Positions 1 to 64,000 of a DNA stretch of 64,000 nt are shown piece after piece. Every line of letters starts with the position of its first letter. The stretch's first letter is position 1. The stretch is from Acholoe squamosa (lineage: Eukaryota > Annelida > Polychaeta > Phyllodocida > Polynoidae), in NCBI GenBank assembly GCA_949317995.1, contig OX439045.1:7683674-7747673 (forward strand), read 5' to 3'. The translations under genes and the position numbers were made by a program. The notes below the pieces were generated by a model. That model was not told the DNA's origin and made no database searches. It saw only the letters and a program-made list of their open reading frames with translations.

Positions 1-9
1 CCCAGGGGG

Positions 10-96
10 AATGGGAGCCCTTGCCATCGTGGCTCCTAATTATAAATCAAAGTTATTCCTACAAAGAGCAAGTGAAGCTCAATCATCACACTGGCA
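10..96. repeat. Dispersed repeat fragment (GGGAGCC family)
   Basis: The stretch around ATGGGAGCCCTTGCCATC and GGCTCCTAATTATAA is matched imperfectly by 2437-2530, and the TTTTTGATGGGAGCC core recurs near 3433 and 3988. This marks an old dispersed repeat with no coding content seen. The boundaries are approximate. Confidence 0.45.
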
Positions 97-102
97 GTCT
101 TA

Positions 103-419
103 GGGAGTGGTCATTATTTATCAACAGGGGGGGGATGGTGGGTTTGAGGGGGGGGCGTAAAAATTTTAGACCCCTCCCGAGGGGGGGGCTAAAAAGATTT
201 TGACCCCTCTTGAGGGGGGGCTAAAAAGATTTACCCTCTTTTGAGCAAAAAAGCCCGTGCACTACTATAGCTCAAAGAGGGGTGCGAAAATTCTCTGTGC
301 CTCTGGTTTGGGGGGGCGCAAAAAGTTTTGACAGTCGTCAAGGGGGGGAGTAAAAAATTTCCGCACGTCCGCGCGGAAACCCACCACCCGCCCCCTGTTG
401 ATAAATAATGACCACTCCC
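103..419. mobile_element. MITE, GGGAGTGG-type, copy 1
   Basis: The terminal inverted repeats begin GGGAGTGGTCATTATTTATC and end with the complement (GATAAATAATGACCACTCCC). They are flanked by TTA on both sides (100-102 and 420-422). The interior is G-runs on one side and C-runs on the other, so the element folds on itself, and there is no ORF of note. A 3-bp TTA/TAA target duplication with GGG ends is typical of PIF/Harbinger-type MITEs; that assignment is inference. About ten related copies lie in this window. Confidence 0.8.
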
Positions 420-454
420 TTATCCCACCTCTAATAAGTGAGGCTCCTGACTGT

Positions 455-630
455 GATGTCCAGTAGCGGATCCAGGACCTGGAAGAGGAGGGGGCGTGGC
501 CCAAACGGAGGGGGTGCCACCCCTATTTTTGAGCAAATCTTGGTGTCCAAAACATGTAAATAAACTCTTAAGAACTGGGGAAAAGGGGGATGCACGTGCC
601 CCCACCCCCCTCCCCTGAATCCGCCCCTGA
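455..630. mobile_element. Possible small MITE with CAG..GCGGAT ends
   Basis: CAGTAGCGGATCCAGG on the left is imperfectly complementary to CCTGAATCCGCCCCTG on the right. The intervening sequence is G-rich then C-rich. The ends resemble hAT-like MITE termini, but I could not find a clear 8-bp target duplication. Confidence 0.35.
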
Positions 631-949
631 GATCGTAATCTACTTCCTTAAATGCTATCAAGTAAACTATCCCATGCACCCTAGTTAAATACCCACTAAT
701 TTAGACTATGGTGTACATGATGTCATCAGCCCATTCCCTGCTTGGAACACTTTGTGTGCCTGGCCAGTAGATGTCAGGCTGGAGGGGAAGGGGGATTAGG
801 CCCGGCATAGCTAGCCCCCCTTTAATTGTGTCTTAGTCAGGAGTAAACTGGAATAGTCATTACGTCCGTATCTCGGTATTGTAAGGTGGCACCGACTGGC
901 TGACTATGCGTACACTATGCCAGTTGTTAACGGTTGTTAACCCACAATT
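631..949. other. No gene recognised
   Basis: Non-repetitive AT-moderate DNA. The open frames are short and show no splice-site or domain support. Confidence 0.4.
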
Positions 950-1290
950 ACTGAATGGTTATTGGCAAATGGCAATTGGCAAGCTACAAGTGACAATTGG
1001 CAATTGGCAAATGGCAAATGAGAATAACAATTGGCAAATGGCAAGACGTAAGTGGCAACTGGCAATTGGCAACTGGCAAATGAAAATAACAATCAGCAAG
1101 TGGCAAGACGTAAGTGGCAATTAGCAAATCGCAACTGGCAAATGACAATAACTTTAAATAACAATCGGCAACTGGTAAGACGTAAGTATCAATTGACAAC
1201 TGGCAACTGGCAAATGCCAATAACTTTGAATAACAATCGGCAACTGGCAAGACGTAAGTATCAATTGGCAATTGGCAAATGACAAATAAC
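950..1290. repeat. Degenerate minisatellite (GGCAAxTGGCAA)
   Basis: Many short direct repeats of GGCAATTGGCAA and GGCAAATGGCAA are organised in larger units marked by AAGACGTAAGT at about 1043, 1104, 1177 and 1249, a spacing of 61-73 bp. The open frames on both strands here are a by-product of the repeat. Confidence 0.8.
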
Positions 1291-1407
1291 AAATGGGAAC
1301 TGGGATGTCGCACTGGCCTTCCATAGGTGTGGGTACAACCAGGTCGTTTGTGTCATCAAAACCATAATCTCGTAATTTGCTACTTTTTATAGCGTATCAT
1401 AGTCCTT

Positions 1408-2384
1408 AGTGGTGGTTCCAAACGTCACCGTAAGGTGTCGGTTGAGTTCCTCCCTGCTCTGGCTAGGCTGTTCTGGAAAGTCTCTCAGCGGTCATGGCAG
1501 ACAAATGACTTAAAACAGGCCTGTCCATCTCTCACTATGCCTATGTAGTGACGGATGTTAAAGAACCATTACCTCGGTAAATGTGTAGGGGCGTGCTTTC
1601 TATCTTCCAATAGATTCAGTCACCATCATCCCCCCTCCCCATTAGACTAGGGTCCAGGCAAATACGCCACAAGGGTAATCTCACTTCGGTGTGGATGCAA
1701 CCCGCGGGACCTCTCACCCTTGAGTGTCAGCCGTAAGGAAGGCACGAGGGGAGATAAAATTCGAGCAGTTAACTGTTAGGCCGGGAGGCGTGGCGCAGTC
1801 GGTAGCGCGTCCACTCACGGGCCGTAAGGTCGTGGGTTCGGTTCCCGGCCCCCGGCCGGAGCACAGTGGCGGTTCCAAACATCGCCGTAAGGTGTCGTTT
1901 GAGTTCCTCCCTGCTCTGGCTAGGCTGTGCTGGAAAGTCTCTCGGCGGTCATGGCAGACAAATGACTTAAAACAGGCCTGTCCATCTCTCACTATGCCTA
2001 TGTAGTGACGGATGTTAAAGAACCATTGCCTCAGTAAAAGTGTAGGGGCATGCTTTCTATCTTCCCATAGATTCGGTCACCATCATCCCCCTCCCCCACT
2101 AGACTAGGGTCCGGGCAAAAATGCCACAAGGGTAATCTCACTTTGGTGTGGATACAACCCACGGGACCTCTCACCCTTGAGTGTCAGCCGTAAGGAAGGC
2201 ACAAGGTGAGATAAAAATTCAATCAATCAATTAACTGTTAACTAGGGTCCGGGCACAACGCCACAAGGGTAATCTCACTTCGGTGTGGATACAACCCGCG
2301 GGACCTCTCACCCTTGAGTGTTGGCCGTAAGGAAGGCACGAGGTGAGATAAAATTCGAGCAGCAGTTAACTGTTAGACTTGCAG
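1408..2384 (+). mobile_element. tRNA-derived SINE array (about 2.3 units)
   Basis: One full unit (about 1778-2240) runs from a tRNA-like head through a conserved body (GTGGCGGTTCCAAACATCGC, then a segment containing TGACGGATGTTAAAGAACC) to a tail ending GTTAACTGTTA. It is preceded by a head-less copy of the same body (about 1408-1777) and followed by a partial 3' piece (about 2241-2384). The near-identical bodies in direct orientation show tandem insertion or duplication. No protein is encoded; RNA polymerase III transcription from the head is expected for an intact copy. Confidence 0.75.
1785..1855 (+). repeat. tRNA-like SINE head
   Basis: GTGGCGCAGTCGGTAGCGC fits an RNA polymerase III A box and GGGTTCGGTTCCC fits a B box, at roughly tRNA spacing. 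It is attached to the SINE body, so I treat it as a SINE promoter rather than a functional tRNA gene. Confidence 0.7.
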
Positions 2385-2973
2385 GCCCCTTCGGGGCCTA
2401 CCAAACTACCTATAATAGGATTATTATGAATTTTTTATGGGAGCCTTTAATGCCATCTTGGCTCCTAACTATAACTCAAAGATACTCCCACCGGCACCCA
2501 GTGGAGCCGAACCACGACACTGTAGACGTCTCAGCCATGGAGGGGCTTCCCTAGCCCACTTAAAAGGATCTACTTTACCTCTTTACCAGTGCCTGCGGCG
2601 CTGCTCGCACGAAAAGAAGTGGCGCCACCACGTGCCAAAAGCATTGCAACTCTGTACTTGTCAACAACTTCTACTGTTTTCTTATTCACTGGGTCACTTT
2701 CGCTGGTTGCTATCAGATAGAGTGTGAGTGGCCAACTACAGGAACATCCCATGTCAAAGCCGACGACTTCCGGGATAGCCATTTTGGATAAGTAGTGCAA
2801 CTATCCCCTCAGATGTGTGTGGTGCACATATGCGCAGGCACCGACATATTCCCCTGTGAGATTGTGTAATTTACTTCTCGCCATGAATATGACCTTAGCT
2901 GTCAGAATCTATTATTCACTTTATTACTCACTCAGCCATGGAAATACTTTTTGACTATATTTTAATGTAGTAA
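2385..2973. other. No gene recognised; contains a dispersed-repeat copy
   Basis: It includes a hairpin around GGCCCCTTCGGGGCC (near 2384) and, at 2437-2530, a copy of the repeat seen at 10-96. Open frames up to 96 codons show no recognisable domain. Confidence 0.4.
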
Positions 2974-3293
2974 GGGAGTGATCATTTTTTAACAACAGGG
3001 GGGGCTGGTGGGTTTGCGCGCAGAGGTGTGAAAATAATTTCGACCCCCCCCCCCTCTCGAGGGGGTAAAATTTTTTCAACCCCCCCATAAGGGACAAAAA
3101 TCGCGCGCAAACGTCCCCTTTTAGCCTATAGTAACGCGTGGGGTTTTCCACTGAAAACAGATGAAATTATTTTGACCCCCCATCAGAGGTGTTGAAAAAA
3201 TTCTGACCCCCCGGTCAAGGGGGTGAAAAAATTCTGACCTCCCCTCAAACCCACCAGCCCCCCCACCCCTGTTGTTAAAAAATGATCACTCCC
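2974..3293. mobile_element. MITE, GGGAGTGATC variant, copy 2
   Basis: GGGAGTGATCATTTTTTAAC opens the element and its complement closes it. TAA flanks both ends (2971-2973 and 3294-3296). It is the same family as 103-419 but belongs to the GTGATC/TTAACAAC subfamily. Confidence 0.8.
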
Positions 3294-3746
3294 TAATGTA
3301 GCATGCCTTACCTGGTATCTCCCTGAGGTATTGGGAGCAACCTTGATTTATGACATATAACAAAATACCTGGGGGCCTTAGCCAGTTTGGCCTGTCCAGA
3401 TGTAAATCCTGATGCTAGGATTCCAGTAGAGATTTTTGATGGGAGCCATTGCTCTTAGTTTTAAAACAAAGACATTTCAATGGGCAGCAGAGGATATAGG
3501 GCCCTGTTGGAGCCAAGGCCATGGCATAGGTCATGGCTTTTATACGTTACCAAATGTTAGGTGTGGCTTATGAAATAGTTGACACATCGACTACAGAGTG
3601 CTGATACATGTAACACCAGTCTATCTGTGTCAAAACCAAAATATGGAAGTTGGCTCTTTTGTACAATCCAGCCCTTGCTCCTGAAACAGTTAATACTGAG
3701 AGTAGGAACCAAGGCCTACCTAAATGGCAAATGACCTCTTCAATAA
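3294..3746. other. No gene recognised
   Basis: Only a short GATGGGAGCC dispersed-repeat fragment near 3433 is visible. No supported ORF. Confidence 0.4.
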
Positions 3747-3972
3747 GGGAGTGGTCATAATATATCAACAGGGGGGGTGGGGTTTGAGGGGGGGGCTTCA
3801 AAATTTCAGACCCCTCCTAAGGGGGGGATAAAAAGAAATTGACTCCTCTTGAGGGGGGCTTAAAGAATTTACCCTCTTTTTAGCTAAAAACCAAAAGCCT
3901 GCGCGCTACTATATATCAAAGAGGGGTGCAAAAGATCTCTGCGACCCCTGTTGATAAATAATGACCACTCCC
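3747..3972. mobile_element. MITE, GGGAGTGGTC-type, copy 3
   Basis: GGGAGTGGTCATAATATATC at the left is complementary to TGATAAATAATGACCACTCCC at the right. It is shorter than copy 1 through internal loss. The flanks are TAA on the left and TTA on the right, so the target duplication is not perfect. Confidence 0.75.
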
Positions 3973-4376
3973 TTAAGAGGATTACGAATTTTTGATGGAA
4001 GCCAACTAATTAGGCTGCTATGTGTGAATCAAAAACAAATCAAAACGCCCCACCTAGCAGGAGATCTCTGTTTTTTTCTGTTCTTTTATTTTCTATTTAT
4101 TCTAGAAATGATAATGCCCAAAAGCAAAACCTTGCCCCCAAGATGACTTCTAACCTCTAGAGGGTTTTTGGATCCATTACACCCTCAAATTAGACTGTAG
4201 AGGGTTATCATCGTTATGATTGATATAACATCTCTAATTGCTAAAACTTCAGATCTACCAATAAAAGTACTTCTTTAAGAAAGAAAATGACCTAAGTTCA
4301 GTAGGTGAATTAAGAATTGGGCAGTGAAAAATGGGTTGTGTCAAGCCGGTGTGGGAAATAGCCTTCTCTGTATGCT
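3973..4376. other. No gene recognised
   Basis: AT-rich sequence. An open frame at 3961-4146 has a hydrophobic run from T-rich DNA but no gene context. Confidence 0.35.
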
Positions 4377-4886
4377 CACAATGATCTCCTCCAATGGGAG
4401 CCACCGACACAAAACAATGACCATATCATAATTAGTCATATTAAATTACAGGACAGATAATTTATACTGCCGGTTCACTAACACCACTCATATAAGTCAA
4501 CCAATTAATTCAGCGTTGGTCAGTTCAATTCTGCAATGCTTGAATGACGCACCAATGCAGTGCTCGCTGACAAGTTACTCACCAGCACTGCATAAGTGCA
4601 TCATGATGGCAAAGGAAAATCTGAGTGTCAAGCCATTAATAGGCCCACTGCGGTAGGAAATGTGTATTCTCTAGCCACACCCCCACCATGCCAAGAGTAG
4701 CCATTCTTACACCTTCAAGAATTATTTTTCCAATGATATTTCAAAATGGCATAACTGCAGGAACATGTTTTGCAGCCGCATGAATATTCTTGCAGCAATG
4801 AGAGTATTCTTGCGGGAGCAAGAATATTTGCAAAGATATTCTTGCTTGTTATGTGTCGGTGGCTCCCATTGGAGGAGATCATTGTG
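4377..4886. mobile_element. Non-autonomous element with about 33-bp inverted ends
   Basis: CACAATGATCTCCTCCAATG continuing into GGGAGCCACCGACAC at the left is repeated as an exact reverse complement at the right end (about 4853-4886). The 510-bp interior has repeated ATTCTTGC motifs near 4740-4850 and no credible ORF. No target duplication was seen, so the class is open. The CCACCGACAC motif recurs near 7352, suggesting other copies. Confidence 0.65.
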
Positions 4887-5468
4887 TTTGACAAATGAAG
4901 CCAATAAAGCTTTACACCAACAACAACATCAAAGTTTTAGGCAAGCATGATGCATGAAAATGCCCAATCCGGCCCCAGCTCGACCACTAGCGTGAGTCGT
5001 CTCTGGCGACCAGCGTTTATGGGTAAAAGCAGTTCTGGCCGCTGGTTGCTGTAGTGGTAAAATGTAGGCAGGTACCTTGCCTAGTAATATTCCCCAGAAA
5101 ATAGGGACCCACAATCCCCAAACACGAGAAAGAGTATTCCCTGAATCCCGACCGTACGAGACTGGAAAATGCCCTGTAGGCTGTTTCACCACGTTTGACT
5201 AATGAATATGGACGTTTGTTTTTGCAAATTATATGGATGTCCATATTTTGATGCTTTTAGTGCTATACAGGTTTTAGGAGCATAACATTTATTTACCCTT
5301 CCAGAGGCGGAATAAAGAATTCTGTCCTCTATTTTGGCTCATAGAGGCATTTCCAGCCACAGTGAAGAAACCCTTGGTTTCACCAAACCCATTTCTGAGT
5401 CCAGAGCAATTTGGAAGGAAGACGGCAGCTCTGCATATGCTCTGTGTGTATGGTGTATTTTACCTTTA
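4887..5468. other. No gene recognised
   Basis: Contains an 87-codon open frame on the minus strand (4929-5192) with no recognisable domain or splice context. Confidence 0.35.
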
Positions 5469-5646
5469 GGGAGTGGTCATTTATTTAAAAACGGGGGGGG
5501 GTGAGTTAGGGGGGACAAAAAAATTTCAGACCCCTCGTAGGGGGACAAAAAAGATTTCGCCACTTTTGAGCAAAAAAGCCCTACGCTCTACTAAAGAATT
5601 AAAGGGGATGACGGAAAGATTTCGGACCCCTCAGAGGAACCCTCCC
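5469..5646. mobile_element. MITE, GGGAGTGGTC-type, truncated copy 4
   Basis: The left end GGGAGTGGTCATTTATTT follows TTA and the GGGGG-rich interior matches the family. The right end survives only as CCCTCCCTTA. Confidence 0.6.
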
Positions 5647-6188
5647 TTACAGAAGCGTGCAGTCATACACATTGTATACTTGATACATCTATACCCATGT
5701 AAGGCTCAGCTATTAAAACAAGGATGCAGCCTTGCTGCACATTGTAGGATGAGGTTATCTCAGATTTTTACGTCATACACGTCACAATTTTAAACTACTG
5801 ATCAGTATCAAAGTGACCAATATGGGACTCCAGGTGACCCTTATATGCAAGGTGCACATTATGCACTATTACCATAGTTTACAGGAACGAAGACCATAGG
5901 AAACAAGAAGACTTGGGTAGGGTTCTGTTAAGTTACCAAGAACCAAAGGTAACTATATGAAACTAGTTATTGCTGTACAATGACACACATACGTATTATT
6001 CATGGGAATCAATCAATCGGTCCGCTTGGTGACTATTTCCTTTAGTTATAGGTCAGGTGTGTTCCTTTGCGGTCCCTTCTCCTATGAATAATGTATTAGC
6101 ACCTCGGCACCTTGAATACTGTGTCATAAGATTAAAGATAAAACATATAAATTGTGCTATCTACATGCTGAAAACTTGCCTTTAAGCT
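5647..6188. other. No gene recognised
   Basis: Unique-looking AT-rich DNA without supported coding or structural signal. Confidence 0.4.
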
Positions 6189-6530
6189 TCTCTTAAAGTG
6201 ACACAGTCCGACTTTTTTTTCATTTTTCAAATCCTATTCAAATGTGTTCCATGCACTGTAATAACATCATATTTAGTGTTAACCATATGTTGGTATCTTC
6301 AGCTCATATAGGCTTAGAAAGGGGGTCCCATGGGCCTATCCATAGGCATTTTACAGTGTATTTCCAATGGGTAGATGCACTCCAAAACTAGGAAATTGGG
6401 TATAAATCTAACAATTCCTTCAAATATGAGCTTGATTATGGGTTAGGAGAGCAAATGTTAACACCCTGGTTCATTTTTGAGAAGATCTATTTTTGAGGCC
6501 CAACCATCTGACTATAGGGAGGTTTAGCAA
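6189..6530. mobile_element. Dispersed element, copy A (partner at 28168-28535)
   Basis: It shares a collinear sequence of about 340 bp with 28168-28535, including GTTGGTATCT, GGGGGTCCCAT, TTTTACAGTGTATTTCCAAT and GGTTCATTTTTGAGAAGAT. The left end CTTAAAGTGACACAGTCCGA is complementary to the right end of the other copy. Here the right end is disturbed by the adjoining 123-bp MITE. No ORF. Confidence 0.65.
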
Positions 6531-6637
6531 CCACTACGCACGTTACCCGTAGCTCATTTAACGCAGACGTAGCAATGCTGTAGGTATGCTGTACGTCTGC
6601 GTTAAATTGCCCACGTAGTGTTTGCTAAACCTGCCTA
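6515..6637. mobile_element. Palindromic MITE, 123 bp, copy 1
   Basis: TAGGGAGGTTTAGCA on the left pairs with TGCTAAACCTGCCTA on the right, and the middle (ACGCAGACGTA ... TACGTCTGCGT) is also self-complementary. A second copy of the same length lies at 7210-7332. Confidence 0.75.
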
Positions 6638-7209
6638 ATGCTACTGTAACTTGAAGTCATCAGTAGCAGTATGGTTGCCAATGGTAACTCCTGCCACCAA
6701 CACCCCCCCCCCCACCAAGAAGAAAAATGAATTTTGAAAATATGGCACTACTACTACTTATTCAAGCCCTGCTGGCTTTACAGCTAAATACCTTAGATGT
6801 GAATGTGGTATTCAAATTTCATTCCATAACACTGTTTAAATGAAAAGAAATTGAAAAAGAACATTATTATTCCATACACATTCCAAAGGAATGAAAGTAT
6901 CCTATAATGGAATGAATTTGATAAAGGCATTTTCTCTGGTCATAATGGTGTGTGATACTACTACGATTTTATCAGTTAATCTTGTCAGTCAATCGGCGTG
7001 ATGAACTGAAACTTATTGGCCTTTAAAGGGTTAAAGAGCTTAATTAAGTCATGAAGCAATGGATATGTCTATGGTGAAAAGGGCCAAAAGGAGAATATCT
7101 TTTAAAGAAGCTACACAAACTTGCATAATGTAGTACTATTTTAGTATTTGCATTGTTGTAATACAAGTCAACTGTGGCATTAATAGACTATGTATAACAA
7201 ACTTAACAT
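6638..7209. other. No gene recognised
   Basis: A segment near 6645-6690 (AACTTGAAGTCATCAGTAG) recurs at 12663-12706, so it is part of a further dispersed repeat. No coding support. Confidence 0.35.
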
Positions 7210-7332
7210 TAGGCAGGTTTAGCAACCACGACGTATGTCACCCATTCCTGATTTTACGTAGACGTACCAATGTTGTAGGTATGCTGTATGTCTGTGTTAT
7301 TTTGGCCACCTAGTAGATGCTAAACGTCCCTA
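7210..7332. mobile_element. Palindromic MITE, 123 bp, copy 2
   Basis: TTAGGCAGGTTTAGCAACC opens it and TGCTAAACGTCCCTA closes it. Length and internal order match the copy at 6515-6637, with scattered substitutions. Confidence 0.7.
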
Positions 7333-7553
7333 CTATATAACGTGTTCAGCCACCGACACCAGTGAAAACTGAGGCCTGTACGTTTTTATTGTGTTACATA
7401 AATTGTATACATATTCCTGCATTACATATATATTCTTACATTTGACACAAGAAAATAATCATAACTCACTTCATGTCAAACGTTTATATTCCTGCAGCAG
7501 CTGTTAATGTTGTCATTTGTCTGGTATTGTTTATCATATGCAGATAGTTTGGG

Positions 7554-7616
7554 GAATGGAACCCCCGTCTCCACATCTGCAGACGGGTCTCAAACTGCTA
7601 GACCACAGCTCCTTGC
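7554..7616 (-). repeat. tRNA-like sequence (SINE head or tRNA relic)
   Basis: On the minus strand TGTGGTCTAGCAGTTTGAGA fits an A box and GGGGGTTCCATTCCC fits a B box, at tRNA-like spacing. The stems are imperfect, so I read it as a relic. Confidence 0.5.
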
Positions 7617-7794
7617 CAACTGGATTGGTATGATACGCGAGGCGTTCGGGTAGCGGTTTTCTTACAATAGGCAATGCATTGTGGGATGGGCCCAGCAAAT
7701 CCTAGTGAACATGAGTCATGCTGGGTGAGGAATGTGTGAGTACATTGAGTGATGACGAATAATGTCATTTTGTGTGATACAATGTCAACTCTCA

Positions 7795-8250
7795 CTCAGC
7801 TTGACAAACCTTCACTTACTTCAGTGAGACCTGAGAGAGCATGCGTCAACATGTGTCAATACTTGTCAACTCTCACACCGCTTCACATGTCTTCACTCAT
7901 TTCCATAAAGATGTGAGGGGAACTGGGTGAGCAAGTGTCAACATGTGTCAATACTTGTCAACTCTCACACAGCTTCACATGTCTTCACTCATTTCCATAA
8001 AGATGTGAGGGGAACTGGGTGAGCAAATGTCAACATGTGTCAATACTTGTCAACTCTGACCCAACCTCACATGTCTTCACTCATTTCCATAAGGATGTGA
8101 TGGGAACTGGGTGAGCATTCGTCAATACTTGTCAACTCTCAGGCAGGTTCACATGTCTTCACTTACTTCAATAAAGATGTGAGGGGACCAGGGTGAGCAC
8201 ATGTCAACATGTGTCAATACTTGTCAACTCTCACCTAGCATGACATTTCT
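7795..8250. repeat. 92-bp tandem repeat, about 5 copies
   Basis: ACTTGTCAACTCTCAC recurs at about 7861, 7953, 8045, 8127 and 8219, so the unit is 92 bp with one 10-bp shorter copy. Each unit includes CACATGTCTTCACTCATTTCC and GATGTGAGGGGAACTGGGTG. Confidence 0.85.
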
Positions 8251-9399
8251 TCACCAAGCCTTCAACAATAAGAGGCTATGGAAACTGTATGGATTCTCAT
8301 GGCTTCTACTTTGCAGAGTGGGCCTATTGAGTAAATGTCAATATGAGAATTTATGTTTCACAGAGCAAGTTCCTTTCTTTCATGGCATGAAATACATATG
8401 AATCAGGAACATAATGATAGCCAAGTATATGTGATTTAGTGCATACATTAGACATAATAGCTCATTTGTTTTGTCTATGGGACATAGCACTGAATTGAAA
8501 TTGCATATGTTTTACATGACATCTAAATATCTGTTTGTCCTGGTTTGATGGGATATGAAGGTTTAATGTCTACTGATCAGCTAGGTCACAGCTGATTAGA
8601 GCAAATATACAGGAACTCTTCATAGGCTGGTTAAAAAACTCTGTATTGAGTGATAATAGGGGCAGATACTTTGTCCAACATTAGCATGACAGACTGTGTG
8701 AGGAGATGTGAGCATGCGTCAAGATTCGCCAACTCTCACCCACCATGACAGAACTTCACACACAATGACACATTATGTACTATTCTATGTTTTGATTGGT
8801 CCATTTCAAATTTCCCTCCCGTTCCTTTGTTCTCCTCCTGCTTTCAAAACAGTCAGGCAGAGGCAGCCATGGAGAACATCTTGTGGTAGGTGGTCACACA
8901 GTTCTAGATTGATTTGACTTGAAATCCTATGTGATAAGCATTTATACAGTAACACATTGATATTATCTACAATCCCTGAACATCTATCTTGTTGCTGAAT
9001 TCAGCTATTTGTCTCAACACCCCAAATTAATGTAGAACTTTCTATGTGAGCAAGGCTCAGGGAAATTCTGGGGGATTCAGGCTGCCATATGGGAGTGGTC
9101 ATTGTTTATCAACTTGGATGTGAGTGGGTGGTCAAAATTAGATTGCTGCTGTTTGTTTATGACCATTTCTTATCATTTCAACAGGCATTCTCAAGACTGA
9201 TACAAGGAAAATTCAACTCACACAGCTGACAGAATATCTATCCATTTTCAAGCAAAGTGGGCAACACATGACATGCAGAGGAGAGATATCTTCAATGGGA
9301 ACCAGCATGAACAGCTGAATTGATGTTAATTAAGTTATTAAATATCAGAAATCCACAACTACCTGCAACCCCCCCCCCTGCCTATCCCCCACCCACAAA
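8251..9399. other. No gene recognised
   Basis: Unique sequence with a short GTCAA/GACA-rich outlier of the neighbouring repeat near 8700-8775 and one isolated MITE-like end near 9090 (GGGAGTGGTCATTGTTTATC). No supported ORF. Confidence 0.4.
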
Positions 9400-9670
9400 T
9401 TAGTCTGTGTGTCAATATATATGTGATACTGTGTCATGACCCATGTGTCAGTGTGTGTGATAATGTGTTATGACACATGATGTCATCATGTGTCATTGTT
9501 GGTGAAGGTTCACGCATGTTGACTCAACTTCACAAATTGGGTTGGGATGTTCACGCATGCGTCACATCTTGTCATGGTCCTTGATCACCCATGCGTCAAG
9601 TCCTAAGAGCGCATGGGGTGAGGTGGGCGCAGCATGACAAAAGTTGACACAGATTTGCTGGGGGGTGACC
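9400..9670. repeat. GTCA-rich degenerate repeat
   Basis: Dense TGTGTCA, ATGACACAT and CATGCGTCA words. The composition mirrors, partly in inverted orientation, the repeat around 7.8-8.8 kb. No coding content. Confidence 0.5.
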
Positions 9671-10024
9671 TTGAACGCTAACTACACCACCTCAGCTGGT
9701 TCCCTCCACCCCCTTCCACCCCAGCCAGGTCTGGCTAGGTACCAGTCCTTAACTATGCTTGGGAGTGTAGTAAGTTGACTCAGGGATCAACATTGACCCA
9801 CATGGGGAGGACCAATAGGGGGTGGCCTTACAAACCAGCATTGATCCCTCGGCTGTACTCTGAACACCTCGACACATAGAGGGGAGGGGCACCTACTAGT
9901 GAACTGGGCACTGGGGTTGATACACATGGCAGGGACCTAACCCCTAGAATAGTTTTTGAAAGCTTTGATTGCCGAAAGTTGTTTTTTTTTATAAAATTTT
10001 GTTAAGGAAAAACCAACATTGTAC

Positions 10025-10175
10025 CGGGGTACAGTTGGGACTTCGGACTACAGGGAACGTACCGCTCTGCTGTCCAGGGAGACCAACTAATTCTATGTCA
10101 TTGAACAGTCTAATGGCGTTACAGCAATAACAATCCGGATGGATGGGAGTGGGAGTGGGAGCAACAGTGAGGATG
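10025..10175 (-). CDS. Probable exon 3 of secreted cysteine-containing protein gene
   Basis: Read on the minus strand, an open segment of 50 codons follows an acceptor (GAAATAG|C) and ends at a possible donor (CCCCG|GTACAA). It contains a Thr-Pro run, then a C-Y-C-C cluster, N-x-[ST] sites and C-T-P, so it looks extracellular. It enters in phase 2, whereas the best donor of exon 2 (10254) gives phase 1; a donor 4 bp further on (GA|GTGTGA) would restore phase. I do not recognise the domain. Confidence 0.4.
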
Positions 10176-10254
10176 CTATTTCAGCTAAAACTTGTTAAAA
10201 CTACCCAAACATCCTAATTCATTTAAGTAAAGATTAAAAATAACTCACACTCAC

Positions 10255-10953
10255 CATATGTAAACCACAAACCAATGTTTCCAGCTTCATAGTTATTCAG
10301 GTTGCCAGATGTAGCTATCGCACCACATCCACCGAAATGGGCTCCTGGTTAAACTTAAACTTGGATGGCATCCCAATATTCACAGTATCCTGTACTAGAT
10401 TAGTAGTCATGCAGTTAGACAGAAATCCAGCATTATTTTTATCCCTAGTGAGAGCCTCTGGGAAAAAATGCAAAGTAGCTATTTGGGTTTGCATCACAGT
10501 TCCAGAAGTCGCAGATGACACCATTCAACTGAAAGCCCTGCCTTGAGCGTATATGAGGTTCAGTATTTGTGAGGATGCCAAGAAAGAGGTAGACAAGTTG
10601 TTCAACTGCATTTCTTGGAGTTGCAAAGTTAGTGTTGTTACTTTGGATGACTGTTAAATCTTCACCATCGATCCTCCGAAGGTCTCCCCTGTATGTCTGC
10701 CACACTGTGGATGGTTCCCCATCATTGCTTGGTGCTTGGATGAAAAATGTGAGAGCCACTCTGTTCAAATCTATATCAAGTTGACTAAAGTTGATACTGA
10801 CATCATTAACAGCATCCTTACTGAGGTACATGAGGCCTTCATTTGTAGTAGCTGAGTACCAACACCAGGCATTGTACGAGGCACCAGATGACGTATACAG
10901 CACCTTCTCACCACTGTTATAGTCTCCTGATGCAAATGCCTCTTGGCAATTAG
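10255..10953 (-). CDS. Exon 2 of secreted protein gene, with two compensating frameshifts
   Basis: The exon starts after TCTCTCTGTAG and ends before GTGAGTGTGAG. Its first reading frame encodes about 165 residues, starting ANCQEAFASGDYNSGEK and reaching a TAG at 10445-10447. From about 10480 the neighbouring frame becomes protein-like (FFPEALTRDKNNAG ... QEPISVDVV). From about 10330 the original frame resumes (ATSGNLNNYEAGNIGLWF) and runs to the donor. The switches fit a +1 change in a T6/C3 run near 10470 and a -1 change near 10335. Total length (699 bp) keeps the overall phase. Either sequence errors or a recently damaged gene would explain this. No family recognised. Confidence 0.6.
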
Positions 10954-11319
10954 CTACAGAGAGATTTAGATATTAAACATATCTGCAGCTTTTCATTTGG
11001 TGTTATGAAATATAGAGTTATGAAATGTAGAGTTACCATTAAATTACACTTCTATCATGGCTTAATGTAACTAATATCCAAAGATGTACAGAAGGCAGTA
11101 TCAGATATTCTAATCAGTTTCATCAAAATCTTTTCTCACGAATATCTTCATTCTTCATTTATTGTTACATGAAAAACCATGATAAATAGAACAGTTTCAT
11201 AGGCTAAATGACTAAAAGCTATTTATGAAGAAAAAGAAAATTACCTAAAACTGGTTTTTAACTCTTATAGTATCAGAAGATTTCCTAGATTGTAACTTAT
11301 AAATGAAAAAAAAAACTAC

Positions 11320-11416
11320 CCGGTCCACAATCTACCAGTGACATGAAAAGCCCAAAGACAGTCAAGGCCAGAAGGGCCCATGAGCCTATCCTCCATAGCA
11401 TGAAAGTCCTTATCAT
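11320..11416 (-). CDS. Exon 1 (signal peptide) of secreted protein gene
   Basis: From ATG at 11416 (a second in-frame ATG is at 11401) the minus strand encodes 32 codons: a short basic start, then a hydrophobic core (SWALLALTVFGLFMSLV) and D-C-G-P, the layout of a secretory signal peptide with cleavage near V/D-C. It ends G|GTAGTT. Its phase-1 junction joins exactly to exon 2 (G plus CT gives Ala). The intron is 366 bp. The phase match and signal peptide together make this a real 5' exon. The protein is predicted to be secreted; function unknown. Confidence 0.65.
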
Positions 11417-11731
11417 AAGGTTTAGCATTTTGAAAGTTTAATTCTGTACTCGCTCCATTGGGACGTACTAAATTGTCTCCTTAGTTCAATATCTAATATT
11501 CAATCCTTAATAATCCTAGGTGCCAACACTGAGACAAAGATGTTTTTCAGTATCTGAGAAATTAGTATTTCAAAATTCAAAATTAAACCATTTGTGGCTA
11601 AAAAACACCAAGGTACCTTTTCAGCAATGAAATGTAGTGATCTTTTCAAAAGATTGTTTAGAATGGAGGACCTTCAAGTACGGTATCACTGCATCGGCTG
11701 CAATGTGAGACACTAGATATGCTCTCTGTAT
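11417..11731. other. Upstream region of the minus-strand secreted-protein gene
   Basis: AT-rich DNA that would hold the 5' UTR and promoter. I could not pick a TATA box or start site with confidence. Confidence 0.3.
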
Positions 11732-11732
11732 A

Positions 11733-12306
11733 GGTGAGGCTCCACTACGCGATTTTTGCTGAAAATCGGAGCTATTCTCACAAAAGCAGACACAAACACA
11801 GTTTATAGAGTGGTATTTGTTATTATTTCAAGGTGTAAATAGAAGATTGAGAGAGCTTTCTGTTTATGTGGGAAAGGCTTTGTGTACAATCTCAGGCACA
11901 TTTTTGTTGCCAAAAGATGTTTTTATTTACTAAATCAAGTTGACCTAATGTAAATATTGCAGACTTTCCCATTGATGACTCTCTGCAACTCAATATCAGA
12001 CAGGTTTGATTTTTGCAGTACAAGACCCTGTGATCTGTGTGACTGCTGTGTTGTTATTTATATTTTGCTGTGTTGTTGTTTATATATTGAACTCCCACCC
12101 AATCACATGTCTATGCAGGTGCAGGTTAGTTGGTAAATATGGCACACAAGGAGAGAGATCACCCATAAAATAACCCCTGAAATCTCATGTTTACAATTTT
12201 GAATCTCATGTTTACAATTTAGGATTGTCAACACCCTATACCTTAGGCACTATAGGGATAAAATTAGGTGAGACTGTACCAAAAAATCGCGTAGTGGAGC
12301 CTCACC
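11733..12306. mobile_element. TIR element (GGTGAGGCTCCACTACGCG ends)
   Basis: The left end GGTGAGGCTCCACTACGCGA is exactly mirrored by the right end ending CGCGTAGTGGAGCCTCACC, followed inward by T-rich/A-rich complements. It is 574 bp long with no transposase ORF, so non-autonomous. Target duplication unclear. Confidence 0.75.
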
Positions 12307-12317
12307 TTCTATCGTGT

Positions 12318-12545
12318 ATTTTACACTGTAAAAAAGAATGTTGTTAAAATAACGGAGAAATCCTTGTTCCAAAGATGCCAGATTTCCATCATTTTCACAG
12401 AGATTCCTTGTACCACCATACTGCCACCTTGGGCTTCTTGTAAAAGCTTCACTGGTTCACCTCAATACATATATGGTGGTTCAATGTTCAGTTTTACAAG
12501 GATCGCTGGTAGATTCAAAAGTTGTTGTTTTACAAAGGTAACTAT
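12318..12545 (+). mobile_element. MITE of the CACTGTAAAA family, copy 1
   Basis: It begins TA-CACTGTAAAA and ends near GTTTTACA. The interior (TTGTTAAAATAAC, AGAGATTCCTTGTACCACCA, GCTTCTTGTAAAA, GGTAGATTCA) is collinear with 44331-44556 and 62905-63112 and, inverted, with 62650-62873. Confidence 0.7.
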
Positions 12546-12659
12546 AGGAAACCAGGTATTGTTCATTCTTTGTGGTCCCGTCTGCTTTGAATAATGTATT
12601 TCTGATGGTCATTCCAGTACTTATTATGCGATTTGTACACTGCAACTTTCCTTCAGGCT

Positions 12660-13924
12660 TCCTTTAACTTGAAGTCATCGATGGCAGTATAGCTGCCAAT
12701 GGCAATATCCCCCTAAAAAAGGAATATTTTGAAGATTTTTTAATTATTCAAGCTGGCTCTACATCTAAGAACACATCAATAGATATACTGGCCCCATGTG
12801 AGTCTAGAATAAATCCTTTTTACATTTTTTATATGTAGGACATATTATAGTCTTGCAGATTTTCCATTCTGCTCAGCCGTTTAGATTTCAGCAGATCCGG
12901 ATACCTCCTGACACTTTTTTGTTGAGAAAGGTCAAAATAATAACCAATAATACTTATTGCTCATAGAGTTTATATGTAAAATACAAATAAAGGAAAAGAA
13001 ATTAATCCTTTTGTTTTGCTCGGTAAAACCTTGATTACTGACCAGTCTGATTTGGAAACAGTAAAATCATATATCATGGCCACAGATTTGGTCTAGCAGT
13101 GAACATTGCATTTACCACCAGGAGGGTGTTGCTCCTACTGTAAAAAGAGCTGTGAGTATGTGCCCTCTTTTCTAAACAAGTTGTGCACTGCTTCACCAAA
13201 GTACTTGCACTCACCACATTAGTCTGAAAAGTCACCTGCCTTGTTTAAAACAGAGAGAGCTGCACTATCAGGTACCTACTCATGTCACACACTCTATAGT
13301 ATATTATACTGACTGACTTCTTCCAACTAGGTACTTACCCAAATCCCCCTTTTTTAGTACCATACTCGAATGAGCACTTGTGAGCAACAATAGGGACAAG
13401 TTATAACTACATGAAAAGAAAGGACTGGAAATAAGGGCATTTTTAGCCAGCTCTTCCTTTTACTATAGGAGCAACATCATCCTGACCTGCAGCATTTTTG
13501 CTGGCTGTATATATGTCCAGCAGGTTTCCCGAGTTCCCATTCCCCTGTCGGAAACATCTGCTTGGTGAGCTGTACAGCACCGGAATAGCGTGTTGCTGGA
13601 GGGGGCTGGTCACTGGCAGTCAGGGGAGACACTCAATATGAGTCAGTGTCTGAATACAAATGTACATGTTTCCTATACTTTTCTTTACTCTAAAAATTAA
13701 TAACTTCAATCAGGTATGGGGGCTATTGAAATTCCATCCAAGAATTCAAATTGATTCACCCTTTAAAAAAGTCCTTCCTAATGCTATAAGTGTAGGCAGC
13801 TAGAAAAGAGGCACCCACCTTCTAAGAGAATGACCCCTACTGGTGGTGAGCGGCGAAAAAGGCTATCCCTGTGTAACTTGGACCGCATGTATTGATAGCC
13901 ATCCCCATAATTAAGGGCTCATAA
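12660..13924. other. No gene recognised
   Basis: Starts with a dispersed segment shared with 6645-6690. The rest is unique AT-rich DNA with short frames only. Confidence 0.4.
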
Positions 13925-14176
13925 GGGAGTGATCATTTTTTAACAACGGGGAGGCTGACCCCCCACCATAAGGGACAAAAATTGAGCACGAACGTCTCCT
14001 TTTAACCTATAGTAATGCACGGGGTTTTCTACTGAAAACAGGTGAAATTCTTTTGACCCCCCGCATCAAAGGTGTTGAAAAAATTCTGACCCCCCGGTCA
14101 AGAGGTTGAACAAATCCTGACCCCCTCCCCTCAAACCCACCATCCCGCCCCCTGTTGTTAAAAAATGATCACTCCC
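13925..14176. mobile_element. MITE, GGGAGTGATC-type, copy 5
   Basis: TAA-flanked on both sides. The GGGAGTGATCATTTTTTAAC end and its complement are intact; the interior is shortened relative to 2974-3293. Confidence 0.8.
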
Positions 14177-14204
14177 TAATGGCCCCAATCTACTGTAGGG
14201 TTCA

Positions 14205-14410
14205 GTGAAAACGTCCGAAGACACTGGGATTCGAACCTGGATCTCTCAGCTTGCAACTGAGTGCTCTGCCACTGAGCTACATCCCCTGGCCTGCCATTTC
14301 CACCTTCCAACCACATCTTGATCGGTATGGTATACAGAGGAGGAGTGACCACCAAGCATACCAACACCTGGGGCTGATACACATGGGAGCGAACAAACCC
14401 CTACACTACC
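14205..14410 (-). mobile_element. tRNA-derived SINE fragment with cysteine-tRNA-like head
   Basis: On the minus strand from about 14288 the sequence GGGGATGTAGCTCAGTGGCA opens a tRNA-like fold. The anticodon arm CTCAG-TTGCAAG-CTGAG is perfectly paired and presents GCA (Cys). The acceptor and T stems are poorly paired, so I treat it as derived rather than functional. The plus-strand tail CTGGGGCTGATACACATGGG also occurs, diverged, near 9915. Confidence 0.55.
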
Positions 14411-14886
14411 CTGTAAACATGACTCGATAATTGAACGTTCTCATGAACCTGTCGATTCTGGTGGGACCACAAGTCATGACACATGTTGCCATCTTGAGTC
14501 ATTCCCTGGAATTAACTCAGTGGAATTAACTCAGTGGATTATCCTTTGTCATAATCAAGCTGCAGCAGATACCTGCAAAAGGTTATATTCTCCATTTAAA
14601 CTGTTGAGTTTTCAACCCTTCTGTTTCTTAAGATTCGTTCATATGTGAATAGAATAAACCATGCTGCCATGCAGAAAAGTGATCAAAATTGTTTGAAATA
14701 ATATAATATTATGCTCCCTCTGCCAAGTTAATTGGTTCAAATTTCGACCTGAACCTAGCCGTGTCAACCTTCTCGCTTGCAATCAACGACCACGATTTCC
14801 ATCCTGAAAAAAGCATTAGGGCATATATAACATCACCCCCGTGTGGTATATGCATTAGTCCTTTAATAATCTGATTCACTAACAAC
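14411..14886. other. Flank of the 21-bp satellite; no gene recognised
   Basis: Unique sequence. The minus-strand open frame entering from the satellite ends here without any domain. Confidence 0.35.
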
Positions 14887-17742
14887 ACATCATGTGTATC
14901 ATGATGCACCAACACCACATCATGATGCACCAACACCACATCATGATGCACCAACACCACATCATGATGCACCAACACCACATCATGATGCACCAACACC
15001 ACATCATAATGCACAAACATCATTATATGATGCACCAACATCACATCATAATGCACCAACACCACATCAGGATGCACCAACACCACATCATGATGCACCA
15101 ACATCACATCATGATGCACCAACATCACATCATGATGCACCAACACCACATCATGATGCACCAACACCACATCATGATGCATCAACACCATATCATGATG
15201 CACCAACATCACATCATGATGCACCAACATCACATCATGATGCACCAACACCACATCATGATGCACCAACATCACATCATGATGCACCAACATCACATCA
15301 TGATGCACCAACATCACATTCTGATGCACCAACACCACATCATGATGCATCAACACCACATCATGATGCACCAACACCACATCATGATGCATCAACACCA
15401 CATCATGATGCACCAACACCACATCATGATGCACAAACATCATTATATGATGCACCAACATCACATCATGATGCACCAACACCACATCATGATGCACCAA
15501 CACCACATCATGATGCATCAACATCACATCATGATGCACCAACACCACATCATGATAAACCAACACCATATCATGATGCACCAACACCACATCATGATGC
15601 ACAAACATCATTATATGATGCACCAACATCACATCATAATGCACCAACACCACATCAGGATGCACCAACACCACATCATGATGCACCAACACCACATCAT
15701 GATGCATCAACACCACATCATGATGCACCAACATCACATCATGATGCACCAACATCACATCATGATGCACGAACATCATATCATGATGCACCAACATCAC
15801 ATCATGATGCACCAACACCACATCATGATGCACCAACATCACATCATGATGCACCAACATCACATCATGATGCACCAACATCACATCATGATGCACCAAC
15901 ACCACATCATGATGCATCAACACCACATCATGATGCACCAACACCCCATCATGATGCACCAACACCACATCATGATGCACCAACACCACATCATGATGCA
16001 CCAACACCACATCATGATGCATCAACACCACATCATGATGCACCAACATCACATCATGATGCACCAACATCACATCATGATGCACCAACATCATATCATG
16101 ATGCACCAACATCACATCATGATGCACCAACATCACATCATGATGCACCAACACCACATCATGATGCACCAATACCACATCATGATGCACCAACACCACA
16201 TCATGATGCACCAACATCATTTCATGATGCACTAACATCACATCATGATGCACCAACATCACATCATGATGCACCAACATCACATCATGATGCACCAACA
16301 TAACATCATAATGCACCAACATCACATCATGATGCACCAAAATCACATTATGATGCACCAACATCACATCATAATGCACCAACACCACATCATGATGCAC
16401 CAACATCACATCATATTGCACCAACATCACATCATGATGCACCAACATCACATCATAATGCACCAACACCACTTCATGATGCACCAACATCACATCATGA
16501 TGAACTTACATCACATCATGATGCACCAACATAACATCATAATGCACCAACATCACATCATGATGCACCAACATCACATCATGATGCACCAAGATCACAT
16601 CATAATGCACCAACACCACATCATGATGCACCAACATCACATCATATTGCACCAACATCACATCATGATGCACCAACATCACATCATGATGCACCAACAT
16701 CACATCATGATGCACCAACATCACATTCTGATGCACCAACACCACATCATGATGCACCAACACCACATCATGATGCACCAACACCACATCATGATGCATC
16801 AACACCACATCATGATGCACCAACACCACATCATGATGCACAAACATCATTATATGATGCACCAACATCACATCATGATGCACCAACACCACATCATGAT
16901 GCACCAACACCACATCATGATGCACCAACATCACATCATGATGCACCAACACCACATCATGATAAACCAACACCATATCATGATGCACCAACACCACATC
17001 ATGATGCACAAACATCATTATATGATGCACCAACATCACATCATAATGCACCAACACCACATCAGGATGCACCAACACCACATCATGATGCACCAACACC
17101 ACATCATGATGCATCAACACCACATCATGATGCACCAACATCACATCATGATGCACCAACATCACATCATAATGCACCAACACCACATCATGATGCACCA
17201 ACATCACATCATATTGCACCAACATCACATCATGATGCACCAACATCACATCATAATGCACCAACACCACTTCATGATGCACCAACATCACATCATGATG
17301 CACCAACATCACATCATGATGCACCAACATAACATCATAATGCACCAACATCACATCATGATGCACCAACATCACATCATGATGCACCAAGATCACATCA
17401 TAATGCACCAACACCACATCATGATGCACCAACATCACATCATATTGCACCAACATCACATCATGATGCACCAACATCACATCATGATGCACCAACATCA
17501 CATCATGATGCACCAACATCAGATCATGATGCACCAACATCACATCATGATGCACCAACATCACATCATGTGTGTCATGATGCACCAACACCACTTCATG
17601 ATGCACCAACATCATATCATGATGCACCAACATCACATCATAATGCACCAACACCACATCATGATGCACCAACATCACATCATGATGCACCAACATCACA
17701 TCATGTTGCACCAACATCACGTCATGGTGCACCATGATTGGT
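14887..17742. repeat. 21-bp satellite, about 136 units
   Basis: The unit is CACCAACATCACATCATGATG with common variants (ACACCACATC, CAACACCATATC, AAACATCATTATATGATG). Because 21 is a multiple of 3 and the unit lacks stops in several frames, very long open frames arise on both strands (7-residue periods such as MMHQHHI, DAPTSHH and VHHDVML). Blocks of variants recur in the same order (for example near 15640 and 17040, and 16300 and 17330), indicating higher-order duplication of several hundred bases. I do not call a gene. Confidence 0.9.
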
Positions 17743-17974
17743 CAACTCGTCCATATATAGGACGGTTTTCCGTAACCAGTCACGGTTGCAGTAATTTCTG
17801 GATAGATAATGTAGAAACAAGACGGGAATGAAAAAACAGATTTTTTATGCTGATAATATAATAATATGATGGCTGAGTAAGTCTAATTTTCTGTAGTGTT
17901 TGAAGTATTACATTCAGAGAAAACATAATACAATGATATCATTGAGAATTGGCTGGTGGCGATGACCTACGAAC
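17743..17974. other. Spacer between satellite and 395-bp repeat
   Basis: On the minus strand the first 395-bp copy runs into this spacer in an open frame (HKRRGFVGHRHQPILND), suggesting the original continuation of the coding segment. No other feature. Confidence 0.3.
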
Positions 17975-19524
17975 CCCCTTCTTTTGTGATTCAGAATAAT
18001 GCCGTACAGTGTTGTGTATACTTGGGTAGAGTGATCTAATCAGGCGGGCACCATTTCTCATTTTGAGTTCAAGGCGTTAGAGATGACTCTCTTTAATGCA
18101 CAGCCTTATATGCATCTCTATACGTCAAATCACATATATCATGCACTGATGTACGTAGAGTTAACGTAGGAGTGGTCTTGGAAGTAATTAATCAGTTCAG
18201 TAATCACATGGTCAATGCCAGCCCTGGGCAGGCTGTGCACAGCAACCAGATTGCTATGATAATATAGTACTGATCTAACCTACCCATGCACACGCGAGTC
18301 GGCAATATATATAATACAGTTTGTCTCAAGTTTGAGATATTTTTCTTTTGTGATTCAGATTAATGCCATACAGTATTGTGTATACGACTTGCACTCCTGG
18401 GTAGAGTGATCTAATCCGGCGGGCACCATTTCTCATTTAGAGTTCAAGGCATTCGACAGTGGAGGTCACATTTAGAGATGACTCTCTTAAGTACACAGCC
18501 TTATACGCATCTCTATACGTCAAATCACATATATCCTGCACTTATGTGCGTAGAGTTAACATAGGGGTGGTCTTGGAAGTAATTAATCAGTTCAGTAATC
18601 ACATGGTCAATGCCAGCCCCGGGCAGGCTGTGCACAGCAACCAGATTGCTATAATGATATAGTACTGATCTAACCTACCCACGCACACACGAGTCGGCAA
18701 TATATATAATACAGTTTGTCTCAAGTTTGAGATATTTTTCTTTTGTGATTCAGATTAATGCCGTACAGTATTGTGTATACGAATTGCACTCCTGGGTAGA
18801 GTGATCTAATCCGGCGGGCACCATTTCTCATTTTGAGTTCAAGGCGTTCGACAGTGGAGGTCACATTTAGAGATGACTCTCTTAAGTGCACAGCCTTATA
18901 TGCATCTCTATATGTCAAATCACATATATCCTGCACTTATGTGCGTAGAGTTAACATAGGGGTGGTCTTGGAAGTAATTAATCAGTTCAGTAATCACATG
19001 GTCAATGCCAGCCCCGGGCAGGCTGTGCACAGCAACCAGATTGCTATAATGATATAGTACTGATCTAACCTACCCACGCACACACGAGTTGGCAATATAT
19101 ATAATACAGTTTGTCTCAAGTTTGAGATATTTTTCTTTTGTGATTCAGATTAATGCCGTACAGTATTGTGTATACGACTTGCACTCCTGGGTAGAGTGAT
19201 CTAATCTGGCGGGCACCATTTCTCATTTTGAGTTCAAGGCGTTCGACAGTGGAGGTCACATTTAGAGATGACTCTCTTAAGTACACAGCCTTATACGCAT
19301 CTCTATACGTCAAATCACATATCCATGCACTTATGTACGTAGAGTTAACGTAGGGGTGGTCTTGGAGGTAATTAATCAGTTCAGTAATCACATGGTCGAT
19401 GTCAGCCCTGGGCAGGCTGTGCACAGCAACCAGATTGCTATAATAATATAGTACTGATCTAACCTACTCACGCACACGCGAGTCAGCAATATATATAATA
19501 CAGTTTGTCTCAAGTTTGAGATAT
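17975..19524 (-). repeat. 395-bp tandem duplication of a coding segment, about 4 copies
   Basis: The boundary motif TTTGAGATAT recurs at 18331, 18726, 19121 and 19515, giving a 394-395 bp period. Read on the minus strand each unit encodes the same stretch of about 130 residues: LETNCIIYIADSRVRE, a stop in some copies, then LVAVHSLPRADIDHVITELI, ISAWICDLTYRDAYKAV, LELKMRNGARQIRSLYPG and VVYTILYGINLNHKR. Conservation of reading between copies shows the duplicated DNA was protein-coding. 395 is not a multiple of 3, so the array cannot be read through in one frame. The order (IADSR near the start, ICDLT, LYPGVQVV) is reminiscent of an SGNH-hydrolase-like fold, which is only a guess. Confidence 0.7.
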
Positions 19525-20000
19525 TTTCCCACCTGTTGCTCATCTAGCAAATGTTGTGCATGATGCTGCGATTGTTCAATGCTGCACCTCTCCATTAGTA
19601 GCTCCCCCATGCGGTTTTGTCCCGGAAAACTACCTGATTCCCACCTTTTATCATCAAGTACATAGGAACCGCCCCAATAAGGGTCTAATGTTGATTCGAT
19701 CAAGATTTGGTCGGTGCTGAGTAGTTTTTCACAAAGATCTATGTGTTGTTCAAATTTACATTTGATGATTTCACCATTATATCATATCTACGTTACCATC
19801 ACGAATGTCCTGTAAGAAAAAAAGCCCTCTTTCCAGTATTTTTAATTTCAAACGGACTACTTTCTGCCATGGTCCATTAAAAATTAGGCCACATTTTGTT
19901 TCACACATCCGCTCTTTTCTACCTTTGGCTCTCTCAGTAGCATTACTTTTTTCCAGATCTGATACATGTTGTTTTACATCATCATTCCAGATATGTAGAC
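19525..20000 (-). pseudogene. Broken NADAR-like (YbiA/DUF1768) domain gene
   Basis: On the minus strand, residues KFEQHIDLCEKLLSTDQ, LIESTLDPYWGG, W-E-S-G-S-F-P-G-Q-N-R-M-G-E-L-L-M-E-R follow the NADAR signature order (KFxQ..L...LL.T, EA/ES..D..WG, G.N.LG..LM..R). The upstream part (WNDDVKQHVSDLEKS ... LKILERG) is in a shifted frame, with a stop and a one-base shift near 19775, so the gene is not intact. NADAR domains act on ADP-ribose or riboflavin-pathway compounds in known families. The chain continues directly into the 395-bp coding repeats, so the original protein was probably NADAR plus the repeated segment. I cannot tell whether it belonged to a mobile element. Confidence 0.6.
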
Positions 20001-20009
20001 CCAGGTAGC

Positions 20010-20320
20010 AAAGGTGGTGTGGCCCTACTGTGGCCCACACTTTATTCGGTGTGGCTTCCGATGTGGGCCGCAATGGGCTAACCAATGGGCTAACCAATGG
20101 GCTGCTGACAGTTTCCTCAGTGAGGTGTGTGGGCCACACTGGGCTAACCAATATGGGCACAGATCAGTCTCAGAGTGGGTTTGGGTTCAACATGGGCTTT
20201 TGGTGTGGCTGAAAGTGGGCTGGCCACTTTGATCACACTATTTGGTGTGGCTTCTGATGGTGATCACATTATTTGGTGTGGCTAAAAGTGGGCTGACCAC
20301 TTTGATCAGGTGGCACCATC
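20010..20320. repeat. Short repeats GGGCTAACCAAT and GTGTGGCT
   Basis: GGGCTAACCAAT occurs four times, and TTTGGTGTGGCT and AAAGTGGGCTG occur in pairs. A local minisatellite-like patch with no coding signal. Confidence 0.6.
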
Positions 20321-20993
20321 TGGGATAGATATTATAGAAAATCTACTTTTTCCTCATTTTCTAAAATTTTGAACCCCGAAAATGCTCTGCAATCCTCCAG
20401 GTGCTTGCCCCTCCCCTTGGCGTCCATAGTTGGAGGGAGACTAAACATAATGTATTATTCTCCCCACCATCATAATACAGTAGAACCATCAATTCAAATT
20501 AGTTGGCCAAGGCATGTCAACAGACCTAGTCCAGTAACATGCTAGCCTTTAAATTCATAATGCCTCTCAATGGGTAGCATACTTCAATATAAAATGATTA
20601 CCACAGGAATGGTGTAGTCACATTAAAAACTGCTGACATCACCTAACTTTGCACATGCCTTATGTGGCCCACACAACTTGCTGAGGACAAAAACTGTCGG
20701 GAGCCCAACAGCCTTAGTTCAGTTTGCCCTATTAGGGCAACTCAATGTGGCCCTGACTGGAAACCCACCATTTGCCCAACCTAAAACCATGAATAATATT
20801 CTGTCCACCTTGAACCAGCTTGTCTGAGCTAAAACTGAATTGGCCCTTAGCGGGCTTGCTACATGGGGAGGTAGTATAACTAGGTCATTGAAAGAGTATT
20901 GGCGATCATCAATCATTATTACATGACTTCTGTGATTTTGGGTGCTTTTTCTGGATATTCCCATTCTGATACCTGTCGATATTGCAGGTCCTA
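20321..20993. other. No gene recognised
   Basis: Unique sequence. A 111-codon minus-strand open frame (20719-21054) overlaps the hairpin and has no domain. Confidence 0.4.
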
Positions 20994-21057
20994 GGAGTGC
21001 TGATATCCTGGATATCGGCACTCCTACGAGTGCTGATATCCAGGATATCAGCACTCC
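20994..21057. repeat. Near-perfect 64-bp hairpin
   Basis: Two 30-base arms (GGAGTGCTGATATCCTGGAT... and its reverse complement) match at 29 of 30 positions around a 4-base loop, CTAC. Each arm contains a smaller GATATC-centred palindrome (GATATCCTGGATATC). Confidence 0.9.
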
Positions 21058-21109
21058 TTACATGTCATGTACATGTCCTAACATGTCATATGTTAAAACC
21101 TACGAAAGA

Positions 21110-21205
21110 TTCATTGCCAGGGTAGGGGTCGAACCTGCAGTCTCCCCAGGGCACACCTCCACTTACTAAACAGTTAGTAGCCACTGCTCTGCACTGGTTG
21201 CAGTA
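21110..21205 (-). repeat. tRNA-like sequence
   Basis: On the minus strand CAGGTTCGACCCC fits a B box preceded by an A-box-like AGAGCAGTGGCTACTAAC. The stems are imperfect. It lies at the left border of the CTAGTA-rich repeat. Confidence 0.45.
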
Positions 21206-23637
21206 ACTACTTGCTGGCTGATTTCATGCTAAATGTTAGACTAGGCAGTGCTTACTAGCTGGTGGCAGTGTTTATTAGCCACTTTTTGCTTCATTGCAAA
21301 ATAAGCCCTTACTAGTAGTTTATATGCACCACTTAATAGGCAGTGCAGGAAGTCTACTAGTAAAGGCTAAAAATGCAGCTCCTAGTAGCTGGCTAATCAT
21401 CTGCTAAATGTTATACTAGACAGTCCTGCAAAATAAGCCCTTACTAGTAGTTTATTTTGCAATACTTACTTATTAGTGCAGAATACCTCCTAGTAAGTGG
21501 TGTAAATGCAGCTCCTAATAGCTGAACAATTATTTGCTAAATGTTATACTAGGCAGCCCTGCAAAGTAACCCCTTCCTAGCAGACAGCTTATAATGCAGT
21601 GCTTAGTAGCCACTGCAGAAAAAGCCACTAATAAGAGCTTTGCAATCATCACTTTGACGTCTGCTTCTTGGCAGTCAATTCAACACTGTTGGTCTGAATA
21701 TGAAGTCATCTTCAGTAGAACAAAAAAAAAATGGTGTCTATATCTAAATTGACTTTAAATCTATCTTGTTACACAGTCTATCCAGTAATTTAGTTTGTAG
21801 AAATCTATTTGTGTGCTAGCTTTTGCCATTTAATGACTTAGAATATATAAGAATGATATTTTTATTGTCAGAAATATGATTTAGATTACCCTTAAGGTTA
21901 CAAAGCTGAGAGAATGTATACTACTGCCACCTAGTGACACTTAATATTTGATGCCAAGAAACAGCTAGTAAGCCCTTAGTATACACCAGCTAGTAAATAA
22001 TGCGCAAACTGCCTTTAATAACCGGTGCTTCTGCAGCCCTACAGTTGCAGCTGCTAGTAAACACTGCTCTGTACCTTTTACTAGCCAACGCCAATACAGT
22101 CCTACTTATATCATGTGAACCAACAGCTAGTAAGCCTTTACTATGCACCTGCTACTAAGCTACTCTTAGTAGCCAGTGCTAAGTGCTGCTGCTGCATTAC
22201 CAACTGAATCAGTGCCATTGCCATTCCTATGCAGGAGCTTCTATTAGCATACAACTTAACCTGTTTTAGGACAAGCCTACTTAGGCATAGCACAAGATGC
22301 TAGCATTACTGAAGAATGATCTCAACAATTTCAGAAGTTGACAAATGAAGTGGTGTACACCAGATCTGAACATCACTTTTTCACCATATGCAAGTTCCCA
22401 TTATTCAATAAGTAAATCCAAGGTATTTTGGGATAGTATATTCAAAATATTTAAAAATCTTGACAAATATCAGTAAACCCTTGAAAAAGTTGATCTAGTA
22501 GCACAATCCCATTTATAACAAGAATACATAATATTTCAAGAGAGTATCAGTGCAGTGAGGCATCTTTGGTAACATCTTATACCCACCTATATTGTTTAAT
22601 CTAGCTTAGGCTTGCCACAGTTGGGGGTCTAGATGGGGGGTCCCCATGTCACATGTCGATTTTAAGAAAAGGCCATGTCACTTGTCACTAAATTTCTATT
22701 TTCCCATGTCATTGTCACTAGGCTTCATGTCACATGTCGATTTCAAGGAAAGGCCTTGTCTCATGTCACTAACATTTTCCTTCCCATGTCCTTGTCACTA
22801 AGCTCCATGTCACATGTCGATTTTAAGAAATGGCCATGTCAGTCTGTCGAATTTAGGGGTCTAGACCCATACAGTTGACTGTAGGATGTGTCCAGTATGT
22901 TATGTACATGTATGTAGGTCAACCACTGATCTACATAGCTAAAGTATCCTTCACGATGCTATGTGTCAATGCAGCAGCGACTAGTAACTGCTGCCATGAT
23001 CCAGCTGGTAAACACTGCAAGGTAACTGATGCTGGACAACAGCTAGTAAACTACTGATATGCAACTTTTAATAAGTGATGCGTTAGCAGTGCTTTCTAAG
23101 TGGTGTATCTGCAGCCTGCACTTGCAACGGCTAATGACCACTGTTATATTCCAGTTAGTAAACACTGCAAATTAAGCCTTTACTAAGTGATGCTAAACAA
23201 CAGCCAGTAAACTACTAATATGCGGTGCTTAGTAAGTGACACATTTGCAGTGCTTAATAAATGATTCATCTGCAGCCCTGCATTTGCAATGACTAGTAAC
23301 CACTGCTATGTTCCATTTAATCAACACTGCAAGTTAAGCTCTTATTAAGCAATGCAGAACAGGAGCTAATAAACTACTAATATGCAGCCCTTGATAGGAG
23401 ATGCTTAATCAACACTTACTAAGCAGTGCTATTGCAGCCCTGCAATTGCATCTACTAATAAACATTGCTAAGCTACACTTAATAATAGTTAGTGTTGCAG
23501 CACTGTACATGCAACACTTACTGATAACTTAATAAGTACTACTGTTAAATTTGGCAAAATGTTGATCCTCACCAGGAAGTTGCATGAGTGGCTAGTAAAC
23601 ATTGCAGTGAAACTAGTCACTCATGCAATGTTTATTA
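21170..23637. repeat. CTAGTA-rich degenerate repeat field
   Basis: Hundreds of bases are built from words such as CTAGTAA, TTAGTAG, TGCAGCCCTGCA and CAGTGCTTA. A period of about 160 bp shows in the right part (GCTAGTAAACTACTGATATGC at about 23040 and diverged copies at about 23200 and 23358). The left part reads largely as the complement of the right (CAGTGTTTATTAGCC versus GGCTAGTAAACATTG), so the whole may be an eroded inverted structure. It encloses a unique stretch and the 79-bp repeat at 22645-22850. Confidence 0.55.
22645..22850. repeat. About 80-bp tandem repeat, 2.6 copies
   Basis: CATGTCACATGTCGATTT recurs at about 22648, 22727 and 22808 with AAGGCCATGTC and CCCATGTCATTGTCACTA between. 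Confidence 0.75.
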
Positions 23638-23954
23638 GGGAGTGATCATTTTTTAACAACAGGGGGGCTGGTGGGTTTGCGGGCGGACACGCGAAAAAAA
23701 TTTTGACCCCCCTCTCGAGGGGGTAAAATTTTTCCGACCCCCCCCCATAAGGGACAAAAATCGTGGGCGGACGTCCCCTTTTAGCCTATAGTAACACGCT
23801 GGGTTTTCCACTGAAAACAGGTGAAATTATTTTGACCCCCCCATCAGAGGTATTGAAAAAATTCTGACTCCCCTGGTCAAGGGGTTGAAAAAATTCTGAC
23901 CCCCCCTTCAAACCCACCAGCCCCCCCCCCTGTTGTTAAAAATTGATCACTCCC
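23638..23954. mobile_element. MITE, GGGAGTGATC-type, copy 6
   Basis: TTA flanks both ends. The GGGAGTGATCATTTTTTAAC end and its complement are clear. It inserted at the right edge of the CTAGTA-rich field, since related sequence continues after it (TTAGCTAGTGCAG). Confidence 0.8.
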
Positions 23955-23984
23955 TTAGCTAGTGCAGACTTGTACTGTGCCCAC

Positions 23985-24052
23985 TGGGAACTCTGATCCC
24001 AAATCCAACTTCCTATGCATTGCGCCACAGGGACTGACGAGAAACGCTTGGT
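23985..24052 (-). repeat. tRNA-like sequence
   Basis: On the minus strand CCCTGTGGCGCAATGCATAGG fits an A box and GGGATCAGAGTTCCC a B-box-like element. It is probably a tRNA relic or SINE head at the border of the repeat field. Confidence 0.45.
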
Positions 24053-24187
24053 TAGAACCAGGTCTGTATAGGTCATTGATATGGCTGTGTCCCCCCACAA
24101 CAACTCTCACATACACAAGGTTAGAATAGCATTATAATTATAGACGACTGCTGGACGCGTTCAAACCAAGCCAAGCCGGGCGCTGAG

Positions 24188-24245
24188 GTGTGAGACCCGG
24201 TGGTCTAGTGGGTAGCGCATTGTGCTCAGCTGCTAGAGGTAGGCG
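24188..24245 (+). repeat. tRNA-like sequence (5' half)
   Basis: GGTGGTCTAGTGGGTAGCGC is a good A box and D arm. No matching B box follows at the right distance, so this is a partial tRNA-derived piece. Confidence 0.45.
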
Positions 24246-25221
24246 GGATGTATTTATTGATATTCTATTGATTATTTATCAATAATTCATTGATGAATCG
24301 TGTAATAAACTTAGTAAGGTATGAGCTAACAGGCACCGAATTGCTTGTATTGTAGGATATCAAAACGAGTCGGCATAACATTACTTAGTTATCATACCTT
24401 GCTCATTGGCAGTCACATTGTCTCTACCTGCATTACGGTACCTCCATTTGGCGCTGCGGAGGTCGGCAGGATCATCACGGTTGAGAAATATACCCTTGTC
24501 ACTAAAGTCTGATTTTAGGCCAGGTCTTGGCACTGCTTTTAGGGACATTGCTCTTTCTAATGCATTGACATTACTGAAACACACTAATACTCTAGTTTCA
24601 ACTCCCTCCTCTTTGGGGGCATCAGTAGGGCGCAGCCTATTATAGGCTTTGACTCAGAGAAATTACCACCTAGTTTTCTTTAGCATGGCCGATACTGCTA
24701 GTAGTGTTACCTCATTATCCTCCTCAAGAAGGCCACTTATAATAAGGTTGCGCTTTTTAGCAGGGTAGGTATATATACCTCATTACCATTCTCAGTTTGA
24801 TTCTTTGCGACAGCTTCATTTGGTTTAGGCCATTCTGCCTGGGGTAGTGGTGCACGTGCAGGGTGCTGGGCGATTTTATCAATCTGGGCTTGTTGATCTG
24901 CAAACCTTGTTTCTGTGTCCTTTCTAAAGTCAATTTCTTCTTTATACCTTTCCTCATCTAGCTTGGATTTTGAATCCAATTCACTTTGGACTTGGTCAAT
25001 TTTCAAGATGGTTGATTCATTTTGTTTGCTGAACTTACTGTCTAAATCAGATAATTCCTGGGCGGTGGCCATACTATTTTTCATAGAATTTAGTGTTGTC
25101 TGCATAGACTTCTTCTGCATTTGCTGCATTTATGCCAGTGTACTGAGCAGGGTAGAACCGGCGTCCGATTGTTGTGCATTTTGAGGTTGAGTGTTATTTT
25201 GATGCATGATAGGTTGCAGTC

Positions 25222-25312
25222 TCGATCTTCCAGGCCCTATAGTGGGCCTGGAAGATTTCTTATCAAATCACTGCAATGCCTCCTCTAAAATGATCCAGGA
25301 TCCTGGATCATT
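25222..25312. repeat. Two adjacent hairpins
   Basis: ATCTTCCAGGCCC pairs with GGGCCTGGAAGAT across a 6-base loop, and about 30 bp on AAATGATCCAGGATCCTGGATCATTT is an almost continuous palindrome. They lie inside the LINE relic. Confidence 0.7.
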
Positions 25313-25461
25313 TTCTCATAAGGTAGTGGTCTCACTGATTGGTGCATTCCCCTATGTGCTAATGAATATTTATGAATGAAGCTTGTTCCCCTGTGACCAT
25401 ACCTGTTGCAACTTCATTACAAGAACCAGCAGGCTCAATACAACTACAAAATCTGGGCTTA

Positions 25462-25527
25462 GGCTGGGATTGAACTCACAACCCTTGGATTTGGAAACCT
25501 CTGCTCTCCCAACTGAGCTAGCCAGCC
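25462..25527 (-). repeat. tRNA-like sequence with paired acceptor stem
   Basis: On the minus strand GGCTGG at the 5' end pairs with CCAGCC at the 3' end. GCTC-AGTTGGGA-GAGC forms a D arm, and GAGTTCAATCCCA is a B box. At 66 nt it is short, and the anticodon arm does not fold properly, so I call a tRNA-derived relic. Confidence 0.55.
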
Positions 25528-26039
25528 AATCGATTTACCAGCAGCCAAGGGAACAGCATATTTTCTTGGTTGCAGGGTAAGGGTCAGGATACAACATAGG
25601 TAAGTTTTTGACACCTGCTTCAACCTGTTGCAACGTCAATGGATCTATAATGAATCTCCCAGACTGTATATAGTACAGTCTGGGCTCGTCCGAGACTGGA
25701 TAGGTTGTGGTATATTTGAATGTTGCACAATATGTGGTTATAGATTCTGTTGTTGTGGCATACATTTGGGTTGCATATTTTGTTGTGGTGGAAGATTGTT
25801 GGGTTGCAAGTTTGATTGTTGCATGTTTGGTTGCTGCCAAGTGAAAGGAGAATGGTTCTGTGCAAGTATATTTACATGATTTATGTCGGATTGCACTGGA
25901 TAGCTACAACCCGGTTGATTTATATCGACCCCATTATTGGTATTAGATTCATGTACAACTTGGTATCCCTGCTGAGTGATAAAGTCATTTACTTGATTAT
26001 TACTATTCATCTTTGGCTCGGATGATTTTTTCCCCTTAC

Positions 26040-26935
26040 TTTCGGGCTTTTTTTAATCTTTTGGTTCAGGTGGGGGGGGGGGGAATTTAAACTACGCTTC
26101 CTAGAGCTACTTCTGCTGCGGTTGAGTGCAGTGTTCACAGGTCTGCCACCTTACCCACTGGCTTGCCCGGCATAACCGTTACTACAAGATAGAACTCGGA
26201 AAAAACCGCTGATAGATATCGTAAATATACTAACAAATATTGTCAGTGTGACCTTCTGCACTTTACTTATCCACTAATTAGATTTTCATTCCCGATCCTT
26301 GTGATTAAACTAGTAAATACTCCAGATTTTTGCGGAGCCCTTGTCGGTACCTGTGCTCTACTCAACGGCCATTATCATATTGGGGTACATATCCAAGGAC
26401 ATATCCAAGGACCCCAAATCACTTTTTAGACATTTAGGCTGCCCGGCTCAGCCTCAGAACCCTGCATGATGAACAGCTTCATGGAATAGCTACTGGCATA
26501 ATCCAGCACCTGGTGGCAGCATCATACATACAGGCCACCAGGTCTCTCTTAACACATGCCAATCCTTCATCATCAGAGTATTGTATGCTCTAGATATGCT
26601 AAGCTGGGCAACCCAGATGTCTAACAAGGTGATTGGGATCCCCTCCTGATGCAGCAATCCAAAAAGCATTGTCTCGTTTACTATCCAGGATTGGTGCTCA
26701 GACACAACGGAAGCTCATTTCGGCCCAAGGACTAATTCCTTGTAAGTTCAAGAGACTATGTAATGAGCGTTTTCTTTTTTTATATTTTCGTCCTTGGTCA
26801 TTGTGTCGTAATGAGAAATAAACATGTTGACATGATATGTTGCATGTCTATATCTAATCAGCCCATCTATAAAGCAATTTACCAACAACCCTCTAAGGAC
26901 AGTCTGATGCAGTCTTTTTTTAACCCTTTGAGGGC
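26040..26935. other. No intact gene recognised
   Basis: The part nearest 26010 has an Arg/Ser-rich then Pro-rich minus-strand reading (ALNRSRSSSRKRS, C11 run) that may be the eroded N-terminus of the LINE ORF1. The rest is unique. Confidence 0.35.
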
Positions 26936-27090
26936 CACTTATGTATAAACACATCATGCCCATTGGTCAGCATGATGCATGAATCCAGCCCTGCTGAGTA
27001 ACTTGCCAGGGCTAAATTTGTGCATCAAGGTTGATGCACTCATCAAGATGCACTTGTTTGACAACTAATGAACATGATGCACTTCTGTAT
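26936..27090. repeat. GCATGATGCA hairpin-repeat fragment
   Basis: CATGATGCATGAATCC, GGTTGATGCACTC and ATCAAGATGCAC belong to a dispersed family seen also near 32930, 41450, 45500-45960 and 60970-61190, often next to CCTTTAAAGGGTTAA. Confidence 0.5.
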
Positions 27091-27111
27091 CAGGGTTGAT
27101 TCCCATATATG

Positions 27112-27366
27112 ATTGGAGGCCTGGTTAGGCCCCTCGATGTCTCAATACAGTCTAGAGCACTCCCACAGCCATGCCCCGTGCATTATCCCCGTTATAACAG
27201 AGCAAAATCACCCATCAGCCATTGACAACACATAAATATCAAATAAGAAGTCTAAAGGTGAGATGGAGTTAACCCCCTGTACTGGGAGTGCATTATCCAT
27301 CTAGATAATGCATGGTCAATCAGCCAATCAGAATGCAGCATTAAGGATAATGCACTATGACTTTGC
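27112..27366. mobile_element. Palindromic element, half copy (partner at 44600-44935)
   Basis: It shares AGGCCCCTCGATGTCT, AATACAGTCTAGAGCACTCC, CACAGCCATGCCCCGTGCAT and GATTGGCTGATTGACC (the last inverted) with 44600-44935, in rearranged or inverted order. Only one arm of the central hairpin remains here. Confidence 0.6.
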
Positions 27367-27647
27367 CCAGCTGTGTTATAACAAAAGATAATGCACCGAT
27401 GTATCATGCTCACAATACAGGGTCGGTGCACTCCACACAAAAGGTCAGCATGATGCATTATGATACTTACCAATGCTGCCTCTTTTGGTGCATCATGAAG
27501 CCATCTGCATCTATAAAGATTCCTCCAGATGCAGTGATGTGCTGCAAGGTTTAAACATGCGATACTGACAGTCAAGCTGCCAAGTCTGAGGATAATGTGC
27601 ATAACATGACACGTTAGGCGTAATCAAAATGTGGATCCCCTTATGTT

Positions 27648-27843
27648 CTATGTTCTGTAAACCATATCAAAACCTGGTAGGGTATTTTCACCACCAGTCA
27701 GCCACAGACCTGGAGTCGGCTTACACTGGTACCCTGCAGGTACTGTGGACATATACTCACAGGCATACTTGGTGGCTATTTTCCCCAGATTCTGGGGAGT
27801 CAGTTCACTTGAACTCCATTTGATGGCAGTTCCAATCACAGTC
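27648..27843 (-). CDS. Possible orphan exon, function unknown
   Basis: A minus-strand reading (IGTAIKWSSSELTPQNLGK, YACEYMSTVPAGYQCKPTPG, LWLTGGENTLPGFD) has protein-like composition with Cys residues. Acceptor-like sequence (ATATAG) precedes it and GTTTAC follows F-D-M. No linked exons were found, so this may be a fragment or chance. Confidence 0.22.
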
Positions 27844-28167
27844 TATATTCCCAAAATCTGTATAGGAGCAGTGATAGGAGAGGCATGTTGAACTTGAGGG
27901 TAAAAGGGTGCCCCGTTGTGAGTAAGTATGCAAACAGGGGATGCTTGACTGGTAACTTCATAGGCATGGTCTGCCTGTATACATGTCCCCAATGTTCAGG
28001 CAGGTAACCAGCCAAGCGTCAGTTCCCCTCCAAGGAGCTCAAAATGAGTATGGTGTACCAGTGCAAGCATTGTCAACTAATCGAAGTGACGTTATTCTAC
28101 CAGTTGGCAAAATTAATTCAACATGAAATTTATCTTTGTTCTCCCTGGAGGTATATGGTATATGGTT

Positions 28168-28535
28168 GACTTGAGGTGACATAGTCCCATATTTATTATT
28201 CATTTAATCCTATTCAAATATGTTCAGACACTGTAAAAATATCATAATTAGTTGTGAGTAGACCATCTGTTGGTATCTGTAGCTCATGCAAGCTTACAAA
28301 GGGGGTCCCATAGACCTATCCCTAGGAATTTTACAGTGTATTTCCAATGGATGGACTTCAAAAGTGGGAATTGAGCATAAATCTGACAATTTCTTTAAAT
28401 ATCAGTTTAAAAATAATGGGTAAGGAGAGCAAAAGAAGTAGGCATCACAGGAAGTATGATCTATGTGAACATTCTGGTTCATTTTTGAGAAGATTGATTG
28501 TTGAGCCCCAACTATCGGACCATACCACTTTAAGG
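28168..28535. mobile_element. Dispersed TIR element, copy B (partner at 6189-6530)
   Basis: It is collinear with 6189-6530. The left end (TTGAGGTGACATAGTCC) is imperfectly complementary to the right end (TCGGACCATACCACTTTAAG). It is non-coding; an open frame at 28347-28538 is incidental. Confidence 0.65.
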
Positions 28536-28956
28536 TGAATCTACCCTATGTCAGATCCTTCTGAGGACCACAGCAATTGACTTGAAATCCATTTTGATAC
28601 AATGTTGAGGATATTGCCATTGATGTAAACAATGAACAATGTGTACCAGTACTTACATGTTACCGCGCATTACAACCAGCAGCCCTACACATGTCATCAA
28701 TTTTGAGAGGACTATTTGTATCCAGTAATTCTCCATTTCAGCTCCCGTGTTAAATCGGAAGAGATCCTAACAAAGTGACAAGAACTACGATCGACTGAGG
28801 TAAGCCTAAATCATTTCATAGCATGGTATAATTTCATTGCATGACAAAACTATGTATCGTCATCGACCGAGGAGATTTATAAAAAAAATAACACCAATAC
28901 TCCAGTACATACTGAGTGGGTGAGGTGGAGGAGGACTGTGGTTGCTAGAACATAGT
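28536..28956. other. No gene recognised
   Basis: Unique sequence with no coding or structural support. Confidence 0.4.
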
Positions 28957-30125
28957 AATGATAATAATAATATATTTTATTGACAGCAAAAAGAGGTCAT
29001 TACTGACCTATGTGTAATACATAAATGTTTCTCTACATAACATAGCATGAATATATGTCCACTACTCTACTCTACGACTAAGTCTCCCTCACCCACAGAC
29101 ACACACACACACATACATGCACACTCACCCTCTCTTTCTCTCACTCTCCATCTCTATACACAACTGGCACACAATTCATTGTTACAGTAATGCCTACATA
29201 AATATACACAGCTAGCGTACATACTTAGAAGACACAGCTCCTACAGCAACTAACATTGCTGTCTCTGTCTAAATGCATTGTATATAAACTTAGCTAGAGC
29301 TTTGATGACATCAGTATCAGTATTGTTCATAGCAGAAATGAATTTATCATTCAATTCTTGATTTTTTTCATTCATAAAATTGTCAAACAACCGTCTTGAT
29401 ACACTATGTATGAAAGTCACACTGGATGAGAAAATGTATTTCACCATCTACAAGGCCACTAGAACAATATAGACAAATCCGATCAGACACAGGTTTTGGA
29501 GGCCTACAATGCCTTCCTGTTTCTATAACCAGGTTATGAGAGCTGAGTCTGAACCGAGCTAGTGCTGTACGGTGGGCTTGTTTAGGAATACAGAATAGGT
29601 AACTTTCAACCCTGAACTCAGTTTTGAATATTTTGAATGTTCTTAGTTTTTTCCCTTCACCAGCTAATGTTATATCATTCATTATTTTTTCTATATACTT
29701 CCTATTTATCGGTCCAGTTACAGCAGTTATAGCTTTAGGGTCATCAAAAGTTGCCTGTTTAACACAGAGCTGAGTATATCGCTCACCCATTGAGTTCAAC
29801 AGTCCTTTAACATTACTACACCAATTAATCTGACCAGCAATTTCAAGCAAAGTTAGTTTCGTTTAACATTTACATAGAACATGTGACTCCTGGAGGTTTA
29901 CAATTCTTTCCTAGTACCTGAGTGCTCGAATTTCCCATTGCACTTTTAGAGGTACCCTCCCAGTATCTGCATATACTGCAGCTGTTGTTGTCTGCTTTCT
30001 AACATTCAATATAGATTTTAATAACCTAAGGTGTATTGTTTCTAGTTTCCCCACCTTATTTCCCTTCGCCAGGCCCCATATCTCACACCCATAGTCCAGG
30101 CAGGGCCTTATCTGGCTGGTGGAGA
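28957..30125 (-). pseudogene. 5'-truncated LINE, ORF2 C-terminal part and 3' end
   Basis: Read on the minus strand from about 30125: IRPCLDYGCEIWGLAKGNK, KLETIHLRLLKSILNVRK, then a frameshift, then 29850-29404 with ALARFRLSSHNLVIETGRH, R-P-P-K-P, R-I-C-L-Y-C ... E-I-H-F-L-I-Q-C, then KALAKFIYNAFRQRQ at 29290-29250. This is the typical region after the reverse transcriptase in animal non-LTR elements, including the C-terminal CxxC..H..C knuckle. The 3' end has AATAAA and a TAT/ATT repeat tail (about 28960-28985). The copy lacks the endonuclease and reverse transcriptase cores and has stops and shifts. Confidence 0.75.
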
Positions 30126-30441
30126 CAGGAGTTGTACTACATGTAACCTACAGGTGGCAGCACTATATAGGCTGCTGGAGGGAGTATGTATACTGGTACC
30201 TCACTCCCAGCTACCACAGCTCGTTCAATTTATGTCATTTCTACATGAAAATCCATCTAATTTACGTAATAAAGACATCATTTGCATGAGTTGTGCTAGC
30301 AGGTAAGCAGGGCTAATACTCATATAATACATTATATATCACATTATAAGATGTACTTTATTACACACACAGTGCTGGTAATACACGAGGACGGACGCTT
30401 AATTCCACTTCTTATGGAGTTGGACAACGGGGATCTGCCTT
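30126..30441. other. No gene recognised
   Basis: Flank of the truncated LINE; unique DNA. Confidence 0.35.
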
Positions 30442-30574
30442 AAGGGGTGCGTCCACTGCCAACGGATGGATCATCCGTCGGTTTCATCAATATCATTTGT
30501 CATTGATATCTATGGAGAAAATTATGGATGAAAGGAGGCGGATGGTCCATCCGTCGCAGTGGATGCACCCCTTT
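30442..30574. mobile_element. Palindromic MITE (AAGGGGTGCGTCCACTG ends)
   Basis: AAGGGGTGCGTCCACTG at the left is nearly complementary to CAGTGGATGCACCCCTTT at the right, and CGGATGGATCATCCGTCG pairs with CGGATGGTCCATCCGTCG inside. It abuts the next MITE directly. Confidence 0.7.
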
Positions 30575-30575
30575 A

Positions 30576-30731
30576 TTGAGTGGTCATTTTTTAACAACAG
30601 AGGGGGGGGGGGGTTTCGGGTTGGGGGAAACAAAAAAGTGTTTGCCCTATTTGAGCGAAAATGCCCCTAGGAATAAAAGGGGGGATAGGGAAATTTCAGA
30701 CCCCTCCTGTTGTTAAAAAATCACCACTCCC
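30576..30731. mobile_element. MITE, GGGAGTGGTC family, short copy 7
   Basis: TTGAGTGGTCATTTTTTAAC at the left and GTTGTTAAAAAATCACCACTCCC at the right frame a shortened G/C-run interior. TTA is found on both sides. Confidence 0.65.
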
Positions 30732-31777
30732 TTATGACTCACAGGCTTAGAGAAACTTAGATAGCTCTGTCATTTCAGTCTGAAAGCTCAATTTTAGATT
30801 GGAAGGCATTTGTGCCAGGCGGTGAACCCTACCTGTGCAATTACCACATTTCCAGCCCAAAATCACTGTACACCTATAGGGCACTATGGTTAGAATCAAA
30901 CCTTGTTATTGAGTTGAGTTTGGAATTTTTTTTATTTGGCAAAAAGAGTGATACATATATCCTTTTCATCAAGATGCCAATAATGATATAAATAAATCAA
31001 GGAACAGAGTGTAACTAATTAGCCACTCATATATCCACACAATACAATAAACATATAGATACAGTACAAGAAAGAAACATTGATTTCAATTACAGACAAA
31101 TGAGATTAAGTTGAGGGGTCTGAGTTAGGGCGCCACAGGCAAGGTGGGTAGTTGTTACAGCAGTAACATTAGTACAGGTATGATTATCTGATGACTATTT
31201 GACAATTTACCTCTCTAGCAGGATATCAAATTAAATAGGCAAGAGTGCCCAGTACTACCTACCGTAAGTGCTAAAAATCAAGACCCAGCTGTGCCTTATT
31301 GCTTCTCCTTTAACTCAGGGTGAGTCCTATATATGCGAGATGTTTCGGTATTTGACATATAAGGTGCACCAATTATTCAGTGACATCCTATGAGACACAG
31401 TAGTAAGGCAATTCAAAATGTTTGGTGAATTTTCTTAATAGTTTTTTTGTGAAGCGAGTGAATTTTCAGGCAGCTTTCCTTGGTATACAGATTTGGTACA
31501 ATTCTAAAAGAAATACTTGCCAGGCTTTAATATCATCAAGCATTCTTGCTGGCAGGTTTTCTATAGGGTATAGGAAAATAGAACATTTGACATTCTCAAA
31601 TAAATTTATAGAATTACGCCATCTTTCCATAAGAGAGACTTTCAAGAGAATATTCTCAGACATCCATGTCTAGGGAGAGAAAATTCTGGTGAGAATTACA
31701 ATTTTCACTCACTTCATGAATTTGACTCTCCTTGACTTTATAATTTACCATCATGGAGTAATATTCTGGTAATTTTA
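30732..31777. other. No gene recognised; AT-rich
   Basis: Complementary open frames at 31422-31673 on both strands have no domain or splice context. The AT-rich stretch at 30900-31080 could be an old LINE 3' region, but I see no proof. Confidence 0.35.
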
Positions 31778-32087
31778 GGGAGTGGTCATTTATTATCAAC
31801 AGGGGGGTGGTGGGTTTGAGGGGGGGCGTAAAAAATTCTGACCCCTCTCGACGGGGGGTTAAAAAAAATTTGACCCCTCTTGAGGGGGGGGCGAAAAAAA
31901 TTTACCCTCTTTTTAGCAAAAAAGACCGTGCGCTACTATAGATCAAAGAGGGGGCGCGAAAACTCTGCGCCTCCGGCGCAGGGGGGCACATATTTTTTTA
32001 CTGCCGTCGAAGGGGGGCGTAAAAAATTTTCGCGCGTCCGCGCGAAAAACCCACCACCCCCCCTGTTGATAAATAATGACCACTCCC
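31778..32087. mobile_element. MITE, GGGAGTGGTC-type, copy 8
   Basis: TTA-flanked on both sides, with GGGAGTGGTCATTTATTATC and its complement as ends. The G-run/C-run interior is full-length like 103-419. Confidence 0.8.
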
Positions 32088-32924
32088 TTAGAACGTTACT
32101 CCAGGATGAAGTGAAACGGAATGAAGTGCTGATGAGCAGACTCACCAGCAAGTCTTTGGTGCATCATAACGACCATGATACACTCCAAAATCAGTGGTCC
32201 TTAAAGAACACTGATTGATTTAAAATGCACATTGGCACCCACTCCCTACAATAGCGTCCTTGGATGGAGAGTCCAGATAGTTAAGAGATATTTTGGTCTG
32301 GACTAAGAGATGAAATATTTATGTACAGGAGCAAAACACATGCAAACACTGCCATTATATTAGGCCAAAAAATATATAAATTGCTTGTTTCAGATAACAT
32401 GTTGAAAAAATTTATCTAGGGTAGTTCGGACTTTTGTTTTATTTTATTTATTTATTTTCACTTTTTTTTGCAAAATCCTTCCAACTACTACAGTGACTCA
32501 TGACTCGTGGCAGAGACCCACTGATCACTTAATCAAATGAGAAAAACACCCTGAAAGTATTTTGTTGAAAATTGGAGAGAGAAAAAAAGATTAAGGTCAG
32601 CCCTGTTTTCTACGCAGGGTTGGGTTACCTGAAACACACAACTGCTTTCACCTTAGACATGCTGGACGTAGTGTCCATATAGAAACTCAGGAGAAGCACA
32701 GACACTCCTGCCATATTATAAACATGACAGGAGAGACACGGGGTTCCCCTGTTTCCTTCATTCATAAACCTCTCTTATTTTATGCATGGTTATGCTGTGG
32801 CGGCGAGTTTTGGGTATGTCATAGAAGCAGGTAGGCAACCTTTTTTTCATATTCAAAAAAGAAACTCCCAAGTGAGTATACTCGACAGCACCTTATTGGA
32901 ACCTCATCTCCGGGAATATGTCGG
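32088..32924. other. No gene recognised
   Basis: Unique sequence with one GCACTTCAT-like repeat fragment near 32130. No coding support. Confidence 0.35.
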
Positions 32925-33036
32925 CATGATGCACCGATGAAGTGCTGGTGAGACTGTTTGCTAGCACTTCATTGGTACATCATGAAGACCAATGGGCATG
33001 ATGCATTAATGCATCAGCGGCCTTTAAAGGGTTAAA
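32925..33036. mobile_element. GCATGATGCA hairpin element
   Basis: GCACCGATGAAGTGCTGGTGAG is mirrored by CTAGCACTTCATTGGTACATC, followed by CCAATGGGCATGATGCA and CCTTTAAAGGGTTAA. It is the same family as 60968-61192. Confidence 0.6.
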
Positions 33037-33202
33037 ATCAATGATTAAACAGGCTTGGCATTGATGTACAAAATGCTGCTGTATTTCGTTCTTTGTTTTG
33101 TTTCTTCTTAGTGAATATCAGCCATGACATATTCACATATAATTGTTGCCCATTTAGATATATGCATATAGATGAGTGACAGTAAAATAGTGAATATATG
33201 TG

Positions 33203-33205
<3 letters not shown>

Positions 33206-33278
<73 letters not shown>
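33206..33278. repeat. (TA)n microsatellite
   Basis: About 36 uninterrupted TA units. Confidence 0.95.
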
Positions 33279-33281
<3 letters not shown>

Positions 33282-33549
33282 TCATCTATACAAGATCTAT
33301 TATTTTCTTTTTATATACATCGCTTGACATCTGGTGTTGCACATCAGCATCTATTGATCTATTGTATCCATAATATATTCCCACGATATAACAGACTTCT
33401 TCTATAGATTTCTAGTCTAGGTCTACTTAGTAGTAACTTTATCATTGCTTATCATTGTCTCGCAGCACATGAGCTGGTACCACTAACATGTCCTGGTTTT
33501 TGGACAAAATATACATTAGTTATAACAGCATCTTATTACATTTTTTTCC

Positions 33550-34000
33550 ATAGCGGTAACACAAGGCATTCTCTATGCAAGTCAATTACATAGATATCCT
33601 GGGCATTCATGATCCTCCTATATGTCCGAAGGCAATTATTTCCAAACGATCTGTTATTCTCTTTGGTCCGCTGCCTAATATGAACCTACCATATTAAAAA
33701 ACTGGATGTATCTTTGTCAAGAAAGCGCACTATATTATACAATTGTTTATTTCTACCATTGGCCACACCCTCTACTTTCTTACAATGCTGTTTAAAACTC
33801 AGTTCATAATCTATTATAACACCTAGATAGTTGAAAGTTTTTAAACAACATCCGCTACTCTTTCTCCCATGTATATAGGAGGTTCCATAAAATGTTGGTA
33901 AATGCTATGACACCAGTTTTATAAACATTGATAGTTAGCATATTAATCTTGCACCAAATAATCCAACCTCACTCACACAGTTACAATTTGTGTACACATG
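33550..34000 (-). pseudogene. LINE reverse-transcriptase fragment
   Basis: Minus strand: W-C-K-I-N-M-L-T-I-N-V-Y-K-T matches the conserved block WC..N.L.lN..KT, and after a shift NYLGVIIDYELSFKQHCKK and GRNKQLYNIVRFLDKDTSS match the thumb region that follows. Then comes C-L-R-T-Y-R-R-I. Several frameshifts and stops. It could be from the same LINE family as the relic at 28957-30125, whose preserved part starts further downstream in ORF2. Confidence 0.6.
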
Positions 34001-34760
34001 GTATAGAGTAGACCTACCATATTTGTATAAATATGTCGAAGGTGTCCTTAGATATTTTAGACCAACGTCTCGCAACGTCAAACAAAGAAACTACATGTAA
34101 ATCAATTTGGGCCTATATAGACAATACACCCACTTACTGATTACCTGTTTCTCAAACTTGGACTCCTAATATCAGTTATGTATTGAGCTCCCCATCTTTC
34201 TAGTTATGGAACAGTTTTACTGAAAAACTCATTTATAATTCTTTGATATATATCATAGTCTCATGACCAATTCATATAAACGAACCAGTTTTATCTCTGA
34301 ACAATCTCCTCTTCAGTATCAGCTAAGTCAATATACCTCCTATAAATACATTGATATCAGTGTACATATGTGACACAATATAGCAGAGTGGACCTTAAGT
34401 CACATCAGCGCAAACCTCCAAAATGGGGTCTGAAGGGGAAAATGAATTTTTTAACGAAATTTTGTTTTCAGCGGATTCCTTTAGTTTATATTGTTGACAA
34501 CCTAACCACGGACTTTCATATCCAAATTAAATTCCTAACAGTGCTAATTTCGCAATTTCAAACACCCTACATTAACATTTGGTCATAAAAAAAAGGCCGG
34601 GGAGGATACGTCGGCGGTGCATTTTTTCCTCTATTTTGATGCTCTGACAATGCCCCCCCCCCATCTGGAGCCCCATGCCCATGTTTGGTACGCTTTTGTG
34701 TGGCGCAAATTCATCTACTCAATCGCAGGGTCTGTTATGAATTTAAGTTGACATTCAGCC
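34001..34760. other. No gene recognised
   Basis: AT-rich, then a short GC-richer stretch before the transposon-derived gene. No domain seen. Confidence 0.35.
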
Positions 34761-34764
34761 AATC

Positions 34765-34860
34765 ACAGGCCGTTTTTCAAGTGCCTTTTGGACCGACATG
34801 ACCCAAGGGACCATGTGATGTGAATGCAGCACTGTGATTGGCTGAGCGCCCAGCATCGTT
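34765..34860 (+). promoter_or_regulatory. Inverted CCAAT-box pair upstream of the transposon-derived gene
   Basis: CAGCCAATCACAG and CTGTGATTGGCTGAG face each other within about 80 bp, 140-240 bp before the ATG at 35002. CCAAT boxes are common proximal promoter elements; the role here is inferred. The two boxes also form an inverted repeat. Confidence 0.35.
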
Positions 34861-35001
34861 TTCCGGTTCGTGTTGTTGTCACATGTTGGCGGCAAGTTGG
34901 AATTTCGCTCTGCAGTGGTTTTACCTGTTTTAACTGTGTATTATCATCAAGGATTATCCTAAACAGTGTACTTTGGATACTCACACATTGGAGAACAAAT
35001 T

Positions 35002-36568
35002 ATGGCAGAGCTGGACAAGGTGGCAAATGCTCTAAATGCCATAAATAGGGCAAACGTATCGTCAGCTGTGGCCGACCAGGAATAATGGCTTCAGGTTGTC
35101 AATGATTATTTTTTATACCCTGATGAGTTTGACGATTCTGAGGATTCTGACTCTGATAGTGACTCCAAGACTGAGGAAAATAATGAGGAGGATGTTGAGG
35201 AATCATCTGATGTGGAAGACATAGCTCTAGTTATAACTGATCCAGTGCAGGAGTGGTGTGATAAAGAGAAGGCGTTGAGTGACAACTTCAGGTGAGTGGC
35301 GAGTTTTGCATGGCGAACTTTCTGAAGCAAGTGGTTTATTCTCCTGTGTTTAGATCCCCAAAATGAAATCAAGCAATACCATTGTGTTCACAACACCTTT
35401 ATGCATGTCTATGACTGTAATAATTTACAAAAGTGCTATTATTTCATCACATAGATATGAATTTATTCAGGGGACACCACCATGACCTTGATAAGATATC
35501 AAGCAACATGTGCGTTTGTGTTTATCATTTTTTTTCACAAATTGTTATCTAGTGCCTGTCTGATATAGGATTTGACTATCACTTTTATTTTATAAATGGA
35601 CTAGCTATTATTTTACTATAATATTCAGGTGTCGCTGTCAGCATGGGGATGACAATAAACCCTGTAGTACCATGTTTACATCTGATGAGTTCAGAGAGAG
35701 ACGTGAGGAAGTTGCCCAGCTTAACAGAGGTAAGCTTTTCTACAATAACTGTATTAATATCTCCTTGTTACTTGATTTTCAATATCTTATTAAAATCATT
35801 GAAATTTAACTTGAATATTCAAATTATTATTATAATTCAGTTTATTCATTTGATAGTTATTCTAAATGCACTTTGGGTCTAGAGATCTTTATTTATTATT
35901 ATGGCAAGAATTGTGAAAATAATTATTTTTTCATGTCAACTTAAGAAATGAGCTCGACATGCTGTTACTGGGGGTGCTGGCCGCATCAACAGACAATAGT
36001 GCAAGGCTTTCTACATGGAAGAAGGGTGATAAAGGGAAGAAGGACGGCAGGGGAATGTCACAGTCCCTACTTACGACTGGCAAACCTTTCTCTCCCCTTT
36101 CAGCAAGACAGTGACTGGCATTAAACAGTACCACTACTTTGAGTTCACTCATGAGCGGGACAGGTTGCCATGAAGAAGGTGGTGGATGAAAACCCTGTCT
36201 TCTGTAACATCTTGACAAAGGAAGTAGGAGAGGTTCCTCAGGGCATGCCTGCCATCATCCCATCTCCAGGTCTCCTACCTTTCAGGCAATGGTACATTAG
36301 GGACTTCTGTAACAGTTCAACCAGAGACATCAGCTGTCCTAAGCCAACAGTAGAAAAGCTAGGGGCAAGCTCAGGACAAAGAGATAATGAGACCGAGGGC
36401 CAACAGCCAGAACAACAGTCACTCAGAGGCCGTGGAAGGGGCAGGGCCAGAGGCAGGGCCAGGGCTAGAGGAAGGGGCAGAGATAATGGTGAACAAGCAG
36501 AGCAGGAGGCACCTGTTGGTACTGGTAGAGGTAGAGGCAGAGGCAGGGGCAGTGCTCAAAGCCAATAA
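35002..36568 (+). pseudogene. Decayed multi-exon transposon-derived gene
   Basis: Exon 1 (35002-35291) starts MAELDKVANALNAINRA. It has an in-frame TAA after V-A-D-Q-E, continues with an acidic Ser/Asp/Glu stretch and ends AG|GTGAGT. Exon 2 (35629-35729) joins in phase and encodes CRCQHGDDNKPCSTMFTSDE and R-R-E-E-V-A-Q-L-N-R. Exon 3 begins near 35941 (NELDMLLLGVLAAST) but needs a one-base shift, then has stops. The end (36113-36568, two shifts) has TGIKQYHYFEF, LLPFRQWYIRDFC and CPKP followed by an RGRGRG-rich tail. The Cys-rich start, ELD..L.G block, RQ.Y.....C and CPKP order recalls a widespread uncharacterised family of animal transposon proteins. The catalytic middle is missing, so it is a deletion derivative. 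Confidence 0.55.
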
Positions 36569-37176
36569 CAGGAGCTGAGATCAAGAGGACGACCTAAAGG
36601 TGCCACATCATGGAAACAGGAGCCCTTCATCAGAAGATGACTCAACTAACGAGTTGTGGAGTGCAAGTGATTCTGACTAAAATCACTTGCACTTGTGCCT
36701 GCATATGCAAGTGATTCTAGTTAGAATCACATGCACTGCACACTATGGTGCTAATCTCAACTTTGAACATTATAGACTCAACATTTTAGATGTATTTATT
36801 TTAATTATTTTATTTATTTTATTATCATTTCAATTGGTGCAAACATTGAACACAGTGGAGCACACCCACCACTTTGATCTAAATTGGTGTGAACATTTAA
36901 TATGGAGGGGCCCACTTAACACTTGGATTCTGCCTTTAATTGGTATTATGAGGTGTAAACACTCAAAAGACAATGCTGATATACCTTCAGAATGTGTGAG
37001 CTGTCTCCAAACTACACAAGGAACAGGTATTGTGCCCACAGACAATTCGACTAAACCACTAACTCATTCATTTTTTCAGGGAATCGTGCATGTTATTTGA
37101 TGATGTTGCATGAATAAAAATATTTCTCCAGTATGTACCCTGTTTTTGACTATACACGAGATCTATATGTTTGGTA
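36569..37176 (+). other. 3' region of the transposon-derived gene with poly(A) signal
   Basis: It contains a hairpin of ATCACTTGCA/TGCAAGTGAT words at about 36660-36740 and AATAAA at 37113-37118, a plausible polyadenylation signal. No further coding exon recognised. Confidence 0.4.
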
Positions 37177-40100
37177 CAGTGGCCCACAAGGGTCAAATTG
37201 AAGTTGAAGTAAAGAGTTGACTTTCACAAAAAAGTTAGAGTCCAAAACCAATATTAATGTTCAAAGTCAATTTCATTTCATTGCTGTCAAACTGTCAAGG
37301 TGTCAACTCATGAAAACCAACTTGTGACAGGTATCTTTTAGCATTGCATGGTGCACTCTATGTCTTTCTATATGAACAAAGTTTATACCAGCAACTACTG
37401 GGTAGCTATTGGTTCCCTCACACAATATCTGATGGTTCCACACCAAGTAGTTGGTGGTTCCAGCATCCTGTAACTGGTGGTTCCCACCCACTGTAACTGC
37501 GGTTCCACACCTATCCGCTACTGGCACTGGATCCCATACCAAGTAGCTGCTGGTTCCCACACCCAGCACTTGGTGGTTCCCATGCACATTAGTTGCTGTT
37601 TCCTGTACCCAGTACATGCTGGTTCCCACATCCAGTAGCTGCTGGTTCCCATATAAAATGGTTCCTAACCCAAGTAGCTGCTGGATCCCACACCCTTGCT
37701 GGTTCTTGCACCCAGTACCTGCTGGCTTCCACATAGAGTAGCTGGTAGTGGTTCCCACATCCATTATGTGCTGGTTCCTGCACCCACTTCCTGCTGGTTC
37801 CCAAATAGAGTGCCTGCTGGTTCCTACATCAGGTAATTGCGAGTTCTTAAAAGAGTAGCTGTCAAAATAAGTCAATTGGGTCAGGATAGGTCAAATTAGG
37901 TCAAATTTATGTTGAAAATAGGTCATATTGGTCAAAAGTATGTCTATTCGGGTAGCATAGGTCAAATTATGTCAAATATGGTGAAAATAGGCCAAATTGG
38001 TCAAAAGCAGGTCAATTAGGGTAGGATAGGACAAATTAGAGTAAATATCGTGAAAATAGGTCAAATTGGTCAAAAGTAGGTCAATAAGGTCAGGATAGGT
38101 CAAATTAAGTCAAATAGGGTGAAATTAGGTCTAATTGATAAAAAGTAGGTCGATAAGGGTAGGATAGGTCAAATTAGGTCAAATATGCTGGCAAAATATG
38201 TCAAATTGGTGAAAAGCAGGTCAAATAGGGTAGGATAGGACAAATTAGAGTAAATATGGTGAAATTAGGTCAAATTGGTCAAAAGTAGATAAATAATGTC
38301 AGGATAGTTGAAATTAAGTCAAATAGGGTGAAAATAGGTCTAATTGGTAAAAAGTAGGTCAATAAGGGTAGGATAGGTCAAATTAGGTCAAATATGGTGA
38401 AAACCAGTCAAATTGGTCAGAAATAGGTCGATAAGGTCAAAGTAAATCAAATTAAGTCAAACATGGTGAAAATAGGTCAAATTGGTCAAAAGTAGGTCAA
38501 TTAGGTCTGGATGGGTCAATTAAGGTCATATATAGTGAAAACAGGTCATATTGATCAAAAGTAGGTCAATTAGGTCCAATAAGGTCAGGATAGATCAAAT
38601 ATGGTTGAAATAGATCAAATTGGTCAAAAGTAGGTCAATTTTGTCAAAATGTAGGGTATGATAGGTGAAGTGTCAAATATGCTGGAAATAGGTAAAAGTA
38701 GGTCATTTATGTCAAATTATGTCGAAATTTGTCAAAATAAGGTCGACTATGACTATTTTTGACCAATCTGACCTACTTTGACTATATTTGACCTAATATG
38801 ACCTATTCTAACCTACTTTGACCTAATCGTACTACTTTTGACTGATTTGACCTATTTTAAGATATTTGACCTAATTTGAACTATCCTTACCTAATTGACC
38901 TTCTTTTGAACAATTTGACCTATTTTCACCATTATTTGACCTAATTTGACCTATCTTAGCCTGATTTGACCTACTGACCTACCTTTGACCAATTTGACCT
39001 ACTTTTACCATATTTGACCTGATTTAATCTCCTTGACCCACCTTTAACCAAATTGACTTATTTTCGCCATATTTGACCTACCTTAGCCTACTTTGACCTA
39101 CTGGACCTACTTTTGACCAATTTTACCTGTTTTAACCAAATTTGAACTTATTTTACCTATCTTAACCTACTTTGACCTAATTGACCTACTTTTGACCAAT
39201 TTGACCTACTTTTACAATATTTGACCTGATTTCACCTCATCGGCCTACCTTTTACCAATTTGACCTATTTTTGCTATATTTGACCTATCCTTACCTACTC
39301 TGACATAATTCGACCTTAATTGACCTACTTTTGACCAATTTGACTCATTTGAACCCACTTGGACCTAATTTTGACCAATGTGATCTATTCTTACCACCGT
39401 TGACCTAATTTGATAGAATTTGACCTGATTGACCCATTTTCAACCAATTTGACATAATTTATCCTAGTCTGACCTAATTTCATTCAATTTTACCTACTTG
39501 GAACCAATTTGACCTATTTCGACAAATTTTAACTATCTTGACTGCTTATGACCTAGTTTCACGCAACTTTCCCAATTTGCCCATTTTTGACTTATATGAC
39601 CTTTTTCATCCAGAACTTATCCAGATCACTCTTTTGCTACTAGGTATGGGAACCGGTAGCTACTCTATATCGGAACCAGCAGCTACTGGATATGGGAACA
39701 AGTAGCTACTGTATGGGAACCAACAGCTACTGTTTTCAGAACTAGCAGTTACCTGATGTGGGAACCAGCAGGCACTCTATTTGGGAACCAGCAGGTAGTG
39801 AGTGCAGGAACCAGCACCTAATGGATGTGGGAACCACTACCAGTTACTCTATGTGAAAGCCAGCAGGTATTGGGTACAAGAACCAGCAAGGGTGTGGGAT
39901 CCAGCAACTACTTGGGTTAGGAACCAGTTTATATGGGAACCAGCAGCTACCTGATGTGGGAAGCAGTAGCTACTGTATGTGGGAACCAGCATGTACTGGG
40001 TACAGGAAACAGCAACTAATGTGTATGGGACTACCAAGTGCTGGGTGTGGGAACCAGCAGCTACTTGGTATGGGATCCAGTATCAGTAGCTGATTGGTGT

Positions 40101-40430
40101 GGAAACACCAGTTACAGTGGGTGGGAACCACCAGTTATGGGATGCTGGAACCAGCAGCTACTTGATATGGAACCATCAGTTATTGTGTGAGGGAACCAAT
40201 AGCTACCCAGTAGTTGCTGGTATAGACATATAGAAAGACATAGAGTGTACCATGCAAAGCCAAAAGATACCTGTCACATGTGGGTTTGCATTCATGAGTT
40301 GACACCTTGACAGCTTGACAGCAATGAAATGAAATTGACTTTGAACATTGATTTTGCTTTTGGACTTTAACTTTTTTTTGTGAAAGTCAACTCTTTGCTC
40401 CAACTTCAATTTGACCCTTGTGGGCCACTG
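37177..40430. mobile_element. 3.25-kb foldback element (giant palindrome) with minisatellite arms
   Basis: It starts CAGTGGCCCACAAGGGTC and ends with the exact complement, and TA flanks both sides (37175-37176 and 40431-40432). Each arm has three zones in mirrored order: a unique terminal zone (about 210-260 bp), a zone of GCTGGTTCCCACA-type repeats (about 37385-37865 and, inverted, 39640-40210), and a zone of AGGTCAAATTGGTCAAA-type repeats (about 37870-38745 and, inverted, 38755-39600). The zones are collinear variant by variant, at roughly 90% identity by eye over the part compared, so the halves form one inverted repeat rather than two independent arrays. The centre is near 38750-38800. 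No transposase is visible, so it is non-autonomous. A transcript would fold into long dsRNA. Confidence 0.85.
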
Positions 40431-40432
40431 TA

Positions 40433-41994
40433 GTACGGGAAAATTGCTGAGAATTTCACATTGATATCTCAAATACAAGTACCAGTTGCTAGGGTGAGCA
40501 GTGACTGATGTGCTCACCAACTGCTCACAAGCCCCTCGTGACCTGCTCACCCCACTTTGATTGCGCGTAGCTCAAAATAGCACACCTTGCGTTTTTAACT
40601 TAGAAAAGTAAAATAAAATACTTAGAATTTGGGTAGCGACTCATGCAAGGGCTCTATAGAAAGGTATTGATTCGCTCTATAACATGGTATAGCTACCTAG
40701 AAATGTCTAAGGTGCGACATAAGTTCCACTCTGCTATATTGAGTCACATATGTCTACATTATTTTAGTCCACCACTAGTGTTCAACGTGGGGAACAATCT
40801 CAGTCATTGAGATACCGTAGCTCTTCAGTTTCAGCTGTGTCACTCACTATCTCACTCAAGGGTGCATTAGTCTCTCCTTGTAGTGGGGGCTCTCCAGCCT
40901 CTACATGCAGGTGGAACTCTTCTTGTATTTTACTACTCAGTTCACACAAGAGGATACCATTCATGTTCTCTCCGTAGTAAGTATCTTAGTCAAGTCTTGT
41001 GTCATGATAACTGGAATTCCAGGTTCAGAACAGGCCTGTCCCACTAGCTACCAAGGACAATTGTCCAGTACGTCTCAGCATTGACAAATATTGGCTGTTT
41101 TGGCGAAACTTGTGATAGTGTGCAATTTTCATGTTTGGAATACGAGACCTTTTCCACCGGGTACTACCAGTAATAGGTTCCACTTCCCGTCGAGCTTTCA
41201 GTCCATCATCAATGATGATATTATAACAGCTTTTGTTCACCAGGTGAATATATTTTATCAGTAGACAGCATGATGTAAAAAGTTTTAAAAGTTTACAGTA
41301 GTTCACTCTTGGTTGCAAGTTGAGGAATCGGTCAGTTTGAATTTAAACTTGACCTATGTGCCCTGAGGACACGTCGAGGGTGAGATATCCTGTTGTGTGA
41401 TACCCGGTCTTAGCCGAATGGGGAAGAAAGGATGATGGTTAGCACTTCATCGGTGCATCATGATGACACTGATACAGTTCTGCATTAGTTTGAGTGTAGA
41501 AGCAATGCTGGATAATAAGTCCAGTGTGGTGTAGGCCTGAAAGGTATTTCACAACTCCCACTTTAATTTTGAGGGTTTCAAAATCATAGTGTCTGTTTTC
41601 AGTCGTACCCTATTGAGAAAAGCACCAGAATGTAGTGAATTTATTGGTCAATAAACCTTTGTCAAACTTCAAACTTTCAGGTCACTGGGCAAAGTATAAT
41701 TGCAAGACCAGTTCGCAATTACAAACATCAGACTGATAGCAGAACTTAACAGTGTCCAAAATTGCACAGAGTAGCGAAGCACAGCAGTCTTTTGTGATGA
41801 AGAGCCAGGCAAAATAGAGCTGGAGGCCATTTCTTAACACACTATGACTGCTGCCTTTCAAGTCGTAGTGAGAAGCCCTACAATAGTGCCATTAATATTT
41901 CAGTATTACATGCAAACACATGCATGGTTACTAATGCCAGCGCCAGTATGACTACTCCACCAAACCTTATGTAATGACTTCATAGGTGGTGATC
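40433..41994. other. No gene recognised
   Basis: Unique sequence with a 97-codon minus-strand open frame (41025-41318) lacking a recognisable domain and one GCACTTCATCGGTGCATCATG repeat fragment near 41440. Confidence 0.35.
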
Positions 41995-42200
41995 TTACAG
42001 AGCAGTCGTAGCGCAGTTCCTATTATTACCTGCCATATTCGTGGACGTCTCAAATTGTAGTGGTTGTGTGTAGTCATAGTGCCTTAAGAAATAGCCTCCT
42101 GAAGCCCCAGTAGAAAGTGCAGAAGGTACACCATTGCAGTTAGCACCAATGCCCAGTGATGTAGAAGTTTGGTTTTTAACCACCATCTGTTGGGGTTGTA
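41995..42200 (-). CDS. Possible orphan exon, function unknown
   Basis: Minus-strand reading through Q-Q-M-V-V-K-N-Q-T-S-T-S-L-G-I-G-A-N-C-N, STGASGGYFLRHYDYTQP and NNRNCATTAL ends at a donor-like CT|GTAAGA. The composition is protein-like with N-glycosylation sites, but there are no partner exons. Confidence 0.25.
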
Positions 42201-42535
42201 CTACCTTGTATATAGTGAGAATTATAAAGAAGTCTTTTTATGCATTTATTTTCATTCCATGTGAGAGGAACTCCAGTATTCATAGGCGGTGGAACAAGGG
42301 GGGGGGGGTAGATATCAAGGTGAAATTGCTAAATTCTTTTAGACACAGTGTATATTATTTAAGAATACAGCCTACGGCCACAAGATCCCGATTTATGTTC
42401 TTTTAAATCAATACCCTTGTTTCGGGCCTGCCCCCCCAACAAACTTCAAACATCTTCTGCCCTCCCCCAGACTATCATCACTGCACAGAAAATATACAAT
42501 CTAACTACAATGCCAACTTGAATCTATGCTGCAGG

Positions 42536-42777
42536 TTTACACAGTGGACGTGTGAAAAAAATTCTGCCCCCCCACCCTCTCAAGGGTTCGAAATTATTTT
42601 GACCCCCCTGAAAGGCAGAAAATCACGTGCGAAATCGCCATTTTAACCTATAGTAACTCGCAGGGTTTTCCACTGAAAAATTATTTTTACCCCCACCTAT
42701 CAGAGCGGTTGAAAAAATTCTGACCCCCCCTCAAACCGCCCAGCCCTCCCCCTGTTGTAAAAAAAATGATCACTCCC
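42536..42777. mobile_element. MITE, GGGAGTGATC family, left-truncated copy 9
   Basis: The right end GATCACTCCC-TAA and the C-run interior match the family, but the left terminal repeat is gone. A 22-bp flank (AACTTGAATCTATGCTGCAG plus two bases) occurs on both sides (42513 and 42780). Confidence 0.65.
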
Positions 42778-42803
42778 TAACTTGAATCTATGCTGCAGGT
42801 CTA

Positions 42804-43700
42804 CAGAGTGCCAGCTTGTTGGAGCAGGTTAGACAGAGCAGACAGGTGGGGTGGGGGAGGTATTTATACTGCTAGGCAGGTAGGAGTAGCACACCTTGAC
42901 CAGGCCTGCTAAGCTGCCCCTCTGCAGTTTGTGGTCGGAGTTGGGATTGAGTAGGAGATGTTGTGTTCAAAGCAGGGACTCTTGTTTATGCTGTGTGCAC
43001 GGCCATGTTAGTTCTGTCCACGGAATCTCTCGCGTTATTCACATGAGTACCACACAGACTGGCAAGCCAGGAACAAGCGTGCGTCCGATACCAGGTCCAG
43101 AAGTTGCTGATGTCAGCATGCATGTGCCACCGCCAGGAACCGTTCCTCTCCAGATTGGTCGCTATAGCTACAGTAGACAATGGGTCAGGAGCTGTGATGT
43201 CAGGATTAAGTATTAGCAGGCAGCTCTGTAAGACCAAGTTCATCTGTTGCTCAGGGTTTATTCAGGATGTGTTAGTGAATGTGATAACTGTCTGTCAGGA
43301 AGGCATTTCTCAATATACTGTGACTAAACACATCCACTATGACTTGAAACCTTTAAAAATAGAGAGGGCGGTTGTAGGCATTGCACTACAACTGCTCTGT
43401 CTGGTCAGCACTTAATGTATATGATTTACGTAGTGTTTGGTAGGGCAGTCATACCAGTGCAATCAGTAGTGACCACTAGATGCAGGGTTGAAAGTGAGGG
43501 ATCTCACTACAGTTTAAAGGGGTCTAGTCATACTATCTTGAAAAATGGCTGTCTGAGGGACCATGGAGCCACCAGACAGGATTTTTAACCAATTACTCTA
43601 TATTCAACCACAATAGCCACTATATATCCCTGGATTTATGTACCCGTTTTAGATTTCATGTAAGGGGGGGGGGGATTATGTGTGGCCCAGAATGTACATG
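42804..43700. other. No gene recognised
   Basis: Unique sequence, relatively GC-rich. Open frames of 85-106 codons on both strands overlap each other and carry no domain. Confidence 0.35.
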
Positions 43701-43708
43701 TGTGAATC

Positions 43709-43785
43709 CAAACTGGGACTCGAACCCGGGTCCTTCAGGTACCAGGCAAATGCTCTAACCCCTGAGCTATCGGGACGGTGCTTTA
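43709..43785 (-). repeat. tRNA-like SINE head, copy 1
   Basis: The minus strand has A box TAGCTCAGGGGTTAGAGC and B box GGGTTCGAGTCCC. The anticodon arm is not well paired, which argues against a functional tRNA. Confidence 0.6.
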
Positions 43786-44095
43786 CCAAGGCAAGGTTAT
43801 CTGTGTGGATCATGGCCGGGTAGGAGAGAATCAGACTACAGTGGCTGCACCTGTTTTACCAGACGAACCTAGCCCGTTACACTCCTCCCTACCAGCTTCA
43901 ACCATACTCTCTAGTACTGAGTCACATCCAGGGCATATAGGGTCCTGTTCCCAGGACCCCCTGGAGGCGCCCCTTGTTTCCAAGGCCCCCAGCACTAGGT
44001 TTGAAGCGCTCCCAAACCTGATCCACACACTTTAAATGGGTTCCTACAGAAACATGCGGTTGGGATTCCAATGTAACCGTCACCATTGGAAAAGT

Positions 44096-44180
44096 CCAAT
44101 CCCAACCTGGAATCGAACCTAGGTCCTTCGGGTACCAAGCGAATGCTCTAACCGCTGAGCTATCAGGGTGGTGCTTTACC
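44096..44180 (-). repeat. tRNA-like SINE head, copy 2
   Basis: Same arrangement as the copy about 390 bp upstream, with TAGCTCAGCGGTTAGAGC and AGGTTCGATTCCAGG on the minus strand. Confidence 0.6.
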
Positions 44181-44330
44181 AAGGAAAGGTTATCTGTGTG
44201 GATCATGGCGGGGTAGGAGAGAATCAGACTACAGTGGCTCCACCTGTTTTACCAGATGAACCTAGCCCGTTCCACATACTATTGGCAATCAGTGTTCTCT
44301 GGTGTGTGACCAGGATCTGTGTGCATTTAA

Positions 44331-44556
44331 GTGCACTGTAAAAGAGATATCGTCAAAATAACGACACACTCCCCATCTCATAATTATCCATTGTCAATTT
44401 CAAAGAGATTTCTTGTACTTTTGTGTACCACCATACTATGGTACCACCTGGGGCTTCTTGTAAAAACTACACTTGTCCAACGTTATACAATTATGGTAGT
44501 CCACAGGTCAGTTTTATGAGGATCTCTGGTAGGCTCAAGAGAGACAGTGTGCATAA
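44331..44556 (+). mobile_element. MITE of the CACTGTAAAA family, copy 2
   Basis: It opens GCACTGTAAAAGAGATATCG and contains AGAGATTTCTTGTAC, ACCACCTGGGGCTTCTTGTA and GGTAGGCTCA in the same order as 12318-12545. The right end is eroded. Confidence 0.65.
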
Positions 44557-44599
44557 TTTAGCTGCCGGATCTAAATATTAGATCCTGGGAATACATTAG

Positions 44600-44935
44600 T
44601 TATTGTTATAACACTGCTTGGTAAAGCCAGAGTGCATTATCCTGAATGCTGCGTTCTGATTGGCTGATTGACCGTGCATTATCTAGATGGATAATGCACT
44701 CCCAGCACAGGAGGTCAACTTCATCTCACATTTAGACTTTACAATTGATATTCATATGTTGTCAGGTGGCTGATGGGTTATTTTTCTGTGTTATAACGGG
44801 AATAATGCACTTGGTCATGGCTGCTGTCATGCTCTAGACTGTATTGAGACATCTCGGGGCCTATAAGGCCCCTCGATGTCTGAATACAGTCTAGAGCACT
44901 CCCACAGCCATGCCCCGTGCATTATTCCCTAAATA
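44600..44935. mobile_element. Palindromic element with GTGCATTAT words
   Basis: The right part is a hairpin. GGGAATAATGCAC ... CATGGCTG ... CTCTAGACTGTATTGAGACAT is mirrored around GGGGCCTATAAGGCCCC (centre about 44863) by ATGTCTGAATACAGTCTAGAG ... CAGCCATG ... GTGCATTATTCCC. The left part carries a second GTGCATTAT.../...ATAATGCAC pair. A rearranged relative is at 27112-27366. Confidence 0.7.
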
Positions 44936-45505
44936 AATAATCAAAGAAACAATAGTGCTGGAGGACCTAGCACCACTCACACAGGTAAGTGATATCTAGT
45001 CCTGTACAATACTAACGGCTGTAAAGAGAGTCTTTTGTATTGTTCTCATAGGTTGATTTTGGCTTCAATGAAAGATGTATGATGCTATTAATTGTTTATT
45101 TGTTTATGCCAAATGAAAATTCATTCATGAATACTCAAACTCATTGAAATGGCTACCAACAATTTTGATATATTGAGCCTCCTTAGTTTCACACTGAAAA
45201 TCCTACATCAAGCATATGTCGGAAATTCACTAGATGACTTTGGCAGCAACAAAACGCTGCCTTCCTTTAAATCCTTTGTTCTACTTTATTCATGTTTATT
45301 TACATTTGGAGTTGAGGTGACACGCATAATTGATACTCCAGTGCACAAATAATTGATACTCCAGTGTAAACAATCACAAAAAAGAACAAAGGAAATGGTG
45401 GGCTCCATGTAACCATGCCGCGGCTGTGTTCCATGCCGGGGTTCCATGTCCTGGTCGTGGACATTTGCTTTAATCTCAAGCATCATCCCCACCTTTTAGT
45501 ACGAC
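44936..45505. other. No gene recognised
   Basis: Unique AT-rich sequence; open frames below 70 codons. Confidence 0.35.
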
Positions 45506-45645
45506 CATTGGTCGCCATGATACACCAATTAAAGGACTCTGCTAGCACTTCATTTGTGCATCATGCCGATCCTCCAGGCCTGAACCCCATAAGGTTGGTA
45601 TGATACATGAATCTGCATTCACGCATCATGACGACAAATAGTAAG
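45506..45645. repeat. GCATGATGCA hairpin-repeat copy
   Basis: CGACCATTGGTCGCCATGAT, CTAGCACTTCATTTGTGCATC and ATTCACGCATCATGACG belong to the dispersed hairpin family. Confidence 0.5.
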
Positions 45646-45660
45646 GCTGCCGCGGCTGTG

Positions 45661-45797
45661 CCACCAGTGGAACCCTGGCTTTACTTCCTTATTGGTACCA
45701 GTGGAACCCTGGCTTTACTCCCTTATTGGTACCAGTGGAACCCTGGCTTTACTTCCTTATTGGTACCAGTGGAACCCTGGCTTTACTTCCTTATTGC
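45661..45797. repeat. 34-bp tandem repeat, 4 copies
   Basis: ACCAGTGGAACCCTGGCTTT followed by ACTTCCTTATTGGT repeats almost perfectly. The core GTGGAACCCTGGC is partly palindromic. Confidence 0.9.
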
Positions 45798-45857
45798 TAA
45801 TTTAAAACATCATAAAAGAGTTAGGGCTAGTTTGGCAGGCAGAGGCTTTTAAAATCA

Positions 45858-45965
45858 ATTATTAACCCTTATATATATAGGGCCGCTGATGCATTAAATT
45901 GCATCATGTCCATTGGTCGTCATGATGCACCAATTAAGTGCTGGAAGACTGCTTGCAGAAATGTT
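45858..45965. repeat. GCATGATGCA hairpin-repeat copy
   Basis: GGGCCGCTGATGCATTAA, CATTGGTCGTCATGATGCAC and AATTAAGTGCTGG; same family as 32925-33036 and 60968-61192, incomplete. Confidence 0.5.
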
Positions 45966-46098
45966 GAGCACCCCAAGAGGGTCTTGCTAAAGGTTAAAGA
46001 GGATGGACCTCTCTAAATACTTTCAGAGAGTACTGAGGAAAACGTGTATGGCCTTACTCGTTTTCATAACATTGACAAAAGAATTACATCAGAATCTA

Positions 46099-46350
46099 CA
46101 CTGTTAATTTGGTGTTTAGCATCCAAACACCAGTGTTTAGGATCTAAACACTTAGCTAAACACATTCTTGTCCCACTTTTCTAAACACATTTTTAGGCTA
46201 AACATGTTTAGCTTTAAACATGTTTAGATAAAAGGGTTTAGCCTTTGGTGGTGTGTAGCTGTGAGAAGTGTTTAGATACATGGTGTTTAGCATCATGAAG
46301 TGTTTAGATAGATAGTGTTTAGCTTGAGAAGGGGTTTAGATGGAATGTTT
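46099..46350. repeat. Left subterminal GTTTAG-rich zone
   Basis: GTGTTTAG, CTAAACAC and AACATGTTTAG words recur, many in hairpin orientation. The counterpart on the right is about 58976-59090. Confidence 0.6.
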
Positions 46351-46479
46351 GGGGTCAGGACTTTATTTATCATCCTTTAAACATCATTTTGTATCATCTC
46401 CTTGTGTAAGTACGTCCTTGCTATCATGGTGACATCGTGAAGTATTTGCCCTGATCTGGGCCTGTGAGTAATAGGTAGG

Positions 46480-47245
46480 GATGGACTGAGGGGGGTGAGG
46501 GACAGACTGAGGGAGTGAGGCATGGACTGAGGGGGTAAGGGGTGAACTGAAGTGATGATGGTTGGACTGACGGGGAGATGAACAGACTGAGGGGGGGATG
46601 GACTGAGGGAGTAAGGGATAGAATGAGGGGGAGGGGGCAGACTGAGGGGATGGAGGACAGACTGAGGGGGTAGAGGATGGACTGAGGGGAAAGAGGATGG
46701 ACTGAGGGGATGGAGGACGGACTGAGGGGGTAAAGGACGGACTGAGGGGATGGAGGACATATTGAGGAGATGGAGGACGGACTGAGGGGGTAGAGGACGG
46801 ACTGAGGGGATGGGGGACTGGACTGAGGGGGTAGAGGGCGGACTGAGGGGATGGAGGACGGACTCAGAGGGTGGAGGATGGACTGAGGGGGTAGAGGATG
46901 GACTGAGGGGATAGGGGGACAGACTGAGGGGGTAGAGGGCGGACTGAGGGGATGGAGGACGGACTCAGAGGGTGGAGGATGGACTGAGGGGGTAGAGGAT
47001 GGACTGAGGGGATAGGGGGACAGACTGAGGGGTTAGAGGGCGGACTGAGGGGATGGGGGACGGGCTTAGGGGGTATATGATGGACTGAGTGGATGGAGGA
47101 CGGACTGAGGGGATGGAGGATGGAATGGGGGGTTGAGAACGGACTGAGGGGGTAGAGGACGGACTGAGGGGATGGAGGACGGACTGAGGGGATGGAGGCT
47201 AGTCTCAGAGGGTGGAGGACGGACTGAGGGGATGAGGGCAGCCTA
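46480..47245. repeat. G-rich minisatellite of about 20 bp
   Basis: GGACTGAGGGGATGGAGGAC and GGACTGAGGGGGTAGAGGAC alternate for over 30 units. The two open frames on the minus strand are repeat by-products. Confidence 0.85.
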
Positions 47246-47264
47246 AGGGGATGGGGACGGTGTA

Positions 47265-47520
47265 GCAGGATTTAGTAGGAATGTAGGGTTGGTCCCTGGA
47301 GACTTGGATACAGGAGGAGAGATAGGAGAAATGGTTAGGGAGGTGGGGACGGTTCCTGGAGGCTTGTACACAGGAGGAGAGGTAGGAGGAGTGGTTAGAG
47401 AGTTAGAGACGGTCCCATGAGGCTTAGGCACTGAAGGAGAGGTAGAAGGAGTGAGTAGGGAGGGTCCCTGGAGGCTTGGATACTGGAGGAGAGGTATGAG
47501 GGATGCATGGGAGAATGGAC
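47265..47520. repeat. About 60-bp minisatellite, left arm
   Basis: About four units of GGAGGAGAGGTAGGAGGAGT, GGTTAGGGAGGTGGGGACGG, TCCTGGAGGCTTG. They align in inverted orientation with the 60-bp units at 55250-55890. Confidence 0.7.
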
Positions 47521-47975
47521 AATGGTCTCCTTGGTGACTTCTGATTTCTTCCTCAGCCAGCTGCATGTTGTGCCCTAGATGCAAATAAGAGAGAAACATA
47601 CATAAGTATACAATGAGTATAATGTGTAGAATGACAGTGATGTATCTATAGGATAGGTCTATAGTATTATTTATATTTATTATGTATCTGTAAACTGATC
47701 AGACTCATACAATCTAAATATGATTTCTAAACATGAAACTGTGTTATATATAATGAATTACAACAATCATATAGCTACATGTACTTACCCTGTGTCTCAG
47801 TGTGCCTCCAGGTTCTGACTAATTCAAAGAGCTAACTGCCACCTGTGCTCTGCTTCCATTGGCTGAACTATATAGGTCAGAGGTTTGTGGCTATGTGGGT
47901 CAAGGTGTCTGGGTGTGTCACCTTACACAACCCTTGTTGAGGGTAATATATGGGTCAACCAGACTAGAGCCATTG

Positions 47976-48087
47976 TGTTGGTAGAGACGTGACATCGCGG
48001 GACCGGAATTTGATTAGTGATGGCGGCCCGCAGAGCACATGGCACAGATTATGAACTCTGAACCATGTTGACATAAGTATAGTTGTA
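47976..48087 (+). repeat. 5' LTR, first part
   Basis: It matches the first 112 bp of the 3' LTR. The LTR resumes at 50205 after a 2.1-kb insertion. Confidence 0.9.
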
Positions 48088-48819
48088 CACAGAAAAAATA
48101 ATGATACTCACCGGGAGCCTAATGTTAGCCTCAGGCAAATGTCGCCAAAATGAGTATATTTTGATACTCAGGGTGAGCCTAGGGTGTAGGCATACTCCAG
48201 CAATACCTGACACTCTACTCTAGATTGTTTATGGCCTAGCTGTACCCTCTCTACTGCCCTACTTTCACAGTGCAGGAGTCTCTTTAGAGACAGGCTCAGG
48301 GTCAACTGGAGTAACATAATAGAAGAGAATAGGACATTGCCTGAGTATCTCTATGAAGAGGGTCAGGCAATGCTGGATCCTACCTGAACAGGCTCCACTA
48401 TTGCAGGAGTCTTTCTTACCTATGGTGTAATGCACTGCCAGAGTATCCCAATACATAGGATCACACTTTACTGGATTCTATCTTCAGAGTGAGTCCGGCA
48501 ACACTACCCAGTGGGCACAACCCCACTTAAAGAGTTACTAATCAGCACTGCATTGTAGGGCTTACAGACAGTCTAAATTGTAATGGTTATGTAGCCCTGC
48601 ATTTGTAGCCCTTATTGAACTACTAAGCTGTAGGGTGTATTAAGCCCAACACATAATTGGTTTGTTAAACATTATAAAGAAATTAAGGTCACCGTTTGAC
48701 AAAAGCCCATAATTTCATACACACAAGGATTTCAGATGGTCGAACATTTAACTTCCTAAGGCAGTCTAATTAATCAATGAATAGTTTGTACATTCCTGGT
48801 TTCAGTGTCCTTTTTGCTC

Positions 48820-48892
48820 CTTGGTGGGATTTGAACCGGGTACCTCCTTATTGTGACTCCTTTGTGCTCCTATATGTGCTAGCAGGTCAGGT
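48820..48892 (-). repeat. tRNA-like module 1 in the insert
   Basis: On the minus strand CCGGTTCAAATCCCACC is a strong B box and T arm. The A box is weak (TGCTAGCACATATAGG). Confidence 0.45.
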
Positions 48893-49107
48893 GTTGAAAG
48901 TGGCACTATCAATATGATATTTCAACCATAGACCTACTACAGTGAGATGTCATTGGTCATATGAGGCCCAGTAGACTAATAGGGAACACAGACTGGAGTG
49001 ACCATAGTAAGGAAAAATGCCCATAGTAAGGACAAATGTCCACAATGTCCTCAGTAAGTATTGCACAGTCCTACTTATATGCCTATTGCAACCTGGCTCA
49101 CCAGTTG

Positions 49108-49182
49108 TAGAGGTGGCACAGTGTTAGAATTCTCGCTTTGCATGTGAGGGGTCTCAGGTTCAAGTCTAGGTGGTGCTGAGAA
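49108..49182 (+). repeat. tRNA-like module 2 in the insert
   Basis: GGTGGCACAGTGTTAGAAT fits an A box and TCAGGTTCAAGTCTAGG a B box, at tRNA spacing. Confidence 0.5.
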
Positions 49183-49387
49183 ACATTTTTCTTTTTTCAG
49201 TTTAATAGGAAACATCTCATCTATTACAGTGTATTTTTCTAAGACCTAACTTTGTAACTAATTGAAATAGATGCTTGCTTCAAAACTGACAGAATCTTCG
49301 ACGTCTGCCAAGTCAGAAAATAGCAAGAAAATAAATCGTTTGCATAACAAAATATTTCAGGTTGAAAACTTGCAACTTTTGAAGAGC

Positions 49388-49466
49388 ATCCCTGGGCTGG
49401 AATCGAACTCAGGACCTTCTCATATGAAGGTAAACATGTTACCACTACACCATCTTGACTGTGCTG
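49388..49466 (-). repeat. tRNA-like module 3 in the insert
   Basis: On the minus strand ATGGTGTAGTGGTAACATG is a good A box and D arm, and CTGAGTTCGATTCCAGCCC a good B box. Confidence 0.5.
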
Positions 49467-49852
49467 AAAGATCTCCACTTGAAATCTCATATGATCTGCT
49501 CCCTCTGTGTGTTGAAATCTGGTATTCTACTTTTTTCCAAGCCCCAAAACATTAGAAATATGCCTGGGACCATATGTCACTTTTGCATTTACTGCAAAGA
49601 TATGATCATACTCTAAATGTTTTAGTGATTAATTCCAATTATATTCCTAAATAGATAAGATTATATTCTTAGATATCATGGTTCTAAGGACTAGAGGATA
49701 ATAGAAAGGATATTGAGTATGTGCAAGAATGGGTGAGGGGGCGGGGGCTTTATAGGAAAAAATCTTCTCACAACCCCATTATGAATGCATATTCATGCTC
49801 ACATTGTAGCAATAAGATTGACTTACCGAGAATGACTTTACAAAAATTCTCA

Positions 49853-49921
49853 AAGGGGCTTGAACTCACCACCTTCAGATGCAGAGTTCAGTGCCATATC
49901 AACTGAGCTAATGAGGCACAT
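49853..49921 (-). repeat. tRNA-like module 4 in the insert
   Basis: The minus strand has TTAGCTCAGTTGATATGGCAC as A box and GTGAGTTCAAGCCCC as B box. Confidence 0.5.
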
Positions 49922-50204
49922 GGTGTGGTGGGTGCTAGGATATAATATAATCTCAGACATCAGTGTAAGGGCTAGACCCCTGCTTTGCTGGAGTATTCGG
50001 TTAGATTCAGACTGAGTATGGCACCATGCCTGAGTCTTGTGCCATACTCATGCTGATCCTTTTTCCCAATGCGTGGCATTGAAGCAGGCTCAGCATGAGT
50101 ATGGCATGTCAGGGTAGAGCCTCTAGCAGAGGCTCTCTTGATACTCAGACAGCACAAGAGACTAGGTGAAACTCAGGCTGATCCTCTTTTTTTCTGTCAG
50201 TGTA

Positions 50205-50273
50205 TTGTACCACAGTAACCAAAGTATCATCACCTAATAAAGGTATACTTCATCAAGCATCCTGACTTCAACT
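50205..50273 (+). repeat. 5' LTR, second part, followed by primer binding site
   Basis: It matches the last 69 bp of the 3' LTR and contains AATAAA (CCTAATAAAGG). TGGTGTCAGAAGT starts directly after it, as expected for a tRNA primer site. Confidence 0.9.
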
Positions 50274-50379
50274 TGGTGTCAGAAGTAGAGCTGTCAGGAA
50301 CCCAAAAGCAAAATCACAAGGTAGTGCAACAACAAACATTCTCATTCTTAATGTGGTGGTGGTGACTTGAATTTCAAAC

Positions 50380-51639
50380 ATGTCTAGACCCAAGAAGCCA
50401 GAACTAAATCTAACAGGGAACATCCCAGAAAACTTCAAAAATTTTGAAATGAGATTCAACGACTACTGCATCGAGTCCGAATATTGAGACCTGTCCAAGA
50501 ATCCTGAAACTCATTGGGCTGAGTACTATGCTAAGCCACTGATGGAAATTGCTGCGTTACGTTCATCTATGCCCGATGAGGCACTGCAGGTTATTCGGTA
50601 CAGCATAGAGCCCCAAATTTCAGTCGGGGACAAATGCAAGCCTTGGGTGTGGTTGGAGAGACTCAGAACTCACTACACGGGTTCGGCCACATCCTCGCTG
50701 CTGACAGACAGATTCACCTTCTGGATGGCCACACAGGGCGCCCATGAGTCGGTGCAAGACTGGGAGACCCATGTACGGTGTGAGTGCAGCCTGTGTGACT
50801 ATGGTACTTTAACTGATGAGATGAGCCGTGACAAGTTTATTTTTGGTTTACGAAACAGTGACATTCGGGCAGAGCTTCTAAAATGTCATGTCAAAGCTGA
50901 CAACACAAAAAAGACACTTAGTGATGTTGTTGCAGAAGCCAAGGTGTTAGAAGTTGCAAAGAGGGCTAATCAGCTTATTGGCGAAGCCACCTGAGGCACA
51001 GACGAGGCTGTGAATTGGACGGCAAAAGGGAAGGCTCACAAAGATATGAAGCTGAAACGTGAGAACGGTATGTGACACTGGTGCAGTGACAGATGTCGAA
51101 CACACCCTTGGTCGAAGTGTCCAGCCAATGGAAAGAAGTGTGGCAAGTGTGGTGGCAACGATCACTTCTCCCGTGTCTGTCTTGAACCTCAAGGAGACAG
51201 TCACCGCCCACAGACCCAGAGCCGCAGTGCGGGTCATTCCAGGAAAAATCAGTGGGGTAGAGGGGTCAACCATGGGCCTCAGAATAAGTTATCGCCTGAC
51301 GACAGAAGAAGTCAACATAGCATCCATGCGGTCAACACTGATGAAGACCTAGCTCATGTACCCCAAGACCCTTACTCAGAAGTAGACTATGACGAGCAGT
51401 GTTACTCCCTGGAAGACACAGCTGTCTTTCAAGCTGGTGCAAGGAAAGGGCGAAAGTACTTTGCACAGCTTCTTCTGTCGGATAAGGGTGACAGGTTCAA
51501 CAGAATGAAGATACAAATAGACTCAGCAGCTGGAATCAACACAATGCCAGAACGCCTGGCCAGGAGTGTGTTTCCATCTATCAAGATGACCCGTTCACCA
51601 TACCAGCTCTTCCCTTACAAAAACACTGCTCCAGTATAG
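50380..51639 (+). pseudogene. Gypsy gag, zinc knuckle and protease region
   Basis: One frame from ATG at 50380 carries a capsid-like part (W-A-E-Y-Y, WLERLRTHYTG, FGLRNSDIRAELL), a zinc knuckle C-G-K-C-G-G-N-D-H-F-S-R-V-C, and a protease active-site motif I-D-S-A-A-G near 51520 (the usual form is D-[ST]-G or D-[ST]-A). Stops interrupt it at 50485, 50992, 51073 and 51637. In an intact element this polyprotein forms the particle and matures itself. Confidence 0.75.
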
Positions 51640-51809
51640 CCCATTTGTTAGATCACCCTCTTATGTGACAGGGGGGATCGTTATCATGACTTGGTATTCC
51701 AGGTGCTAGCAGACAGTGACATTGGTGAGAAGCCTGCACTTTTCTAGCTAAACCCTCACCAAAGACTATTCAGATCCCTCGCTCCAGATGCCTGCCTCCA
51801 GCAGGCAAC

Positions 51810-53021
51810 TTGACTAAAGATGCAGTCTTGCGTGAATACAAGGACAGCTTTCAGGGACTAGGGTGTCTGGGCCCACCTTTCCTTTTTGAGTTGAAGGCAG
51901 ATATTGTGCCAGTCCAGATGCCCAATCACCGGGTGCCGATCGCCAAGCGGGGAAAAGAGAAGGAAGCACTGGACAGGTATGTGACATTGGGGATCATGGC
52001 AAAGGTGGATGAGCCCACTCCCTGGTGTTCAAACGCACTCATAAGAGAAACCCCGAAGAAATTCCGCGTCTGTATTGACCCAAGTCAGACCGTCAACAAG
52101 GCATTGATAAGACCTCTCTTCCAAATCCCCACATTGAAGGAACATTTACACAAGCTGGGTAATGCCAAGTGTTTCTCTCTCCTTGATGTTCGGGAGGGAT
52201 TCCTACACATTCCTCTTGATGAAGAGTCGTCTATGCACACCACCATGCACACATCATATGGCCGATATCGCTGGCTTCGACTACCTTTTGGTATATCATG
52301 TGCGCCAGAGGAGTTCCAAAAGAGACTCTTGGATGCCCTTGAGACCCTTGAAGGAATAATTTGCATTGCTGATGATATCCTTGTTTATGGTGAGGGTGAG
52401 GACTACACAACAGCAAAGACCAGCCATGACAGAATATTGGTGGCATTGATGGAACGTTGTGTGGCTAAACACATCAAACTCAATCCAGATAAGTTCAAGT
52501 TTGCCCTTCGGGAGCTCAAGTTCATGGGGAACATTATCACTGATAGTGGCTTGCGGCCAGACCCTGAGAAAGTGTCAGCAGTCACGGGAATGACAACCCC
52601 GACAGACAAGGCTGGTTTGATGCGGTTTATAGCCATGGCCACATACCTATCACAGTTTTGTGACAATCTGAGCTCGACTCTACAGCCCTTACGTATGCTG
52701 ACAAAAGACGGTGCCAGTTTCATGTGGTCCAAGGTGCAGGAATCATCATTCCAAAGAGCCAAGAAGCTCATCGCATCAGCACCTACACTCCTCTACTACA
52801 GTCTGGATAAACCAATGACATTGCAGGTTGATGCAAGTGAGTCAGGTTTAGGAGCCGCACTTCTGCAACCAAACACAAAGGGAGAGCTACAGCCAGTAGC
52901 CTTCAGCTCATGCCGGCTCAGTGACACAGAAAGGAGGTATTCTCAAATGGAAAAAGAGTGCCTCGCCATTTGCCATGGTCTCCACAAGTTCGACCAATGG
53001 CTTTATGGGAAAAACCATTAA
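51810..53021 (+). pseudogene. Gypsy reverse transcriptase and RNase H (partial)
   Basis: An open frame of 403 codons. RT blocks are visible in order: FRVCIDPSQTVNKAL, F-S-L-L-D-V-R-E-G-F (about residue 126), YRWLRLPFGISCAPE, the catalytic I-A-D-D (about 186-189), then the connection and an RNase H start with V-D-A-S-E-S-G-L-G (about 331) and the conserved S-Q-M-E-K-E. The frame stops soon after Y-G-K; the piece normally following it, with H-T-D-H, is missing, so a small deletion and a frameshift end it. The frame differs from that of gag. Its role in the element is copying RNA to DNA. Confidence 0.85.
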
Positions 53022-53371
53022 ACAAAGCACCCGCCAGACTGCAAAGGATGTTGATGACCTTGCAGCGGTACCGTTTTACATTGGAGTACAGGAAAGGCAC
53101 CACGCTTCTCATAGCAGACACCCTATCCAGAGCAGCTTTACGCACCCCCGTCAATACACCCACAACAGGATTTGAGGTGTTCAGACTGGAGTGTGAATCC
53201 GTCAGCCGCAGTCCCAGGTTGACTGGAGAGACTGAGAGGGAGATAGTGCAAATGACTAATGCTGATGAGTTACTCAATGCTTTACGAGACATGATTATCG
53301 ACGGCTGGCCAGATGACTGTGCTGTAGTTCCCAAGGATCTTGGGGATACAGAGATGAGCTGTCTGTACTGA
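53018..53371 (+). pseudogene. Gypsy RNase H-integrase connection
   Basis: The pol reading continues in another frame: PLNKAPARLQRMLMTLQRY, IADTLSRAAL, then a linker ending in a further one-base shift near 53340, where the next frame gives D-E-L-S-V-L-N-E-A-V-Y-K-G. Confidence 0.7.
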
Positions 53372-53397
53372 ATGAGGCTGTATACAAGGGGGAGACT

Positions 53398-54216
53398 GTG
53401 TTAGTGCCTCAGCAGCTCAGGGCCACAATGTTAGCCAAGATCCATGCAAATCACCTTGGAGCTGAATCAAACTACAGGATGGCTAAGGAGGTACTATTCT
53501 GGCCAGGAATGAGAGCCGCGATAAAGGACATGTGTGATGCCTGCGAGACCTATGCAGTATATGGTTCATCATCACAAAAGGAGCCCATGCTGTCACTGCC
53601 TATACCGACAAGACCTTGGGAACTACTTAGTCAAGACTTGTGTGCATTTGAGGGGAAGGACTACCTAGTCACTGTGTGTCATTACTCAGATTGGATCGAG
53701 ATAGACGAGCTGGGAGACACCCTTGCCTCTACAGTAGTCGACAAGACAGAGGTTCACCTAGCCACTTTTGGGGCCCCAGCAAGAATACACACGGATAATG
53801 GCCCTCAATTTATTAGTAAAGACTATGCAGACATGGTGACCAGGTTCAGGTTCATCCACACAACATCATCACCTTATTACCCGAAAGGGAATGGTCGAGC
53901 AGAGGCAGCAGTGAAGGTAGCTAAGGGGTTGCTAAAGAAATCGATGAACATCAAACTCGCCCTGTTACTTCACCGTAACACCCCCCAGGCTGGATATTCA
54001 TACTCTCCTGCTCAGCGTATGCTATCCCGTCGGACACGCACTCCTCTCCCAACTTCAGACAGGCTGTTAGACTCTCAGGTGGCGGACAGTCAGGTGGTCC
54101 AGGAGGAAATTAATACTCGCAGGGTGGCCTCCAAGGCACTATATGATAGGAATACTGTAAACCATCCACCTTTCTCAGTTGGAGACTATGCTTACCTGAA
54201 GCCCCCCCCCCCCTAA
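53398..54216 (+). pseudogene. Gypsy integrase
   Basis: H-x-N-H-L-G followed by C-D-A-C forms the zinc-binding N-terminus. The catalytic core shows D in L-L-S-Q-D-L, D in I-H-T-D-N-G-P-Q-F and E in G-N-G-R-A-E-A-A-V, the DDE triad. The GPY-like C-terminal region is cut by a run of C at about 54200-54213 that shifts the frame. Confidence 0.8.
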
Positions 54217-54664
54217 CAGGCGTGGTCAACCATGGGCCTACGGGCAGGTAGTTGACTGCAGAAGACCCAGATCATACACCGTTCAGACTGATCGGGGACT
54301 GGCTAGCCGCAACCGGGATCATGTGCGGCCAGCTGCTCCTCCCCCAGTTGGCATTAGACATGGGCAGACAACTCAGCCCAGAATACCCTTGGCTCCAGTT
54401 ACACCATCAGCCAGAGCCCACATTTCACCAGAACCAGCTGACAACCGGCAGGAGGTGCAACCGAAGGAGACTTGTTCCCCACAGAAAGTGCCAAAGTCAC
54501 CTGCACTACACAGCAGCAACACTGCTGCATCTCAGTCCAGGGCCACTAGTGGCTCTGTTGTGGGCGGTGGTACCTCCATTGCCCTGAGGCCCTCTTCGGT
54601 TCGTCGCACAAGGACAAGGGAGATCTCACGACCTTCAAGATATGATGACTATATGCTTGCATAG
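54217..54664 (+). pseudogene. C-terminal tail of Gypsy pol
   Basis: After the C-run, the frame with GQPWAYGQVVD and RDHVRPAAPPP continues as a Pro/Ser/Thr-rich tail. It ends in RRTRTREISRPSRYDDYM, the usual basic terminus with RP-x-R-Y-x-D, before a stop at 54662-54664. Confidence 0.6.
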
Positions 54665-54834
54665 AGACTCATGTGTTCAGACCATGTTAAAACATGATTT
54701 ATTTTGTGACTCAATATAATTAGTATTTTCGTTCAACATAGACTGTTTTAACACTTGACATTGGACTATACTTGTCTGCAGGGATGTGTTTGTTCTCTCT
54801 TTAAAAAAAAAAAAAAAAATTGATAAAAGGGAGA

Positions 54835-55015
54835 TGTTGGTAGAGACGTGACATTGCGGGACCGGAAGTTGGTTAGCGATGGCGGCCCGCAGAGCACATG
54901 GCACAGATTATGAACTCTGAAGCATGTTGACATAAGTATAGTTGTATTGTACCACAGTAACCAAAGTATCATCACCTAATAAAGGTATACTTTATCAAGC
55001 ATCCTGACTTCAACT
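54835..55015 (+). repeat. 3' LTR (181 bp)
   Basis: Complete LTR with TGTTGG start and CAACT end. It has AATAAA near 54979 and is preceded by a long A-run and the polypurine tract. Confidence 0.92.
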
Positions 55016-55249
55016 ATTGTACCCAGTCACACCTTTGCAGTCAGGAACAATAGGCCTATTATTGGGGTTAGTTGTAAATGACTAGTGGTGCATGAAGCAC
55101 TGGTGATTTTAGCAACTAGACACATGTGTATTCATAAAACCATGTAGTATAGTGGGACTAGGGTAGGGATTGGCCTATAATAGATAATTAATACCTTAAT
55201 ATATTTATAAAGGTGGAACCTTCTTTCATTGATCTTACCCCCCCCCCCT

Positions 55250-56655
55250 TTCCTACCCATTCCTCCAGCACCTTCTCCCGTACATCATGCCTCTGAGGCC
55301 TTCCCTACCTCCTTACCCACTCCTCCTGCACTTTCCCCCGTGCATCATGACTCTGAGGCCTTCCCTACCTCCTTACCCACTCCTTCTTCACTTTCTCCCG
55401 TACATCATGCCTCTGAGGCCTTCCCTACCTCCTTACCCACTCCTCCTGCACTTTCTCCTGTACATCATGCCTCTGAGGCCTTCCCTACCTCCTTACCCAC
55501 TCCTCCTGCACTTTCTCCCGTACATCTTGCCTCTGAGGCCTTCCCTACCTCCTTACCCACTCCTCCTGCACCTTCTCCCGTACATCATGCCTCTGAGGCC
55601 TTCCCTACCTCCTTACCCACTCCTCCTGCACCTTCCCCCGTACATCATGCCTCTGAGGCCTTCCCTACCTCCTTATCCACTCCTCCTGCACCTTCTCCCG
55701 TACATCATGCCTCTGAGGCCTTCCCTACCTCCTTACCCACTCCTCCTGCACTTTTTCCCGTACATCATGACTCTGAGGCCTTCCCTACCTTCCTACCCAC
55801 TCCTCCTACACTTTCTCCCGTGCATCATGACTCTGAGGCCTTCCCTACCTTCCTACCCACTCCTCCTACACTTTCTCCCGTACATCAAGCCTCTGAGGCT
55901 GCCCCTACCTCCCTACCCACTCATTACTCCCCCCCCCCTTCCTACCCATTCCTCCAGCACCTCTTCCCGTGCATCATGCCTCTGAGGCTGCCCCTACCTC
56001 CCTACCCACTCATTACTCCCCCCCCCCTTCCTACCCTTTCCTCCAGCACCTCTTCCCGTGCATCATGCCTCTGAGGCTGCCCCTACCTCCCTACCCACTC
56101 ATAACCCCCCCCTCTTCCTACCCTTTCCTCCAGCACCTCTTCCCGTACATCATGCCTCTGAGGCTGCCCCTACCTCCCTACCCACTCATTACTCCCCCCC
56201 CCCTTCCTACCCTTTCCTCCAGCACCTCTTCCCGTACATCATGCCTCTGAGGCTGCCCCTACCTCCCTACCCACTCATTACTCCCCCCCCCCTTCCTACC
56301 CTTTCCTCCAGCACCTCTTCCCGTGCATCATGCCTCTGAGGCTGCCCCTACCTCCCTACCCACTCATTACTCCCCCCCCCCTTCCTACCCTTTCCTCCAG
56401 CACCTCTTCCCGTGCATCATGCCTCTGAGGCTGCCCCTACCTCCCTACCCACTCATTACTCCCCCCCCCCTTCCTACCCTTTCCTCCAGCACCTCTTCCC
56501 GTGCATCATGCCTCTGAGGCTGCCCCTACCTCCCTACCCACTCATTACTCCCCCCCCCTTCCTACCCTTTCCTCCAGCACCTCTTCCCGTGCATCATGCC
56601 TCTGAGGCTGCCCCTACCTCCCTACCCACTCATTACCCCCCCCCCTTCCTACCCT
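55250..56655. repeat. Right-arm minisatellite (60-bp then 89-bp units)
   Basis: About 11 units of exactly 60 bp (CCTCTGAGGCCTTCCCTACC, TCCTTACCCACTCCTCCTGC, then TTTCTCCCGTACATCATG) pass at about 55890 into about eight 89-bp units that add a C-run segment (CATTACTCCCCCCC, TTCCTACCCTTTCCTCCAGC). Long open frames in three forward frames are repeat by-products. The array resumes at 58852 after the inserted TIR element. Confidence 0.9.
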
Positions 56656-56657
56656 TT

Positions 56658-58851
56658 GGGGCTGTGTACAAATGAAGTCATGCATTTTTGGACCATTTTT
56701 GACCCCCCCTCCCCCCCTTGTCATGTTTCGTCATACAACACTTGACCCCCCCTTAGCATGACGTCATGCAGAGAGCTACCCCCCCCCTCCAAGTTCATGA
56801 ATAGTGTAGGCTTATTCCGACCTAGCAGGATACATTATTGACCAATCAGAAAATTCCGTTCATTCGGTGCAGACTTTTTAGGGTGCATTACAAAACTCCT
56901 TGTACCGGTACCGATCACCCTGGCTGTTATCAGTCCTTATCAGCTTGGTACCAGCTTGAGCAGGGGTCGCCCCAATAAGGATCTGCTACCATGGAATAGC
57001 AAAAAACTAAATTAATTGAAATGGTTCAAAGGGACATTATAGTGGGGGTGAATTGGCAATTAAAGATAAGATGAACTAGCACTGATCAACAAATGAACAG
57101 AGAAACATGCCAAACACTGTCAGCTTATGGGCCAGGGGAGGGGGTGGCACTTCAATTGTTTTTGATACGGATGTGTGGCTGAACCCCAAACTACATTTAC
57201 CCTTGCTATTGCACTCGTTCACAGGGTTTTTCGTCAAAACTCTACTCTTGCTAGGGAACTTTTGGCATGACAATCTTAGATTTTGCTCAAAATATCTTAA
57301 ACATACCTTGTTTGGAGAAAATTTGAATTTTTGTTCATGATATTTTCATGAGAACTGAGAAAATATGTGACTCATCCTAACAAAGTGGTACTGAAGTCGC
57401 ACATGTAGAAGCCTAGATATAGGCTTCTCAAGTGGTATAGTGTAAAAAATATCAGATTTTTTAAAATTGATATTTTATCATTTTTCTAACATATAGGTCG
57501 ATATATTTCAGAATCCTTGCCTACTAAACTGAATGTAAGCCTCCAATGCCGAAAAAACATAGCTATAGTTTTCTTGGTTATATAGAATTACATAGGAATT
57601 ATATAGGATTCATAAATTATTATATGTTTGATATGTCAATTATCTCAGTTTAATCAATTTTTAATTGATATGACTGAATTTACCGGCAGAAGATCCACAG
57701 AGGTACACCTAGTTCAAATATGCAAGTGTTATATACCAAATGAAAGCTCTTGATGAGCTGTAAATGAATATACCAATAACTAAACATTTCCTATGTGCGA
57801 CTTCCGTACCATTTTGTAAGGATGGGTCACATATACATGAACATTTCTGAATTTTCAACGTGAATCAGGGTATTTTGCTGAACGTTCACCCTTGCTAGGG
57901 ACATTTTGCTCAAAAGTAGACCCTTACTAGGGACATTTGTGGACGAAACAGGAGGCTTGCTAGGGACTTTACCCAGAAAAAGTTCCCTTGCCAGCCGCAC
58001 ATATGTGTCTACATTACATAGAGAGTGCCCCCCCCCCCGGGCTTAAGGGTCCTTATATGCAGGATGCACTATACCCATACCTAATACACAGAGTACTATG
58101 GTAGTGATCATATACAAGTATTTCTTGTCACAAAAGGTCCTAAAAACTGTCTAGGTCAATAGTCCTATACAAGATCTCAGAAAGTATCACAAATTCTCAG
58201 AACACCATCAATTGCAATCATACTTCCAATTTATGATATTACAAAGCAATTGAGTCACCTGAGGATTTTACTGTAGTACCTGCAAATAAGGTGAGTCCCA
58301 TAGAGTTCCATTCAGACAGAGATGTGGAGAGTAAACTAAGGGGGGAAGTCCCTTTTACATCTCCCCAAGCATCTCCTCAATGAAAATAGCAACAGGGTGG
58401 TGGAGTGCTCCAAGGGATTACTCCTCAACAACGGGAGGGGGTGGATTGGGAGAGGAGCAAAATAATTTTGATACCTCAAGTGGTATTTTAGCTGCTTCCC
58501 AAGGGCAGCAGTGGTCCTTTTCAAAAAGGTTTAAATCGGTATGGGGCCTGGATTAGGGGTAAGAGAAGTGCACCCTGGCCTGGACATCAACTTGACTTTA
58601 CACTGACATTGATGGCAGTGACACTCATTGAGTGAGATGTGTGAGGAAGGCATGCATGTAGGGCCTATAGGTATTCTATTTCCCTACCTTTACAATTTTT
58701 CTTTTCTTGCCAAAACCAAAGCAAATTGTGATTTCTTGATGACATGATGTCATGCAGCCCATGACCCCCCTCCCCCCCTTGTCATGCTTGGTCATGGGAA
58801 GTGGGACCCCCCCTCCCCCCCTCCTGCATGACGTCATTTGTACACAGCCCC
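56658..58851. mobile_element. 2.2-kb TIR transposon inserted in the minisatellite
   Basis: GGGGCTGTGTACAAATGA followed by GTCATGCA is mirrored at the right end with one mismatch in 27 bp. The minisatellite is interrupted precisely (CCCTTT|...|TTTCCTCC), giving a TTT duplication. The interior holds C-runs, GCTAGGGAC motifs and a nested MITE, but no transposase. A 3-bp duplication with GGGG ends suggests a PIF/Harbinger-like class, inferred only. Confidence 0.85.
57367..57830. mobile_element. Nested MITE (GTGACTCATCCT ends)
   Basis: GTGACTCATCCTAACAAAGT at the left is complementary to TTGTAAGGATGGGTCAC at the right, with further pairing of GGTACTGAAGTCGCACAT. ATAT flanks both sides (57363-57366 and 57831-57834). 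Confidence 0.8.
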
Positions 58852-59090
58852 TTTCCTCCAGCACCTTCTCCCATGCATCATGCCTCTGAGGGCTTCCCTA
58901 CCTCCTTACCAACTCCTCCTCCCCTTCCTCCCCGTGCATCATGACTCTAAGGCATTCCCTACCTCTCTACCCACTCAGTGTTTAGAATCTTATGGCGTTT
59001 AGCTGAAAGTGCTTGAACTTCATAGACGTTTAGAAATCAAACACCATTTAGATGATGTAGTGTGTAAAACCAAACACCATTTTTGCAGTG
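58852..59090. repeat. Resumed right arm and right terminus of the foldback
   Basis: About two more minisatellite units (CCTCTGAGGGCTTCCCTACC), then TTTAG-rich subterminal DNA ending CAAACACCATTTTTGCAGTG. Confidence 0.65.
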
Positions 59091-59350
59091 TATGGAAAAC
59101 TCATTTTGGGAAGTGAAAAAACGTGCACGTTTTATCCAAACAATTATCCAAACAATCAAAGGCAAGGCAAAAACGTGCACGTTTTCACTCTTAGTTCTCT
59201 TAGTCTCTTTTTTGCCAAGACCCTCCTGGTCATCTATAGGCACTTGAAGTAGGCTGTGGTTCTAAATAGGTGACATTTAATTCTGAGGCATATTTCTTCT
59301 ATACTATGCTCTTTCAACAAATATTTCTTTTTCTTTTTATGTTAATACAG
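59091..59350 (+). promoter_or_regulatory. Region upstream of the transporter coding exon
   Basis: It contains a repeated inverted word (AAAACGTGCACGTTTT at about 59118 and 59170). It ends in a T-rich tract and TTAATACAG just before the coding exon, which could be a splice acceptor, implying a 5' untranslated exon elsewhere. No promoter element can be assigned with confidence. Confidence 0.35.
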
Positions 59351-59540
59351 AAAATGTCGAAGGACCGTGGGTATGCGTGGGTAGTGTGCGTTACATCCTT
59401 TCTTGTGCAGGTGATGATCGGAGGATTTGTTTACACGTCGGGTATCTTCTACATCATGTTTAAGAACGGTATCGATGACGCCTCTGACAGCGCCCTCGCC
59501 CTCATCACCTCGCTCAACCTGGGCATCATTTTCTTGGTCT
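59351..59540 (+). CDS. Transporter exon 1 (coding from 59354)
   Basis: It follows TTAATACAG and ends TTCTTGGTCT|GTAAGT in phase 1. It encodes TM1 and the start of TM2 (residues 1-62). A longer in-frame start at 59270 would add a hydrophobic leader but crosses the acceptor-like site and lacks family support, so ATG 59354 is preferred. Confidence 0.85.
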
Positions 59541-62500
59541 GTAAGTAGTAATGAAGTATTCCTAAAAGAAGCATTCATGCTGACCCGACAGTCAACAAAG
59601 AATGCTATCCAAAGGAAGGGGGTAGCCAAAATATTATTTTGGGGTCTGTATGCAATCCCACCACCCTGCCCCCTTCGTTGAAGCACAATAGCAATTGAAC
59701 ACTGCCAATGTCCTGCCAATGTTTCATTCAGGAGAAAATCACATCTATATGCTTTGTTGCTGGTGACACAGTTTAAGTGACACATCCACTACTGTGAATT
59801 TCTTGCAAATTGCACCCGTGAGTGTATCTTCACAGAAAACATTACGGCATTGAATCATCTATACTACAAGGTCTGAGTCCCGTGCGACAGCATTCACAGA
59901 ATTCAAAATGATTTGATTTTAGCGACTGCTCTTGGAGATTTGAGTGCAAGTCACAAGAAATTTGGGGCAGTGGATTTGCCGCTTTACAGCACATGGTTTC
60001 TTTACACTAATTATGGAGTGTTCATTATTCAAGAACAGGGCAAGGCTGGTGGGTTGGGGGTAGGGGACAAAATATTTTGACCCCTCAAAGCAGGGTAAAA
60101 AGATTTTGTCCCTTTTCAGTGAAAAAGCATGTGAAGTATTACAGACTAAATGGTCATCCACAAAACCTTTGGTATTTACGTTGACAGAGGGGAAATTTCA
60201 ACCTTCACAAGTTGAGGGGTGAAAAGATTGTTACATGGCCCATCCCTGTTGTTAAAATAGTACTGCCTACTGTTTAAAGGAATCTCGGTGCAGTTACAAG
60301 GCAAAGTCCTCTGAATTGATAGGTATAAGGCAGAGAGATAGTGTGTAAATGGTGGATGGAGACGAACACCTTGTCCATGCCAAGATGGTAGATGGAAGAG
60401 AGAGAATCATAGGATTCAAAGTACATGCTCAGGCCAATGACAAATCAGTCAATGTTATGTTTAGCCACTATATGGCGTACTGTTACATCCTCCAATTTTC
60501 CTGTATAGGTCCTGCAGTTGGGATGTTATCAGACAGGTACGGTGAGAGGACTGTCGCTGTCCTTGGGGCCCTCCTGTCTACACTAGGACTGGCAGCAAGC
60601 GCCTTCACTACTCAGGTAGGTAGATCTTAAATTTTTTTCTAAAAGATTGGAATTGAGTTCTCAATACAGAGGTGCTATTCCCAAAACTGAACTGACTCAC
60701 CTTAAGCGATATTCTGCTGCCGTCAGTCAGTCAGTCAGTCAGTCAGTCAATTTTTTTCTATACTTTTGCAATATTGATTAGCAGAAATACACACAACTGA
60801 TTGTAATGAAATACCCACTTTAGGGAATTGATTCTCTCTATGTGGTCTTGATAAAAGGTAATTTGTGAGAGAAGTGGTTCAGGAGTTGTCCAGATTTGAT
60901 GTGTATTTCCCAAGTCATAACCCATTCCAGGCTTGTTCCTTCCTCCTATTCCCAGGCCTAAGTAATATATAAGTGGTTGTCATGATGCACCAATGAAGGG
61001 CTGGTGAGACTGCTCGCCAGCACTTCATCGGAGCATCATGCCAACCCTATGGGGTTGATACATATACTCCCAGAGGGTCGGCAAGATGCTCCAATGAAGT
61101 GCTGGTGAGCAGTCTCACCAGCACTTCATTGGTGCATCATGACGACCAATGGGCATGATGCATTTCTGCATCAGAGGCCTTTAAAGGGTTAAGCATTACT
61201 TAAGCAACACTGACTGCACCAAAACTCAATGTTTTTTATTGAGTCTTCCAGGCATTCCAGAATGTACAATAATTCACCATTATTTGTGAAGCAGAGAAAG
61301 ACAATGAAGCACCAAAAAATCATAACAGTGAAGCACTGTCTGATTAGGAATCTCTGTGGAAATGAGGGTAATAGCTTTGTCCCAAATAGGGCAGAGCATA
61401 ACTGTGTATCTTATGTTCAATATTTATTATAATTGTATTGGATTTATTTGTAGGTTTACCAGCTATACATCTCCTACAGCATCCTCTCAGGTGCTGGTAC
61501 AGGGATGATGTACAACCCTTGCATTTCCATTCTCTCCAATTACTTTGACAAGTATCGAAGGTTGGCCTGTGCATGTGCCATGTGCGGACTCGGAGCCGGT
61601 TCTTTCATCATACCGCCCCTACTCAAGGCGCTAGAGGAGTTCTATGGTTGGAGAGGGGCTATTCTGATGATGGCTGGTATTAACAGTCATAATTTGGTAC
61701 TTTGCTGCTTATTTAGACCTGCTATGGAGGAACAGGAAAGTATTGAAGTGTTCAAGCAGGTTGAATCGGCTGAGGAGAGTGTGAAGGTGATTTTGACCTC
61801 GGGTGCTGTTTATCGCACAGAGAATGGAAAGTGTGTGTCTATGCTTAGTGGGATAAATAAGAATTTGAGAAGTATGAACAACCTGAATAGAAGTCTAAGG
61901 AGTGTATGTATAAACAGGAATTCCTCTGACATAAAATCTCACTACTCAAGTCACCTTGACATGGGGGCTTTCTACAAGAGCTCTAATAGTATAAATAATC
62001 TTTCCAAGACCTGCAGTCTTATGAATGACCTCAACAAGTGTGCCAATTACAAAGACGCTATCTGCAATAGCGCGATTAATGTGAAACCCCTGTCAAATAG
62101 CGTCGGTAATCTTGAGATTGACACGGAAGATCTAAAAACTTCTGACACCTTGGCTCAGAGGTTGCTATCGCTATTTAGAATCACCCCGTTTCTCTGTATC
62201 ATCCTTTTCACCTTCATCGTGCAGTTCACCATCGCCTTTGTTTACACCCACTTTGGTAACTATGTCTTAACGCTTGGCTACTCCAGCCGTGATGTCGTAG
62301 CACTGTATATAGCAACGGGGATTACCTCCACTGTCTGTAGGCCACTGTCAGGGTTTATCATCCAGACCACCCATGCCAATTCTGCAGCTGTTATCCTCAT
62401 AACCAATGTGGCCAATGGTATAATGACGGCTGCGCTGCCGCTGACCACCAACCTGATCCTGCTGTATGTTTACATAGTCCTGTTCAGCGTGCTGCTCACT

Positions 62501-63452
62501 CCATACAATATCCTGTCATCGTCTTACGTTATGGAGTCAGTACCTGCGACTCAAGCCTCGACTGGATTCGGATTGCTGTGCTTCTTCTGTATGCCCGGTA
62601 ATGTACTTGGTGCACCACTAGCTGGTAGGTGATAGGTTTTATTAGGTTGCATATACTCTAAAAAGATAAATGCTGAATCTACCAGGGATCCTGGTAAAAA
62701 TGAATAATGAATCACTGTAATTGCATTACAGTGAAGCAGTCTAGTTTCTACAATGAAGCAGTACAGTACCAATTGTGGTACGAGGAATCTCTATGAAAAT
62801 AAAAATGGCTCTCTGACAATTTTGGGACAAGGATTTTGTCATTATTTTATGATATTCTGTTTTACAGTGTCGCTGATTGATGCACCAGTCATCACACACC
62901 GTAAGAAAAAATGTTGTTGAAATAATGAAGGAATCCTCATCCCAAAGTTGACAGAGATCCATTGTTATTTCCAGAGAGATTCCATGTACATTTGTGTACT
63001 GCCACCTGGGGCTTCTTGTAAAACTACACTGCTTCACTGCAATACAATAACGGTGGTTCACGCTTAAGTTTTATGAGATTACCTGATAGATTCAACAGTC
63101 ATGTTTTACAGTGTACACATAATAACACCAGCCCTGATGTTGCAAAATCAAATGGTTTCTGCTTCCTTTCTTTGTGCAATATTTGAATTTTGCCAGTGTT
63201 GAGATGTGCATGAGTGAGTATAGTTAGAAAAGAGTGCTCACTATCCCAGAATGAAAATTCAGACTCAATTAAAAAAACATTATTAATAATCCTGTTTCTA
63301 TCCTTTCAGCCTTGCTCTATGACTTCACCAACATCTACGACTCATCTTTTTACCTCGCCGGGGGTTTGATGGTAGTGGCGGGTCTCACCATGTTCCCGCC
63401 CGCCTACACCATGTACATCAACAGGAGAGCCACGACTAAAACAACCGGTTAA
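59354..63452 (+). CDS. Monocarboxylate transporter-like protein (SLC16/MFS family)
   Basis: Four exons (59351-59540, 60509-60615, 61454-62624, 63310-63452) join in phase to a 535-residue protein. It starts MSKDRGYAWVVCVTSF; the K-D-R-G-Y-A-W block matches the D/E-G-G-W-G-W signature at the start of TM1 in MCTs. D-R-Y-G-E-R-T after TM2 fits the MFS loop 2-3. Six N-terminal helices (to about residue 185) are followed by a long polar loop (about 186-340, Asn/Ser-rich), then six more (FLCIILFTFIVQFTIAFVYT onward), ending in a short cytosolic tail. Family members move monocarboxylates or related small molecules across the plasma membrane; the substrate here cannot be read from sequence. Length is normal, all introns are GT-AG, and there are no internal stops. 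It could equally be an orphan MCT (MCT9/12/14-like). Confidence 0.88.
60014..60268. mobile_element. MITE, GGGAGTGGTC family, eroded copy 10 (intron 1)
   Basis: The diverged ends TGGAGTGTTCATTATTCAAG and CCCTGTTGTTAAAATAGTACT frame a GGGTTGGGGG.../TTTTGACCCCTC interior as in the other copies. Confidence 0.55.
60509..60615 (+). CDS. Transporter exon 2
   Basis: It begins after CCTGTATAG and ends ACTCAG|GTAGGT in phase 0. It encodes PAVGMLSDRYGERTVAVLGA and the third helix. A second acceptor (CTGCAG, 60516) is possible but would drop the conserved Pro. Confidence 0.82.
60718..60750. repeat. (CAGT)n microsatellite in intron 2
   Basis: About seven CAGT units. Confidence 0.9.
60968..61192. mobile_element. 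Double hairpin element of the GCATGATGCA family (intron 2)
   Basis: Two hairpins in tandem. CATGATGCACCAATGAAG...GCTGG pairs with CCAGCACTTCATCGGAGCATCATG (about 60984-61042). CCAATGAAGTGCTGGTGAG pairs perfectly with CTCACCAGCACTTCATTGG around CAGT (61091-61132). It ends in CCTTTAAAGGGTTAA like its relatives. Confidence 0.75.
61205..61440 (-). mobile_element. Eroded MITE of the CACTGTAAAA family (intron 2)
   Basis: TGAAGCACTGTCTG, GAATCTCTGTGGAAATGA and GCTTTGTCCCAAA match the 62650-62873 copy in order, with heavy divergence. Confidence 0.45.
61454..62624 (+). CDS. Transporter exon 3 (large)
   Basis: It begins after TTATTTGTAG and ends CTAGCTG|GTAGGT in phase 1. It encodes helices 4-11 and the whole central loop (YQLYISYSILSGAGTG ... 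MPGNVLGAPLA). Confidence 0.88.
62650..62873 (-). mobile_element. MITE of the CACTGTAAAA family, inverted copy (intron 3)
   Basis: On the minus strand from CACTGTAAAACAGAATATC it is collinear with 12318-12545 (ATCCTTGTCCCAAA, AGAGATTCCTCGTACCAC, CCTGGTAGATTCA). Confidence 0.65.
62905..63112 (+). mobile_element. MITE of the CACTGTAAAA family, direct copy (intron 3)
   Basis: It contains AATGTTGTTGAAATAATG, GAGAGATTCCATGTAC, GCCACCTGGGGCTTCTTGTA and ends GTTTTACAGTG-TA. It lies about 30 bp from the inverted copy, so together they form a large inverted pair. Confidence 0.7.
63310..63452 (+). CDS. Transporter exon 4 and stop
   Basis: It begins after TATCCTTTCAG. It encodes LLYDFTNIYDSSFYLAGG, a final helix and the tail NRRATTKTTG, then TAA at 63450-63452. 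Confidence 0.88.
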
Positions 63453-64000
63453 ACACCTGTAAATATAATTGAAATGGACTGCCATTGATTTCTACACTGT
63501 AAAATCTAACTGTTGAATCTAATAGAAATGAAAAAGTTGTGAATTTTTGAAAAATATTAATTTGTCCTTAACTATAGGGTGCTATGGGAATTCAAATGGC
63601 ATATAAACATCTTAAACTTGTCTATAGTGATCAGAAATGCACTGAAAAAATATGTAGAGGTAAAGTGATCCACTTAGATTGAGAAAAATCATTAAAATTG
63701 TATAACTGATGAGTTCTAATTTCTGCCACCAGGTGGCTTCTGTGTACCGGGTAGTGTTTGTCTTTAAGGATAATTAATAAGGACTGGACTCAACCCTTTT
63801 ACAAAGAGTGACTGGCATAGCCCCTAGTGCCAGTATGTCGAACTATGGCACTATACAAGAAGTGACATAGCTATAAAGATGATACGGTATGGTGAACAAG
63901 TAATCAATGGATAATTCATGACGCTAACACACACAAGTCATGAATTATCCATTGACTACTTATTTTATTCCACGAAACCAATAAATAATCGATAGAATAT
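63453..64000 (+). other. 3' untranslated and flanking region of the transporter gene
   Basis: It begins with UTR, then a CACTGTAAAA MITE-like end near 63497. A strong hairpin at about 63897-63957 (CAATGGATAATTCATGAC and its complement around GCTAACACACACAA) precedes AATAAA at 63980-63985. Which signal ends the transcript is unknown. Confidence 0.4.

Follow-up and report, generated by a model that had tools for sequence, protein, structure and literature searches.

A spacer-less inverted repeat and its surroundings

The window analysed here is a stretch of 64,000 nucleotides from the polychaete Acholoe squamosa (contig OX439045.1, positions 7,683,674 to 7,747,673 of the forward strand; all coordinates below are those of the window). 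It contains a tRNA-Cys gene (14216-14286), two tRNA-Thr(GGT) genes on the minus strand (43704-43776 and 44098-44169, with about 0.4 kb between them), an exon of MFS type (61454-62632), the best solved relatives of which are monocarboxylate transporters, and an LTR-retrotransposon-like region (50488-54664) in which reverse transcriptase, RNase H and integrase domains lie in separate frames; we judge the frames with the reverse transcriptase and integrase domains (51.7-54.2 kb) to be of Ty3/gypsy type. Tandem arrays include a 21-bp minisatellite of 2.8 kb (14898-17734; about 135 copies, 90%), which is open in several reading frames and whose unit is divisible by three, and a repeat with a 395-bp unit (18077-19527; 3.7 copies, 96%). 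An imperfect palindrome of 495 bp (62635-63129; 72% self-complementary) has related pieces at 12323-12534 and 44386-44541, and parts of a second palindrome of 175 bp (60974-61148; 87.5% self-complementary) recur at 32920-33035 and 45881-45953. Short inverted-repeat elements sharing the ends GGGAGTG(A/G)TCA form a family, represented by paired ends at 103-419, 2974-3293, 3747-3972, 13925-14176, 23638-23954 and 31778-32087, and by single ends at 5469, 9091 and 42777. Several of these copies contain internal 31-32 bp tandem repeats, and five of the six paired copies have matching TTA or TAA flanks, as PIF/Harbinger-type elements do. Finally, a stop-to-stop frame rich in Arg-Gly repeats (36155-36568), for which no Pfam match was found at E 0.001, ends about 0.6 kb to the left of the element described below.

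The element under study occupies positions 37177-40430 (3254 bp) and is an inverted repeat without spacer, mirrored around 38745. Its terminal sequence CAGTGGCCCACAAGGGTC... lies at exactly 37177 and the complement at exactly 40430, the inverted ends are perfect over 30 bp, and the dinucleotide TA adjoins the element on either side (37175-37176 and 40431-40432), in agreement with the original prediction of exact inverted ends between flanking TA dinucleotides. That prediction had named a self-comparison as a check: when the window was compared with itself by BLAST, a single continuous inverted diagonal was obtained from 37175 to 40432 (67% identity over 3476 columns). Aligned globally with its reverse complement, the element scored 2643, as compared to a mean of -1643 (sd 51) for 10 dinucleotide shuffles. 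When the single strand was folded as RNA, 1287 of the 1348 predicted pairs connected the left arm with the right arm, at a predicted energy of -1938.8 kcal/mol versus -874.2 and -842.5 for two shuffles.

Each arm is composed of a unique tip, a 23-bp array (zone 1) and a 10/69-bp array (zone 2), matching the multi-domain, tandem repeat-bearing arms that characterize foldback elements, and the two arms (1569 bp left, 1685 bp right) likewise make up most of the element. On the left, in plus orientation, the tip is a unique terminal inverted repeat (37177-37391), followed by the GGTTCC-type minisatellite of zone 1 (37392-37862) and by the zone 2 minisatellite (37863-38745), for which period search and autocorrelation revealed a 10-bp unit of the GGTCAAATT type organized into a 69-bp higher-order repeat. 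The repeat orientation flips at GTCGAC (38742-38747), where the arms abut with no unique spacer between them. The right arm, in minus orientation, comprises the inverted 10-bp family of zone 2 (38746-39623), in which the dominant 69-bp repeat is absent, then a stretch of zone 1-type sequence, about 99 bp long, that the left arm lacks (39624-39722, from the arm alignment), zone 1 itself (39723-40210) with an extra 23-bp unit at approximately 39951-39976, and the tip (40211-40430, also delimited by arm alignment). The mirrored order of the zones, as originally proposed, was borne out by motif counts within the element: GGTCAA/GTCAAA occurs only to the left and TTGACC/TTTGAC only to the right of the centre, all GGTTCC motifs (n = 14) lie in the left arm and all GGAACC motifs (n = 16, one of these within right zone 2) in the right arm, and on neither side was a tested motif wrongly oriented.

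The structure is real and well bounded. An assembly fold-back artefact was rejected, given that the arms are 6.2% apart, the mirror ends at TA and the flanks are not mirrored. The anatomy supports the proposed foldback element with arms of stacked minisatellites, and the structure is most likely a foldback transposon copy.

Outer and inner arms

We compared the arms zone by zone. The tip, approximately 215 bp of unique sequence, was equal between left and right at 197 of 210 aligned bases (13 substitutions, 6.2% with the TA included; 4 indels), and zone 1 was equal at 435 of 464 aligned bases (29 substitutions, 6.2%; 5 indels). At a divergence of 6.2% a perfect end of 30 bp is expected in roughly 15% of cases and is thus no proof of constraint. 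Zone 1 is periodic in both arms (autocorrelation at lag 23: 0.531 left, 0.522 right), and its unit variants pair one to one between the arms, the GGATCCCACACCCTTGCTGG unit among them. In zone 1, the best matches on the opposite arm were in order for 20 of 20 sliding windows of 40 bp (rank correlation 1.00), as they were for 11 of 11 windows of the tip. The co-linear score of zone 1 was 732, a value reached by none of 78 rotations (maximum 688), and mean best identity was 0.901 across arms versus 0.716 within an arm. Within one arm the units of zone 1 resemble each other poorly, but across arms they are well matched, at a divergence equal to that of the tip. The zone 1 array is thus probably older than the time when the arms were last identical, and the shared divergence of about 6% suggests that it has since behaved like ordinary single-copy DNA.

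In zone 2, which takes up about 880 bp of each arm, only sequence type and orientation are mirrored. Rank correlation between the arms was -0.46 for 43 windows of 40 bp and -0.42 for 41 windows of 70 bp, and the co-linear pairing score (439) lay below the mean of 86 rotations (485), 93% of which scored equal or higher. The left array has a period of 69 (37861-38640; 11.3 copies, 79% matches) and an autocorrelation of 0.646 at lag 69, while the right array is without dominant period (0.543 at lag 20, 0.539 at lag 79, 0.487 at lag 69). In reversal of the pattern seen for zone 1, the left array was more alike to itself (0.851) than to the other arm (0.790); self-likeness of the right array (0.780) was not above the left-to-right value. 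Arm-specific homogenisation of zone 2 was thus found in the left arm only. Internal copies in left zone 2 are 93-96% alike over 80-120 bp, those in the right arm at best 85-88% over the same lengths. Some short stretches of zone 2 still match well between the arms, at 92% for 50 nt and 85% for 80 nt, but out of order. The internal copies of left zone 2 may be about as young as the split between the arms, judging from this one copy of the element, which would mean that the left array kept amplifying. The decamer GGTCAAATTG is present at tip positions 15-24 and also occurs 3 and 5 times in the two zone 2 arrays; derivation of the zone 2 unit from the tip was rejected, as 10 or more bases were shared with zone 2 by 492 of 1000 shuffled tips.

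The claim that individual repeat variants match one to one between the arms therefore applies to zone 1, with the GGATCCCACACCCTTGCTGG unit, and fails for zone 2. In the same way, the proposal that the whole palindrome arose, or is maintained, as one unit describes only the outer 690-710 bp or so of each arm and does not extend to the unregistered inner arms.

Gene conversion or hairpin repair proceeding from the ends inwards might likewise have kept the outer arms alike and left zone 2 beyond the reach of its tracts; this explanation concerns only how the arms were formed and shares the transposon interpretation. It is in line with the abrupt shift from about 94% identity to unregistered sequence at 37862/39723, and with ungapped 80-nt segments of zone 2 that do not exceed 85% across arms, where 94% would be expected for undisturbed sequence. 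However, tip and zone 1 are equally diverged, so that there is no gradient inwards, and turnover of a tandem array accounts equally well for a lost register, and 50-nt segments reach 92% across arms. The abrupt shift moreover coincides with the difference in arm length of about 99 bp, which a single deletion could explain. We consider conversion from the ends possible, if rather unlikely, and continue with a foldback copy whose inner arrays turned over after the arms had been identical.

Ends, coding capacity and the surrounding sequence

Target-site duplications were sought by shifting both ends jointly from -6 to +6 for lengths of 2 to 12, one mismatch being permitted from length 6. TA at the exact edge was the only duplication reported and is a candidate 2-bp target-site duplication; a target duplication of 6-12 bp, including the 8-10 bp of Mutator-type and the 7 bp of P/Galileo-type elements, was not found within this range of shifts. 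A 2-bp match is weak by itself (simple arithmetic gives a chance of about one in sixteen), and the TA, being self-complementary, is in one copy inseparable from two extra bases of the inverted repeat. Next to the TA, both ends carry CAGTG, a Tc1/mariner terminal motif of five bases only. Two Tc1 elements, Frog Prince and Passport, have been published with ends in which CAGTG likewise adjoins TA (PMC7093834). A bipartite (IR/DR) end with a second motif inside the terminal 200-250 bp or so, which is typical of only part of the superfamily, was rejected: the terminal 36 bp did not recur above chance in tip or zone 1, in either orientation or arm. In 300 shuffles, the best direct match of the terminal motif in the tip was reached 111 times for the left and 110 times for the right arm, and the inverted match 45 and 180 times. 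Judged by sequence from one copy, the element appears Tc1/mariner-like in its ends rather than a proven member of that superfamily.

The element is without evident coding sequence, as expected for foldback elements with their little or no coding capacity. In five of its six frames the longest stop-free run is at most 79 codons. The sixth frame has a stop-free run of 195 codons on the minus strand (37303-37890) that crosses the tip and the 23-bp repeats; a coding function of this run was rejected, since it is not mirrored (plus-strand frames reach at most 78 codons) and the 23-bp unit is not a multiple of three. No long open reading frame exists outside the repeat. A transposase is absent from the open reading frames of the element, and none of the 9 scanned among 37 stop-to-stop frames of the window (at least 120 aa) matched a Tc1 transposase family.

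To look for further copies, the six zones were used as BLAST queries (E 0.01) against the 64-kb window, where neither a convincing match outside the element nor a second copy of the tip was found; the sole outside match, a 33-bp piece of the left tip (82%, E 0.001), was taken as noise. For an empty site within a repeated flank, each flank and the joined flanks were compared with the rest of the window, in which matches were at most 18 bp long. The first 21 bp of the element did not occur in viral_contigs or genome_contigs, collections of viral and prokaryotic sequence of which neither is expected to contain animal transposons. When the first 9 and 12 bases of the terminus were searched as literature text, the matches listed were apparently unrelated, as far as their titles and the beginnings of their abstracts tell.

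The ends could alternatively be those of a foldback element of another superfamily (Mutator, with 8-10 bp, or P/Galileo, with 7 bp). The target duplication would then have decayed or been lost through recombination, and TA would simply be the first two bases of the terminal repeat. Mutator, not Tc1/mariner, is indeed where the majority of published foldback elements are placed (PMC4079207), Galileo shows that further superfamilies join in (PMC3573991), and the self-complementary TA is compatible with such an origin. This alternative nevertheless appears improbable to us, as not even a mismatched 6-12 bp duplication was detected by the boundary scan, and as TA followed by CAGTG would be an unremarkable end for a Tc1 element.

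No transposon at all would be needed if two adjacent minisatellites had undergone a local inverted duplication, e.g. by template switching during replication, that ended at TA by chance. The presence of one copy in the window, the abundance of tandem repeats there (71 rows, many overlapping) and the absent spacer, as in a simple hairpin-made palindrome, would all suit such an event. Yet the non-repetitive tip of about 215 bp is mirrored as well, the mirror stops exactly at TA and CAGTG on both sides, and insertions of this kind are usual here, the window holding other inverted-repeat elements with duplicated flanks. A local duplication is thus improbable too.

We also have little faith in a chimaera, in which the arms would stem from two copies of one family that recombined within their arrays and would never have been identical within one element. 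The arms do differ in length and array structure, and for Galileo, copies whose arms diverge unusually and whose flanks are unequal have been published (PMC3573991). However, both flanks here are TA (a weak argument of two bases), and 6% substitutions are ordinary for the arms of one old element, those of Tm1 averaging 93.15% identity in the account given by PMC3169594. Both a two-copy chimaera and conversion confined to the outer arm would be similar in appearance to the history that we favour.

Proposed history and comparison with known elements

The element is probably a single copy of a foldback DNA transposon, old and non-autonomous, whose ends (CAGTG next to TA) are Tc1/mariner-like. From its anatomy we infer transposition and the following order of events. 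A transposase supplied in trans would recognize the tips (TA, then CAGTGGCCCACAAGGG), and excision would be followed by insertion at TA in the fashion of Tc1/mariner elements, with the flanking TA as the putative target duplication. The arms would have grown by tandem amplification within the terminal inverted repeats. Zone 1 may have been amplified first, since its units differ strongly within one arm. Tip and zone 1 would next have existed as two identical inverted copies, produced either by inverted duplication or by a final arm-to-arm correction, and afterwards each would have gathered about 6% substitutions. Turnover of zone 2 would have continued, for the most part on the left, with higher-order repeats of 69 bp and about 207 bp presumably spreading there, and the inner arms would have fallen out of register as a result.

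FB/Foldback4 of Drosophila melanogaster differs from the present element in its superfamily and its longer target duplication. FB arms carry zoned repeats of 10/20/31 bp, for which our literature search found no confirming paper. Similar to the present element, FB/Foldback4 is non-coding, palindromic and built of several modules with the repeated ones in the centre, as described for ten copies of 627-2266 bp (PMC2955051). Foldback elements are generally portrayed as a heterogeneous group whose inverted ends are composite, with several domains and tandem repeats (PMC3169594). The element had originally been called giant, and its arms deserve the word beside the 1-2 kb of the longest foldback arms reported by 2007 (PMC1952172), but not beside a later Galileo copy of 9021 bp with repeat-bearing arms of 4.2-4.7 kb (PMC4168063).

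Galileo (P superfamily, Drosophila) resembles the present element in having copies that consist of two arms only (PMC3573991, PMC4168063), some of them up to 9 kb long (PMC4168063), and in unequal numbers of tandem repeats between the arms of one copy, termed independent TIR dynamism (PMC3573991). Compared by description, it differs in its 7-bp target duplications, its P-type transposase, its units of approximately 140-210 bp and in the lack of repeats from many copies. Tetris of Drosophila virilis is also non-autonomous, with arms of up to 1735 bp made of an outer flanking, a tandem-repeat and an inner domain; it is set apart by repeats of about 220 bp whose unit has 37 bp in common with the flanking domain, by target duplications of 8-10 bp and by a middle domain (PMC4079207). 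Tm1 of root-knot nematodes has composite arms as well (93.15% mean arm identity), with a tandem repeat of 13-15 bp that varies between arms, but mostly 9-bp target duplications, asymmetric end motifs and a Mutator/Phantom-like transposase (PMC3169594).

Lengthened or repeat-bearing forms are described for the Tc1/mariner superfamily itself. Mcmar of Meloidogyne chitwoodi is Tc1/mariner-like with lengthened, repeat-built inverted ends, and as such a step toward a TA-flanked foldback; its ends of 355 bp are made of direct repeats and palindromes (PMC3169594), as compared to arms of about 1.57-1.69 kb here. The miDNA4 element of Xenopus tropicalis is a non-autonomous Tc1/mariner MITE with satellite tandem repeats, which are tabulated as lying inside the MITE (PMC9659126). 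The ends of Bari elements are about 255 bp long and contain three direct repeats (PMC4877112). Among the literature matches listed, with most subscription papers outside their scope, none presented, in the text available, a foldback between TA dinucleotides whose arms each combine two distinct minisatellites. On this weak sign of novelty, such a design looks new; tandem repeats that differ between foldback arms have already been published for Galileo and Tm1.

The tandem repeats of Galileo arms contain additional transposase binding sites (PMC3688188), from which one may derive a more far-reaching idea: in a TA-targeting foldback lineage, zone 1 would serve as a landing platform with multiple sites for transposase and zone 2 as a fast-turning spacer autonomous to each arm. 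We regard this as very unlikely. The same applies to its corollary, that the lost register of zone 2 weakens the hairpin and lets a spacer-less palindrome of 3 kb survive replication; the predicted fold speaks against it, as zone 2 is still paired across arms in the model (639 pairs). If it were true, the transposon would be using array turnover to stay replicable by its host.

Returning to the foldback copy with Tc1/mariner-like ends, its importance would hardly go beyond annotation if it were merely another decayed copy. In separate transposon lineages, foldback arms are thought to have originated independently as inverted ends lengthened (PMC4079207, PMC3169594), and a TA/CAGTG foldback with kilobase arms would extend such arm elongation to a fully developed case of Tc1/mariner type. 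Within the same arms, two adjacent minisatellites have contrasting histories: zone 1 has apparently been frozen from the time when left and right last agreed fully, whereas zone 2 was amplified anew in one of the arms. Given more copies, the outer arms would act as a clock for array turnover.
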